Below, one piece after another: positions 1-64,000 of a stretch of DNA of 64,000 nucleotides. Position 1 is the stretch's first letter. Each line of letters begins with the position of its first letter. Source of the DNA: Bryum argenteum (lineage: Eukaryota > Streptophyta > Bryopsida > Bryales > Bryaceae). A model generated the notes under the pieces. It was not told the DNA's origin, did not search any database, and was given only the letters and a program-made list of their open reading frames with translations. The stretch is from positions 868,001 through 932,000 of the forward strand of contig CM073326.1 of NCBI GenBank assembly GCA_037043015.1, given 5' to 3'. The position numbers and the translations under genes are program-made.

Positions 1-2090
1 AGTCAATCTATCTTCTTTTTGCCAGTAACCTCGGAGTTCTGCATAGTCTTCTACTCTGTTCTTTCGTTGTGTGTGTTTGAATAGACTAGCCGACTTTTGT
101 CTTGCAGGATCTCTGATCTGTTTGTGAGAATTGTGTGTTTACTCTCTCTCTCTCTGGTGTTTAGTAGACCCGACCTAAAGCTGTCTGGTTCCTCTAGATA
201 CTCACTAGTCGGTAGAGTAAACTCCCTTCCCTTCTCGCTAGTCGCAGTTTTGATAACCCGACGTTGTTGTGACTAGTAGGAAATTAACTTAGACTCGTTA
301 GGGTATGGTTTCAGAAAAACCCCCTTAACAAAGCTCCACGATCCTCTCCAAATGATCTGAATTTCTCCTTCAAGCGCACCACCACGTGCGTGGGCCCATA
401 ACCTATTGAGATTGAAGGGAAAGACTTTACTTAGATGGTATTGGATGACTTCAGCCATGCAAGGGCTGAATACAAGTAGTAGGAAGCCTCCTCTACATAT
501 CTCCTAACCATGTGGGATAACTCACCACTATGGGCTGCCTTTGACTACAAGCAACACCTAATGGAGTCTATGAACTAATTAAGTGCATAGTTCTACTTCT
601 ATAACTCCATGTACACTATCTACTTCAATAGGTACATGTTTCTCAACAGGTTGAGGAGGTAGTACCTCACCCGGAGGCCCAAGTTAACGAGGTGGGAGAC
701 CCGGGCGAACAGGAACAGCAGGAGGAGGCCGTGGCCCCTCAGGAAGAAGCGGAAGTCCAACCCGTTCCCCCTCCATCAAAGTTGAAGGCACTCCGGAACA
801 GGTGGAAGAGCCGGAGGACACAGTAAAACCCGAGGTTTTACATCGTCACTCGGGTCGATCAAAGAGGCAGATTCCCCTCCCCGCGAGTGGAAAGGTGTTC
901 CCAGGAGGAATACCCCCGCCGCCAGACACCTCGAGCCGCCCCACGCCGCCGGAGGAAGACACTAATTAGTAATTAGTTAGGTTAGAAGTAGCTAGAAATA
1001 GTAGATGCCTTTTTGGCCACTCACCCGGGAATCTCGGAGACCCGGGAATTCCGGATCTGATAGGGTTTCCGGGAAATCCAGGACCCTCTGTACTAACCGA
1101 AGGCGCTGCGGAGTCCTTCGGGTCTTTTCTGCGATCCACCTCTGTGAGTAAAGGTTCAATCTGCATCTGAAACCTCGCGTCCTTGCTGTGTATGTGTGAG
1201 TGATTTTCTTGGTGTCTTGTGTAAAGTGAGGATTGAAAACCGGTTGTGGATACAGGAAGTCCCTTGTTGGTTCGGTAGTTACGAGTCTGAGATATCCAAG
1301 GAAGGGTTGCCAGAGGAGTGACGCCGTCAGTAAGAGGTCCAAGTGAGAGAAGTCCGAGCGTCCTGGAGGTGCTCAGTGAGTGACAAGGGGGTGTGACTTC
1401 AACCGGGTTGGACAGAGGAGTTGGGATTGGTGAAAGCCACCCTGTATACCTACCTCCCGGATGGGATATTCGGTTGAGGGAAGTCGACGATTGGAGTTGT
1501 ACGTAACCCCGGGTACCAGCTAACCACCAGTGTACGTCAGCAGAAATCTCGTGGGCCGAGTAGTGGGATGCTACTCACTGCCGACCGGATCACAAGTCGT
1601 GTCGCCTAGAGAGAAGGAGAGAACCGGACAGCTGCCGGTGTGACCTACCGTTCGGGCAAATCGACTGAGTGGTAGCGGCCGTTGTAAGGGAGGAACCCCA
1701 GGTAGAGAAAGAGAGAGGGGAATACGAGCATAGGTGAAACTCCAGTCACCCTAATCAACCGGAGGAGAGTACCCCTTCCGTGCTCTGTTAAAAACTTACA
1801 GGGAGAACCCCTCCGAGGATTTACGGAGGTTAAACTAAATCATCACTCACTAATACGCTCTAACCGGCCAAGATAATATTTGAATCGAGGAGGGCAACTG
1901 GATCAGTATCAAGCCGGTTACCCTGGGGTTTTGGGTTAAGGAACCAGTCAGGTTTAAACCATCGCGTCTACTGATCCGGTGTACCATATTGGGTTGGTCG
2001 TTGTAGCGTCAAACCGGTAGTCAATCCGGATTTCGTCTTGTCTTCACACTTCACAGAATCTCCGTAGAACGTTACCCGGAAGGTGGACCA
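1..2090. other. No clear gene; possible LTR-retroelement-like remnant
   Basis: No long reading frame stands out here. On the plus strand about 650-826 reads as a Glu/Gln/Pro-rich acidic stretch ending in a basic tail and a stop, followed by GC-rich non-coding sequence to about 1840 that differs in composition from the AT-rich DNA elsewhere. Such a layout could be the 3' end of an old retroelement polyprotein next to a terminal repeat, but no protease, reverse transcriptase or integrase motif is visible and no matched repeat pair was found. It is treated as a possible fossil only. It may also be ordinary flanking DNA or the outer part of the neighbouring palindrome-bearing element. Confidence 0.2.
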
Positions 2091-2215
2091 TTTTGCTAGG
2101 TTGTAGCAGTAAATTGGGTTATGCTTGGTCTTCTCGGTTTGGTAACTCACAACAATGATTGACACGATAATCGACAGATAAACATGTTGGGGAACAATAA
2201 CAGAGGATCCCATTG

Positions 2216-2678
2216 AGGTCGATGACAACATTTAACCAAGCTTTGCCTGACTCTCTTGGAATAAAACCTATTTCTTCACTAGAATTTTCAGAGACCGTGG
2301 CGTTCCTAACCTGGATAGCAAGCACGTCGCAGCAGGACAACATTACTGAGGTTTCTCTGCGAGAGGTTTAATAAATTCAAAGACAACATCTCGTAGTACA
2401 AATATTCGATGATCTCTAAAGATAAGAATGGATTGATGAAAAGTACCTGGATATCGTCATTGCTCATCTCGTCATCATCGTGAAGGCCCATTGATCCTAG
2501 CGACTGTTGGGTGCAATCTACATCATCACCCAATGTAGGATCATTGCCGAGAAGCGATGCTTCAGTGTAATTGGGAGTGTCCTCGGGAGGATGCGAATCA
2601 TGGCGAACAAGATCAACTAATACATCTTCCATGACCGGAATATCGATATCTTCATGCTCATCCTCTACATCTGTTCAA
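2216..2678 (-). CDS. Two exon-like pieces with a DLNGILC (HAD/FCP1-like) motif, unidentified
   Basis: Read on the minus strand, an exon-like stretch from about 2678 to 2459 encodes an acidic segment that includes EDEHEDIDIPVMEDVLVDL and ends ...MSNDDIQ at a GTACTT donor. It joins in phase to a second stretch starting after the acceptor TATCCAG at about 2314, which continues VRNATVSENSSEEIGF and then WLNVVIDLNGILCYC. The hydrophobic strand followed by DLNG resembles the first motif of HAD-type phosphatases of the FCP1/NLI group, where DLDxT is usual; here the second Asp is Asn. The end of the gene cannot be followed. It may be the start of a separate gene or more exons of the minus-strand gene upstream. 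A single palindrome of the local family lies in the gap before it. Identity is weak; coding nature is moderately supported by acidic composition and phase-matched splice sites. Confidence 0.35.
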
Positions 2679-2774
2679 CGCAATACAAGGTCATTGAAAT
2701 CAGGCAAACACAATGAAGTGTGGTGGAAGGAGGAGTGTGAATCCGAACAGAATGCCTATGTGGCTGATGGGCAA

Positions 2775-2795
2775 TTTAGCTCGAGTCGAGCTAAA
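2775..2795. repeat. Isolated copy of the 23-bp palindrome
   Basis: One copy of the TTTAGCTCGA / free base / TCGAGCTAAA palindrome, with G at the centre (2785). It lies in non-coding DNA between the coding segment ending at 2906 and the next exon-like stretch starting near 2678. It is the leftmost copy seen in the window. Confidence 0.9.
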
Positions 2796-2905
2796 ATGAA
2801 CGTGGTAACGCCTGTATTAATTACAAAAAAATGTTTGAGAGTTTGTATCAAAAAAAGTGTTCTACCGGTTTTTACAACTCAATAACTATAAAGTATACCC
2901 ATTAT

Positions 2906-3783
2906 CTAAGAAGAAGTGGGACCTGTGGTATTCTCTTGCACCTCAGCCTCAGAGTCAGTATTCCGCGGAATTGGCGTAGGTGGATGCGCTGCTGGCTCGA
3001 CGAAAGCAGTGGCTGGAGGTGCAGTGTCAGGAAGAGGGCGTTGCCCCCCATGGAAAGTACCTGCATCTAAACTTTGAGTACTAGGCACTGCAATTGCAGA
3101 AGGCAGAGGAGGAGGAGGAAGTGCAGATGGATTTAAGCCACTTAGTGCTCTACTAAACATATCCATCATATCCAGGTGTCTTCTGTTTGCCTCCTATTCG
3201 CGCTGAGCGTCGCGAGCGCGAAACTCATCAGCCATTCTGAGAATCGCGGCTTGCTCTTCCTCAAGTTTCTTCTGCAGTTCTGAAATCACCGCTGCTTCGG
3301 AGAACCTTGACTTCGGCGATTCCTTGGCCATTGCAGAGCCTTTCCGCTTTCGACTTGCGGAACCCCTGCCACGCGCTAAACCGCTACGCGATTCCGGGGT
3401 ATTTCGCAGATTGTCGGAGCTGTCCTGCGGGAGGTTCTGGAAATCGGGCTGTCGGATCCGCACGGGAGGGGCGTCTACCTCAGCCGACCCTGCTAGGCGC
3501 GCACTGCCTTCCGCCTCGTCTTCCTCGGCGCTAGAGGCAACTTCTTCCACATCATCATCATCTTCTTCTCCTTCGCCGTCATCGCCCTTCATACTGTCGT
3601 CATCAGCTTCCACCTTAGCCCCTTCAGGAGGGCTCTGCCGATGATAGGGAAGGTATTAGCATCGACAGGATATCCGCTGATGCTGAAGTCATTCGGATCA
3701 AGATTAACACCGATCTGATATGCATGGTGTATGTCAACGGAGTCGTCATTGTCGGCTATGACGAAAGATTCAGACGCTATCAT
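2906..3783 (-). CDS. C-terminal exons of the minus-strand gene: acidic, NLS and coiled-coil tail
   Basis: A good acceptor (CGTCGTCCTGCAG) on the minus strand places an exon start at 3783, in the same phase as the donor that ends the upstream exon at 4192. The exon opens MIASESFVIADNDDSVDI. A second frame from about 3640 downward is strongly coding-like: an Asp/Glu-rich run (EGEEDDDDVEEVASSAEEDE), a basic ASRKRKGS patch that could be a nuclear localisation signal, a heptad-like stretch (VISELQKKLEEEQAAILRM), then a Met/Pro-rich tail ending ...TTGPTSS before a stop at 2906-2908. The change of frame near 3640 is either a short intron or decay, and at least one in-frame stop interrupts the tail. 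Acid-rich, coiled-coil tails are common in nuclear chromatin- or DNA-associated proteins. It probably belongs to the ParB-like gene; a separate gene is possible. Confidence 0.45.
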
Positions 3784-3817
3784 CTGCAGGACGACGATGA
3801 GAAGTCAGACAAAGGCA

Positions 3818-4175
3818 TTTAGCTCGATTCGAGCTAAACTACATGCTACGAAGGAAATGAACGAGTTCATAACTTAGAAGGAAATCAGAAGTATCAGAGG
3901 TATCACTTAGTTTAGCTCGACTCGAGGTAAACTACATGTGCAGGAATCCTTGTGCAGGAAGCATGGAACTGATTGAGTTTAGCTCGATTCGAGCTAAACG
4001 TCATTCTCAAGAAAGCAATCAAGGTATGGAATAAATGCGGCTACAACGACATGGAATGACGTAGTTTAGCTCGACTCGAGCTAAACTATAATACGAGCAG
4101 AGCAGACCGAACCGGATTTCAATGATGTCAGGGAAGGGAAGGGTAATGACCCCGTTTAGCTCGAGTCGAGCTAAA
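3818..4175. repeat. Five palindromes filling an intron (408 bp)
   Basis: Palindrome copies begin at 3818 (centre T), 3911 (C, one arm mismatch), 3978 (T), 4065 (C) and 4155 (G), spaced 67-93 bp apart. The inferred intron runs from the GTAAGA donor at 4191 to the CTGCAG acceptor ending at 3784, so the whole array sits inside it. Spacer sequences between copies are unrelated to each other as far as can be seen by eye, whereas the arms are nearly perfect. Confidence 0.85.
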
Positions 4176-4191
4176 CTGGGCTGTATCTTAC

Positions 4192-7100
4192 CATGCTTGC
4201 TGTAACGGCTTTTGATCCGGAATAGATAAGGCAGATAGACTCATTCGGGCCGCAGAAAAGCTTGATGACTTGAAGGTAGAATTCCATTCTCAGCTCGTTG
4301 GGGAACATGCTGTACTCCACCTCATTGTACTTTTGGGGCTTCTCGTACAGAATGTGTTTGGGGGCTGTGTAGATAGATTTTATTTCTCCGCGGATCCTCA
4401 CGGATGTGTGCTTGAGGAAGAGAAGTCGCACGGGCTCCATTGCCTGCCTACTCTTAGCGGCAAACCCTCCAAGACGCTCGTTGGCGGCAGGCTCGTAAAT
4501 GGACTGGATCAGCTCGTATTCCACACCTTCGAAGAACGAACTGGTCTTGGCGAAGTGCTGTACATGCTCAAGGTCCTTCTCATCCCCACATATGAACAGC
4601 CAGACAGGAACAGCCTTGAGAGAAGGCCTATCTTGTCCTCCGAGAACGTTCATGAAAATCTCAAAGAACGGTTTCTCAATAGTAGATTTCGCCTTTCCAG
4701 CAGCTCCAGGAATGAGTCTGAAGTCGATGATCCCGAAATTGATGTCCTCGCCTTCTTTACTCCACGAACCTGCTTCCCAGTCATGAAGCTTCATCGGGTT
4801 CTCCCTTTGGAAGAACCGAGTATGAGCAATTCCACTGGAAGGTTGGAATTTCTTGCGGACTTCAAGGAATACGCGGAAGAACTCTTTCGCGTATGGCGAG
4901 AGAACCTCGCAGCTGCTATTCCGGTGCATTGTCGCCTTCTGGTTGGCGCAGTATGACTCCGGAACATCCCACTCGAGAAGCACTCGCTTCGACGCTTTTG
5001 TGACGTGGTAGTCCTTCTTGAATTTCTTCCACGCCTAAACGTCAAGTTCGTCGCCCTTGAAAATACCGAGCGTAGGATCAATCTTGTGAAGCTGGAGCTG
5101 TGCGATAGCTTTGCGCTTCAATCGTTCTACGTAATCCTTCCAAACGTAGCAGTCCTCGAGATGAGACTTAGGTTGCTTGAGAACAACCTTCGGGTATTTC
5201 AGGGTCCTCGATGGCCCTGACTCGTTCAAGATGTGTCTGCAGAGCTTCTCGTGGTCCCTCTCGGAGAGGTTGCCAAGGAATTTAAAAAACTCTCGATTGA
5301 GAGTTGTATCTTTGTCCGGAAGAAAGCCCTCCTTGTCCTTGAACTTGGATCCGTCCATGGACTCGGGGTCGACGAGGTCTCCTTGGGCGGCGCAAGTAAT
5401 CACAGATTCCCAGAGCTTATACAGGTTCTCTGGTGCAGTGATGATCTTGATCTCGTTAGTAAGGGTAAGCAATTTCTTGCCGCCCTTCTTGTTTAGTTCC
5501 CTTTAATGATTGACGACGTCGATCATTGAGAACCTCTCGCTTACAGCCGCGAAGAATTTCTGCAAAATCGAGTACAGGTAATTCAAGTAAGAATCGACTG
5601 TGGCTATACAATTTAGCTCGAATCGAGCTAAACCAAAGGGATTCATGTTCACAATAATGCATTTTAAGTTTAGCTCGATTCGAGCTAAACTGAACTGCAT
5701 CTGCAGTTTAGCTCGATTCGAGCTAAACACTACTGAATCTGCAGTTTAGCTCGATTCGAGCTAAACATTAACGCAGTGGTGAAGAAAGGCTTACATCGTA
5801 AGCGATTGTTTGGCTTGCAGCTCGCTTTGGCTTAATTCGAAGCCCTGCCACCCCGGTTGCATCACGTTTTGGTGGAGGACACCCGAACTCTACCCACACT
5901 TTCCGAGCGGCGAGGATATTTGTTGCCCACGTCGGTTTAAACTGAGCAAAGTAATTCACTCTGTTATAAAAAGCTGAAATTTTGCGCAGCTTGTCCACAT
6001 CTTTAGTCCAGACTATGTACGCATTCCAAGTCCGGAAGTCCTTCTTAATAGGCTCGGGGACGGTGTCTTTCTGAATCATCTCCTTCGACGCAGCCACGCT
6101 GTGCTGGCCGTTAATGATGTAGAATTCGCAGTCCGTCATATCCCGTTCGTCCTTGGGCTTGAACTTCAAGTCGGGCATGACGCACAGAGTCTGCTTGTGT
6201 GACCGGTCCGGCAAATTGATGAGGTAGTTCAGGAGGCTGGTTTGCCCCCTCTTCTCGAAGGCTCGGATTGTCCACGACGCTGGTGCTTCCTTCATCTTCA
6301 TGGTGTCAATCTCCAATTTCCGCTGGGGATTATTTTCGAAGACGAATGCGTCTTGGCAGTCGGAGAAGAATTTCTGGTATATGACATTGCAGTTGGTGTA
6401 GTCAATGTCTTCTACCTTGTCGACAATCATAGGGATCTCTGAGACGGCGTCGTTGATAGCGTTTGCCAAATCCTCTTCTGATACGAGCTTGTTGCGCCTC
6501 GCGTCATCAGCTAGCTTCCTCGACCGTCTCTTTTGAGGCGATGACAATCCAGGGGTTCCAGAACTATTCGCCCCTGTGGATGTTACCCTCGGGGTTGATG
6601 GCTGGACTCGTGTGGTGGTCCTGCTATCTATGGGACTCCCTGTCCCGGTAAGGCCTGAACGCTCGAAGAGAGGTCGCTGAGCTACTTGTTTTGCTTTCGC
6701 TGCAACAGATGCCTGAATGATGGAGTTGACGACGTTCCTTAGCTTGAAGGATAGAGCTTTTGCTTTTAGCGGTCCATCGTTCTTCGACCTCCACTTCCCT
6801 TCAAGGATTTCAGCTCTGAGAGTGGACTTGACTTCATCGAAATGGGATGCCTCTAAACTCTCGACCATTGCTACAGCATCAAATGGCGTCGCTACTGTGT
6901 TGATGGCTAGGATGAAATTGTAAGGGGTTGACCCTGGAGAAGAACAAATGATCTTGATCACCTCCGGCGACTCGCAATCAAGCTCGGTGATTTTTGTGTC
7001 GACATCGATTATCATATGATCAGCCACAGGCCCTTGGTAGCTTACAGCGACCGTAAGGTTTGGCGTGTGCGCAGCCCAAACCGCTGTCCAGGTTTTGACC

Positions 7101-7210
7101 TTGGTTGCGTCCTTGAATTTGTAGCAATCAAGGTTCAAGGTATCATCTCCATCATCGTCTTGATCCGCCACTGCCCTTGGCTTGAAGAAGTGGGCGAGCA
7201 AGCCCTTCAT
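4192..7210 (-). CDS. ParB/DGQHR-like protein of a palindrome-bearing element (two main exons)
   Basis: Exon 1 runs 7210-5795 (472 codons) and exon 2 runs 5559-4192 (456 codons); both junctions are phase 0 (donor GATGTAAGC at 5794, acceptor TTTTGCAG ending at 5560, donor ATGGTAAGA at 4191). The ATG at 7210 lies 10 bp after an acceptor (GAATGCAG), implying a 5'-leader intron. Residues 1-190 form a mixed fold of unknown type. Residues about 190-240 are Ser/Thr/Pro-rich with a basic PQKRRSRK patch. Around 366-375 sits YIINGQHSVAAS, followed by RTWNAYIVW and LRKISAFYNRVN. The INGQHS loop resembles the conserved DGQHR/GxxH signature of ParB, sulfiredoxin and DndB-type DGQHR proteins; that assignment is by motif only. 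Exon 2 reads as a soluble globular region. A couple of in-frame stops, all TAA or TAG, interrupt exon 2, so this copy may be decaying. The introns and upstream leader carry dozens of copies of one palindrome, suggesting the protein or its partner binds it. Confidence 0.6.
5612..5765. repeat. Four palindromes inside a 235-bp intron
   Basis: Copies begin at 5612 (centre A), 5669 (T), 5707 (T) and 5745 (T), spaced only 38-57 bp apart. The inferred intron is 5794-5560 on the minus strand, so the array makes up most of it. If transcribed, each copy could fold into an 11-bp stem with essentially no loop, or pair with its neighbours. Confidence 0.85.
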
Positions 7211-7277
7211 TCTCTGCTCACTGCATTCATCAAGAAATATTTGAGTTCAGTGAATGGTTTCGAGGTGACCGTAAAAG

Positions 7278-8972
7278 TTTAGCTCGACTCGAGCTAAACT
7301 GACTAGTTATCATCAGTCTCTTTAATTTAAATTGTCACTTATTAAGGGTTGCAGTTTAGCTCGATTCGAGCTAAACTGAGTTACAGTTTTTGCAAGTTAG
7401 GAACTTTGTTTAGCTCGACTCGAGCTAAACTCAAGAGCTAGAAGTTGAGTCATTTTAACATGAGGTTTAGCTCGATTCGAGCTAAACTTACTAGACTATG
7501 GTTTGATGTTAATGTTAATGTTAGCTTACTATTCTAAGGGTCACAGTTTAGCTCGAATCGAGCTAAACAAGAGTAGAGTCTGTGCGCGATATTACCTTAG
7601 TTTAGCTCGACTTGTGCTTAACTCAATAACTAGCAATTGTCTTATGTGAACAATAGGTTTAGCTCGATTCGAGCTAAACTAATTTACAGAGGTTTGCTAT
7701 TAAGTTGTTTTGTCACTTATTAAGGGTTGCAATTTAGCTCGACTCGAGCTAAACTGAGTTACAGTTTGTGCAAGTTAGTAACTTAGTTTAGCTCGACTCG
7801 AGCCAAACTCAACAGCTAGCAATTGTCTCATGTGAACATGAAGTTTAGCTCGATTCGAGCTAAACTTTCTAGACTAAGGTTAGATGTTAATGTTAATGCT
7901 ATCTTACTATACTAAGGGTCACAGTTTAGCTCGATTCGAGCTAAACAAGATTACAGTATGTGCGAGATAAACTCAAGAACTAGCAATGGTCTCATGTGAG
8001 CATTATGTTTAGCTTGATTCGAGCGTAACTGTTGAATCTAAGGTTAGATATTTAGGTTAATTCTAAATTTATAAGGGTCACAGTTTAGCTCGAATCGAGC
8101 TAAACTCAAGTGAGTTTCAGTATGTACGAGTTGGAAGGCTTAGTTTAGCTCGACTCGAGCTAAACTCATTAATTTTCATTGCTCTTATGCGAGCATTTAG
8201 TTTAGCTCGAATCGAGCTAAACTTCATAGCTTAAGGTTAGATATATTTATGTTTACAATCATTTTCAAAACAGGTAAATTCTAACTAATGTAGGTTACAG
8301 TTTAGCTCGAGTCGAGCTAAACTGAACTACAATTGCTGCGAGTTGGCTTCTGTAGTTTAGCTCGGCTCGAGCTTAACTTAAAATATGTTATTAGTCTCTT
8401 ATATAAACGTTTAGTTTAGCTCGAATCGAGCTAAACTTTATAGTCAAAGATTAGATATAATTTCAATTAGTACAATTTTCAATAGTAGTTCTTATCGTAT
8501 GTTTTGTTTGGTCACAGTTTAGGGTCACAGTTTAGCTCGAGTCGAGCTAAACTGAGTTACAGTTAAGGCGATTTGGATGCCTTAGTTTAGCTCGACTCGA
8601 GCTAAACTGAATAGATTAAAATAGTGAACGTGTAGTTTAGCTCGAATCGAACTAAACTTTATAGTCTAATTATCATTACGTTTTTTATGTCTTCCTATTC
8701 ATGTACATTTTAAATTATTTAGGGCCACAGTTTAGCTCGAATCGAGCTAAACTTAGTGACCATTTGCCTGGGTTGGATACTACAGTTTAGCTCGACTCGA
8801 GCTAAACTAAATAGAATCCAATATTCGCCTAAGTATGCGAACGTGTAGTTTAGCTCGAATCGAGCTCAACTTCATACTCTAAGATTAGATATTATTGCGT
8901 TTTTTATCTCGTTCTTAACCAGGACAATTCTACATACTGTCAGGAGCTTAGTTTAGCTCGACTCGAGCTAAA
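7278..8972. repeat. Left palindrome array, 25 copies in a three-site higher-order repeat
   Basis: Twenty-five copies were counted, beginning at 7278, 7355, 7409, 7466, 7547, 7601 (weak), 7658, 7733, 7787, 7844, 7925, 8008 (weak), 8084, 8144, 8201, 8301, 8356, 8415, 8531, 8586, 8636, 8731, 8786, 8849 and 8952. From 7355 on they group into eight tandem units of about 160-230 bp that start near 7355, 7547, 7733, 7925, 8084, 8301, 8531 and 8731. A full unit has three palindromes; the middle one has C at its centre, while the outer ones vary (A, T, G, occasionally C). Units open with a GGGTYRCAG-like lead and close with TTAGAT-like AT-rich DNA. Spacers have drifted in length and sequence while arms stay nearly perfect. 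The array lies just upstream of the ATG at 7210, beyond an acceptor at 7221, so it is probably within a 5'-leader intron of the ParB-like gene. Confidence 0.9.
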
Positions 8973-10289
8973 CTTTCAGCTTCTCAGTATCCATTTTTAC
9001 AGAGTTAGAGGTGGTTTCAGCTTTGCGAGTGATTTCAATTAGCACCTTTCTCCCATTCGAGCCATTTCTGTGAGCTGGAAGGTCCAATTTCCTGATGGTC
9101 GTCTTCGGCCTTGTCGTATGTCTGCACAACATACGAGCCTACGGTTTAAAAACAAAGCAATAACAATCTACAAACTTTGCTGCGATTCTTAGTTTGCAAA
9201 CTACGCTGTCATTACATACTGGTTTCTAAATACTATTACTAGAATCTCAAACTACCAAGTCTGCTGGCACTGAGTTGAGCTGTGGAATGAGGATTTTAAG
9301 TTTTTGTAAATTCTTAGTTTTACCCTTTTAATTCCGTTGTGGATGGTTAAGGGAATGGGGTCATATGGCGTAATAGTATGTTCCAGTAATAGAATGGGAA
9401 TGGCCAGTTCTCATAACCATTTCCCAGTATCGGTTTTAAGTTCCGTTTATGTGAGTCAATGGGCAATTGGTCGAGGCCCGTAGAACGGAGTCAGGTCCGT
9501 TGGTGGGGCCGGTCAGTCAACTGGTTGCGGCCAATTGTGTGTTCGGTCCCAGAAGCTTAATTCCGTTGGGGTCGGTTCAAGTCCGTTCCGTTCCCTTTAG
9601 AAGTCCATTCAGTTAAGAGATCTGGAACGGTGTGTCGCTTGTTTAGTGTTGTTTCGTGGGATGGGTATACATGAGTGAGGAGTTTATTGTCTTTTGTCTG
9701 ACCATGGAGAATTGGCGGCCTAGGGAAGCAAGATAGCGCCCTATTTTACTTTGTGTTTATGATCTTAAGCAAGTGTAAATGTGCCAGTCCGTTCTAATAT
9801 AAATAAAACAAAAATTGTGCCAATTAACCTCCAGATATGAGTATTGTGTGTATATGAATGATTAAGAGAGTTGTGTAGAAGTGTGAGTAACAACATTCCA
9901 GTGACAATTCTACGATTAAGCTTTTACGCCGCGGATCCCCAGTATTCGAACCTTACTTAGTGGAATTCGTTTCCATTACTATACTATTACATGAGCACAT
10001 CAAAGCTTCTTAACAGCTTCTCAAATCTCTGATCATTCACAGTATTCAAAGAATTCAATCTAGCTACAATTGTCTATGCAAATACAAGTCTGTTGCATAG
10101 ATAAATGTATCATAAGCTTGTTGCTATCTAATGGACTATTATTACAGAAACTATCTTACCACACAAAACAAATGGAAATGCTGATGCGCTTCCAGCAACA
10201 AATCTCAATGCTTTTAGTTCTCCCAATTCGCAATCAATCCAACCTGTACGCATGATACAAACAAATAATGCACCACAAACTCAAAAAAA

Positions 10290-10495
10290 AAAGCAGAAAT
10301 GAAATCGCAGAAATGAAGAAATCGCAGCTAGAAATCGCAGCTAGAAAGCATGAGTTTGTGGTTCAAAAAAAATGCAGAAATGAAATCGCAGCTAGAAATC
10401 GCAGCTAGAAAAATGCAGGCATTATATTTGTTTGGAGTTTGTGGTTCAAAAAAAATGAAGAATTGCTTTCTAGCTGCTGAAATCGCAGCAATCAT
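10290..10495. repeat. Short tandem repeat with GAAATCGCAGCTA units
   Basis: GAAATCGCAGCTAGAAATCGCAGCTAGAAA-like strings recur at about 10315-10345 and 10383-10413, each followed by a GTTTGTGGTTCAAAAAAAATG block, with a single diverged unit near 10478. It reads as a local duplication of roughly 70-100 bp. No function is evident. Confidence 0.6.
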
Positions 10496-11491
10496 CAATT
10501 TAAGCTCCACCGGCCTCATGAACTTGGATCTTAGTACGTACTCCCGAAGTGCTCATGCATGACTTTGAAGACAGAAACAAATTCAGCAGGTTGACCTAGC
10601 TGCCCTCTCTCAGTCGCTCAGATTGAGCAATGGAGTCGCTTCCAAGCATGAACACATTGCTTGAGGTTTCTAAACCCTATACAAAAAGCAACATATTTTT
10701 GGAGTAACTGGAAATAGACCTGAAAACCTAACGTACCTCAAACGTGAAAAAAACCCCAACAATCGGAGCTCTGCAAGTCCTCCTCCGACACGGCAACGCT
10801 CCTTCGACAGCGCTCCCCACCAACACCGCTCCGCTCCCTTTCAACTGTGACCCTCCTTGCACTGCGACGCACCTTCAAACACGAACCTCCAACAGCGCTT
10901 TTGAACACCAACCTCCAACAGCGCTCCCTCGAACACCAACCTCCTCGAACTCCGACGCTCCAAAAGCGCCTATTCTATCCGAGCGGTGCAAACCCCAAAA
11001 ACTTACACAAAAAAAGACGAAAAGCAGAACAAAACCCAAACTATTCCTCACTACAGCAACCACGACCTGCAAAAACTACAAACTACACCGAAATCGCTCC
11101 GACTCGTAGGCGCTACACGAAGCGCACTACTCGAGGCGCACTACTCGAGGCAAAAGATAAAGTAATTTCGAAAAGCAGAGACGATGAAACCAAAAATCAA
11201 AGCGGAAAAGCAGGAGCGCAAATGAGAGAATGAAAATGTAAAACCTGAACTCAGAGTGAGAGAAAGGGAGTGGGAGGTGAAAGGCGGCGCTCGTGAATAA
11301 TGATTCATATCCAATCATTTCAATTACTGCCGAGGCCATCATATTTACTGCCGAGGCCATCATTATTACTGATTTACTGCCGAGGCTATCATTATTGCAG
11401 GACAAGCATTTTCAAAAAATTCTGATTTATGAAACCATTTTTCTCTCTAAGTTTAGTACCATAATTAAATTTTCTAACTTCTAAATTTTAA

Positions 11492-12060
11492 TTCATTCAC
11501 TTTTTTTACTCATCTTTTTTTGAGCAACATTAGAATGGTCATTTGTAAACACGCTAAGTTTGATTCTAAGTGTAATAATATAAGTTTCCATTCACTTTTA
11601 TTACTCATCTTTTTTTAAGCTACATTAGAATGATCATTTTAACACGCTAAGTTTAAATGTAGTTGTACGAATATTAGTCATCATTCACTTTTATTACGCC
11701 ATTTTTTTTTAGCAAAATTAGAATGCCAATTCAAACACGACGAGTTTAATTCTAATTGTATGAATATTAGTTTTCATCCACTTTTAGAACTCATATTTTT
11801 TTTATCAATATTAGAATGCTAATTCATAAACACGCTAAGTTTGATTTTAAGTGTAATAATATAAGTTTCCATTCACTTTGATTACTCATCTTTTTATGAG
11901 CTACATTAGAATGATAATTTTTAACACGCTAAGTTTAAATGTAGTTGTACTAATATTAGTTTTCATTCACTTTTGTGACGCCTATTTTTTTTAGCAACAT
12001 TAGAATGCCAATTCAAACACGCTAATGTTTAAATTTAATTGTATTAATATTAGTTTTCTA
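11492..12060. repeat. Six tandem units of about 95 bp forming two 280-bp triplets
   Basis: Units start near 11492, 11590, 11686, 11776, 11870 and 11966. Each has an ATTCACTTTT lead, a T-run, AGCAACATTAGAATG, then ACACGCTAAGTTT. Unit 1 resembles unit 4 (both end AGTGTAATAATATAAG), 2 resembles 5, and 3 resembles 6, so a three-unit block of about 280 bp was duplicated after the units had diverged. No reading frame runs through it. Confidence 0.8.
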
Positions 12061-12350
12061 TTTAGTCTTGTCAATTTTTTGAAACTCCGTTGATGTTAAT
12101 ATTGTATACTCTATTTTCAGTATGTGAACTTTACATTGCAATTCTTCTCACCATTTTCAACCAAGTTCATTTTCAACCAAGATGATTTTAGACGCGTCTA
12201 TTTGCCAAGCGCTTCAAGTTGCTGTGTGAATCACCGTGGAGGAGCCGTGTCCATGGCGGGCATGCTCAAGCACCGTGCGCAATTTAGAAACCACAATTGG
12301 GTAAAGTAGGAGCGGAATCACTACAACCCTATCGACACATAAAGAGGTAG

Positions 12351-12545
12351 ATGTCACACCAAGAATTGGCCCGTGCGTGGCAAATCAAGCACTTGGAGGC
12401 TCCTCCCCCAGGCAAGTTCGTGCTACAACCGTTTCATCAAATAGTTCATCGTATGATTGATCAGCATGATTCCGCTCCGTGCTTGGTTCCTCCATTGAAT
12501 CAATCAAGTAGTTGCTACGCTAAACTGTCGGCAAATGAGACATGA
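12351..12545 (+). pseudogene. Short coding-like fragment, unidentified
   Basis: A 64-codon frame opens MSHQELARAWQIKHLEA and continues with PPPGKFVLQPFHQIVHRMID before a stop. The preceding 120 bp is also less AT-rich than its surroundings. Base composition and amino-acid balance look like a real protein fragment rather than chance, but no family was recognised and there is no plausible intron or start context to extend it. A remnant of an inserted element is the likeliest reading. Confidence 0.25.
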
Positions 12546-14033
12546 AGTTTTTTTTTTAAGTTTTGTATATTAAGCTATAAGAATTGAGTTGAGGTTTAAA
12601 TTTTAAAGAATTGGTTGTGTTTTAAATTTTAAATTTTATTATTCCTTGATATGTGCCTTGTTTACCATAGCGCAATACTTAATATGTAAAATCATTATTA
12701 TTCATTCATTTGTATATCCTATACGTAAGTATTATTTTTTAATTAAAGATTTAAGTGTTTAATTTCCAAGATTTGTCCAATCATTTTAACGTACATAAGT
12801 ATCTCTCTTGATTTAAAATCTTCATATTGGTTTATTTTCCAAATTTTGTAAACCATATAGTACATAAGTATAATTGCATTCAAGTTAGTATAATAGGTTT
12901 AGTTTCTAACTTTTGTCCATATGTAATCACTACATATTTCTAAATAATGCCATGTATTCCAAATATACCTTTACATAGAAATTACATGTACAAGTATATG
13001 TTTCGTTACAAATATATAATATTCTCTATATTAGTAATTATGCCATTTGAACACATTATTATATGAATACATTATGTATAGTAATTTATAGTACATTATT
13101 TAACATAATTATGAATATAGTGCAAAATTTAATCATAATTTCAAAGGTTATCATTCTTATAACATGGTTATAGATAACTACAATTAGAATGTAATTATTA
13201 TTTATTACTATTAACTATTTACGATTGTATATAATTTAAACTAAATAGCTTAGAAGAAGAGAAAGTGCTTAAAATATTAATTTGGAATAAATAGCACATT
13301 TCACATTAAAGGGTGCCCATAATACATCAGTGTCCGTTATAGATAAAAGGATCTATTTAACTGAAGATGACTATTTCATTTTAAGTTCTATATTTGAATC
13401 CTTGACATAAGTTCACCTACAATTGAGCAAATACTTTGGTATATGCTTTGATGTAACATAGCAAGCTATTCTCACTATTTGCACAGAAATTGATAGATAA
13501 TTTAAGGCTTCCTATCAAAGTTACTTATCTCGGAGCATAAAACCTAGCATAAATAATTAAGAATATAGACTTGCTCACGCAAGTTGATTAGATGAACAAA
13601 AGCCTAAAATTCTGATATAAACATACAAAGTAAAGTGTTCGTAATGCTGTAGATGTTGTATGTGATGTTTAGCAATTCAATCTAACCCCTAAACATCCTT
13701 GATACAATATTGTCTAAATCATCAAGAAATACCTTCTTCTACTTCAGGCCCAAAGAAACTCAATCTAAGCATTAATCAGAAGATGCAACCGTGGGATCTT
13801 TAAACTAACTTGACCCTTGACTCTAATAACTAATTTGAACCGTTAATTTTTCTCCAATTTTGAGATTATAATGGTCAAAGTTGGCTGAATTTTTTCCCTG
13901 CGGAAATCCCAAAAAGCCATTTCGGCATTCTTGGATCTTTACGGGTTAAGTATTGAAGATTCACAATATAGTGTTTAGGATTGAGAGTTTCTGGGTATAG
14001 GATTTAGGGTTTATGGTTTAAGGTTTAGAGTTA

Positions 14034-14091
14034 AGGGTTTAGGGTTTAGGGTTTAGGGTTTAGGGTTTAGGGTTTAGGGTTTAGGGTTTAC
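14034..14091 (+). repeat. Interstitial telomere-type repeat (TTTAGGG)n
   Basis: About eight perfect tandem TTTAGGG units, preceded from about 13960 by degenerate relatives (TTTATGG, TTTAAGG, TTTAGAG) and followed by TTTACGG. This is the canonical plant telomere unit, placed internally. Degenerate units on the left suggest an old insertion or repair scar. Confidence 0.9.
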
Positions 14092-15053
14092 GGTTTCCGT
14101 TTTGTGGAGGCATTTGGCAATTTAGTTATCTTTCCATGCTGTTATCACCTGAAGTTAACCATTTTGTTGAAATGCTGATTATACTGTTCAAAATATTTCC
14201 CGTTAAATACATTATATTCCATACATTCATACCTTGATTTTGATGTAATAATATATGATTTATATTATTTGTTGCAAAGCATGTTGAGAGCTTTTTAAGA
14301 AATAGCATACTTATTTGGAGTGTTACATTTTAATACATTTTTGTATGCATTTAAGTTAATATTGTCTTGAGATTGGTAATCAGGTTATTTCAGTTCATCA
14401 TTTTTGAGAATTCAATATTTCTATGTTTTTGAGGTAACTCTTTTTTATTGACAATGAATCATATATAAAACCAAATTTCTTACAAAGCATGGCACATTAT
14501 GAATAATACTCATATTAAATGTATTCGATATGAGGGACTTTGAAATGCCACAATACGCTTAAGAAACACCCAAGTGGAGAAGATGAGTAATTACAATCTA
14601 TTATATACAATATATCCATTTAAGCTGACATGTGAAACAAACCATATCCACATGCAATATAACCCCATGTAGTGAGACTAATAATGAATCAATACACATA
14701 ATCATCAATGTCCATAAAAACAATTATATTAATCGTTTCTCTATATAATGAATAGAACATTGTAAATTTATTTCCTAACTACGGTGAAAATGAGTATTCA
14801 AAACTTAGAAGAATATATCTTTCAAACTTAAACTATTTGAGTATGCCTAACTTTTAATTGCATGGTCAATAATGGCATGATAACTTTGAAATGCATGCCT
14901 TCATTGGAAGCCTATTTCGGCCAATGAATGTAATATTACGATTGATCTTGTAGCAAGGATGTACAGAATTCGTCGAAGTAGGCAGAAATGGCGGGTGTAA
15001 TCCTGCTTGAATTCCCGGATGCTACTTCTATGTACAAATATAGGGAGAAGAAA

Positions 15054-15142
15054 TTTTCCCGCCGGAATCTCACCATCGATTTTCCTGACAAATCACATTT
15101 GTATTTCCCGCCTCATCTCGAGATAAGGTGGAGCGCGGGAAA
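15054..15142. promoter_or_regulatory. Three E2F-like motifs at the inferred first exon of the right gene
   Basis: TTTTCCCGCC at 15054-15063, TTTCCCGCC at 15104-15112 and GCGCGGGAAA at 15133-15142 all match the E2F consensus TTTSSCGC on one strand or the other. They fall within 90 bp, in the least AT-rich part of the region and 160-250 bp before a strong splice donor (GTCAAG/GTAAGA at 15306/15307) that pairs with the acceptor at 17575 next to the start codon of the right gene. E2F sites are known from plant S-phase promoters; the link to this gene is inference. Confidence 0.45.
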
Positions 15143-15635
15143 GGCCAGACGAATCTGAATGACCTCCGAGAACGTGGCCGTGTTGATTCTTTTTTCCTCA
15201 TTTTCTGAAGTTGATGCTCCTCCTTCAGGGTTTTTGGCTCCGTCGGCGTTTCAGATTCCAGCACGCTGCACGTAGGGATCAAGATGAGCTCCACACAAGC
15301 GTCAAGGTAAGACTCCAAGCATATGGCAGTATAGTGAATTGTGTCTCTGTTATCGTACGTGCTTCTTGCATTTTACAATTCAATTTCGGCGTCATAAACC
15401 CTAAACCCAGAGTAGCGTTCCGCATGTGTCGTGGACGCCGTTGCTGTGATGCTTAAGATTTTGTGTTTTCAATGTAAGTGCAGGTTAGCCTTCATTTTCA
15501 TTGCATCCGTCTCGAGTGCGAATCTATTGCTTTCAGGGAATGAGGAGAAGCGGTACTCCGAAATATGCGCCGTAATTCTCGGGATGCCATGTAGCCCGAG
15601 TCGAGAGAAATAGGAGGACTATCAGAGGGTAGCAG

Positions 15636-17517
15636 TTTAGCTCGATTCGAGCTAAATTGCGGGGCTTGTACAGTCGAGGAATTTAGCTCGAATCGAGCTA
15701 AATTACAGGACTTTGCAAGCCCCGCAATTTAGCTCGACTCGAGCTAAACTATGACTAACCGTAGACATAATAGTTTAGCTCGATTCGAGCTAAACAAAAC
15801 GTTCAATAGAGTTGTTTAAAAAATAACCAGTTTAGCTCGAGTCGAGCTAAACTACGGAATTCAAATGGCGCAAACTGTGCCTCAGTTTAGCTCGACTCGA
15901 GCTAAACTAGACGTTTACTTTTGAGAGAATTGACATCCATTCAGTTAAGCTGGACTCGAGCTAAACTAGACGCTTACTTTTGAGAGAATCGAAATCCATT
16001 AAGTTTAGCTCGAGTCGAGCTAAAATAAGGCACCCCACTCGCCCAATATGTTACTCAGTTTAGCTCGACTCGAGCTAAACTGTGACCTTAAGTATGTCTA
16101 AATTTACCTTAAATGAAGATTGAGCTAATGTAAATATTGTAATCCTCAAACAATGAAGTTTAGCTTGACTCGAGCTAAACTAAACGATTTCATTACAATC
16201 ATATGAAATCTGGTAAGTTTAGCTCGAGTCGAGCTAAACTGATGGATCAAACTCGCCCAACATGTAAGTCAGTTTAGCTCGACTCGAGCTAAACCCTGAC
16301 CCTAATTATGTCTGGATTCACCTAAAAAGTAGAGTGAGAGAATGTGAATGTTCTAATCCTCTAACTATGAAGTTTAGCTTTAATAGAGATACACTAACCG
16401 ATTTTAATACAATCATTTGAAATCTGGTAAGTTTAGCTCGAGTCGAGCCAGCCTAGACGTTTGCTTTTGAGAGAATGGAAATGCATGCAGTTTAGCTCGA
16501 GTCGAGCTAAACTGAGGCACCCACTCGCCCAATATGTTACTCAGTTTAGCTCGACTCGAGCTAAACTGCGACCGTAAGTATTTCTGAGTTTACCGTAAAT
16601 GAAGATTGAGCTAATGTAAATATTGTAATCCTCAAACTATGAAGTTTAGCTCGACTCGAGCTACACTAAACGATTTCATTACAATCATATGAAATCTGGT
16701 AAGTTTAGCTCGAGTCGAGCTAAACTGATGAATCACCCTCGCCCAGCATGTAAGTCAGTTTAGCTCGACTCGAGCTAAACCCTGACCCTAAGTATGTCTG
16801 GATTCACATAAAAAGTAGAGTGAGGGAATGTGAATATTCTAATCCTCTAACTATGAAGTTTAGCATTAATCGAGCTACACTAAACGATTTCATTACAATC
16901 ACTTGAAATCTGGTAAGTTTAGCTCGTGTCGAGCTAGACTAGACGTTTGCTTTTGAGAGGATTAAAATTCATTCAGTTCAGCTCGAGTCGAGCTAAACTA
17001 AGGCACCCCACTCGCTCAATATGTTTACGAGTTTAGCTCGACTAAAGCTAGCGCGTGACCCAAAGTATGTCCGAGTTTACCTAAAATGAAGATTGAGCTA
17101 ATGTAAATATTGTAATCCTCAAACTATGAAGTTTAATGATTCGAGCTAAACTAAACGATTTCATTACAATCATTTGAAATCGGTAAGTTCAACTCGAGTC
17201 AAGCTAAACCGATGAATCACCCTCGCCCAATATGCAACTCAGTTTAGCTCGACTCGAGCTAAACTGTGACCCTAAGTAATCCAGAATTTAGCTAAAAAGA
17301 AAATAGAGCTGATTTACTCTATTAAATCCTTAGACTGTGAAGTTTAGCTCGATTCGAGCTAAACTAAATAATTACAGTAGAGGTTCTTGAAGTCTGAAAC
17401 TTAGCATTTGCTCGATTCGAGCTAAATTACAGCACCTCGCAGAGTCGCGCAATTTAGCTTGCCTCGAGCTACATTTGATTACTTCGCAAAGTTGTGTAGT
17501 TAAGCTCGAATCGAGCT
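15636..17517. repeat. Right palindrome array, about 30 copies in 214- and 486-bp higher-order repeats
   Basis: Copies begin at 15636, 15682, 15728, 15774, 15831, 15886, 15945, 16004, 16059, 16159, 16218, 16273, 16373, 16432, 16491, 16545, 16645, 16704, 16759, 16859, 16918, 16977, 17032, 17132, 17188, 17243, 17343, 17406, 17453 and 17500; those at 15945, 16373, 16859, 16918, 17032, 17132, 17188, 17406 and 17453 are degenerate. From 16004 the pattern repeats with a period of 486-487 bp (16004/16491/16977, 16059/16545/17032, 16159/16645/17132 and so on), and within it a 214-bp sub-repeat (16059/16273, 16159/16373, 16218/16432). Centres are mostly G or C here. Spacers are unlike those of the left array. 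The array lies wholly within an inferred 2269-bp leader intron (15307-17575). Confidence 0.9.
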
Positions 17518-17576
17518 ATTGTGACTTTAATGTGACTTTCTTATAACTTATATCTATGTTCCTGTGCATCTGCAGC

Positions 17577-20336
17577 ATGGGCACCTCATCCGCTGAGGAG
17601 GAGTCCGTTGTTCCCCCAGTGAACCCGGATATTCCAGATTTTGAGGTTGTTCCACCTCGACTCTGGTCGGGAAGAACTGTGGCGTTGCACAACAGCGATG
17701 GTCTCAAAATTGCCGAAGGTTTACCTCGGAATTTACGATCCAGTGCCCTTACTGATTCTTCAGGACCCCTCGGTGAATCTATTATTGTGGTGCAAGTTTC
17801 AACTTTGTTTGTGCCTGTGGACAATCCTAACGACTGGATTTACTCATTCAAGTCGTGGCCCATTGATCGAGTTCTTTTGGACGGTGTTAGTCTTTTGCAC
17901 CATACGCAGTGGGATGTGTATAACCGATGGGTTAAAGAACAGGGTCGGGTCAATGGTAGACGCACTCGTACGTATGACAATTCCAAAAGGAATGTTCCTA
18001 CTCAAGCACCTCGCAGAGCAAAAAACTTGTTGACTCAGCAGTCAATCAACGAAGTCGCATCGAATACCTGTTGTAGCCGAAATTGTGTCCAACACTACCC
18101 TAGAGACAAGATAAAGGTTCTTAGGTCTCGCATGTATGAAAACACAACGGTGCAGTTCAGAAATCACATCAAATTAGATGTTCATCGACAATTTCATACC
18201 AACGCTAATGGGCGGAATGTGGTGACACTTGAAGGCATAGACGTATGTCCGTTAGCGTGGATGCAAATTATGGGTGTTAGTTCTAGCGTCTTTTATCGCA
18301 ACGCTTTGAACGCAGCTGCTGGGTTCGAAGCCCAACATCATGGGAATACTGGAAAACGAAAGCCCAGGGGTCATACAGTTGTAGCTTCTGCTGTCTTGGG
18401 CGCATTACTTGCTAGGCATGCTGACCACATGCCTCACAAGTCTCATAGCCTCTCCTCAGGGGAGAAAGTTGTAACAAAGATACTTCCTGCAAGTTTTAAG
18501 TGGAAAAATCAGATTCCGCCTATATGTGAACATCTTGCTGAATGCGGGCTTCCACCAGTGTCAGCTTCAAGCATTAGCAAAATCCGCCGACTTAGCTATC
18601 CTGAGTACTACGCGAAGAGGGCGGGAGACAATTTCGCACGGTGCTCAAAGTGCGATGAGTTTGACTCAATGATGAAGCTCACCTTACCAGGAAGTCAATC
18701 TGCACTTTTATGGTCGAGGAAACTAAGTGCTCACTTGGACTCGGCGTTTGCTCATAGGGATTTGTATTACCTCAATCGTTTTAGGTCAAAGACGATGCCT
18801 CATGAGGTTCTTACTATTATGCATGACAAGATGGACCACTCAAAGACAGCCTCCCCTGCCTTATCCCACAAGGTGAAGAACTTAGATGGTCTCATGAAAT
18901 TGCCTCTAGCAGTAACAGGCATTTTAGCTCATGGACATGTAGATCAGCGCTATGCGCATTTTGGATTAGATATTTTCTCACATGATGCAAATTATACTGT
19001 GGGGTCATTTGCGAAGCTGCTACGCGATCTGGAGGCTCCGCCGAAATCCACCTCCAGACAACTTTTTACTGAGGCATCTTCGCATCCTCTTTACGCAGCT
19101 CTTCTTCATGGTTCGGAGATGTGTTTGGATCCACTTGGCCCGATTCCAGACATTTTGGTTCCACCTAGGCCATTGCCCCCTATATTAAATGTACAAATGG
19201 ACAATGCTGTTAGTGATAACAAAAATAGGTTTGTCTTCAGTTTCTGGTCCCTTCTAGTAGCCAAACGGGTATTTCGAGAAGTATATGTTAATTTTATGCT
19301 AGTTGGTCACACTCATGATGACATAGATGCATTATTTGGTCGTTGGAGCATGGCTTTGCATAAGGAGGATTATCCTACTATCCCTCTTCTCATGAAATCT
19401 TTCATGAAGCTAGAGTCACTTCCTGTCATTCCTCACCTTGTTCAAGAGGTTCCTAACTTCAAATCTTTCATTCAAGAGTGGCTGCTGGAGGGTGATGAAG
19501 CATTGGTTGGACATACAAAAGCGCATCAGTTCAAGTTCTTCCTCGATGCAAGTGGGTGCCCCGTTATGAAGTACAAAATTCTTTGCCATGACGATGAATG
19601 GCTTCCTAGAGGTGATGAGGGGGGCATTAAGTTATGGAAGGAGGATTCAGAGGGTAGATCGCTATGGCCTAGGGGGGTACCACAAGCTGTGCAGCCAATG
19701 CAGATGCGTCATTTGCCGGAGATTGTGAAAGGAGTTTCAGGATTCGTTGACCATTGGGAGCGATTATCACGAGAGTCAATGGAATCACGGCGACTGTACG
19801 AGCCTCTCTCATACTATTGGAGCAACGTAAAGGATGCTCTTTGTATACCTATGGATACACTAATATCCCAGCAACCTGGTATATCGTCAACTCTTGAAGA
19901 AGCCTCGGAGTTGGAACATGGGTTTTGGCCATCAACTCGTCTCGCGCATGCTGTAGAAGATGAGTTTACATTGGAGGGGACGCTTCGTGAAGAGTACGGC
20001 GAGGACGACCACTTTGTAGGTCAAAGACGTGATCGACCAGCTCCGTCATTCCGAGTTGGACGTGACCTTTACAAGGGATATTTTGTTGCACTACGTCCAT
20101 GTGGCACAGATGGCCGTCCATTTTGGATAGGGCGTGCTATGTCTGATCCAAATTCAAACCCAGACTTACCTAATACCGTAGAAATCCAGTTCTTTCGTCC
20201 CATATCACGGGATAGGGATGTTCAAAAGTATTATACAGGTTGGGATGTAAACAAAAAGCTACGTTGGACGGTGGAGAGAGGCGTCGACGTTTCATCTCAA
20301 AGTACGGATGCCATTTTCACAAAGATGGAAATCTAG
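17577..20336 (+). CDS. DUF7869-type transposase-like protein (919 aa)
   Basis: One uninterrupted exon. The ATG at 17577 directly follows an acceptor (GTGCATCTGCAG/C), so it is preferred over the in-frame ATG at 17556, which lies inside the acceptor tract. Residues 1-160 are a variable N-terminus. Cys pairs near 165-170 (CCSRNC) and further on (RCSKCDEFD) look like metal-binding knuckles. Three acidic motifs follow in order: MHDKMDHSKT (Asp about 417), QMDNAVSDNKN (Asp about 542) and VGHTHDDIDALFGRW (578-584). This order matches the plant/animal DUF7869 group, which looks like an RNase H-fold DDE/D enzyme; catalysis is inferred. The C-terminal 300 residues are less conserved in type. No stop or frameshift interrupts the frame, so this copy could be functional. 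The leader intron holds 30 palindromes, and E2F-like motifs sit near its first exon. It probably acts in the nucleus on DNA, perhaps at the palindromes. Confidence 0.75.
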   Translation: MGTSSAEEESVVPPVNPDIPDFEVVPPRLWSGRTVALHNSDGLKIAEGLPRNLRSSALTDSSGPLGESIIVVQVSTLFVPVDNPNDWIYSFKSWPIDRVLLDGVSLLHHTQWDVYNRWVKEQGRVNGRRTRTYDNSKRNVPTQAPRRAKNLLTQQSINEVASNTCCSRNCVQHYPRDKIKVLRSRMYENTTVQFRNHIKLDVHRQFHTNANGRNVVTLEGIDVCPLAWMQIMGVSSSVFYRNALNAAAGFEAQHHGNTGKRKPRGHTVVASAVLGALLARHADHMPHKSHSLSSGEKVVTKILPASFKWKNQIPPICEHLAECGLPPVSASSISKIRRLSYPEYYAKRAGDNFARCSKCDEFDSMMKLTLPGSQSALLWSRKLSAHLDSAFAHRDLYYLNRFRSKTMPHEVLTIMHDKMDHSKTASPALSHKVKNLDGLMKLPLAVTGILAHGHVDQRYAHFGLDIFSHDANYTVGSFAKLLRDLEAPPKSTSRQLFTEASSHPLYAALLHGSEMCLDPLGPIPDILVPPRPLPPILNVQMDNAVSDNKNRFVFSFWSLLVAKRVFREVYVNFMLVGHTHDDIDALFGRWSMALHKEDYPTIPLLMKSFMKLESLPVIPHLVQEVPNFKSFIQEWLLEGDEALVGHTKAHQFKFFLDASGCPVMKYKILCHDDEWLPRGDEGGIKLWKEDSEGRSLWPRGVPQAVQPMQMRHLPEIVKGVSGFVDHWERLSRESMESRRLYEPLSYYWSNVKDALCIPMDTLISQQPGISSTLEEASELEHGFWPSTRLAHAVEDEFTLEGTLREEYGEDDHFVGQRRDRPAPSFRVGRDLYKGYFVALRPCGTDGRPFWIGRAMSDPNSNPDLPNTVEIQFFRPISRDRDVQKYYTGWDVNKKLRWTVERGVDVSSQSTDAIFTKMEI

Positions 20337-20808
20337 AACAAGGCAACCTAGGGGGACGACGGAATGGGGCAAGATATGACTATTTCAATACCGAAATTCA
20401 AATCAATATCATAAAGGCCTCTTTGGGAGAACTTGCCACATCTTCAGAAGAGTAGTATTCCATCAATGATGCTCTACGCATCCGATAGCCGACTCTTAGA
20501 CCCTTTAGTTTGTATTCTAATATATAGTCGTAAGTGAATTACATATTATACTGTATTTTGTTCATTTCCTATTATATATTCAAATTATGGGTTGATGCAA
20601 TCCAATTCTTCATATTACGATGTTGATCCAATCTACGACAAGTGCTTATCATATTGCTAACACAAGGGTCTTAATCACTCTGTTTTATTTTCTTCATCTC
20701 ATGACATGCTTTCTACATAATGTTTTGATCTAAGTGGACCTCCCAATTTAATGGAAATTTTATTTTCATAATACATATGCTTACGGTGTGGCCAATAACT
20801 GAGTGAAT
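20337..20808 (+). other. 3' flank of the transposase-like gene
   Basis: AT-rich sequence following the stop, probably the 3' untranslated region. No canonical AATAAA was seen in the first 250 bp. A short open frame overlapping the end of the gene in another frame (to 20455) is not supported as a gene. Confidence 0.35.
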
Positions 20809-20818
20809 TTTAGCTCGA
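20809..20818 (+). repeat. Half-site of the palindrome
   Basis: TTTAGCTCGA occurs once here, followed by TTGAACTCC rather than the matching arm. It is the only trace of the palindrome family to the right of the transposase-like gene and may mark a decayed site near the right edge of the element. A chance match is possible. Confidence 0.5.
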
Positions 20819-20967
20819 TTGAACTCCATGTATTAATTTGGGAGATTGTTCTTCTCCCATTATAACGAATATGAGGTTTTATATACCATCCAACTCTGAA
20901 TATGACCGTTGCAATTTGAAATTGAAATGCACCTAAACCGTTGGATGCTCAAAGGGGCCATCTGGCC

Positions 20968-21290
20968 ATAGGCGGTCGCCGGATGCGAGGGCCGGTCGCA
21001 GTGGCCGACGGCCGGTCGCCGAGGCCGACGGCCGGTCGCCCGGGCCGACGGCCGGACCCAAGGCCAGTCACCCGCGGCCGACGGCCGGTCGCCCTGGCCA
21101 GCCGACCGGTCGGTCGGGCCGACGGCGAGCTCGGGGACCGGTCGACGGGGTGGTTCGACCAATGAACGCACCCCGTTGGTCATTTACCCTTAGTAAAACG
21201 ACCGGAATCTCTAAGTCACGGACGGTCCCTGGACCCCTGCCGGACGTCCGACGGACGTCCGCCGAACGTCCGGACGTCCGGACGCTGTGA
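20968..21290. repeat. GC-rich tandem blocks (GGCCGACGGCCGGTCGCC, then GGACGTCC)
   Basis: From about 20968 to 21140 an 18-20-bp unit near GGCCGACGGCCGGTCGCC repeats five or six times with drift. From about 21219 to 21286 a second block repeats CCGGACGTCCG-type units, each containing the palindrome GGACGTCC. Both are far richer in G+C and CpG than the surrounding AT-rich DNA. The open frames across them are products of the repeat and not genes. Confidence 0.75.
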
Positions 21291-21294
21291 CATC

Positions 21295-22915
21295 CCTGTC
21301 CTTAACGCTTACTAAAGCCTGGGAGTTCTTACAAACCCTAAAGCTTCAAAGTCCCCGACTCAACGCTCTAGAGTAGGCGTCAAACCACTGAGATTTGCAC
21401 CAAAGAATGCAGGATCGAAGGACAACGGAAAATATTGTAGGCGACCTGAATCTGATGAACAAGTATTTATGCACCGACAGAATGTACCAACATGGTGGAC
21501 CGACAGGAATGGAAAGATAGGGAAAGAAATGGGAAGAGAAGGAAAATTTAGAACGAACTCATATTTCCTCATCTTTCCTTGTCATTCCCTTATCTCTCTT
21601 TATCTTTCCTCATGTTTCCTTCTCTCTTGAAGAGTGTAATCCGACGATCCTCCGGGCTTCTGATCGAGCCACTCTTAAGATAACTAAACGACTTGTCACA
21701 AATATTTAATCTCTAAACCTTCAGGCTTTTGTATTGTATTCGCTGAACCTTGATACAGCCACTTCTTCCGTAGTCAAATATTGAAATGGTGATTCTACAA
21801 ATCATCATAACCGCTATCTTTCCTCTTGAACCGATACGACTGAATCTAGACAAAAACATGAACTTGGAACAGATTCAGTACAGGAAAAATCCGTTCAAGA
21901 AACAACTATAAAAACTTGAGAAGTAAGAAGCGTTTAAGAAGTTAAAACACAGTATGAAGGTTGTGATCAACAATGAAAATGCTACTTACCAATGAGAGGC
22001 AAAGGAGATAATATCAGGTAGAGCCTCACTGTATTCGACTCAGCCACTTCTTCCTCTCCACCAATACAATTGCATGTAAACAGTAGACTAAATCTTGGAA
22101 CAAAAACAGTACAGGAAATTTTAGTAGAGGAAAATGGCAGAAGCAGAGTTAGTAAACAAAATAGAATATGGTTACTTTGCATTCCAGAGAGAACCCTCTA
22201 AGGGATACATCAAAGGCGAAGATACTCAAGCGCAAAGCCACAATACATTGCATTAGCATTGTCTTTCATATGAAACGATTATAAGCATGCCTTTCAATCA
22301 GAAGTTTGGAAGCAAGGCGCACCTCCCAAGGAGCCTCTTGAAGCTCCGGAGGCTATTACATTAGACTAGCATGAATGCAGTTGTCAGAACCCAAGAATGC
22401 CTAAAGTAACCGCCATTGCAGTTGATGTGCATGCCTCCCCAAAACATGAACTACAATTGCGCAACAAAGCGAGGGCGAGGTCGGCGGTAGAATGGCAGCC
22501 GGTGATCGCGATGGCGAAGGTGAAATCCACAGAGCAATTAAATTCGAAAAGAGCAGCATGTAAGAATGTGAAGTGACGGAGAATGTGGGTGGACGGAGGC
22601 GGCTGGCAGGCACATTCACGAATGCCAATCACATGCCAAGCAACAGCTTCTCCCGCCATTTCCCGCCCATTTCCCGCTCATTTCCCGCCCTTTCCCGCCC
22701 ATTTCCCGCTCATTTCCCGCCCGTTTCTTGCTCATTTCACGTCCACTGTGATCAACTGATGTCATACAATCAACCCCAGTCTTCCATTCAATTGGAAACA
22801 AAATCAATAATAGATAAATAAATAAAATAAATAAAATAAATAAAATTGTTGTCACTTTCTGCTTGCTATCATCTACCAAACTACGCTAAATTTTCATTCT
22901 ACTAAATAATCATAA
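21295..22915. repeat. Duplicated segment, copy 1 (matches 33020-34965)
   Basis: Starting at TTAACGCTTACTAAAGC, this segment can be aligned by eye in the same orientation with 33020-34965: shared landmarks include CCCTAAAGCTTCAAA, GCACCAAAGAATGCAGGAT, TATTTATGCACCGACAGA, CTCCGGGCTT and finally CACTTTCTGCTTGCTA. It has a much shorter pyrimidine tract than the other copies and an expanded TTTCCCGC array near its right end. On the minus strand the right end resembles a promoter and first exon, but no frame is shared between the copies well enough to call a gene. Confidence 0.7.
22650..22740 (+). promoter_or_regulatory. Tandem TTTCCCGC (E2F-like) array
   Basis: Seven TTTCCCGC-type octamers follow one another every 9-11 bp in the form CATTTCCCGCYCATTTCCCG, flanked by degenerate TTCTCCCGC and TTTCACG. 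Each fits the E2F consensus TTTSSCGC. The duplicate segment has only one such octamer (34720-34730), so the array expanded after the duplication or shrank in the other copy. It may be a promoter element of the minus-strand gene remnant or a plain microsatellite. Confidence 0.5.
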
Positions 22916-23930
22916 AGTAAACAATCATTATCATTTATATATATCATTTATACTCCCTCCGTCTCATCCTTTTGTCTCATAATAACACCATGATTAGCTA
23001 AAAATAGTTTATTTTTCTCATGGTCTACATTACTCATTGATATAGTAGAATATGGTTTGGATGGATTGGAATACTCATTAATAGTATCAAATTTTTGGTA
23101 TCATTGTGAGACGGATGTTTGATTCAAATTATGGTGTTTTTCTGAGGAGAGAGTATGTATCATCAAATTTGTCCCAAATTGTTTTTAACATATCAAGAGA
23201 AAGTAATTGATCTATAACTATCCAACTAAGCCAAAATGGTTCTTTGCTATAATGGGCACCTTGGTCAAGTTTCAATGAATTGAGTTATGATTTGGTACAT
23301 ATTTGGTAATACATGCAAAGTCTATGTCGTAACAGTCGCACATTGAAATGCCAATCTCAAATTCAAATACAAAGTTTTAATAATATTTTATTTACAATTT
23401 AGTTTTCAGGCCCACATAGCCAAAAAAGAACCTTACATTATTAACATCTTCTTGGATTTTTCTTTTGATGAGTAATTCATAACCGTATTCATACTTGAAT
23501 TTTAAAGTAATCTAAGCTGAAAGTTTTATAACAAGGACACCATTCAAAATCTGCAAGAGAAAGCTCCGAAGTTTTTATGACTTTTAATATTTGATTTTTC
23601 AAAATTTGTTAAAATCTAGGTGATGTAAGAATTTTTTGACAAAATCTTTCTAAAATTTACAAACATAAGAGAGGTTACTAAATAACATAGGGATTGCATC
23701 TTTTCTTACATTGAATATGATTCACATAGTGCACGGTCTACCATATTGTTGTTTATGTATCTTTTTCTAGAAAACAACTTGCTTGAAAATTTAAAAAGTG
23801 TACAAAGTCTCCGAATATCTACATGATAATTAGCTAAGTTACTTTCATGAAACAAGTAAGAGCAAAATGTTTAGGGTGTTTATCATCAAAACCTTTTTGA
23901 TACTTGGTTTTCAACTTTTAATTGTAAATA
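22916..23930. other. AT-rich spacer, nothing identified
   Basis: AT-rich with no frame of note. A TACTCCCTCCGTCTCA string at about 22952-22967 and a TGTGAGACGGATG string at about 23104 form a loose inverted pair roughly 160 bp apart. CTCCCTCCGT is the known start of Stowaway/Mariner-type MITEs of plants, so an old MITE of about 200 bp (22950-23155) is possible: the right side ends GAGGAGAGAGTATG, a diverged match. Confidence 0.35.
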
Positions 23931-24003
23931 TTTAATAAGGGTCCCTTACACTATCTCCCCAAATCTCATTGGCGCCCCAGAAGTGCGGTCCGCGTTTCTG
24001 GCA

Positions 24004-24265
24004 CGTTTCTAGGGCGGGGTTTGGGGGGGTCTTCGGGGAGAGGGGTTTGGGGGGGGGTCTGGGGGGTCTTGTGGGTCTTGGGGGGGGGATTTGGGGGGGT
24101 CTTGGGGGGGTCTGGGGGGTCTTGTGGGTCTTGGGGGGGTTTTGGGGGTCTTGTGGATCTTGGGGGGGGTCTGGGGGGTCTTGTGGGGGTCTTGGGGGGG
24201 TCTGGGGAGCTGAGGGGGTCTGGTAGGCTGAGGGGGTCTTGTGGGCTGAGGGGGTCTGGTGATGG
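24004..24265 (+). repeat. G-rich tandem array, (GGGGGGTCTTGTG)n
   Basis: Repeats of G5-8 separated by TCT, TCTT or TTT, for about 250 bp, with a related short patch near 24418-24455. The strand asymmetry is extreme: long G runs on plus, C runs on minus. Pro-rich frames on the minus strand are artefacts of the repeat. Runs of this kind can form G-quadruplexes. Confidence 0.85.
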
Positions 24266-24599
24266 CATGGTAATGGCACGACATGGTATGGATGGTATGG
24301 CATGGGATTGGGGATAATCCCATAATGTTTGCAGCCCTCACCTCCCCAAAAAAGTACAAGAGGGCTCAGGTGAAAAAGGCAATGTTTTTAAATTTTACAC
24401 CCCAGGTGCATATCTATGGGGGGGTCTTGGAGGTTGGCGGGGTCTTTGGGGGTCTTTTTAAATTTTAATAACACCCCAGGTCCATGTGGCACCTCCTCAA
24501 AGGGGTCCATGTGGCAAAAAATGGCCTCATCTAATTTATCCATTAATTAATTAATTGCTCTTGTACAGTGAAGGTGACTATGTGCAAACATCTCGACTA

Positions 24600-24665
24600 T
24601 GGACCAGGAGCCATGACCAAGAAAATAAATATCATTATCATGGTCATGGCTCTTGGCCAAGAGGC
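24600..24665. repeat. Imperfect inverted repeat around GAGCCATGACCA
   Basis: GAGCCATGACCA (about 24608-24619) and its complement TGGTCATGGCTC (about 24640-24651) face each other across some 20 bp of AT-rich loop, with weaker pairing outside. CATGGTCATGG-like strings recur nearby, including the stronger hairpin at 24858. It may be part of a decayed MITE. Confidence 0.5.
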
Positions 24666-24857
24666 ACGACCATGATAAATCAAAAATAAATTTTTGAGTG
24701 GCTTGGTCACTCTTGTAGTGTGAAGTGTATTTGGACCGGGAGAAGTTTAAGCACAATTTTCTAATATAAATCCTCATCATTCTCTCTCTTACCCTGCCCT
24801 TTTTACTCCTTTCTTTTTAAATAATTGAACACTAGCCAATCAATGATTTTTGAGCCT

Positions 24858-24925
24858 CATGGTCTACTTGATTGTAGTTGAGTCGAGGTATTTGCTTCGA
24901 CTCAACTATAATCAAGGAGACCATG
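24858..24925. repeat. Strong hairpin: 29-bp arms, 10-bp loop
   Basis: Arms 24858-24886 and 24897-24925 are complementary at 27 of 29 positions by direct comparison, both reaching TAGTTGAGTCGA at the loop side; the loop is GGTATTTGCT. Weaker complementarity seems to continue outward. This is a fold-back or MITE core, or a short hairpin transcript; the loop and stem are small for a typical plant microRNA precursor. Confidence 0.75.
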
Positions 24926-25309
24926 AAAACATTAATCACTATGTAGAATTTAGCACAATTTGGGAACCTCAAAGTTAGTGATCGTTCTCCTTTTTTCAAG
25001 GTAGTGTAAAGCCAAATGGGACCAAGAGCACTTTACTTTCCAATCACAAATTTTAGAAGGCCATGGTCAATCTTCATGGTCCATAGTGTAAGAAAATAAT
25101 AAATAAATAAAAAATCCTTGGTTGATACATAGGTGATGTCAAAATCAACATGCATTGCATCCTAAAAGTCGTACCTCTTTTACTTCGATAGTGAAAATCT
25201 TGAAATGTGGCCACATGCCCTCTAATTCAATTAAATTTCAAATCCACACACACTCCAGGTTGGTTTCAGGCTTCACCTCGTTGTTGATCGGTGTTGGTCA
25301 CTTGGTCCG

Positions 25310-25402
25310 TTTTGGGTACAAGACTCGGTGATGGGTACAAGACTCGGTTTAGGGTATAAGACTCGGTTTTGAATATAAGACTCGGTTTTGGGTATGGGAC
25401 CC
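25310..25402 (+). repeat. Four to five 24-bp units, GGGTATAAGACTCGGTTTT
   Basis: TGGGTACAAGACTCGGT is repeated with small changes about every 22-25 bp. The rest of the local interval has no gene call. Confidence 0.8.
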
Positions 25403-25679
25403 TCTGTGCAAATTGCCAAACCAGATTTAGCTACCTCTGCCAACCGAATTGAGCCGCTTGTCGGGTTGATGTAAAAAAGAGATTCGAAAATACAAATAAG
25501 ATCCGAGGAAAAGCAACAAGGTTTTTCAAAAAGGTCGGGTGGCTGATGGGCATGAAAATATTTGCACGGTTGAAACTTTAAGAGTTGCAAACATGGCCTG
25601 AATGAACCACATCTCCAATCCAAAGCAAGTGCTTCCTGCTAAGAAAAATCAATAGCAACAACTTGCCACCTTATCAGAT

Positions 25680-28600
25680 TCAAGACAACATCACGCGGAT
25701 CAAATGCAGTTTCAGCCACTCTAGTGGCGATAATAAGGCTTGCCGCATATCTTCGGTAGGCTTGAATTCCTCGTTCGACACTTCAACCGTTGTTGACCCC
25801 CCCCCACCGTCATCGAGCAATGTCATATAGCTTGGGTCTGATACAGTTTGAAAAGTAAACCGTTGAAGCAGGCTGGACAGAAAAGTATCGACTGCCCCCC
25901 AAGTCCGCCCAAAATTTAAGAAGATGCTATCAATCTCTATTCAGAATCGTACTTCAGCTAAGGCAAATCTAGCACGTTCGGATTGTTGCTCCATTGCAAC
26001 CTCTTGCAAGCGGCCAACTCTCCCAGGCTCACATGATGCTTACAGCGCGCGGTCCAAGTATTCAGAAACCATCTTCCAGCATCCTCCATAAAAAATGTAA
26101 AATTAGAGTTGGACAAAAGTAATCATCAATTTCTAATACAGATTAGTATCGGTAGAAGTACCTCAAAACTATACCACTCTGAACCAAGACCACATTTTCT
26201 CCACTTAAAGCACCTCCAACAAGAAGGGTTGAAGAAGGTGTTGCAGATCATGAAGGCCAATCTTACCATACCAAAGAAACAGATAATCGAGGGCTCTAGG
26301 ACCGAAGGATGACCATGTACAGCATCGTCACATATGGGGCAATATGCTCATTACGATGTCAGGAAGTGCATATGCTTGACTGTGGACCATCATAGCAGCC
26401 CATCCAGTCTTGAAGTAACAGGAATCCACGTCTCTACAATCAGGTCATAAAAACCCGAGAAAACCTGCTCAAAGTAAGATTGGGCTAGAAACATTAACCA
26501 TATGCAAATAAGTGAAAACGGAAACATGTATCTCTATACTTGCTGCACTACTCGTTATCCATCCCTGCAAGATCATGAGTACTAAGCAAGGAGTAAGTCT
26601 CTCTGATTGATAATCTCACTTGCACGAGCTCTCGCAAGACTAGCCACCATTGCGCTTCGTGCAACTCCTGCATGACAGTAATCAACTTTCCATAAAGACA
26701 CAGATTCATCTTCACTAGTGTAAATGCAACACCCTCAGTTCAATACGTGGCACCCTCAAGAGTACTGAAAGGAGGAGGTAGTGGCAAGAGAATCGCTAAA
26801 TTCGATGCAGTCTATTTCCATAAAAATTCTATCCTTCTCAGACAAGGTCAGCACAGTCAATGTAATTACATACTGCACATTTGGGAGAGTGAGACTCACA
26901 ACAAGCCGCCCTCTAACCCTGACGGGATTATTTAGAGGCACGTTACAAATCTGTGTTCGAAAATGCTAGAAATTTCAAGGACACCATACTCACCGAATAA
27001 AATTCAAGACTTCAAGCTTTGCAATTGCATGCATTCACATATATATCACTTATATATTTTTACGATACTAATAAAGACTACAACAATATATAATTGATGT
27101 CACGATGGGTGAGCATGCAGCCCTGGATCTCCGATGATGACAGAAGGATACAACGACGAAAATTGCAGAATCTTGACATCGAGATAGCGGAAGAAACACA
27201 GAAGAAGTGCAGTTGTTGATAGTTGTTGATAGTTGTTGATCTGACAGTTAAGAGTTTATTCCTGAGCTTAACGGAAGGATACTCACCCAGTTAGTAAGAG
27301 CAATGAGGTCTTCTAAGGCGGACGCAGCAGCATAAGAGGCTTGTCGGTTTTGAAACCTTCGCGCATCGCTCTCGGAAGAGAGAGAGACTTGAAAAGTAGG
27401 TCCAAAATCTATACCCATTACAACAACACCTGTGCATTAAACCATTACCTTCGACAAAAGCCTCTCCAATTACGCTTATGAAACTGATCACTTTCCACCA
27501 CTTTAGTGAGAATGCAAAAGGAATCCTAGAGAGAAGTGATATAGTTGTAACCCTCAGTCGCTGTCTTCCTCACTTCATTAGAGCTATAGATTATAGAAGG
27601 AAGGAGAGGCTACTGCTATGAAATCAACCCTGTTTGCAAAAATACCAGCAACTGCAGCATGAAATTCTAGCCACTGCGTACGCAAGAAGAGCAGTCCTCG
27701 AAGTCACTAGCAACATGAAGCTCACAACCTTGAACTAAGCGTTTTCTATCAATGGGTATGAACACACATATACCGCAGAATCGCTTTGGACACGCTCAGC
27801 TGATTGAGCGAAGATGCATACGATTTCAGTAGCGATTGAAAGGACGACTACGGACATACAAAGAGCTCGAAATTATTTCAACAAATGCTGAAACAGTGTA
27901 ACAAGCCCTTTGTCGTTGGTAAGTTCCGAGATGAAGCAACATACTGATCCAATTTTTAAGAAGGTGCTGGAGCTGGTCCGCCCTGCTCTTCCCATCTTCT
28001 CCACTGACAGCCACACACGTTATCGATACAAGTGAGCTACCAGACAAAATTACAAATGCATTGCATTGTTGAATTCCAATCATGATATGCTTGAGTCAAA
28101 CTTAACCATTGCAGTCACAACTTCATATGATTGTATTGTACCTGGTGAGAAGAATAGCACAGAGTAAAGTGGTGAGACTAGATTTAGGGTTTAGGGTTGC
28201 CTGACAAGCAACCATTGTTCTAAGTTAAAACTTTTTACGCAGGACCATCAGATACGAGCGTCACGAAGTGATACCTTACTTCAAAAATATCTAGATGTGC
28301 GTACATGCGTAATTAAACAAAGCATACTTACTTGAAGTACGCGATCTCTCGTAGCCATTGTGAGCTTCGGCTCAACAGAAAGCAGACTAGTGCATGCATT
28401 CAACGCCAATTCCTGAGGCCAAGACATTTTCAATCGTTAGCAATGAACACGATTCCCTCCGGAAGCTGAAATCTGACTCTGCCATTCCATCCACATCCAC
28501 ATTCCACCCACATTACCTAGAAACTGTAGTGAGGTCTAACCTGCGTACGCAGAAGCCCGACGTCCAAAGATTTGGAGCTACTCAGGACATAGCCTGCACC

Positions 28601-31600
28601 TTGGTCAGCCATGAGAGCCATCGTATAATCCAGCATTGTATCTCTCTTCTTTAGAGGAGAAAATGCCCCATTAGCAGTACACTAAATTTGATTAGTGTTA
28701 GATTATCATAAGATTTGAAAATGCTATAAGTTTTTACTTTTTTTTAAAAAAAATTACCAAGAGCATTGATTCTGATACTATATAAGGACCCCCATCTTTG
28801 CCAATATAGTGGGTAAAATTATTGAACAACAGTAAAAATTTATAACATGTTTATGTAAATTAGTGTATCTAACACTAATTATCAAATTTAGTGTAGCTTT
28901 CAGAACCGCTTGGCCTGCAAATGTACAATCAATATCGTAAATCTTCATTTACGAAATATATCGCTCTGACGAAAGCACTGGAGTTAACCAAGGAAACTTA
29001 ACAAGCCGGCAAAAGCAGACCTAAGAGGTTAATGGCAGTAATGACCGCTTGTTTTGCTGCTGCTGATCTCACATTCATGAATCCAGACATCATGTTTGTT
29101 CCCTGATCACAGTGAGATTCACATAATTAGTTTGTGTATATGAACTTCCTCTCCTAAAAACCGACAAGGGTAGAAGTCCAATTCAGAGACTCAGCCTCCA
29201 GACAACAGCTTTGGCCCTTCTTACAGAAATTGCAAATGACTAGTTCCACCTCTGAAAGTGGGACAGCCATATTCTTGGGAAGAATTCAGGTTTTCCCATG
29301 CCACAAACAATACAAGATCATGTCACTAATACAGCCACTGAGTCTGTACAGGGAATTATTATACCGGTAACACATTCACACGGCGCACAAGTTTCATCTC
29401 CAGCTTTAATATGCAAAATGTTCAGCTTATTTCAAATTGAAAAGCCGCTTCCTCTCATCCAACTAATTTCATACAAACATCAACACAGCAACTAACAAAT
29501 ATTTCCATACCTGTCCAACCTTAATTCCTCACTCCATCAGTGCTCACATTCTCAGGGCTGACATTTCCGTCGAGGTCAAATCGGCGCAGCATTCGCTCTA
29601 GAAAGCTAACACAGACATTATAGTGAGATTCACTGTAATGTCTCGTACCCATACTGAAAAACCAAATATTTGTGGCTTCTGAAATGCCTCAATTTTACAC
29701 TGACATTGTTTTGAATCAGCTTAGAATCCATGTGCTCCCACCTAGACCATCGAGCCCACCTAGACCATCGAGCTCCTCAACGCTTCCGAAAGCTTAAGAG
29801 TCCCCATAAACCCTAAAGCTTCAGAGTCCCCGACTAAACCGCTCTGTAGACATCAATTCACTAGGAATCGCACAACGAATGCAGAATTGACGGACAAGGA
29901 AAAATATCGTAGGCGACCTGAAAATGAATGAACGAGTACCGGTAAGCATGCACCGACAGACTGCACCGACAAAAAGCACCTACGGACGCCGGTAAGATTC
30001 CTCTACACTTATTTTCTCTTCTCCCCTTATTTTTCCTTATCATCCGTTTCTTTCCTTCTCTTTCCATACCTTTCCTTCTCTTTCCATACCTTTCCTTCTC
30101 TTTCCTTCTCTTTCCGCATCGTTCCTTATCTCTCCGTACATTTCTTTATGTTCCCGTGCCTTGTCTTATCTTTCCAAATCGTTCTTCCCAACTCTATCCT
30201 TATCTTTCCATTTTTTCCTTATCTTTCCTTTTCTGTCCTTCTCCTTCCAGTTCTATCCTTCTATTTCCAATCCAGTCCTTCTGTTTCCTGCTTGTCCATA
30301 TCTTTCCTTCTCTTTAAATTCTTACCGTCTGTCTATTTCCATTCCGGTACTTCTGATTCCTGTTCTGTTTTCTCGACAAATGTGTACCAGGGCTTCCATT
30401 GGATTATGCAACTATGAATCTTCCAACTGTTCCAAGATCCTGTCTCGGTTCTTCTCCACAAAGAGGCACTTTAGTCATGTCAATCAGCATTGGAAGACTG
30501 TGAATGTTTAAACATCTGTAAGAGCAGTTTTGACCTTACGGTCTCTACGGCCTCAAGTAGCACTTGATGAAGAGTTAAATTCGACTATTTCACGATCCTA
30601 CGAGCTTCTGATCAAGCTACTTTTCTTAAAAGACCAAGGCAACTTGTTATAAACACAACATTTGAAAGCGAGATGGGTCACACAACCTGTCACACACACA
30701 CAATTAGGCAACCTTGCTCTTCAGCAGGTTTTTCTAATGAGACAAGCTGTCTGTCACGGTTTGGTATGCGGTTCAGGAGTCAAAGTTCATCATTCATCAT
30801 CCACATATTTCAAACTTCTCTATAACAAATCCTGAATTTCCAAAACTAGCAACAGTTTTTAAGATTCTCTCCGACACTGCTTGAGACATATTTTTCATGA
30901 TTGATGGATTCAAATGCACATTACAACTCGCATGACATCAACACTGATTCTGCATTACATACCTCAAATGAAATTGTTTTCCGTTCTAAAAGCTACCTCT
31001 TTAATGCAGAAAGTATATTAAGCTCCACCTTTGGGAATTGGTTTCTGACTCCATAATAATCAACTATGAGGTGATTCTTCAAAAGGATCAAGGACATGAA
31101 CAAAGTGGGATGACCTGCAACTTTCTATTTTCCTCCAGGACACAAGGCATCAGTCAAACACCTTTATCAGCAAGCAAGGATCTTAAGCGTGAACTTGAGA
31201 TCAAGGACCGTAATAGAGACATGTTTACATGTTCACATTACATCTTTAACAAGGTGCCTTCTAGTACACTCGCCGGCACATACGTCTGCTTCACGCTCTG
31301 ATCGATGATAGTTGTATTTCTCTCGGCATCCAAATAAGGCAGCTGAGTGATTGATTGGTGGCACTCTTAACCCCTAAAACCACCGGCAGGAGAAACAACT
31401 AGATTCAACATCATTCTACACCTCCAAAACCATCCCAGCCAGCTGCGGCAAAGAAGGCTTCATCCTCCTCCACGAATTGTATCCCCACATTCCTCGTGTC
31501 ATCAAGCACAGAAAGCTCTGCTGTACTTGAATAATTTCTCAATCTTGAACTTTTGGTTGAGTGGGTTCAAGGGTCTTGCAGCTTTGTCCAAGTCAATAGT

Positions 31601-32766
31601 ATGAGCGATGATATCCGTAGGTTAATCAATCGAATCATGTTCTCCGGTTTCTTCCAAGCCCTGCGCACCAAATACGGATATCCGAAGCACATTGTTGTCC
31701 TGAATATAATTCAAAGGCTAAAGGCTGTAAATCTGAATTTTGTCCTGAATAAAGGCTAAAGGCTGTAAGTCTATAAGAAGAATGGAATCGAGAAGTTCAG
31801 AGGAACATGAGTGACAATCATCAGGCTTACATAGCGGAAACAGGAAAGTTGTTAGCAAACAATTCACATGAAGAGAGGCCTTCTGTTGAGCCTCTTATGC
31901 CCTAACTTCCGTTAAGTACGTACTCAATCCCTTTTGTCCGAAAAGATGCGTGTGGGGGTGGAGCTGTATGAGTGATCCTGCCAACAAATACAAATTCAAA
32001 TACAATCGTAACAAGTAATTCTGCTCAAGCTCGAGCCACAGGCATCGCAGTATAAGCAATGCGAACTATACGCATGAGAGGCATTCACAAAATTCATGCA
32101 GACTCACACTTGGGACAAAGAGCCTTCTTGTAAAATTCCCGATGATACGCTTCACTTCCCTGAACTGAGAACTGAACACATAAGGAACCAGAGCCAAGAT
32201 AAACAGCATCCCGTATATCCTTTTGCTAGCATCCACTAGTTTAAATACTCGACAAATCAATCCAAGGCACCAATCCGGATTGTCACCTTCTCTCTACTAA
32301 GAAAATTGCATGATTCGGTGAAAAGTGAGCTCCAATCGCAGAAATGAAGTGTTGGACAGGAAACTTACTATTTCTTTCCCCCCCTTCTGAGGCGAAACCA
32401 ATGGCTCGATCATCCTCTTCGTGAGACGGTCCGCCATAAGGTGGTCGGCCATGTTCAGGCCTCGTATCGTATAAAGCCTGGTGAGGCCTGTCAAAGCCAT
32501 TTCCAGGTCTGCCAATTGATCCTTCCCCATTGCGTCTCCCATTCTGCAATCGTAAGCATCAGAACTTACATCAAAAATATCTGGACCACACACATTTGAG
32601 ATAATATGTTGCAAAGTACCTGATTTGAAATGTCATTCACGCTCTGATTGATCATATTGGAACTAGTTGTTTTAGCATCCAGACAAGATAGCTGAGTAAT
32701 TGCTCTTTGAAGGACATTGTTGTGAGAGAGTCGATGGAGGACAGCAAGGTAGTCGTTGAATCTCAT
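25680..32766 (-). pseudogene. Decayed or unrecognised multi-exon gene; exon-like pieces only
   Basis: Several minus-strand pieces look like exons with flanking splice signals. About 32766-32620 reads MRFNDYLAVLHRLSHNN onward to NDISNQ; about 32560-32370 reads MGKDQLADLEMALTGL onward to SPQKGGKEI before a donor; about 32280-32105 reads ASKRIYGMLFILALVP onward to RRLFVPS; about 31530-31430 reads LSVLDDTRNVGIQFVEE; about 26010-25685 reads RLQEVAMEQQSERARF, then TWGAVDTFLSSLLQ and EEFKPTEDMRQALLSPLEW. At least one in-frame stop lies in the last piece. The order and shared strand suggest one gene read from 32.8 kb down to 25.7 kb, interrupted by the repeat copy at 29.7 kb. No family was recognised. 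Whether it is dead, or a live gene with exons that were missed, cannot be settled here. Confidence 0.35.
29690..30620. repeat. Duplicated segment, partial copy with a pyrimidine tract
   Basis: Begins with ACATTGTTTTGAAT, contains CCTAAAGCTTCAGAGTCC, ATATCGTAGGCGACCTGAAA and ATGCACCGACAGA, then a 370-bp tract of CTTTCC-type repeats (29995-30370), then GGTTCTTCTCCACAAAGAGGCA and a TTACGGTCTCTAC block. The same landmarks occur in the same order at 32970-33860 and, with the tract nearly gone, at 21300-21640. Confidence 0.65.
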
Positions 32767-32969
32767 CTCCTTAATTTGCCAACGGCACGATAATCAACCA
32801 AATACCGCCATGGCTGCTATGGCTGCCTGTGGCGTGGCTCGACGAAACCGGACACGCAACCGTAAATACTGCGGGACAGAAAGCTTACCAGTCCGGTTTA
32901 TTATGCACAGAAAGGTAAATTATGCACACATTCATTTCAACTTTGCCACTTCTGAGATGCCTCAAGTTT

Positions 32970-34965
32970 ACACTCACATTGTTTTGAATTAACTCAAAGT
33001 CCATGTGCACTCACCTAGAACCTCGAGCTCCTTAACGCTTACTAAAGCATGAGAGTCCTTATAAACCCTAAAGCTTCAAAATCCCCTACTCAGCTCTCTA
33101 GTGTAGGCGTCACACCACTGGGATTTGCACCAAAGAATGCAGGATCGACGGACAACGGAAAATATCGTAGGCGACCTGAAACTGATGAACAAGTATTTAT
33201 GCACCGACAGAATGTACCGACATGGTGGACCGACAAGATTCCCCCACTCTTCTTTTCTCTTCTTTGAGTTCGTTCTAATTTTCCTTCTCTTTCCATTTCT
33301 TCCCCTATCTTTCTCTCTCCATGCCTTTTCTTCTCTTTCTACCCTTCTTCTTATCTTTCCATTGTTTTCTTTACCTCCCATTACTTTCCTTATTTTTCAT
33401 TACCTTTCCTTGACTTTCTTATCTTCCCTTGACTTTCTCTATCTTTCCGTACAGTTCCTCATCTATTCTTATCTTTTCTTATATTTCCTTATCTTTCCTC
33501 ATCTTTCCTAATCTTTCCTTAGCTTTACTTATATTTCCTAATCTTTCCTAATCTTTCCTTATCTCTCCTTATCTCTCTTTATCTTTCCTCATGTTTCTTA
33601 ATCTGTCCTCATCTTTAAAGTTCTTTCATTTCCATTTCCATGTCAGTCTCGTTTTCTAAACGTGCTCCAGGGCTTCCAATGTATCATGCAATGCAATTGT
33701 TATTACAGATTATTGATGCTTTCGAGTCCTGTGTCGGTTCTTCTCCACATAGAGGCAATCTAATCATGTCAGTCACCATTGGGAGACTGAAAATGCTTAA
33801 AGATTTGTAAAAGCTCTCTTGAGCTTACGGTCTCTACTTTGATTACTACCTCAAGTAGCACTTGTTGAAGAGAGAAATCCAACGAACCTCCGGGCTTTTG
33901 ATCGAGCTACTCTTTAGATAACCAAACGACTTGTCACGAATATCCGATCGCTAAACCTTCAGGCAATTGTACCGTATTCGCTCAACTTCGATACAGCTAC
34001 TTCTTCAATAGTCAAAGATTGAAATGACTATCATCTTAACGGCTATCTTCCTCTTGCACCGCTACAACTGAATCTAGACAAAAAACATAAACTTGGAACA
34101 AATTTAGTACAGAAAAACTTTGTTCAAGAAACAACTATCAAAACTTGAAAAGTAAGAAGCGTTTAAGAATTTCAAAAACGGTATGAAGATTGTGGTCGAC
34201 AATAAAGATGCGACTTACCAAATCTGTGAAAAACCCTAAACTAAATTTAAAGCAGAAAAATTAGTGCACAAAATAGAATATGGTTAGTTGTATTCGAAAG
34301 AGGGAGACAATTCGAGTGTACATCAAAGGCAAAGATACACGAGCAAAGCCTAAATACATTGCATTAGAATGGTCTTTCTGATGAAAAGATCAAAAGCATG
34401 ACTTTAATGAGCAAAGCACCTTCTCCGGAGGCGACATAAGACAAGCATGAATGCAGCTGCCATAATCCAAGAATGCCCCAAGTGACCGCCATCGCAGTCC
34501 TTGAGCATGCCTTCCCGACGGGTGAATAGATCGCATATGTTGCACTGGCGGGCTACCATTGCGCAACAAAGTGAGGGCAAGGTGGCTGGTACGGTGGAAT
34601 GACAGTCGATAATGGCAATGGCGAAGGGAATTAGAAAGAGCAGCACACGGTTTGTGAGAATGTGAAGGGACGGAGAATGCAAGTGGACAGAAGCGACTAA
34701 CAATCACGCAACAACATTTCCCGCTCATTTCACGTCCCAGTGGGATGCCACGCAATCAGCCCATGATAGCTTAGTCTACAATTCACTGAAAAAATATCAT
34801 TCGTTGTATTTCTATTCTTTTAGCACGAATGAAAGTTAATTTTATTGAAGGAATGTGTTACAGATCCTCATGTGCCTTAGCCAGGGCCAAAAATTTGTTG
34901 CCACTTTCTGCTTGCTACTATCTACCAAACTTCGCAAAAAATTTAGCGTACAAAATAATCAGAAT
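32970..34965. repeat. Duplicated segment, copy 3 (full, with pyrimidine tract)
   Basis: This copy has both the left part shared with 29690-30620 and the right part shared with 21640-22915 (CTCCGGGCTTTTGATCGAGC, AAACCTTCAGGC, CACTTTCTGCTTGCTACTA). The tract of TTTCCTTATC-type repeats covers 33238-33640. The copies differ mainly in the tract length and in the promoter-like right end, where this copy keeps one TTTCCCGC octamer. Confidence 0.7.
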
Positions 34966-34979
34966 ACGTTAAAGCCGAA

Positions 34980-35150
34980 CTGGGGCAGTTTAAATTTAGT
35001 ATTTTTTTGAGATTTTTTTTTTGAAAATATGTTCATGACCAAATCACTACTTAAGTTCCAAAGGGCCCCAAGTCACAAAGAGTACCAATTTCAAAAGGAC
35101 AGCCTCCAAAAGTATCAAAAATAATCTCAACAATGCCCAAAAAAACTTCG
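34980..35150. repeat. Dispersed repeat, copy A (matches 63030-63200)
   Basis: GGCAGTTTAAATTTAG, GAAAATATGTTCAT, then CAGCCTCCAAAA and AACAATC-type strings occur in the same order and orientation at 63035-63195. The copies are clearly diverged. No coding content. Confidence 0.65.
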
Positions 35151-36725
35151 TCACTTCAGTGTAGCCCTTTGTAAAAATAGAGGTGGTATGGACCTGGAAT
35201 GGGATGCATTCGAGTAACTTCTACCTATAGGATACCTTATACGTGCATTTTTACGGGAGCAATTACATCGGTGTGACGCCACAAAGAGGTGTAACGGTGT
35301 ACCCATCAACCTGTGAACGCAGAATGCCATTCATGAGGGGATGCTATGGGCGTGCATTCCTACAAGATGACCCTAAACCCTAATTGAACAAATAACGCAC
35401 ATTTGTTACTACAGTGTAGCCCTTTGTAAAAACAGAGGTGGTGTAGACCTGGAATGCGGTGCATTTGAGTAACTTCTACCTATAGGATACCTTATACGTG
35501 CATTCCTAGGGGAGCAATTACATTGGTGTGACGTCACAAAGAGGTGTAACGGTGTACCCATTAACATGTGGATGCAAAAAGCCATTCATGAGGGGATGCC
35601 ATGGGCGTGCATTCCTACGAGATGAGTTACACCAGTGTGCCCCCCTTATAAACAGGTGTAATGGTGTACTCATCCATATATGACTAGAAATAGCTATTCA
35701 TTTGAAGATACCATTTACGTGCATTCCTACGGAAGTTAATACTCTCGTGTGCACCTCTCACAAATAGGTGTTATGGTGTATCCATGAATATGTGAACGCT
35801 CTAAAACATTCTTGCATGATTGCAGGGATAGTGTAGACATTCATTCATTCCTACGGGAGTAGTTGGATTGGTGTGAGTGCGTCACAAAGAGGTGTTACAG
35901 TGTACCGATCCTCCTAAGAGATGTGCCTAATATCAATGGAAAGAGGAGGAAAAAGCGCAGGCAATATCTAGCCAAAAATTTCAAGAATCAGGTGGGAATT
36001 GCAGAAGATATGGGTCGTAAAAGTTGGGTGCAACATGCAAAAACAACGTCAGAACAGAGGGCTGTAGAAATTTATTGGTGAGGAATGAGAGGACGCGGAT
36101 TACTTTTCTGGAATTAGCGCAAAATTTCAGTCAAGATAGGCTCAAGAAGATTGGGATTTGGACAAAAATTGGAAAAATGACGTGCATTCGCTACACCGAT
36201 GCAACCCTTTGTAAAAACGATGGTGGTGTAGACCCTGAATGCCATGCATTCCTGTAACTTCTACCTATAGAATATATTACATCGGCTGTAGCCCTGTGTT
36301 GTGCTAGCGTGATGGTGTGCGCCCATTGCGTTACACCGGTGTAGTCCCATGCCGTGCAGGTGTGATGGTGTCACTCTAAGCCCTCTAACATCGGTGAAGC
36401 CCCGTCGTGTTCCACTGATGTAGCCCTATCCAATAACACCGCTATAGCCCCGTGCAGTGCTAGCGTGATGGTGTGCCCCCATTGTGTTACACCGGTGTAG
36501 CCTTGTGCAGTGCAAGTGTGATGGTGCAATCCGCCCAAAAACACCGATGTAGCCCCGTCCACCATTGGTGTGTTGGTGTGACCCGTCCTATAACACCGGT
36601 GTAGTCCTATCTAATAACACCGCTATAGCCCCGTGCAGTGCTGGCGTGATGGTGTGCCCTTATCGTGCTACACCGATATAGCCCCGTGCAGTGCATGTGT
36701 GATAATGTGACCCTAAGCCCTAAAC
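35150..36725. repeat. Tandem repeat block rich in ACACCGGTGT palindromes
   Basis: The left part has a unit of about 253 bp repeated from 35156 and 35409 (CAGTGTAGCCCTTTGTAAAAA ... TTCTACCTATAGGATACC ... GAGGTGTAACGGTGTACCC). The right part (about 36280-36720) has a unit of about 165-170 bp with TATAGCCCCGTGCAGTGCT and GTGATGGTGTG. TACACCGGTGTA, a perfect 12-bp palindrome, occurs at 36332-36343 and 36488-36499, with close relatives elsewhere. Short frames across it are not genes. Confidence 0.75.
35960..36260. repeat. Dispersed GTAGAAATYNATTGG family, copy 1
   Basis: A block running CAAAAATTTCAAGAATC, GAAGATATGGGTCG, AGAGGGCTGTAGAAAT, GAGGAATGAGAGGACGCGG, GACAAA and then TTCTACCTATAG. The same order of landmarks occurs at 37540-37710, 39186-39505 and 40325-40635. 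It is an unclassified interspersed repeat of 300 bp or more, always in the same orientation. Confidence 0.65.
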
Positions 36726-37382
36726 TTTAAACCCCTGGTTTGTCAAAACTTCATCCGTTGATATCGCATCCATAGAGTGTTTGTACGCGGCGAATCAAAC
36801 CATTTCGGAATCCACAGGTCGCGGGCAACACTATGGACAGACCCTCGTTTGCAAATTCCACCTCATTCAAAAGTCATTTCCTTGGAGTTGCACATATGGA
36901 CGCATAGAGGATCTCTCGATTACGCAACAAAACTCAACCACGCTGTAGGGTATTGCGTCAGGATTCCGAAACTACCTCAAGTTTGCAATTTGGACGTTAG
37001 ACGGATGAGCCATATGCGGATGAAGTTCAAGAATCCAACCTTCATCTGTCCATAACTCCTCGATATTCAGTCCGATCACGATGTTCTTTACTGTTTTGGA
37101 ATAGGCTTGACATATGCTACAACGTGATTGTCTTGGATTGCCGAGAAATATCAATACGGAAGGTCAGGAGTCAACTACGGACGGGCAACTCTAAACTACG
37201 GACGGGCAGCAGTCACCTACGGAGGAAAGTCAAACAGGCCATGTCTCAAACTCCGTGACATAGCTGTATGGAAATGTTTTTACGTGATCCAAATAAAATT
37301 CAAAGTGGAACAATAAAGGTTTCGAAAAGAATTAAAAAAAAAGAAACACAAAATACTTTACAAGGAATGAAAATGGAAGTCT

Positions 37383-37715
37383 CACAAATCAAGGTTGTGC
37401 GACGGTGGCTTCCAGTAATGCAATTGAGGTGAGCGTGTCCAATGATAGGTACATATTGAAACTCCGTAGGTGTCAACTGGCCACCTAAACCCTGAAAAAT
37501 TCAACATTTGAATGGAGAGGAACTACCAGGCGTGCCTAATATCAATGGAAAGAGGAGGAGAAAGCGCACGGGATGGAGCCAAAAATTTCCAGAATCGGGT
37601 GCAAATTGCAGAAGATATGGGTCGCGGAAGTTGGCCGCAACATTCAAAAACAATGTCTGAAGAGAGGGCTGTAGAAATCAATTGGTGAGGAATTAGAGGA
37701 CCCGGATTATCTCAT
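37383..37715. repeat. Dispersed family, copy 2 with upstream extension
   Basis: This copy and the one at 40138 share an extra upstream part: CACAAATCAAGG, CGACGGTGGCTTCCAGT, GAGCGTGTCC, AACTCCGTAGGTGTC and GGCCACCTA. Then the common body follows with GGGTCGCGGAAGTTGGCCGC. The right end is truncated before the ACACC part. Confidence 0.65.
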
Positions 37716-38504
37716 GCCTAAAACCGTTGATTCTATCAAATGTTTGAAGTTGTAATTTGTAAGTACAACCATAATTATACTTTGATAAAAATGCAAGTAA
37801 ATTAAACCGTCTTTGTACGCTAAGGGCAAATGAAAGTGACATTCTACAATATGAAGTACATTCTAACTTATGAATGCAGTATTTCTCATGCCTAAGAGCC
37901 CTGATTGCATCACATATTTGAAGTTGCGGTTCTTAAGTACAGACATACCATACTTTGATTAAACTGCAAATAAAATTAAACCCGAATTGGATGTTAGGGG
38001 CAAATTAAAGTGACATTTTTCAATATGAGGTGGATTCCAACTTATGGAGCCCTTATTGCATGACATGTTTGATAATGCAGTCCTTAACTACAACCATGAC
38101 ATTACTTTAATTAAAATGCACATGAACTTCAACTTAATTTCTACAAAAGAGCCAAATTTAAGACACAGTCTATATTGTAGAGTCCAATCTAAATTACAAA
38201 TGCAAAAATCTTATTTAAAAATTGTAATGTGGTTTTTTTCTTTTGTGCGCCAATAGAGTCAACGTACTTTGGCTCAAGATATTAGCATACATTTACACTA
38301 AAAACCGCACAAATTATATGAATCCATTCAGAAAACAACAACTATGGGTTTTAGGGCCAAGAGAAAAATCTTGCAGTGAGAAGCTGTATAGAAAGTAGCT
38401 TTTTACTTAAGAATGCAATCTTAGTTTATAAATAAGCAAGTAATTGTTGGATAAAAATCCAACCGGTGATTAGAACGATCATGCCTACTTCTAGCAATAA
38501 AAAA

Positions 38505-38509
<5 letters not shown>

Positions 38510-38537
<28 letters not shown>
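38510..38537 (+). repeat. Poly(A) run of about 28
   Basis: An uninterrupted A tract, preceded by TAAAAAAATTTT. It could be the tail of a retroposed sequence, but no matching coding remnant or target duplication was seen, so it is recorded only as a homopolymer. Confidence 0.8.
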
Positions 38538-38539
<2 letters not shown>

Positions 38540-39185
38540 CTTAATTTCTATGCAATTTTATGTAAAAACAATGAAGGTTGCCAAGAACTTTCCCACATTG
38601 CTGCCAGCCACAGAAAAGTGCACTATTCAGTTCTACAGTGGTACTATTCAAGCTCTGTAGTACTTGAGCCCACCCAACTCACATTCCCGATTTTAGACTT
38701 CAATAATATTGGTTCTGTGAGTCTATTTTCAAAGTTTTCTTTTTCCCCACAAAGCTACCACTTAGGCACATCTACTGTAAAGATCTCATAAAATTATGAT
38801 CTAAATTGACATTGGCACAAGCTAGACAAGATCACAAGAAGCTCCCCAGAAGACACTTTTGCATCTTGGAATTAACTATACAGAAATCCGCTGGCTGTGT
38901 GGTATTGAATATGAGCTGTTTATTGAGTAACTGGAAGGCAAGTTGCTTGTTGATGAGCTATTAGAAGATGAATCACTTGCTGATAAGTGATGAAAAAGTG
39001 AGTTGCCTGTTGAGATGTTTTTCCTCGAAATTTGAGTGATAAGTTCCATCATGGTTGTCAATTCAAGATCACCTCCATTCATGGCTGCAACCATGCTGTA
39101 AGGTACACCACAGATATATTATTCACTTTCAAAGATTTGTCTAAGCCCTATAAAACATATCAAGTAGAGACTAAATCTTGCTAAG

Positions 39186-39505
39186 TGGAGCCAAAAACTT
39201 CTAGAATCGGGTGGGAATTGCAGAGAATATGGGTCGCGGAAGTTGGCCGCAGTGTGCAAAAACAACGTCTAAACAGAGGGTTGTAGAAATCACTCGGTGA
39301 GGAATTAGAGGAGGCGGATTACATTTTTGGAATCAACGCAAGATTTTAGGCCAGACTAGCTCCAGCAGATTGCGATTTAGACAAATCTTTAAGAAAAGAC
39401 GTGCATTCGCAAAGATGGGGTTACACCAGTGTCACACTTTGTATAAACGTTGCTGGTGTAACCCCCGAATGCAACGCATTTTTGAATTTCTACCTATAGG
39501 CGCAT
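39186..39505. repeat. Dispersed family, copy 3
   Basis: Contains GAGCCAAAAACTTCTAGAAT, GGGTCGCGGAAGTTGGCCGC, ACAGAGGGTTGTAGAAATC, TTACACCAGTGTCACACTTT and TTCTACCTATAGG in the family order. Confidence 0.65.
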
Positions 39506-40137
39506 AGTCCTGTCTCTTCTACATGTACAAACGGATAGGGCGGCCGAGAAATCGCACGCGGAGTCGGGCAAGGGGTCGAACGTAGTAGACAAGGCGGATC
39601 ATAAATTAGACAGGGCAGAGCATGGGTCGGATGTAGGAGCTCCAATATAGTGTAGGTATCAAGATCGTATTTCTTCAAATTTTCACGATCACTATGTTTG
39701 AATTTCATTAGTCTCTTGTGTTTCTTTGTTACGTGATGATACATAATTGTCTTCCAATGATTGATTTCCTGATTTTTCAGCTAAGACTTTAAAAATAATG
39801 TTTTTGAATGAGCTCGTGAATATCAAGGAATTATATCAGACACCCTAAACTCATGTTACAATCTGTTGGAATGACAAATTAGCTACTGTGCCAGTATCCT
39901 TGTTCTCTCCTTCTTCGGCTTGTGCACATTTTCTATATATAATGTAGTATAATCCTGAAGGTGAAGGTGGTGTAATCGGTGCAACAAAAATGGATCCCCG
40001 ACTTATGAAACGGAGCTTGCGTAGATGACACCATCAGATTCCGTAATGGCTAGTACGGACTACACTGTAGAATTGTAAGCATATGTGGTACGATCTTTTG
40101 TAATAAAATTTACTTATAAGCAACGGAAATGGAAGTC

Positions 40138-40635
40138 CCACAAATCAAGGATGCGCGACGGTGGCTTTCAGTTATGCAATTAAGGTGAGCGTGTCCTGTA
40201 ATACATAAATCCTGCAACTCCGTAGGTGTCTTTTGGCCACCTAGCCCTACAATCCAACATTTGAAAGGAGAAGAACCAGCAGACGTGAGTGACACCAATG
40301 GAAAGATGCAAGAAAGCACAGGCGATGGTGCCCTCAAATTCCAGAATTGGGTGAGAATTGGAGAGGATACGGGTCGTGGAAGTTGGCCGCACTGTCAGCT
40401 TAAAACAACGGACTGTAGAAAACGATTGGTTAGGAATTAGAGGACGCAAATTACAATTCTGGAATCAACGCAAAATTTCACTCAAGATAGGCTCAAGCCG
40501 ATTGTAAATCAGACAAAATTTGAAGAAAATATGTGCATTTGCAAAAAGGGGGTTACACTCGTGTGACGATCTGTATAAAAGCCGTTGGTGTAACCCACGA
40601 ATGGAGCGCCCTGTAACTTCTACCTATAGGCATTT
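40138..40635. repeat. Dispersed family, copy 4 (longest)
   Basis: Carries both the upstream extension (CACAAATCAAGGATGCGCGA, GGTGTCTTTTGGCCACCTA) and the body through GGTTACACTCGTGTGACGAT to TTCTACCTATAGG at the right end. It gives the best idea of the full element, about 500 bp. Confidence 0.65.
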
Positions 40636-40639
40636 TCGT

Positions 40640-43600
40640 CGTTTTCCCATCAATCTCTTAATTCTTCTTCAAATTCATTGAGATTTTTATCATGAGTAGC
40701 CTGTAAGTAGAGCTTTCCAATGGTTGTAAGCATGTCCAATTTTGAGTTACAAGGAGTGTAAAAGAACCCTCCAAAGTTGAAGTGTTAAAGGTGTCTATCA
40801 ACTGGCGTGTGGAGAAAATAGCCCTTGTCTTTTTGCTGTTAATCCTAGTGTTTTTAATTTTTGCTTTTGAGATTTTTAGGATAGAAGCATGATTGTGTTG
40901 GCTTCTCAAGAAGCAAAGGTCCGCTTGATTCCGAGCTAGCATGAAGAAATGGTGACTCAAAAACTAGACTGTCCTTTAAAAGGCATCCGATCGGGTAGTT
41001 TTTTTCTTCGTCTTTCCCTTGTTTCTCATTTTTTTACTAACTTCTCTTGTCACTTCTTCTTCTCTTCAATCATGTTATCTTGTTCCATAAAAGCTTGTCA
41101 TCAATTACCACCTCCATGGTGGTTTTTGAGCTCACACCCAACCTCATGTTGTATGTTGGAAAAACTAATAAAACCTCATTTGTCACAAGGCCCAAATTTT
41201 TCTTTTGTTGCCCTAATGGAACAAAACGATATAACAAAAATTATTACTGCAAAGTCTCTAATTCTACTGCCCCAAATAAAAAAATTGTTATCTAGTCATT
41301 CTATAGTAATAAAGAATGACTTCTTCAATTCTATGTTGACAAAATATACTATTTCTATTAAGGTATAAAGCCTAAGTTGATGCCAACTCAGCCACATAAA
41401 GTATCTATTAAGGTATAAAGTATAGCTAAGTGAAGTATATGACAACAAATTACTGCATAATGACTTTGCATGTTCCACATCAACAAGTATCCCTCAGCCA
41501 CATAGGATCAAGAAAGACTAATTAACAAAGTAACAATGGCTCCCTCATTGTTATAATCTGCCGAATGACTTGCGAGTAGCCGGCAAAGGGCAGTGGATGA
41601 GAAAAATGGAGTTACATGTTTAGACCTTTTATCTCTCGAGCTCGTACGCAACCAAAAATAACTGACAAGTGAATGACTGCGGCCACTTTTGCAAATGGCC
41701 TCTATGAAATTGAAGAAGTTTAATCATCTTGTAGTCACACGTACCATCCAATTATTTCTCTCCCAAACACAAAACACACGAAATTCTATTAATACTTTTG
41801 ATAAAATTGCCCATACGGGCAAAACACAAGCTTCATTGTATAAATTACTTTTGATATCATCTTAGCTAGAAGAATGTATGATTGAGCTCTAATCATGAAA
41901 TTTGAGATACTTGGAACTCCATGCACTAGTAAAAGCATGGGGTAAAACTAATTTACTTATCAACTTTTAGACAAGGTCCGCCTTATTGTAAAATAGCTGG
42001 ATATTATTTCTAGGTTATGGAAGTACACGTAAATGTTTCCATCACTTATGTAAAATGTGGATGGAGATTGCTTAAATTCCAAGATACACTAAATTCATAT
42101 AATTTACATGCATCATGTTTTATGTGTAATTTGCATAAACTTGCAAAATCAACTCAATATGTAACAAAGTTGGCTGAAAAATAGCATTTATAGAGCCTTA
42201 TTAAGTGAAGGGCTAAACGGGCCCGCCTTCATGCCCTAACCCCAAAACTTTACACACACAATCTCTAGCCTAAAACATTCACTTTGTATTTATGTTATAG
42301 TTGATTTTTGAGAAATTCGTTTTTCACAAAACAACCAATTTTTCCTAAATTTTTATTTTATTCTAAAAGCTCATATTGAGTTCATTAAAATTTTCTATTG
42401 ATAGCAATATAGAGGAAGACCAAACCTCATTAAGTTTTATATTATATTTATTACATTGAGGTTAGGTTCTCGTTATCATCAAGAAGATCTAATTTTATTT
42501 CTTAAATTTTTATGATATTTTTATCGAATTTTTGGAGAGAGAAAAGCTTCATTGTCTTTAAAACCATAAGTTGAATATAAGAACCGATTGCTACCTCAAA
42601 CCTTCAAAACGTTTCTATTTTACAACACCTCTTGTACTCAGACGCATAGATATGAAAATACATAAACATGGAAAAATGTGGCTACTACCAAAAATGTGCT
42701 TTCTTCCACGCAAATAGAATTAGGCTTCTCTAAAATTACGTGGGATGTTGCATAGAAGGGGCATGTTTTTTGGTATTAAGGTGTTGAATGTGGCCAATTA
42801 AATTTCTTGTTGGTGCTTGTATTCACATGTTTAGAAATAAATAAATAAAATAGTTTGATATTAGATGAAGACTATGGCTTACCAAATAATATCTTCAATA
42901 ATAGCCTCTAACATATTTATTATAAGCATTTCAACCAGGATAATATTGTTTCAAAAGTCATCAATTTGCAACCATTATGTTTTCTAGGTTAAAATTATAA
43001 CTATAATTTTTTTTAAATGCATTTTAACTATAGGTTCCTGTGGATTATGTGAACTTCTATATCTTTGGATTATACACTTTTTGCATTGAAATTGTTCTTA
43101 TGATTTACGGAGTTGCAAGGTTGCATGGATATATCTATTGAAGAAATATAATATTGAATGTATCTATTAAGGTAAATTACCTTATTTAAGAGAATAGGCA
43201 CACACTATACAAATTTACTTATATTGAGTATATAATATGTTAAATATGATTCAAGTGATATATTAATATGAAATTGATAAGTTTCAAGAACAACAAATGC
43301 ATATACAAAAGCTAACAGTTTCTCCAAGAAATTTCACATGCACTGTGCCCTATATTATCTTCATTTTGTTTAGTTTTGTTAAAGATCTCTTGTTCTTCAT
43401 TATATCTCTAATATTCAAATAAAACAATTTTTATATACAAATGGACAAAGTTATGTACATGTTTATATGTACAGACGCACCTATTAAATGCACCGGTACA
43501 ATCTCTTTATGAAAATTATATTATGCCAGATACAAAGATCATGAAGGAAATCACCAAGTTTGTAAAAGTTATGATTTTATTGGAATTGTAATTATTATAA
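40640..43600. other. AT-rich spacer, nothing identified
   Basis: No convincing coding frame, array or inverted repeat was found. Short frames at 40.9-41.4 kb lack plausible protein composition on either strand. The last few hundred bases before 43605 are the likely promoter of the next gene, strongly AT-rich and without a motif that can be named with confidence. Confidence 0.5.
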
Positions 43601-43604
43601 AAAC

Positions 43605-44150
43605 ATGGATAATAAGTTTCCACTTACAGGGGTTGTCGTATTTGCTGATCATTCACTCGATTCAATAGATAATGGTCAAGAAGACGTAAATATTTCGTCT
43701 ACTCAAACTCCTACCATGTTCTTTGTTATTGCTGGGTTGGCATCTATGTTATTTCTTATTGTCATTGCTATTGTTTTATTATGCTATTCACACTATATGA
43801 ACCAATTTCAGAGGCAAATTACAACAAGGTCACAAAATACATCTTCTATGAATCTTTATTCACAATATAGCTTTCAAAGTTCCCAATGGAGTAGCTCTGA
43901 AACACCTTATCCCACTACACCAATACTATTTGTTTATAATCCTGGACAAAGCAAACCTACATATTTTGCACAAGTGGCACCTTTTACATCTACTCAAGTT
44001 ACTCAAAATAAATTTAATAGTATAAATAGAAATATTTTGTATATTCAAACAAGTGTTGTGCTAACACCAACTACAATGTCATTAAATCCACCTTTTTGTG
44101 TCCTAATACCAGAATTGAGTCAAATTTGGTTGAAATTTTCTTTGACATAA
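43605..44150 (+). CDS. GLUTAMINE DUMPER-like single-pass membrane protein (181 aa)
   Basis: A single-exon frame with a normal ATG and stop in otherwise frame-poor AT-rich DNA. Residues about 38-64 (TMFFVIAGLASMLFLIVIAI and on) form one hydrophobic membrane segment. A polar, Ser/Gln/Tyr-rich linker follows. Residues about 107-124 read ILFVYNPGQSKPTYFAQV, which lines up with the VIMAG motif (ILVIMAGQxKPTFLA) of GLUTAMINE DUMPER proteins; these have the same order of one TM helix then VIMAG and are about this length. In Arabidopsis GDU1 affects amino-acid export and binds the RING E3 ligase LOG2 through VIMAG. The first part of the motif (VIMA) is replaced by FVYNP, so ligase binding cannot be assumed. 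The tail after residue 130 is Thr/Asn-rich and longer than usual. A silent or decaying copy is possible because codon use is very AT-rich. Confidence 0.6.
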   Translation: MDNKFPLTGVVVFADHSLDSIDNGQEDVNISSTQTPTMFFVIAGLASMLFLIVIAIVLLCYSHYMNQFQRQITTRSQNTSSMNLYSQYSFQSSQWSSSETPYPTTPILFVYNPGQSKPTYFAQVAPFTSTQVTQNKFNSINRNILYIQTSVVLTPTTMSLNPPFCVLIPELSQIWLKFSLT

Positions 44151-44159
44151 ATCCTTCCT

Positions 44160-45650
44160 ATTAAAATCTCTTCAAATTAACCATGCCAAAGTTATTAGAT
44201 GAAGAGATTTTATCTAGTACATAATATATCACCATAGTCTTTTACAATACAAAAGAACTTATCTCTGTACATATAACACCAACTGATCTACATATCCACA
44301 AAAATATATTGGATACGTGCATCATTTTAGTTTCAAGTTTAGTACCAAAATGATCATACTTCAGATTGGGAAAGGGTTTTATTGATCATAGAGTACAAGT
44401 CTAACAAAAAAAATTGATATCCACAAGTTTGCAAAGAATCACAAGGATTCAAAATAAATACCCTTTTATGTAACATATTCTTACAATCATAAGCAATTGT
44501 ACGTATATTTCTGGATGGAAATAAATAGTATTATCCAAATTCTAATCACAACAAATCATGTTCCTTTAGTACAATTGAGATTCGTTTTTGATGCCATAGA
44601 AATATATGTATCTTTTAATTGAAATAGATACCATTATTCAAATTCTATTTGAAAATGAGCAAAATTCTTTTACAAAATTGGGCGATTTAAGTCCACTACA
44701 ACTTTGGTGTAACCAACTCCTCAAACACCTTAACCCCTAGATTTTCTTGCAATTTTGGAAGCTTGAAACCTCAAAACTGCAATTTTCAACCTCTATGACT
44801 CCATGGGGCATGCATCAATTTTTAGAACTTATTCTAGAATTCCAACGGTTAGATCTTGTACCGAACCCTACTTTTTAATATTGTTTCAAAAATTGGATTT
44901 TTGTCATTTGTGATATCATAACGTTTAAATTTGCAGCAAAAGTTTTTATGGGGCATTGCAAAATTTCTACAGGATGTGTGGTTACAATGGTGCAAAGGGC
45001 AAGTTGTTGATTGTCACCCCAGTTATTTTGTTCATACTTTTTTCCATGTAGATAACTAAGTTGAGAATATGCGTGCAAAAACTTAGAGTTCCCTTATGTT
45101 TCTAGGCAAATACTAAACATATATTCCAGAGGGAGGTCAAATAAAGCCTCATTTGTACAAAATTGGCAATCTAAACATTGTAGTATTACAATTTTAAATT
45201 AAAAAAAGTGAGCGGTGATTAGGTGTCTTCATGAATTAGTGATTTTCAAGCGAACAAAAAAATTAAACTTTTTAAAATATAAATTAATGAAAAATTTCAA
45301 AACAATAAATCAAAACTTAGTAAAACTATGAAGATTGCTTTTGTAATTTTTGGAGGCTCCCCTTGTAGAATTTATAAACTTTTTGACGTAGATCACTTTG
45401 GGAATTTAAGTATTGATTCGAATATGAGCATTATTAGAAAATGAATTAATTGAAATTGCTAAATTCAAATCGCTCCATCTCACATTGCACATCAAGAACT
45501 CCCTAGAAGATTCAAAAACTGGAATTTGACTTTGCAATTTTTTACACACACACACCTTGTAGTATAGGAAAAACCCAGTAAAAATCTTAGTGAAAATATA
45601 CTTAATTCAAACCCAAGACCTAAAATAGCAAAAGATTGTTTTGGTCTTGA
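44160..45650. other. AT-rich spacer, nothing identified
   Basis: No gene. A GTTAGATCTTGTACCG-type string near 44850 resembles parts of 57830-57930 and 63620-63650 in reverse orientation, hinting at another old interspersed family, but the matches are short. Confidence 0.4.
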
Positions 45651-45654
45651 AGGA

Positions 45655-47465
45655 TAGTTAGGCGTCAACTTTAATACGTTTGAATTGTCCAAGTTTAACA
45701 TTTGAGGAGCCATAACTTCTTCAATCGAAGTCTATCTATAACAATTATTTATGAATTGGATCCCAAACTTATGGGTTGAAGTAAAAAATGCATATTCATC
45801 CAAGATGGCATGAATTTATTACATGAATTTTTTTAAAACATCTTCTGTTTCATGGTTTTAAATTATGGGATATAATTTATCATTGCAAGCCAATTGGTTG
45901 ACTTGAAACTAGTCATTATAATAAATTTTTTATTTATAGTCTTCAAGTGATGACCAAAAGCTTCCTAGTTGAATGTTTTCAGTTTAGAACAACTTTATGT
46001 AATGAAAACAGTAGGAAAGCATATGATTCTTGATACCTCCTTCATCCAACATTGGATTTCAACCTTATTTGTTGGATTAAATTCCAAATTGAATCTTATC
46101 CTTTTGGTAGAAACCTCACCTCACCTCTGCCAAGTTTTGATGCAAATATGGCATTCGTCTTAGTGCAAGGGGTCTAGTTTTGGGCAATTTTTATTTGAAT
46201 GTTTTGGGATATTTTTCACCATTGGAATAATATTTTACTAATCAAGAACTTGTATTGGTAATTTCTTTTATTACAACACAAGTCCTTACCCGTGTCCTTC
46301 GGACACCGACATCAAAAAGGTCAAATCGAAATTTTAAAAAACATGTAATAAATCCAGATGTGGGTAGCATGTCCTTCGTTCTCTTTTGCTCGGTTCCTTG
46401 TTCCTGGTTCCTAGTTTCCCTCCAATATTCCCTTGATCTCTCGTTCACTCCTTCTTTGCTCTCATTTTCATGTTCTATAATCCTTATCCCTTCCACTCCT
46501 TGCTATATAATTGGGATCTATATTAATGGTTCTTTGTCTCTAAACTCCCGTTTCTGGTTCCCATCCTTAGTTCATTGTTCCCAATTCCCTACCCCAACTC
46601 CCCTTCTTGATTTCCATCATATGTTCCTAGTTTCCATCATTTGTTCCTAGTACCTATCATTCGTTCATGGTTCTCATTATTTGTTCCTGGTTCCTATCCT
46701 TTGTTCCTAATTCCTATCCTTTGTTCCTAGTTCCTAGTTCTTGTCCCATGTTTCCTCAATCTCCTCTTCACTCCTTAGTTTGCTCCCATTTTACATGTTC
46801 CACATTCCTTGTCCCTTGGGATGTCCTGTGTTCACTTCTCGATTCCCCGCACTTTTTAAGATTTATAGCATGTTCCATTCTCTAATTTTTGTTAATGGTT
46901 CCCTATCTCCAAACTCCCGTTCCTAGTTGCCATCATTTGTTCCCAAGTGCCATCTTAGTTTCCATCATTCTTTCCCAGTTCCCCATTCCCCAACTTCCCT
47001 TCTTAGTTTCCATCATTTGTTCATAGTTCCCATTGTTCGTTCCTACTTCTCATTATCCGTTCTTGAATCTCATTATTTGTTCATTGTTCCCATCCTCTCT
47101 TCCTAGTTCCTCTCTTTTCTTTCCCATTCCTAGTTCCCCTTGCATAATCCCTTGATTTCTCGTTTACTCCTTAGTTTGCTCCCATTTTACATGTTCCAAG
47201 TTCCTTGTCCCTTTGACCCCTTGTTCTATTATTGGGACCTAATAAGACTCTTAATAACAATCAAATACTACTCACGGAAACTCTTCAAAATCTTTAAAAT
47301 TTGTCATACCATATATACATAACCAAATGATGATGGCCATGATCATGACCATGGCCATGCATGTATGGTAGATAGACAGACAAAACCCTAATCATGTTCT
47401 TTTATATATAGAGATTATTTTGCAATAAAGGAGAACAACTTCCTAGTTAGAAATTGGTTAGTTGA
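45655..47465. repeat. Third copy of the AACTTCTTCAT repeat family, split by an insertion
   Basis: From 45655 to about 46253 the order of landmarks (GAGCCATAACTTCTTCAAT, AATTGGATCCCAAA, TTGGATTTCAACCTT, TGCAAGGGGTCTAGTTTTGG, CACCATTGGAATAATATT) matches the left arm of the inverted repeat at 47490-48090 in the same direction. The match resumes after the insertion at about 47408 (GAGAACAACTTCCTAGTT, compared with GTTGAACAACTTTCTAGTT in the intact copy near 48158). The family is non-coding. Confidence 0.65.
46255..47408 (+). mobile_element. Nested insertion with CCCGTGTCCTTCGGACAC start (Helitron-like, tentative)
   Basis: The insertion opens near TTACCCGTGTCCTTCGGACA, where GTGTCC / TTC / GGACAC forms a small hairpin. 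A long run of TTCCTAGTTCC and CATCATTTGTTCC-type degenerate repeats follows, then CTCTTAATAACAATC, ACTCTTCAAAATCTTTAAAA, a (CATGAC)-rich patch and TTTTATATATAGAG. Two related copies lie at 60800 and 61511. Plant non-autonomous Helitrons often begin TCTATACTA...CCCGTGC and cause no target duplication; the start fits, but a 3' CTRR with a preceding hairpin was not found. It has no coding capacity. Confidence 0.4.
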
Positions 47466-47489
47466 GTAGATTTGTTAAACCATGAACGT

Positions 47490-48089
47490 CCCTAGTGTCG
47501 AGAACCGACATTTTGGATGAAGGGGCATAAACTTTGAAGAGCCGTAACTTCTTCATCTAAATTTTGTTTTGGACAAAATCAATTGGATTGGGTCACAAAT
47601 CAAGTCTAGTCATATAAATGATGGCTTGTATTTTAGTGAAGGCACTTTTTCTTTTTGGGTTTTAAAACATTTGGCATGTTTTTCTATTGTAAGCTAATTA
47701 TGTGAGATCAAAAGTATGAATTTTATGGTTTTTTTTTTTACACAAGTGTGATCTTTAGGTGCATTCCAATAACTTGTAGTTGAAAGATTTTTGATCTGGA
47801 TAACTTTGGTATTGGATTTGCAATGATGTTTGTACGATGAAAAAAGTAAAGAATTGGATGATTTTTAGGAGCTATATCTCCTACACTCACTGTTAGATTT
47901 CGACTTTATTTTTTGGGATGGATCCCAATTATAGTCTAGTTTTAGTCATAGAATCCATAACCTAATCATAAATGTATTGAAGATTGGGCAAGGATTTGAG
48001 TGCAAAGGGTGTAGTTATGGACTATTATTCCTTTGTAAAATTTGGGGTGGATTTCACTATTGGAAGGCTGTTATTTGGACCAAGATTTT

Positions 48090-48134
<45 letters not shown>

Positions 48135-49440
48135 GTAGAATAGAGTTTTTGAGATGAAGTTGAACAACTTTCTAGTTGGTGAGTTTTTCATTTCAAGTTT
48201 CATGTTGGTAGTATTTTCACTTTAAAGTGAAAATGATAGTTATTTGTAGCGAGTTTCGCGCACTAAAACATTATGATCTTGCAATCTATAAGGTCCCATG
48301 AGTCAAGTTTTGGTCCACATGATCTACAAGAAGTGTGCTACAAGTTTGTACGGTTGAGATCTGATAGCTTATCTTTAATTCTATTTAGGTCATTTTTTTC
48401 AAAATGAGTTCTTTCCAAAAAATACCCCAAGGACGTCTAGGGGCAAACTCCTAAATAGTTTGACTCATTGGTAGGAAAAAGAACACATCATAATAAAAGT
48501 ATCATAAATAGAAATAAAGGTAGGTTATTCATATCTCAAGCAACAATCTAGAAGTAGACATATTGTACATCATGTGGGTCAACTAAAGTCATGAGTCCTC
48601 ATAGATTGCAAGATCATAACATATTAGTACTCAAAAAACATCACTAAATCTCAGCATTTTCACTTTGAAATGAAAATGCTACCAATATACTTATTGCAAT
48701 CAAAAAATTACCAACTTCAAAGATGTTTATCGTCATCTCAATAACACCCTCAAAAAAAAAATCCATGAGAAAATTTTTCTATGCCTAAATAATGACCTTG
48801 CAATGGTGGAAACTGCCAAAAGTTTTACAAAGGAAATATTGTCCAAATCTCCACCCTTTGCCTTATCTTTAATACATCTTTGATTTTGTCAAGGTTTCTA
48901 CTACATGAACTAGACTCAAATTGAAACCCATTTCAAAAGACAAAGTCAAAATCCAACGGTGGATGAAGGACGATGCAACGATCAAATATCATCCATTTAT
49001 TCACTTTCTTCAAGATAGTAACATTGTTGCAAGTCCAATACCAAAAATATAAGGATCGAAAATCTTCTGACTAGAAAGTTGTTAGCCTTCATCTTGTGAT
49101 CATGAATATACAAAAAAATTCATGAAAATATCTTACTGATTTCCCATAATTGTCTCACAATGATAAAACATGTCCCATGTTTGAAAACTCAGAGACAAAA
49201 ACTGCCTCCACTAGAATGCATGCCATTTATTCATACTTCACTAAATGGGTCCGCAAATGTTACTATACAAACTAGACTTGCTTTGGGATAGAACCTAAGT
49301 GGTCTCATTCAAAACAAACTATGGATAAAGAAGTTAAGGCTCTTCAAAATTGCTACACTCATCCAAAATGTAGTTTTTCGACATTTGGCCCAGTCAAGGG
49401 TTAATAGCATTTTCACTCTAGAGTGACAATATTGAAATCA
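47490..49440. repeat. Large inverted repeat with arms of about 0.95 kb
   Basis: The left arm (about 47490-48440) and the reverse complement of the right arm (about 48470-49440) share a long series of landmarks in order: ACATTTTGGATGA, TGAAGAGCC-TAACTTCTT, CAAGTCTAGT, CAACTTTCTAGT, GGTATTGGA-TTGCAA, TTGGATTT, CTTTGTAAAA, TTTTGAGATGA, TATGATCTTGCAATCTAT and CCCACATGAT-type strings. Identity by eye is moderate, roughly two thirds to three quarters. The arms meet near 48455 with little spacer. No protein is encoded. Confidence 0.7.
48091..48133 (+). repeat. Poly(T) run of about 43
   Basis: An uninterrupted T tract in the left arm of the inverted repeat. The matching place in the right arm has only a run of about nine A (near 48752-48760), so the long tract is specific to this arm. 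Its exact length may be uncertain in the assembly. Confidence 0.85.
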
Positions 49441-49444
49441 TATG

Positions 49445-52400
49445 AATTTATTTTAGTACTTATATAATATGATCTTGCAAGTTGTGATGCCTCATGAGTT
49501 AAAATTTGGAACCACATAACTTATGATAAGTTATTTATTATTTATATTTATAACCACATATAGTATTTATTAGACTGTAATATGAATATCTAAATCCATT
49601 AATTTTGTATATGACTATGACACTTTAAAAAAAGCTTTTCCAGAATGAAAATGTACATAGAATTTTTGAGGTTTGATTCAAGAGAGATACACTAGATGCA
49701 ATGAAAGAAAAAAACAAACGTGTTATTTAGTAGAAAATTTTTACGCTCTTCTATAAGCACGAACAACATCTTGGTATTGGATATGTACTCCAAATAACTC
49801 ATTTGTATGCAACATCATGAATACTGTCATCACACAGTTGTACAAAGTACAAACAAATGGTTCGGATGCATATAATCTGATATTTTTCAATAATGATAAT
49901 AATACTTCATTTGAATTATTATTGTAGTTATCAAAAACTTTAGGTTATTAAGTATTATTTGATCTTCAGTAGAGATGAAAAATAAACTGTCACAGGAGTT
50001 TTCATGTGTATGTAATTAAATATAACAAATGTGCATTTATCCTATTGTGACTTCTTCTTTCATTAACAACAATATCATTTTATGATTAAAAAAATCCATC
50101 TCTAATCGCTTGAAATTTTCACATTCTTTTCGAGAGTAGTAATTTTATGTATGCATAATTAAATTTTTCTTAAGGAAGCTGCATCAATTTTGCTGAAACT
50201 GCGTTTCTCAAAAGCCTCCAATAACACCAATATGGCAATATATCAATCTTAACACAAATGCAACTTAAATCACTGACAACCCTAAGTCTTTATTATTTGG
50301 CAACAAATATTGTTAATTCTACACATATTATGTACATTCTAGTTTTGTTAGTCTAAAGCAAGATGCTAGGCGGGTTGATAGTTGATGCAAAAGAATATAA
50401 TCTTATGAAATATGAGTTCTGCGGAAATGAAGTAAATTTTCAGAGGCTGCCCAAATAACATTATTAAGATTTTTCACCTGGGTCACTTGGAAATCCATGG
50501 AGGGTATGACTAAGAACAAAGTACTCAAATATTTCTTGGAAAAATGTTAATAAAAAAGAAGTGACTTCCTGCCTTGCTTGGAACTAAAAACAACAATAAG
50601 CATAAAATTATTAAAAAACCGCATTTGAATTTGCAAATTTTTACACATATACCTTGAAGTATAGAGAACATCCGCAAAAAATCTTAGGAAATTTTTTAAA
50701 CTTTAACCTCTTCATCTAAGGTGCCCAAAATAGCAAAAAGTCATAAGTTTCTCGAATCTTTATGGGCTACCATGCACTATAGCTCTGGTAAGGTAGTGAA
50801 TTTGATTGGGAATGTAAACAAAGGACACTTTACACGAGGATTCAAGCCATTCATGGGGCCTATGGAGCGCAAAAATTTATCTCATGTGATTGATTCATTT
50901 CTCTAAGTTCAAAAAAGAACCATTCACATTAGAAGGATTGTTGCCCTCATTCGGCCTCATGTACGGTTTGACTCCCCATATAAAGAGTACCTAAAAATAT
51001 ATTACCAAGCCATCTGCTGAAAATATCCTGAAATTAAAAAGTTTTTGAATTGCGCAAGATCTGAGGGTTCTATGATAAATAATATTCAAATGAACATAAA
51101 CTTATCCAAACTTCACACATCCAGTTGCAATAATTTCTACTTTCGCAACAAAATTAGGTCAATATAATTTATTTTTTAAAATTTTCTAAGCAACTATCTT
51201 AGGGGATTTCGCCACGATTGAAAATTTCAAACCAGGAGAAACTTTGGACAGGATAGGGTATTCCGAAGAGATAAAAAATTATTATGATTGTTATTATTAT
51301 TCTTATAAATAAAAATAATAAAACTACTATCAAAGTTCATATTCATATTGATATTAATAAGAATAGTAATAATAACAACAGAAGACGTACAAAAGTGTTC
51401 ACTAGTTCTTTCATCAATCACAGATATTTTTCCTTTCCGGGCAGACACCAGTGGGTAGTTGGTACAAACACCGAATTGATATATACTGATTAGATAAATT
51501 GGTAAAATGGGGAAAACCTCCTCATCGCGTAATGTTCACGTAGCGTACATCATGAATACATGGACAGTATCAACACATCACATGAATGTTCAATAAGAAT
51601 GCCCCAGCCTAGCCGGTTCATAATTGCAGAATTGGGACGTGGATCTGTGCTCATGGCATGTGAGTGCTGCTACTTTGTACTCCTCCAGTCACATCTCCGA
51701 CAATAACACTTTGCATGGGTACTGCTCACTTGGTGCCGTAATATGCTCCCTCTGGGTACATCACCAAGGACAATGAGTTGATTTCCAGGCATGGAGAGGT
51801 AAGTCCATGAAGTACCTGCAACAATAATGTATGCAACGACAATCTTGCAGTCCAGGCATATCAGCCCTGGCACCTCGCAACAGGACACAAGTGCAGGATA
51901 AGGAGAGACAACCAATCTGGACGACCAGGACAGCTCTTGTGACCCTGTTCATTACTTCCAACCCCAAGCAATCCCTCAAAGATACCCCTGCATGAGGTTC
52001 ACTTCTCCTCTTGCCTCTTAATCACGTGGCGGGCCCATACCGTGAACCACTTATAATACCCTACTCCATATCCTGCTCCGTTACAACAGAGGCAGAGGAA
52101 AACCAAAAAATAAAATAAAACACGCAGCTAGGTTGCACCCAGATAGACTGACCATTCCCAAGCCAGAAAATTTTTAGACAACAAAGAACGCGAACTCAAT
52201 ATACTTCGATATACTCGATACTACAAACCTACCGCCATAGTTTGCAAGTAACTAAGGATGGAGGGAGTCTCCATGACAGACCTTCGACACACCTCTGTTG
52301 CCCACACACAAATAGTGCCCGTTATGTCAGGTGCAAAAGGAAGCCAGAATACCCAGAAATTCGGTGAATACAGGATGTGAGAAGCATGTGGTTGTTGACC

Positions 52401-52740
52401 GGAGATCGTTACACGGTGAAATGCCCAACTATGAGACGAAAATCCAAAAGCACAACAACTCGGCCTAACCGATTGGTCATGAAGAAGTTAGGGCACTAGA
52501 GGAGCTATGATACAACTCAAGCGCACCAGCAGCTGAAGGAAAAAAGCTTGCTTCTCGGTAATGGAATACGCAACATCCTTCACAGGAGGGGGTAGAGAAG
52601 CAAGATATACAAAGAAGCACTGCCTGACGGCCATGTATTACAAGGGGAAGACTAGTGGTAGCCAAAATTGGATCTGCCTCCTGGACTCCTAGAAACTGAC
52701 TGACCGACTGACCCAGCCAGGATGGCTCCACAAACATCGA
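49445..52740. other. AT-rich spacer, then probable 3' region of the IDD gene
   Basis: No gene from 49445 to about 51500; a short frame at 50721 has no recognisable features. A rise in G+C from about 51600 to 52740 marks the likely 3' untranslated region or 3' flank of the minus-strand IDD gene; frames of 70-90 residues in it lack any feature of a separate gene. Confidence 0.4.
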
Positions 52741-52746
52741 CGTGAA

Positions 52747-55700
52747 CTAGGTGGCGTCCCACGACTTCCCAGGAGAGTGACCGCTGGCACCTACGGATCG
52801 CAAATTCTCCCTGTGGTTGAAGAAAGCGCCAAGGTCCACCCCTGGACCCAGGGATGTGATACTAGCCAAATCTCGTTGAGACAAGGTACGCCCCATCCCT
52901 CCGCCAGCAGCTGTCATCCCCGAAGCTCCTCCTACCCCCAAGAAATCACGAGTAAACCTGTCACTACCATCATTCTCCCCCCTTGAGGAACCCCCCAGAC
53001 CTGGCAACAGAGATGAAGGACCCATGCCTTGCAACACTCCTTGCCCTCCCGTGAATGTACTATTAGCAAGAACTTCACTCGGAGACACGCGATGATTACT
53101 GGGTGGCAGCATCCCTCCCAAATTGGTAGCACTAGGTCCAAACATGGAGGGCATACTACTTAACGGTCCCCCAAAGAGTCCCGCACCTCCCGACAAAGAA
53201 TTCATGAAGTCTTGCACATTAGTGGAACTATCAGACAGCCTCCCTTGGCCTCCTCCAAAACTGCTATTCTGCCCTAGGGACGAGCCTCCCATTCCCTGCG
53301 ACACACTCTGCAAGTCACCCGGTCGCCTTATTAATGGATGTACCATGTTAGACATGTTATTAAGTGGAAGATCACCTGTCCTCCCCAGCTGCTGCTGCTG
53401 CTGGTGTGTCTGGGGCTGAGGCTGCGACTGAGACTGTGGTTGGGACTGCTGTTGTTGGTGTTGTTGCTGTTGCTGCTGCTGCTGCTGCTGCTGCGTCTGC
53501 TGCGTCGGCTGCTGCTGCTGGTGCTGTTGCTGTTGCGACTGTTGCTGCGCTTGCTGCTCTTGCCGTTGACCTTGCCACATTGTCATAGAGCTGGACTCAG
53601 CCCCTCCTAATCCTCCGAAGCCTCGCAAAAGTGAAGTGTTGCTGGCTGTGGCACCCATTTGAGCAGCCTTCTGTAGCAAAGCTGTTGCAGACATTTGTGC
53701 AGAGGCAGTGTGCTGCTGTTGCTGCTGCTGAGGATTAAAAAGTGGCGACACAGAATTCAAAGAGCCGACACCATTGGTGTTCCCTGAAGAAGAATTGCTG
53801 GTCAATCCCGCTGAGGAAGTTGGGGAAAGCCCAGCGGTAGTCGACCCTCGCTCCATACGATTAGCTCCTACTGTGAAATCAGAAAATCCAGAGATACCCA
53901 TGCCAGCAGTAGCTCCACTTTGTGACGGACTGGATCCTTGAAGTCCTTGTAATCCATTTCCAGATGCAAATAAATGAGCGAACATGCTTCCAGACGGTGC
54001 CAGCGGAAGGTGACCACTTGAAGGTCGAGGTGCTTGCGGCACCTCGTAGTCGAGTGCATTCATCATTCCAGGTAGCCCTGACCCACCCGGCATCCCTTTA
54101 TGAGCCTGCAACAGAAACGGAGAATTGCAATCTGATCCTGCTGGCAGCTGGTGCATCTGCTGTTGAGGACCCGGAGGGCCTGGTCCAGGTCCTAACCAGA
54201 GCGACAATCCAGGGCCAGTTCTAGGGACAGTACCGGATCCGGGTACACTCCAACGAGGCAGTAGAGAGTGACTACCTTCACTTAGTCCACTCAAACCAGC
54301 CATGGACGGTGGCAAACCGCCAGGTCTAGATGATAATGGAACCACGGAAGCCAGAGGATCCCCACTCATACGACCCACATTACTACCGTGAGGAGAGGAA
54401 GGAGCCCCCATGACTGACATGGATGACGAACCTGGACCCACAAGGCCATCAGGTTGTCCGCCACCTTGCTTTCCGGCCGATACTCGGGCACTCTCTTCTG
54501 CCAGAGCATCACAGAAAGCTCGGTGGGTAATAAAACTGTCGCGCCTGCAATATTATCAGTGACGGTAACATCAGTCATCACATGAACCGCCCTCACGATT
54601 ATGTCTCAACAAACGAGACGCGCAAGAAAACGCGTTTGGTTCCTTCTGTTAGAATGAAAATCGTAACTGGGATTGCACTGGGGACACCATCCATGATTGA
54701 ATACTATAGGACACTTCAACGACTATGCAGCTGACCTAAGAAGAAGTGAACTTCTGTCATGGACAAAGGAGTATCATTAACTAGTAGAGTTAATGCGAGG
54801 AAGAAACTGACCTGGAAAATAAGGTACCACAATCGCAGCGGTACTCTCGGGTACCACAAGTCTTAGAGTGGGCCTTCCAGTCGGATTGAACAGCGTATCT
54901 CTTAGCGCACTTGTCACACTTCCACTTCTTCTCACCGTGCTTTCGGCAAAAGTGTTTTTTAATTCCAGTCAAGTCGCCCAGAGCACGCGACGGGTCGTGA
55001 TGCACACAAGAGGGCTCAGGGCAGATGTAGACGCGCTTCCGAACCTCCTTGCTGGTCCGTTGCCGCAGCTTCCAAGGCAAGTTGTGTCCGCGCCGATGTA
55101 ACTGCAGGTTTTGGTCTCGCTGAAACCCCTTGTTACAAATTTCGCACACGAATCGATTCGTGGCCATCAATGTTTTTGGTGACAACGCTATCACCTCCGC
55201 ATCCGGGTCTGCAATATACAACAACTCCACATTGTTGACACCGTAATCTCGATTCTCACCATTTCCAGTTGGCTTTCAAAGCGGAAAACGGAAGTCCGTG
55301 GAATGCTCCGCACGTTCGTGATCACGATCGTCATTTCAATGAGAAACACTAAGTTCAGAGCACTGAAGACCAGAATCCAACGAGCTAGAAATACGTCTAA
55401 ATGTTCTGCTACCGCAGCGTGGTAAGAACGATGAGGTGATCGATAGGTATGACACCCGAAACAGGACTAATACAAGTTCACGAAAGCTGGCAGATTCTCA
55501 AGACGATGTTGTCACGTTCAGAAGACGAAAATTCAATCCACCGACCAGATAGGACGTGCCTCTCCTATTTCGTTTCCAGAAGACCGGACTAGATAGTGAA
55601 GAAAGTCGTTAAAAGAGCGGCAGGTGAGCTTCCTAGCCAAGACGTGATTCAAAAGGCATGTCAATATAACCAACTAGTCGGAAGTGGTTCAATCTATGTC

Positions 55701-56046
55701 AGAAGTTGTAAATATGCGGCAAATGTTAATCTTGAACATCTCCAAAGCGAACCCAAGAGCTGGTTGGCTTGGCAGGAACATCGCGAGCGTCGTATGTTAG
55801 AGGCTGCAGCAGCAGTACCCTATGAAGAATGAGAAAACGGAGCGCACCTGGGGTACCCGGAAGATTCCGCTTGCGTTTACCAGCAGCAGCTAGCGGCTGA
55901 CCACTAGAGACCGTAACAGTGGTGGTGGTGGGAGTAGCGGGGGTGGACGATGTCGGCGGCATCCCAGGATTGGTGCCATCGGTGCGGTTGCCAGAAGACA
56001 CACTTGCCTCGCCAGCAGATGCGCTGGTTAAGTTGGACAATGTCAT
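52747..56046 (-). CDS. IDD: INDETERMINATE-DOMAIN (IDD) C2H2 zinc-finger transcription factor (797 aa, three coding exons)
   Basis: Coding exons are 56046-55848, 55208-54812 and 54544-52747; the splice sites (CCCAG/GTGCGC, TTGCAG/ACCCGG, TCCAG/GTCAG, TTGCAG/GCGCG) join them in phase to exactly 798 codons including the stop. The ID domain follows a basic KRKRNLPGTPDPDAEVIALS signature. Finger 1 uses Cys88/Cys91/His104/His108, finger 2 starts at Cys129/Cys134, finger 3 is C2HC (Cys164/Cys167/His180/Cys184) and finger 4 is Cys191/Cys193/His206/Cys210. The last intron falls within the codon for Arg199, inside finger 4. Two IDD C-terminal motifs are present: MSATALLQKAAQMG at 483-496 and TRDFLG at 730-735. 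IDD proteins are streptophyte nuclear DNA-binding factors that partner GRAS proteins in patterning and gibberellin or SHR/SCR pathways. This one is longer than most because of a Gln-rich stretch (about 525-585) and Gly/Ser-rich flanks. The ATG at 56046 is chosen as the first in-frame ATG. Confidence 0.93.
53391..53569 (-). repeat. CAG/CAA repeat coding for a polyglutamine region
   Basis: CTG/TTG-rich on the plus strand, encoding Gln runs broken by His, Pro, Ser and Thr on the minus strand within the last IDD exon. A second, shorter Gln run lies at about 53711-53732. Such tracts are prone to length change; frames of Leu- and Ala-rich type on other frames are shadows of it. Confidence 0.9.
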
Positions 56047-57300
56047 TTCCTCTTCTGTTTGCTGCTTCTTCACTGGAACGGAGAGGATCCTGACGAGAGC
56101 GCGGGGGCTTTGGGCGTCGCAAAGACGGGGAGCTAGAGAAGATGCACTAAAACCGCCGCTGATAGGAGCAGTTGACGGACCGGACCTGAGCTGCTGCTGA
56201 TGCCACAGACGTGCTCCTGTCGCGCATCAGGCTCTCCTTGACTGCGCTCCACACTGGCGGTCCTCCAGCACAGAAGAGAGCCGTCGCAACAAAAAAACGA
56301 ACAAGTAAATAACCTGGCAAGCGGTGATTCCTCACCAAAGCACCCCTTGCTTCCCGTTCACTACCTTCCTATGAGCCCTGGCTGGAACGATGGGCACAAA
56401 TTGCATCTTCGCCAGCGCCTCCGCACAAAGTCTCACTTTCGTATACCACAGCCTGCTGCGGGCGCCGTCAAAGGCCAAACTGCCGCGGCTGCTGCTACAG
56501 AGCGAGATATGGGCTGCTACTCCTACCTCTTCGTCCGCCCCTAGAGCAACAAGCCAGAGGACAGGGCCACGGTCCCGGGCAAATGACGACGGGTCTCCGC
56601 CACCGTCCGCATCCATGCCGGAGCCTGCTCAGGGTGCAAGCCAGCGCCTACGCACAGCACTCTGCGCCTCATTCTCTAAACACCCCGCCCAGTGCACCGC
56701 ACCGCAGCGGGAGGGGGTAGGGAAACGAAGCAATCTGAGGCACAGAAGGGGATGCTCAAGGGGGGTGCTCCAAAGACTCCAAAAACAGACTTTCAAGATG
56801 ACGACAAAAGAACAGGACCTGGCCGGACGTGAGGAAGAGACGAAGAGAGGGGGGGGGAGAGGAAGGGGAGAGAACGAAGACGACGACGAAGCAGACGACT
56901 TAACTAACGAGTGAGTTGGCAACAGGAGCGAGCGAGCGGCAGTGCGGAGGTAAGAGAGAGAGAGAGAAAGAGGAAAGGGGGGAGAGAGAGGGAGAGAGAG
57001 AGAGGGGAAGAAGATGCCAGCCAGAGGAGCAGGTGAGGGGCAGGACTGAGTGGAGGAGCAGGAGCAGCACCGAAGGGCCCGAGTGAGAGGAGAGCAGGGA
57101 GAGGTAGCCTAGAGGATTTTCTGAGACAGGCAGGGAAGCGGGCAAGGGGCCATGGGGATCGAAGACTTGGTGATAGCAAGACAAGGCACAACAGTAGCAT
57201 AGCCTCAGACACCGAGCACGACAGAACTCTCGTCCTCCCTCGCTCTGCTGCACTACCGCCGAAGCTGCGCCCTAGTCCCAACCTGCCTATGATTGCGCTT
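56047..57300 (-). promoter_or_regulatory. Probable 5' leader and promoter of the IDD gene, with GA/CT tracts
   Basis: This is much richer in G+C than the flanks. GAGAGA tracts on the plus strand (about 56954-57005; CT-rich on the gene's own strand) resemble the pyrimidine patches common near plant transcription starts. Many short frames exist on both strands, as expected from composition; none looks like a gene, although some upstream ATGs could affect translation if the leader is this long. The start site cannot be fixed. Confidence 0.5.
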
Positions 57301-60300
57301 TCTTTCTGCGTTTCGGCCTAACATCCGGAATTTCTTTCTCTCCCCGCGCACTGCCTTGCCTTGTGTTCTCAACCCTCTGGGAGTCCCGTCTTTTCTTTTT
57401 CTCTGCCTCCTTGCCTCGGCTGTGGGTCGTCAAAGCCTACTGTATTGTGCTGTACTGCTGCTGCTAGTCTAGCCTACGCTGGCTTTACCACTCGGGGTCT
57501 GGGGCTGGGCGAGGCGTAGCTACAGTTGCTAGCAGCTCCCCTAGTCTCCTCCCTCGTACAACAGTACCCCCTCTCCATATTCCATAATGGTGACCCCTCG
57601 CGTCTGTCCTCTTCTCTTGCGTTTCATATGTTTGGCTTATATTTCCTTTCCATTATGCTCTCCATCCCTTTGCCTCGTTATTACGACTCGCCCTCCATCC
57701 TAGTGCCTTCCATACTACGTTAACCCCTAAAGCGATGAGCCCTGATTTCAGCATTGTACCCTTAAATCAGCCCTCTTTCACTGCAACCCAAGATTTTTCA
57801 CTCTACAATATATTTTGGGGATTGTAATCATGGGATCTAATACCTAACTTGTACTTGATGATGTACACCAAATCTCAAACTAAAGTTCCTCACCATTTGT
57901 GAGATCATAATGTTCAAAATTGAGAATAATGTTTTTTGCCTTGTTGTCAAAAGAGAAATTGTGACTCCAAAATTCGGTTGCCCGGATTAGGAACACAATG
58001 TTGGGCTGGAGTGGTGGATGTGGTACAACCTAAAGACCTTCCAAGCAATGGACACTAAACTAATTGCAATGTTCACATGGACCATGAGGTGAGCGTTGTA
58101 AAACTAACATTCCAAACGACGGAATCCCCGATCTTACATATGCCATCATACAAATCCAATGCACTCAACAAAAAATCAACACACTATTGCATCGACACAC
58201 CACCCTCATACATACATGCAAAACCTAATCATTCAAGTACTAACAAGCAAATGCATTCATGCAAGACCTTAACAAGCAAATCCGAATTCAACACAAGAAT
58301 GGTTTTTTTGTGGTAAATAACTCACCGATTTGAGAATCTTAATCTATCTCTATTTATTACTGAGCAAAACAAAACAAAAAAAAGAGTTCGAGGAAGGAGG
58401 TTGCTCCCCGGTCCTTGGATGGATCTGAGCGTGCTTGGAACTCGGCAGCAGACCCCTTGACACGAAAATCGCCGTAGCTCCTTCGTCTTTGCTTCGAATT
58501 GAGTGCGCTTGGAGGTTTTGGAAAGCTAGCTTGACGATCTAACCAGGCGTGAAAACCTCGTGCGCAAACTCGTTGTGCTCCGCCAGCAATTGCACTTCAA
58601 AGTCGACTTTCCGATTCTGCCGCCGCAGCAAACCTCTTGACACAAAAACTGCCGTAGCTCCCTCGTCTTGGATCCGTTGAGGGCGATCTTGGTCTCGTTG
58701 GAAAGAAGTCCCGACGACGCTTCCGGATCTACAACGCACGCGTCCTAATTTGGTGTAGATCTCCAGATCTTGCTCTTCAAAGTTGGCTCTCCACTACTGC
58801 CCTCCGAAACGTGTCGCGACCTCGGCCAATTCCCTTCAAACCTCAACAACGACCTTCAAAACAATGGTCAATCAAACCTAAACCTAGATCCAACCCTTCT
58901 TTCCAAAAACTTCCTAACTCCCTAATCCATACCCTCAAAAAACTTCCATCTAGCCTTCCCCCAAAAAACGACACACACACACACACTCCCCAAACCATCC
59001 AAAACCTAACTCTCTCTAACTCCTTCCTCACCCATTCGACTTAGTTGGATGGAGAACAAGTTCATTCCCTTCACCGGATGAATATTTGCTCATCCGACGA
59101 TTTCATCCGCAGGATTTAACTAGGTTCCTTGATTATTAAATAGGAGATATTTTATCAATTACATGTACGTGTGTTAAATTATGAATACTAAAGGAGGCAT
59201 AAAAATTAGCCAAGAACATAGCGTAATACATTAATATCAATCAATATTACAAATTTAGAATAAAGTAAATCAACGCCAAGGCATTTAAACAAAACTCCAC
59301 CCAAGAACATACATTTCCTGGGAACCGGAAGAATTGGCCTAAATGTCCCAATTTAGGGAATTAGAATATGAATAACTTAGACTAAAGCTTAAAGAAAACA
59401 ATTCGCACAAGCGTGAATCGTTTCGGTGGTTCACAGAAATCAGTGCTTTGGAGTCCAAAAAAACCATTTTGAAGGTAAATTTGGTTTAAGCCTCTCCAAA
59501 TTCTTGTTCCTGGGCAAGTTAGGTACATATGTAAAAAATATTTACACTCATGCGACACAAAAAATCTAGAAAAAATGCTTGATCTTTCACACATGGGTAT
59601 GCTAGATTTCAAATACAAAGGCGTATTTTTAACAATAAAAAAGGCATATGAAAATTTATCATATATATAATCGAAACGTTAGGAACATGCCTCGGTATGT
59701 TCTTTACCCACTCAAGAAACAAAATTTGAAAGAAAACAAAATCTTAAATTTCAGTGAATTTTTGAGGTTACTGCAATCTTATTATTTTTGGGCAGAATCG
59801 TGAAAATGTATGAGGATATACAACACTTTTGGGCAGATTTCATCATGTTTTCAAACTTTGAGAGTGAATATCTCCTAAAGTATGAGGAATTTTGAAGCAT
59901 GAATGGTCATGTTGGAAAGGTATGCGAAAACTCTACAATTTGCCAAAAAAACTAAGTATAGGCTGACCAAAGTCAAAACGATCATATTTTGGCCTCTTGC
60001 AGCATTTGGGGTTAACTTTTATACCCTCTCTCTTGTCACCTTTTTGACTTGACGCATCAACTCCGTCTTTAATATATGTAAAATATCAAAAGAATTGTGT
60101 ACTCAAGTTATTTATTACTTTGTTTCAAATTATACTGCTAAATAAAATCAATGATTATTACTTATATTATACTTGAAAAAAAGAAGTAATTATTTAAAAA
60201 TAAACAAGTTAATTATACAAAATAAACACAACAATATTAAATCCTTTCTAATCTTGATCACAAATGGTGTTTCAATAGGCTTCTCAAAGAAAATAATTCC

Positions 60301-60795
60301 TAAAAGCCCAAGGAGTAAGAAGCTTCAACTATTCTCCAAAATGAGCAAGTCAATGAATGACTCTAAGAATCTTGTACAAAATCATTTGAAGATTTATAGT
60401 TGTAGGATCTTATAGAGTACTAATATAAGATTTCCAAAAAAATAATTAACCCCACAGAGTAAGAGATCCAATCACTCGTTGTAAAATATGCACTTCAAAG
60501 ATTTTGGGCGGTTGACTCGAAGCAATCACTACGACTTTACATTAAAAAAAAAAAAAAAATTAAAAAAAAAAAAAAAAAATCATATACACATCTGCTCTGA
60601 ATAATACGGTTACATTAATGGACTTACTTACCATTCTCCTATTCATCATTGAATGATTTGAGGTACAAAAGATAGTTTGTAAGGCTTGCTAAAGGCAACG
60701 GTACATGATAACTTAATATGTATTTCCAAAAGATTTTAAACACCAAAATTGACTTGTGAAGGATTTTGGTCACCTTAAATAAAGTATCAAATATG
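57300..60795. other. Intergenic; partly repeated, no gene
   Basis: Moderately GC-rich to about 57500, then AT-rich. At 58445-58520 and 58620-58700 a phrase (CTTGACACRAAAAYYGCCGT then AGCTCCYTCGTCTT) occurs twice about 180 bp apart, in a GC-richer island of 58380-58860 that is probably part of an old interspersed element. A (CA)8 tract is at 58969-58985. A poly(A)-rich double run lies at 60543-60580. No convincing reading frame was found. Confidence 0.4.
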
Positions 60796-60799
60796 TTAT

Positions 60800-61505
60800 T
60801 CTATACTAATATATACCCGTGCCCTTCGGTCACCCAAGGAAAAAGAGTATTCCACATTTTGTTAGTAAGTTCTCCCTCCTTCACATGGATGAGCTCTTTA
60901 TTTGGTGCTCTTCAAAAACTATTCCCTATCCTTGATTTTCTTGTTGATGGTCCTTCTTTTTAAGATTTATAGCATGTCCTCCAATCCCTTCTTCTTTGTT
61001 CCCCGTGCTTTTTAAAGATTTAGCATGTCCTTCATTCCCTTGTTCCTTGTTCCCCATCCTTCCTTCTGGTTCCCATTCTCTATGTCCTTGTTAATGGTTC
61101 TCATTCCGTCCCTCAACTCCCTTTCTTGATTTCCATCATTCATCATAGTTTCCATTATTTGTTTCTAGTTCTTATTATTGGTTCTTGGTTTTATTCTCTG
61201 TTCGCGGTTCCTATCCTTTGCTCACGGTTCCTAGTTCCCCTCCAATGTTCCTTTGATCTCCCGTTCACTCCTTCTTTGCTCCAATTTTCATGTTCCATAT
61301 TCCTTGTCCCTTTTACTTCTTGTTACACTATTGGCTTATAATAAGCTCTTAATAACAATCCGATACCACCTACATACAAAAACTCTTCAAAATCTCTAAA
61401 ACTCTTAAAGTCATCTGTACATGAGAAGATGACCATGACCATGACCATGACCATGACCATGCTTATATGGATCGCCAAGGATAGACAAATCGTATTCTTT
61501 TATGT
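60800..61505 (+). mobile_element. Helitron-like non-autonomous element, copy 2
   Basis: Opens with CTATACTAATATATACCCG and GTGCCCTTCGGTCAC, a close match to the usual start of small plant Helitrons (TC, TATACTA, then CCCGTGC). The body repeats the TTCCTTGTTCCC-type degenerate array of the 46.3-kb insertion, then CTCTTAATAACAATC, ACTCTTCAAAATCTCT, five tandem GACCAT units (about 61431-61460) and ATTCTTTTATGTATGAAG. No transposase is encoded and the 3' terminus is uncertain. Confidence 0.45.
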
Positions 61506-61510
61506 ATGAA

Positions 61511-62226
61511 GAATTCCTTACCGGTGTCCTCTCGACAAAGACATAAAAAAGGTGAGATTGAAATTAATAAAATGTATAAAAATGTATGTTGATATTATGG
61601 GATATGCAATCAATATGCAAGTTCGCTTGCTTCTCAATTCTCCATGTTGTTCAAGCTTTATAGCATGTCTTCCGTTCTCGTCTTTTTGATTCCCCCTATT
61701 TTAAAGATTTGTAGCATGTCCCTTGTTCCCATATTCCATCGTCCCCAGTTCCTCGTCCTCTACTATAGTTTCCCATTCCCCATTTTTCTCTTACTGGTTC
61801 TCTAGCTCCAAACTCTCGTTCACGGTTCCCATCTTTTGGACCTAGTTCCCCCTCCCCCAACTTTTCTTATAGGTTACCATCATTCAATAGTAGTTCCCAT
61901 TAGTCATTCCTAGTTCTCATTATTTGTTCCTTGTTCCTATCTTTCGTTCTCAGTTCCTATCCTTTGTTTCCTGTTCTTAGATCCTCTACAATGTTTCTTT
62001 CATCCCCCTTCACTTCTTCTTTATTTCCAATTTCGTGTTTCATATTCCTTGTCCCTTTGCCTCCTTGTTACATTCTTAAGATTTAATAATAGTTTAATTA
62101 AAATCAACTACCACGTATGGAATCTCTTCAAAATCTTTACAACTCTTTACACCGTGTATACATGATGACCATGACCATGCATCGCCAAGGACAAATAGAC
62201 AAATTGTGTTCTTTTATATATAGAGA
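61511..62226 (+). mobile_element. Helitron-like non-autonomous element, copy 3, directly adjoining copy 2
   Basis: Starts ATTCCTTACCGGTGTCCTCTC immediately after copy 2, then the degenerate TTCCCATTCCC array, ATCTCTTCAAAATCTTTACA, ATGACCATGACCATGCATCG and TTCTTTTATATATAGAG. The head-to-tail arrangement with copy 2 suggests tandem insertion or replication of two elements, a behaviour known for Helitrons. Confidence 0.45.
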
Positions 62227-62544
62227 AATCTTATATTCTACTAAAGGTCTACAACACAAGGAGCTTCATGAAGGCATTTTATTCGCAAGAAATTGATGTT
62301 GATCACTGAAGGCAGACTTGATTTCACACAGCATGGACTTTGGACAACAATCTTCTGATATCATTCATGAGAGTTCAGAAAGATTCTTGATATTGCGATT
62401 AACCCCTAAAAAATCTAGGAAGACCAATTTGGTTTTTTGAGATTTTAGGCAACTCATGTTTAAGAATATAAATTGATACTTTTGCCCAGGATTTTTACTA
62501 AGTGCTCCCCATATTGTAATGTGTATGTGGTAAAATTTGCAAAG

Positions 62545-62978
62545 AACCTCAATTCCGTTAATTTGGCAATATTCAGGTAAAATGGCAGGATTTAAGGTGG
62601 AAAAAATGAAAAAAACAACACTCGTTTTTGTCATTTTTTGACATAATAGAGCAAATTTTTCTGAGCGGCCGCTCAAAACCAGAGATATTTCTGAGCGGCC
62701 GTTGAGAAAAAACTGCCCTTCGACAGAATTTGAAGGTCAAAATTCATCAAATAGTGTGATATTATGGAATTTTTGATGATATTACAGAAATTTGTTGATA
62801 TAATGGAAGATGTGGGTGATATAAAAAAACGTGCCATTTTGCAAGCATAAATCTTTGAGATTTTGAGTTCAAAAATATGCCGGTAAAATGGCACGTTTCA
62901 GAAACGCGACCAAATTGGCACAACATGGCTTTGGCAATATGGCACAAGGAATTGTGCCATTTTAACGGAATTGAGGTT
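62545..62978. mobile_element. MITE: 434 bp, 24-bp terminal inverted repeats, AAAG on both flanks
   Basis: The left terminus (62545-62568) begins AACCTCAATTCCGTTAA; the right terminus (62955-62978) is its reverse complement, with 22 of 24 positions matching. AAAG directly precedes the left end (62541-62544) and directly follows the right end (62979-62982), as a 4-bp target duplication would. The interior is AT-rich and holds GAGCGGCCGCTC and a second GAGCGGCCG 40 bp on. There is no coding frame. The superfamily is unknown; the termini do not match the Stowaway or Tourist types. Confidence 0.75.
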
Positions 62979-63029
62979 AAAGTCAAGTTTCAATTTTAAA
63001 GCTTCATCTAGAATTTGAGGTTTCAAGTC

Positions 63030-63200
63030 CAAAATGGGCAGTTTAAATTTAGCTTTTTTGAAGTATTCTTTTTTGGAAATATGTTCATTACCAGATTACT
63101 ATTCAAATTCCAAAGTGTCCGAAGTTTAAAAGTATACCAATTTTACAAGGGCAGCCTCCAAAACTTTCAAAAACAATCTTCACAATCTCCAGTAATTTTA
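63030..63200. repeat. Dispersed repeat, copy B (matches 34980-35150)
   Basis: Same landmarks in the same order as copy A: GGCAGTTTAAATTTAG, GGAAATATGTTCAT, CAGCCTCCAAAA, AACAATC. It begins shortly after the MITE. Confidence 0.65.
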
Positions 63201-64000
63201 CAATTTTTTCTTTCAGAAGTTGCCAAAATTTGAGATTTTGGATTTTTTCCAAGATTATTCTTTTCAAAAGTCAAATACTCATAAAGGCACCTACTCACCG
63301 TCCAAGTTTTTTTTAAACTTAATACATCATATGTGGTACTTGTTTTACTATATTGTTGTTTTTAGACCTTCTTTCATAACATAATGTACATTAAGGTCAA
63401 AAAGTGGAATGAGTCTCTAAAATTTGGCATGAGCATACCCAACTTGATTACATACATGGAAAAAAACGAGGGAAAAATGTTTGGAGTAACAATCATCAAG
63501 TTGCCCTTGGCACCATTTAGACAATGCCTCTCGGATAGCGGCAAGAAAAGTGTTGGACAAACTTTGATTGCTACGATCTCACAAATGACAAACATCCAAC
63601 GGTTGAAATGTTTACCAGTCTTTTGTATACAAGTTAGGTACTAGATCTTACGGTTCAAAGTCATAAAACCAGAAAAAAAAACTTCTTCATTTCCCCATTT
63701 CCCAACGAAGATGAAAAATGGCAGTTTTTGGTTCTGGAGGTCAAGGAAACGCTTGGATGTTTAGGGGTTAACCCCTGCTCATACTCCATTGCCCGTTATT
63801 CAAAGTGCAACGAAACCAAAACCTAAACCCAAAACCCTAAAGAAGTATATCAAAATACATGACATTCTAGGCAGTGATGTTGCCGTAAAATCACGAATCA
63901 AATTAGAGTCCAACCAATTAAACAAGGTTGCAATTCAATAATGAATGAAGGACAAATATTTCCTTTAGAATCATGATTTTTTTAAATTTTTAAAAAAAAA
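63201..64000. other. AT-rich end of window, nothing identified
   Basis: No gene or structured repeat seen. The window stops in an A/T-rich tract. Confidence 0.5.

What the first reader, a model, noticed from the sequence alone, without database searches (positions are those of the whole stretch)
2775..17517. About 65 copies of one 23-bp palindrome around two divergent genes
The arm GTTTAGCTCGA, one free base and the complementary arm recur in five clusters over 15 kb (1 + 5 + 4 + 25 + 30 copies counted) and, apart from one half-site at 20809, nowhere else in the remaining window. Density is about one per 60 bp inside the clusters. This is far more than known transposon subterminal repeats usually show and looks more like partition-site or operator arrays. 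I know of no described plant element with this layout.
Basis: seen in the sequence. Interest (0 to 1): 0.92.

Follow-up and report, generated by a model that had tools for sequence, protein, structure and literature searches.

The report
Giant transposon studded with palindromes
The palindromes are parts of a large jumping gene about 19-22 kb long that occurs in many copies in this genome; they look like docking sites for a protein, probably one the element makes itself, possibly to keep its own copies from being switched off by the host.

Summary
Observation confirmed: 64 copies of GTTTAGCTCGA-N-TCGAGCTAAAC (≤5 mismatches; 36 exact) between 2774 and 17521, none elsewhere in the window except a half-site. 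They belong to a family of giant DNA transposons: of twelve TIR pairs read (AACC...GGTT), 11 have exact 4-bp target-site duplications. Elements carry a DUF7869 putative transposase, a NIF-phosphatase-like gene, and a divergent three-exon gene whose second exon gives a weak model resembling β-class/MT-A70 adenine methyltransferases, with DPPW replaced by DFRL. In ten copies of two subfamilies, 0 of 437 palindromes lie in coding matches; both introns and both 5' regions are always occupied. Arms are conserved, the centre is free in subfamily A, and the one-base spacer holds in 2885 of 2886 exact cases, although synonymous sites of the genes are saturated or nearly so between subfamilies. Of 172 listed genome places, 134 lie within 10 kb of a detected gene-1 exon. 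Most likely the palindromes are sites for a dimeric, element-encoded regulator of its own copies, analogous to VANC anti-silencing in Arabidopsis VANDALs. The binder and the effect are inferred. Partition sites are not supported; the sites are not subterminal.

The parts
2154..20878 (.). Window copy of the giant transposon (subfamily A), left end lost: element sequence starts at 2154-2189, an internal stretch of about 0.8 kb is missing, then it is continuous from 2183
   Evidence: BLAST against a complete copy, in which 2.0 kb lie between the left TIR and the point matching 2183
20855..20878 (-). Right terminal inverted repeat (1 mismatch to AACCTCGTATTCGTTATANTGGGA)
   Evidence: 11 of 12 TIR pairs read elsewhere in the genome have exact 4-bp TSDs
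17556..20336 (+). Putative transposase gene, 926 aa, open, no intron; DUF7869
   Evidence: Pfam PF25273 E 2.1e-41; dN/dS 0.07-0.24 between copies
5795..7210 (-). Gene 1 exon 1 (472 codons to the splice donor), no known family
   Evidence: dN/dS 0.07-0.28 where dS could be estimated
4192..5559 (-). Gene 1 exon 2, beta-class adenine-methyltransferase-like by a weak model; interrupted by in-frame stops in the window copy
2906..3783 (-). Gene 1 exon 3 (frame broken in the window copy)
2164..2674 (-). Remnant of the 5' part of gene 2 (NIF phosphatase-like)
   Evidence: match 2164-2319; open frame to 2674; NIF PF03031 E 1.2e-14 in subfamily-B copy B_C10
2774..2796 (.). Single palindrome between the end of gene 1 and the start of gene 2
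   Evidence: exactly 1 palindrome in this gap in 9 of 9 copies where both neighbouring genes were matched
3817..4176 (.). 5 palindromes inside gene 1 intron 2 (3784-4191)
5611..5766 (.). 4 palindromes inside gene 1 intron 1 (5560-5794)
7277..8973 (.). 25 palindromes upstream of gene 1
15635..17521 (.). 29 palindromes (≤5 mismatches) upstream of the transposase gene
9000..15600 (.). Internal region of the element without palindromes; holds 93-bp tandem repeats (11492-12058) and a TTTAGGG run (14003-14086)
20808..20818 (+). Half-site near the right TIR, present in more or less degenerate form in 6 of 6 subfamily-A copies

Best explanation
The palindromes are cis-acting sites of a giant DNA transposon: TIR AACC(T/C)C.TATTCGTTATA, 4-bp target-site duplication, DUF7869 putative transposase. 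SHOWN: element structure, absence of the sites from coding matches, and strong constraint on the arms. INFERRED: each site binds a homodimer, one subunit per 11-bp arm with one free base between; the binder is made by the element, most likely gene 1, whose second exon resembles an adenine methyltransferase without its catalytic motif. INFERRED: by occupying both introns, both 5' regions and the gap before gene 2 the protein marks all copies of its own family and keeps them transcribable, either by blocking or reversing host silencing (as VANC does for Arabidopsis VANDALs) or by acting as a self-specific activator. Rough confidence by step: transposon 0.97; dimeric protein site 0.85; element-encoded binder 0.58; anti-silencing or self-activation 0.45.
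For: TIR pairs and TSDs: 11 of 12 pairs read have an exact 4-bp TSD, the twelfth 3 bp. TIR pattern 141+133 times, 0 in the control. Layout: in 10 copies (6 A, 4 B) 437 palindromes, 0 with the centre in a coding match; intron 1, intron 2 and both 5' regions occupied in 10 of 10. Splice sites line up between A and B: donor 1 GT in 10 of 10, acceptor 1 AG in 7 of 9 shown, donor 2 in 9 of 10, acceptor 2 in 10 of 10. Constraint (sites at ≤6 mismatches, n = 319 A and 126 B): inner ten arm positions 1.6-2.0 bits, outermost 1.1-1.7; centre 0.03 bit in A. Spacer of exactly 1 in 2885 of 2886 exact matches with spacer 0-12. A versus B: exon-1 and exon-2 dS unestimable or above 2.5, transposase dS about 1.5, yet the same palindrome. 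No excess of pair-keeping double changes in the inner positions. Exon-2 model: the 50 rows shown by Foldseek and the 50 shown by VIA-align are all from entries of beta-class/MT-A70 adenine methyltransferases. VANC21 binds tandemly repeated short motifs in introns, intergenic and terminal non-coding regions of VANDAL21, and VANC proteins induce loss of silent marks (passages of PMC5735166 and PMC10398659).
Confidence: 0.46

Rival explanations
1. Transposition-complex sites: a TnpA-like protein or the transposase itself binds the palindromes to pair and prepare the ends, as proposed for subterminal repeats of CACTA elements.
For: Conserved, repeated sites; a degenerate half-site sits about 60 bp from the right end. 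CACTA elements of similar size have arrays (20.5-kb Tgmt*: 4 repeats within 159 bp of one end and 24 within 732 bp of the other; passages of PMC2613891).
Against: No palindrome within 680 bp of the left or 3449 bp of the right end of a complete A copy, 2391 and 3416 bp in a B copy; presence in both introns of gene 1.
Confidence: 0.15
2. Host-protein sites: the palindrome is the target of a host transcription factor or silencing factor, exploited or suffered by the element.
For: Sites lie in promoters and introns; a host factor could equally keep a motif unchanged across subfamilies A and B whose proteins have diverged. 38 of 172 listed places are not near a detected gene-1 exon, and what lies there is unknown.
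Against: 134 of those 172 places are near a gene-1 exon although the exon lists are capped. A motif that attracts silencing would not be conserved by the element.
Confidence: 0.18
3. Structural or neutral repeat: hairpins in RNA or DNA, or an array kept alike only by recent tandem duplication.
For: Arrays do expand as tandem units; the RNA hairpin is predicted at -12.3 kcal/mol; some outermost positions changed on both sides.
Against: Flanks of the sites diverge while the arms do not, and in A the centre base is free. Among distinct variants, inner double changes that keep pairing number 1 of 9 (A) and 2 of 8 (B) against 2.2 and 1.1 in shuffles. Same intervals occupied in A and B.
Confidence: 0.08
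4. Partition-like (ParB-parS) sites that help segregate an extrachromosomal form or cluster the copies.
For: Clustered palindromes; exon 1 has a conserved NGQH motif that recalls ParB/DGQHR proteins (recalled, my reading).
Against: No ParB match for exon 1 in four profile libraries, no ParA match in the parts scanned with Pfam. hhalign with SopB relatives gave probability 0.2 (6 close relatives, so low power). Elements are integrated with TSDs.
Confidence: 0.04

Closest known systems
VANDAL21/VANDAL6 with VANC anti-silencing proteins (Arabidopsis); passages of PMC5735166 and PMC10398659
   Same: DNA transposon with several genes; short motif repeated, often in tandem, in introns, intergenic and other non-coding parts and not in exons; arrays expand and contract
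   Different: Here a 23-27-bp palindrome instead of a 9-base motif; motif shared by two subfamilies whose gene-1 synonymous sites are saturated; putative transposase matches DUF7869 only (that VANDALs are Mutator-like is recalled); candidate binder has no Pfam match
CACTA/En-Spm elements with subterminal repeats, e.g. 20.5-kb Tgmt* (passages of PMC2613891)
   Same: Similar size; repeated, partly palindromic motifs; transposase plus a presumed DNA-binding protein
   Different: No CACTA termini, 4-bp instead of 3-bp TSD, sites internal and intronic rather than subterminal
KDZ, Plavaka and other fungal transposons that carry TET/JBP dioxygenases (passages of PMC12730594)
   Same: DNA transposons that carry accessory genes thought to counter host methylation
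   Different: No TET/JBP domain in the parts scanned; TSD 4 bp (paper: Zisupton 8 bp, Kyakuja 7 bp); the passages I saw mention no palindrome arrays
MT-A70/beta-class adenine methyltransferases (MTA1, METTL3-METTL14, M1.HpyAVI, RsrI)
   Same: Exon-2 model aligns over about residues 225-443
   Different: DFRL in 7 of 7 aligned sequences of both subfamilies where DPPW is expected, so probably not catalytic

Membership tests
DNA transposon with TIRs | Terminal inverted repeats bounded by target-site duplications | tested here: met
   11 of 12 TIR pairs read have an exact 4-bp TSD; pattern 141+133 in the genome, 0 in the control
DUF7869 family | Pfam PF25273 above the gathering score | tested here: met
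   142.1 bits against cut-off 26; that DUF7869 is a transposase is inferred from its place in the element
CACTA/En-Spm | CACTA termini and 3-bp TSD | tested here: not met
   Termini AACC...GGTT, TSD 4 bp
CACTA/En-Spm | Repeats in the subterminal regions | tested here: not met
   Outermost palindromes 680/3449 bp (A_C6b) and 2391/3416 bp (B_C10) from the ends; only a half-site lies near the right end in 6 of 6 A copies
VANDAL/VANC system | Repeated motif in non-coding parts including introns, absent from exons | tested here: met
   0 of 437 palindromes in coding matches; both introns occupied in 10 of 10 copies
VANDAL/VANC system | Motif binds an element-encoded protein that removes silent marks | not testable with these tools
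   No binding or methylation data
VANDAL/VANC system | Motif differs between related families | tested here: not met
   A and B share the 23-bp core; A extends it by 1 and B by 2 conserved bases per side
VANDAL/VANC system | VANC protein homologue | not tested
   No VANC sequence was compared
ParB-parS partition | ParB domain in the candidate binder | tested here: inconclusive
   Exon 1: no ParB hit in Pfam, NCBIfam, PHROGs or PADLOC; hhalign with SopB relatives probability 0.2, low power
ParB-parS partition | ParA-type ATPase in the same unit | tested here: not met
   No such domain among the element ORFs scanned with Pfam; not every ORF was scanned
beta-class/MT-A70 adenine methyltransferase (gene 1, exon 2) | Fold | tested here: inconclusive
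beta-class/MT-A70 adenine methyltransferase (gene 1, exon 2) | Catalytic DPPW/DPPY motif | tested here: not met
   DFRL in 7 of 7 sequences; the correspondence is inferred from aligned ranges, the motif itself is recalled
Sola and other superfamilies with 4-bp TSD | Related transposase | not testable with these tools
   No Repbase proteins held; that Sola has a 4-bp TSD is recalled

The most novel reading that the evidence does not exclude
A transposon took over a DNA adenine methyltransferase, let its catalytic site lapse and turned it into a sequence-specific self-recognition factor that reads about 20-65 near-identical palindromes placed in the introns and 5' regions of the element, so that all its copies are spared silencing together: a second anti-silencing system of plants, independent of VANC and with a conserved rather than a fast-changing address.
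Probability: 0.25. Interest if true: 0.85.

Novelty: new variant of a known kind. Interest (0 to 1): 0.6.

Why it matters
If the inference holds, it would show that anti-silencing through repeated self-address sites arose more than once among plant transposons, and that the address can be long, symmetric and stable. It would also give a compact tool: a 23-bp site and one protein to bring a chosen effect to chosen DNA. Even without that, the element is a multi-copy giant transposon family in which a DUF7869 gene is tied to TIRs and 4-bp TSDs; DUF7869 is in no paper of the held library, and the listings of searches showed no description of such an element.

Tried and rejected
Partition sites: see rivals; four profile libraries for exon 1 and hhalign with SopB relatives gave no ParB. 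My early reading of NGQHS in exon 1 as ParB/DGQHR-like stays an untested impression; the structure model of exon 1 is unusable and its PDB search gave nothing credible. PADLOC gave weak matches for exon 1 that I did not follow: PDC-S37 in 6 of 11 sequences (best E 0.0088), PDC-M66A and Csm6 in one each.

Hairpin function: no excess of pair-keeping double changes at the inner ten positions (outermost position left out, distinct variants only; double changes of any kind were somewhat above the shuffles, 9 against 5.9 and 8 against 3.4). Helical phasing of the spacings: resultant 0.30-0.59 at 10-11 bp, but unit lengths are inherited by tandem duplication, so not interpretable. CpG depletion as a trace of methylation: 5 of 10 copies, inconclusive.

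Relatives elsewhere: viral contigs gave none for the transposase or exon 2. Solved-structure sequence searches with exon 1, exon 2 and the transposase gave no credible match. Literal search for the palindrome arms in papers gave 99 papers; the 10 listed have other subjects and I opened none.

The palindrome-to-gene link was counted on the 100 places listed (first 1.8 Mb of contig C1) and the 72 further ones (C1, 3.0-15.1 Mb); the remaining exact copies were never listed. A search with the B-type transposase (50 scored) showed no transposase copy at the unexplained places; nine of them (C1, 9.56 Mb) lie a few kb from a B-type TIR. In one search one palindrome of copy B_C3 lies right of the homologous region and is probably outside the element. 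In dN/dS codons with gaps or stops were left out, and pairs with unestimable dS are not counted. Exon-1 and exon-2 alignments hold only copies whose frame is open.


Full report
WHAT IS THERE. The palindrome GTTTAGCTCGA-N-TCGAGCTAAAC is real: 36 exact and 64 copies with up to 5 mismatches between 2774 and 17521, in clusters of 1, 5, 4, 25 and 29, and one half-site at 20808. The genome behind the window (258.8 Mb, 25 contigs, unnamed) holds 2885 exact copies and 10,146 with up to 3 mismatches; the reversed pattern is found 0 times.

IT IS A TRANSPOSON. Protein searches of the own genome found many copies of both divergent genes. I fetched nine further copies (five close ones, with the window copy here subfamily A, and four of a diverged subfamily B); in the ten copies the two genes lie about 8-13 kb apart and divergent. 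I aligned them with the window copy. Homology ends on the right at ...GAATACGAGGTT. A matching inverted terminus AACCTCGTATTCGTTATA lies on the left of a complete copy. The TIR pattern occurs 141 + 133 times in the genome (up to 3 mismatches; 0 in the control), repeatedly as pairs 19-20 kb apart. Twelve pairs were read: eleven in subfamily A (ten by small fetches, one in hand) and one B copy. In 11 of 12 the four bases outside the two ends are identical, and the eleven differ from each other (GTCT, ACAG, GCAT, AAAT, ATTC, AACT, ACAA, CACC, TATG, TTCT; ATAC in the B copy); the twelfth matches over 3 bases. So this is a DNA transposon of 19.0 kb (A_C6b) to 22.0 kb (B_C10) with a 4-bp target-site duplication. 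The window copy has lost its left end: element sequence begins at 2154, and about 0.8 kb is missing at 2183.

ITS GENES. (a) Plus strand 17556-20336: 926 aa, open, no intron, Pfam DUF7869 (E 2.1e-41), by position the transposase (inference). (b) Minus strand 7210-2906: gene 1, three exons. Splice sites lie at the same places in A and B: donor 1 in 10 of 10 copies, acceptor 1 in 7 of 9 shown, donor 2 in 9 of 10, acceptor 2 in 10 of 10. Exon 1 has no Pfam, NCBIfam or PHROGs family, and in PADLOC only weak matches, PDC-S37 in 6 of 11 sequences with best E 0.0088; exon 2 has none in Pfam or PHROGs. (c) To the left, on the minus strand, a NIF phosphatase-like gene (PF03031 E 1.2e-14 in copy B_C10), of which the window keeps only the 5' part. 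dN/dS between copies is 0.07-0.30 for exons 1 and 2 of gene 1 and for the transposase, wherever it could be estimated, so the proteins were under selection. In the window copy gene 1 is broken while the transposase frame is open.

THE SITES. In ten copies (6 A, 4 B) 437 palindromes (≤5 mismatches) were placed against coding matches: 0 have their centre in one. Intron 1 holds 1-8, intron 2 holds 1-5, the region between gene 1 and the transposase 16-54, in two groups next to the two genes. The gap between gene 2 and gene 1 holds exactly one in the nine copies where both were matched; in the tenth (A_C1a) gene 2 was not matched and no palindrome was found there. The information profile is sharp: inner ten arm positions 1.6-2.0 bits, outermost 1.1-1.7; one more conserved base per side in A (1.1-1.25 bits) and two in B (1.4-1.8); beyond that at most 0.45 bit in A and 0.93 in B. 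The centre is free in A (0.03 bit) and mostly G or C in B (122 of 126). A scan with any spacer from 0 to 12 finds 2886 exact sites, of which 2885 have spacer 1. A and B exons 1 and 2 are beyond or near saturation at synonymous sites and the transposase has dS about 1.5, yet the palindrome is the same. Inner arm changes are not compensatory more often than shuffled ones. These facts point to a protein that binds DNA as a symmetric dimer and needs both arms at fixed distance.

LINK TO THE GENES. Of the first 100 exact palindromes in the genome listing (C1, 0.2-1.8 Mb), 91 lie within 10 kb of a detected gene-1 exon; 9 (six at 511 kb, one at 1409 kb, two at 1793 kb) do not. A second list shows 72 further places on C1 (3.0-15.1 Mb): 43 are within 10 kb of such an exon and 29 are not (3.0-3.3, 6.2-6.3, 9.46, 9.56 and 12.88 Mb). 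Together 134 of 172. The exon lists are capped at about 90 scored candidates out of about 1000, so exons may be missed; nine of the 29 lie a few kb from a B-type TIR, and no transposase copy was listed at any of them. What lies at the rest is unknown.

HOW IT MOST LIKELY WORKS. The sites are internal, not subterminal (680 and 3449 bp from the ends in A_C6b; 2391 and 3416 in B_C10), so they are unlikely to be end-pairing sites. They sit in the introns and 5' regions of the genes. The closest described behaviour is VANC of Arabidopsis VANDALs: VANC21 sits on tandemly repeated motifs in introns, intergenic and terminal non-coding regions of VANDAL21 and causes loss of DNA methylation there, with effects that spread over the element (passages read of PMC5735166 and PMC10398659). 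I therefore propose a self-specific regulator encoded by the element, probably gene 1, that keeps its copies transcribable. Unlike VANC motifs, the site here did not change between subfamilies, so I do not file it as a VANC system; it may work like one. Host-factor sites, transposition-complex sites, and structural repeats remain as rivals.

NOVELTY. DUF7869 is in no paper of the held library. The other searches were by key terms, and I saw capped listings, plus the passages cited of PMC5735166, PMC10398659, PMC12730594, PMC4455052 and PMC2613891; none showed this element. Subscription literature and Repbase were not available. The kind (giant transposon with accessory genes and repeated regulatory sites) is known; the combination is new to me.

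Noticed in passing
window 14003-14086: A short run of the plant telomere-type repeat TTTAGGG inside the element: 3-12 units in 6 of 6 subfamily-A copies; in 4 of 4 subfamily-B copies 3-7 units in the other orientation (CCCTAAA).
   Followed up: partly
window 11492-12058: 93-bp tandem repeats in the middle of the element, much expanded in another copy (L033/L034).
   Followed up: no
genome contig C1: 38 of 50 transposase matches listed sit on contig C1, which is 44 of 259 Mb; perhaps a repeat-rich or sex chromosome.
   Followed up: no
transposase versus gene 1, subfamilies A and B: The transposase differs less between A and B (dS about 1.5) than gene 1 (beyond or near saturation), which may mean exchange between subfamilies.
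   Followed up: no
genome C1:511444-511676, 1409277, 1792767-1792824, 6319861-6320023, 12879869-12880763 and others: Palindromes without a detected gene-1 exon within 10 kb, some with a 35-bp period; fragments, missed copies or another family.
   Followed up: partly
window 20973-21126: GC-rich 20/40-bp tandem repeat just outside the right end.
   Followed up: no
window 52747-54441 (-): Open frame of 564 aa with a weak TFIIA-like match, E 2e-07 but below Pfam's cut-off.
   Followed up: no
window 1-2150: Sequence left of the element does not match the complete element copy compared; possibly another repeat.
   Followed up: no
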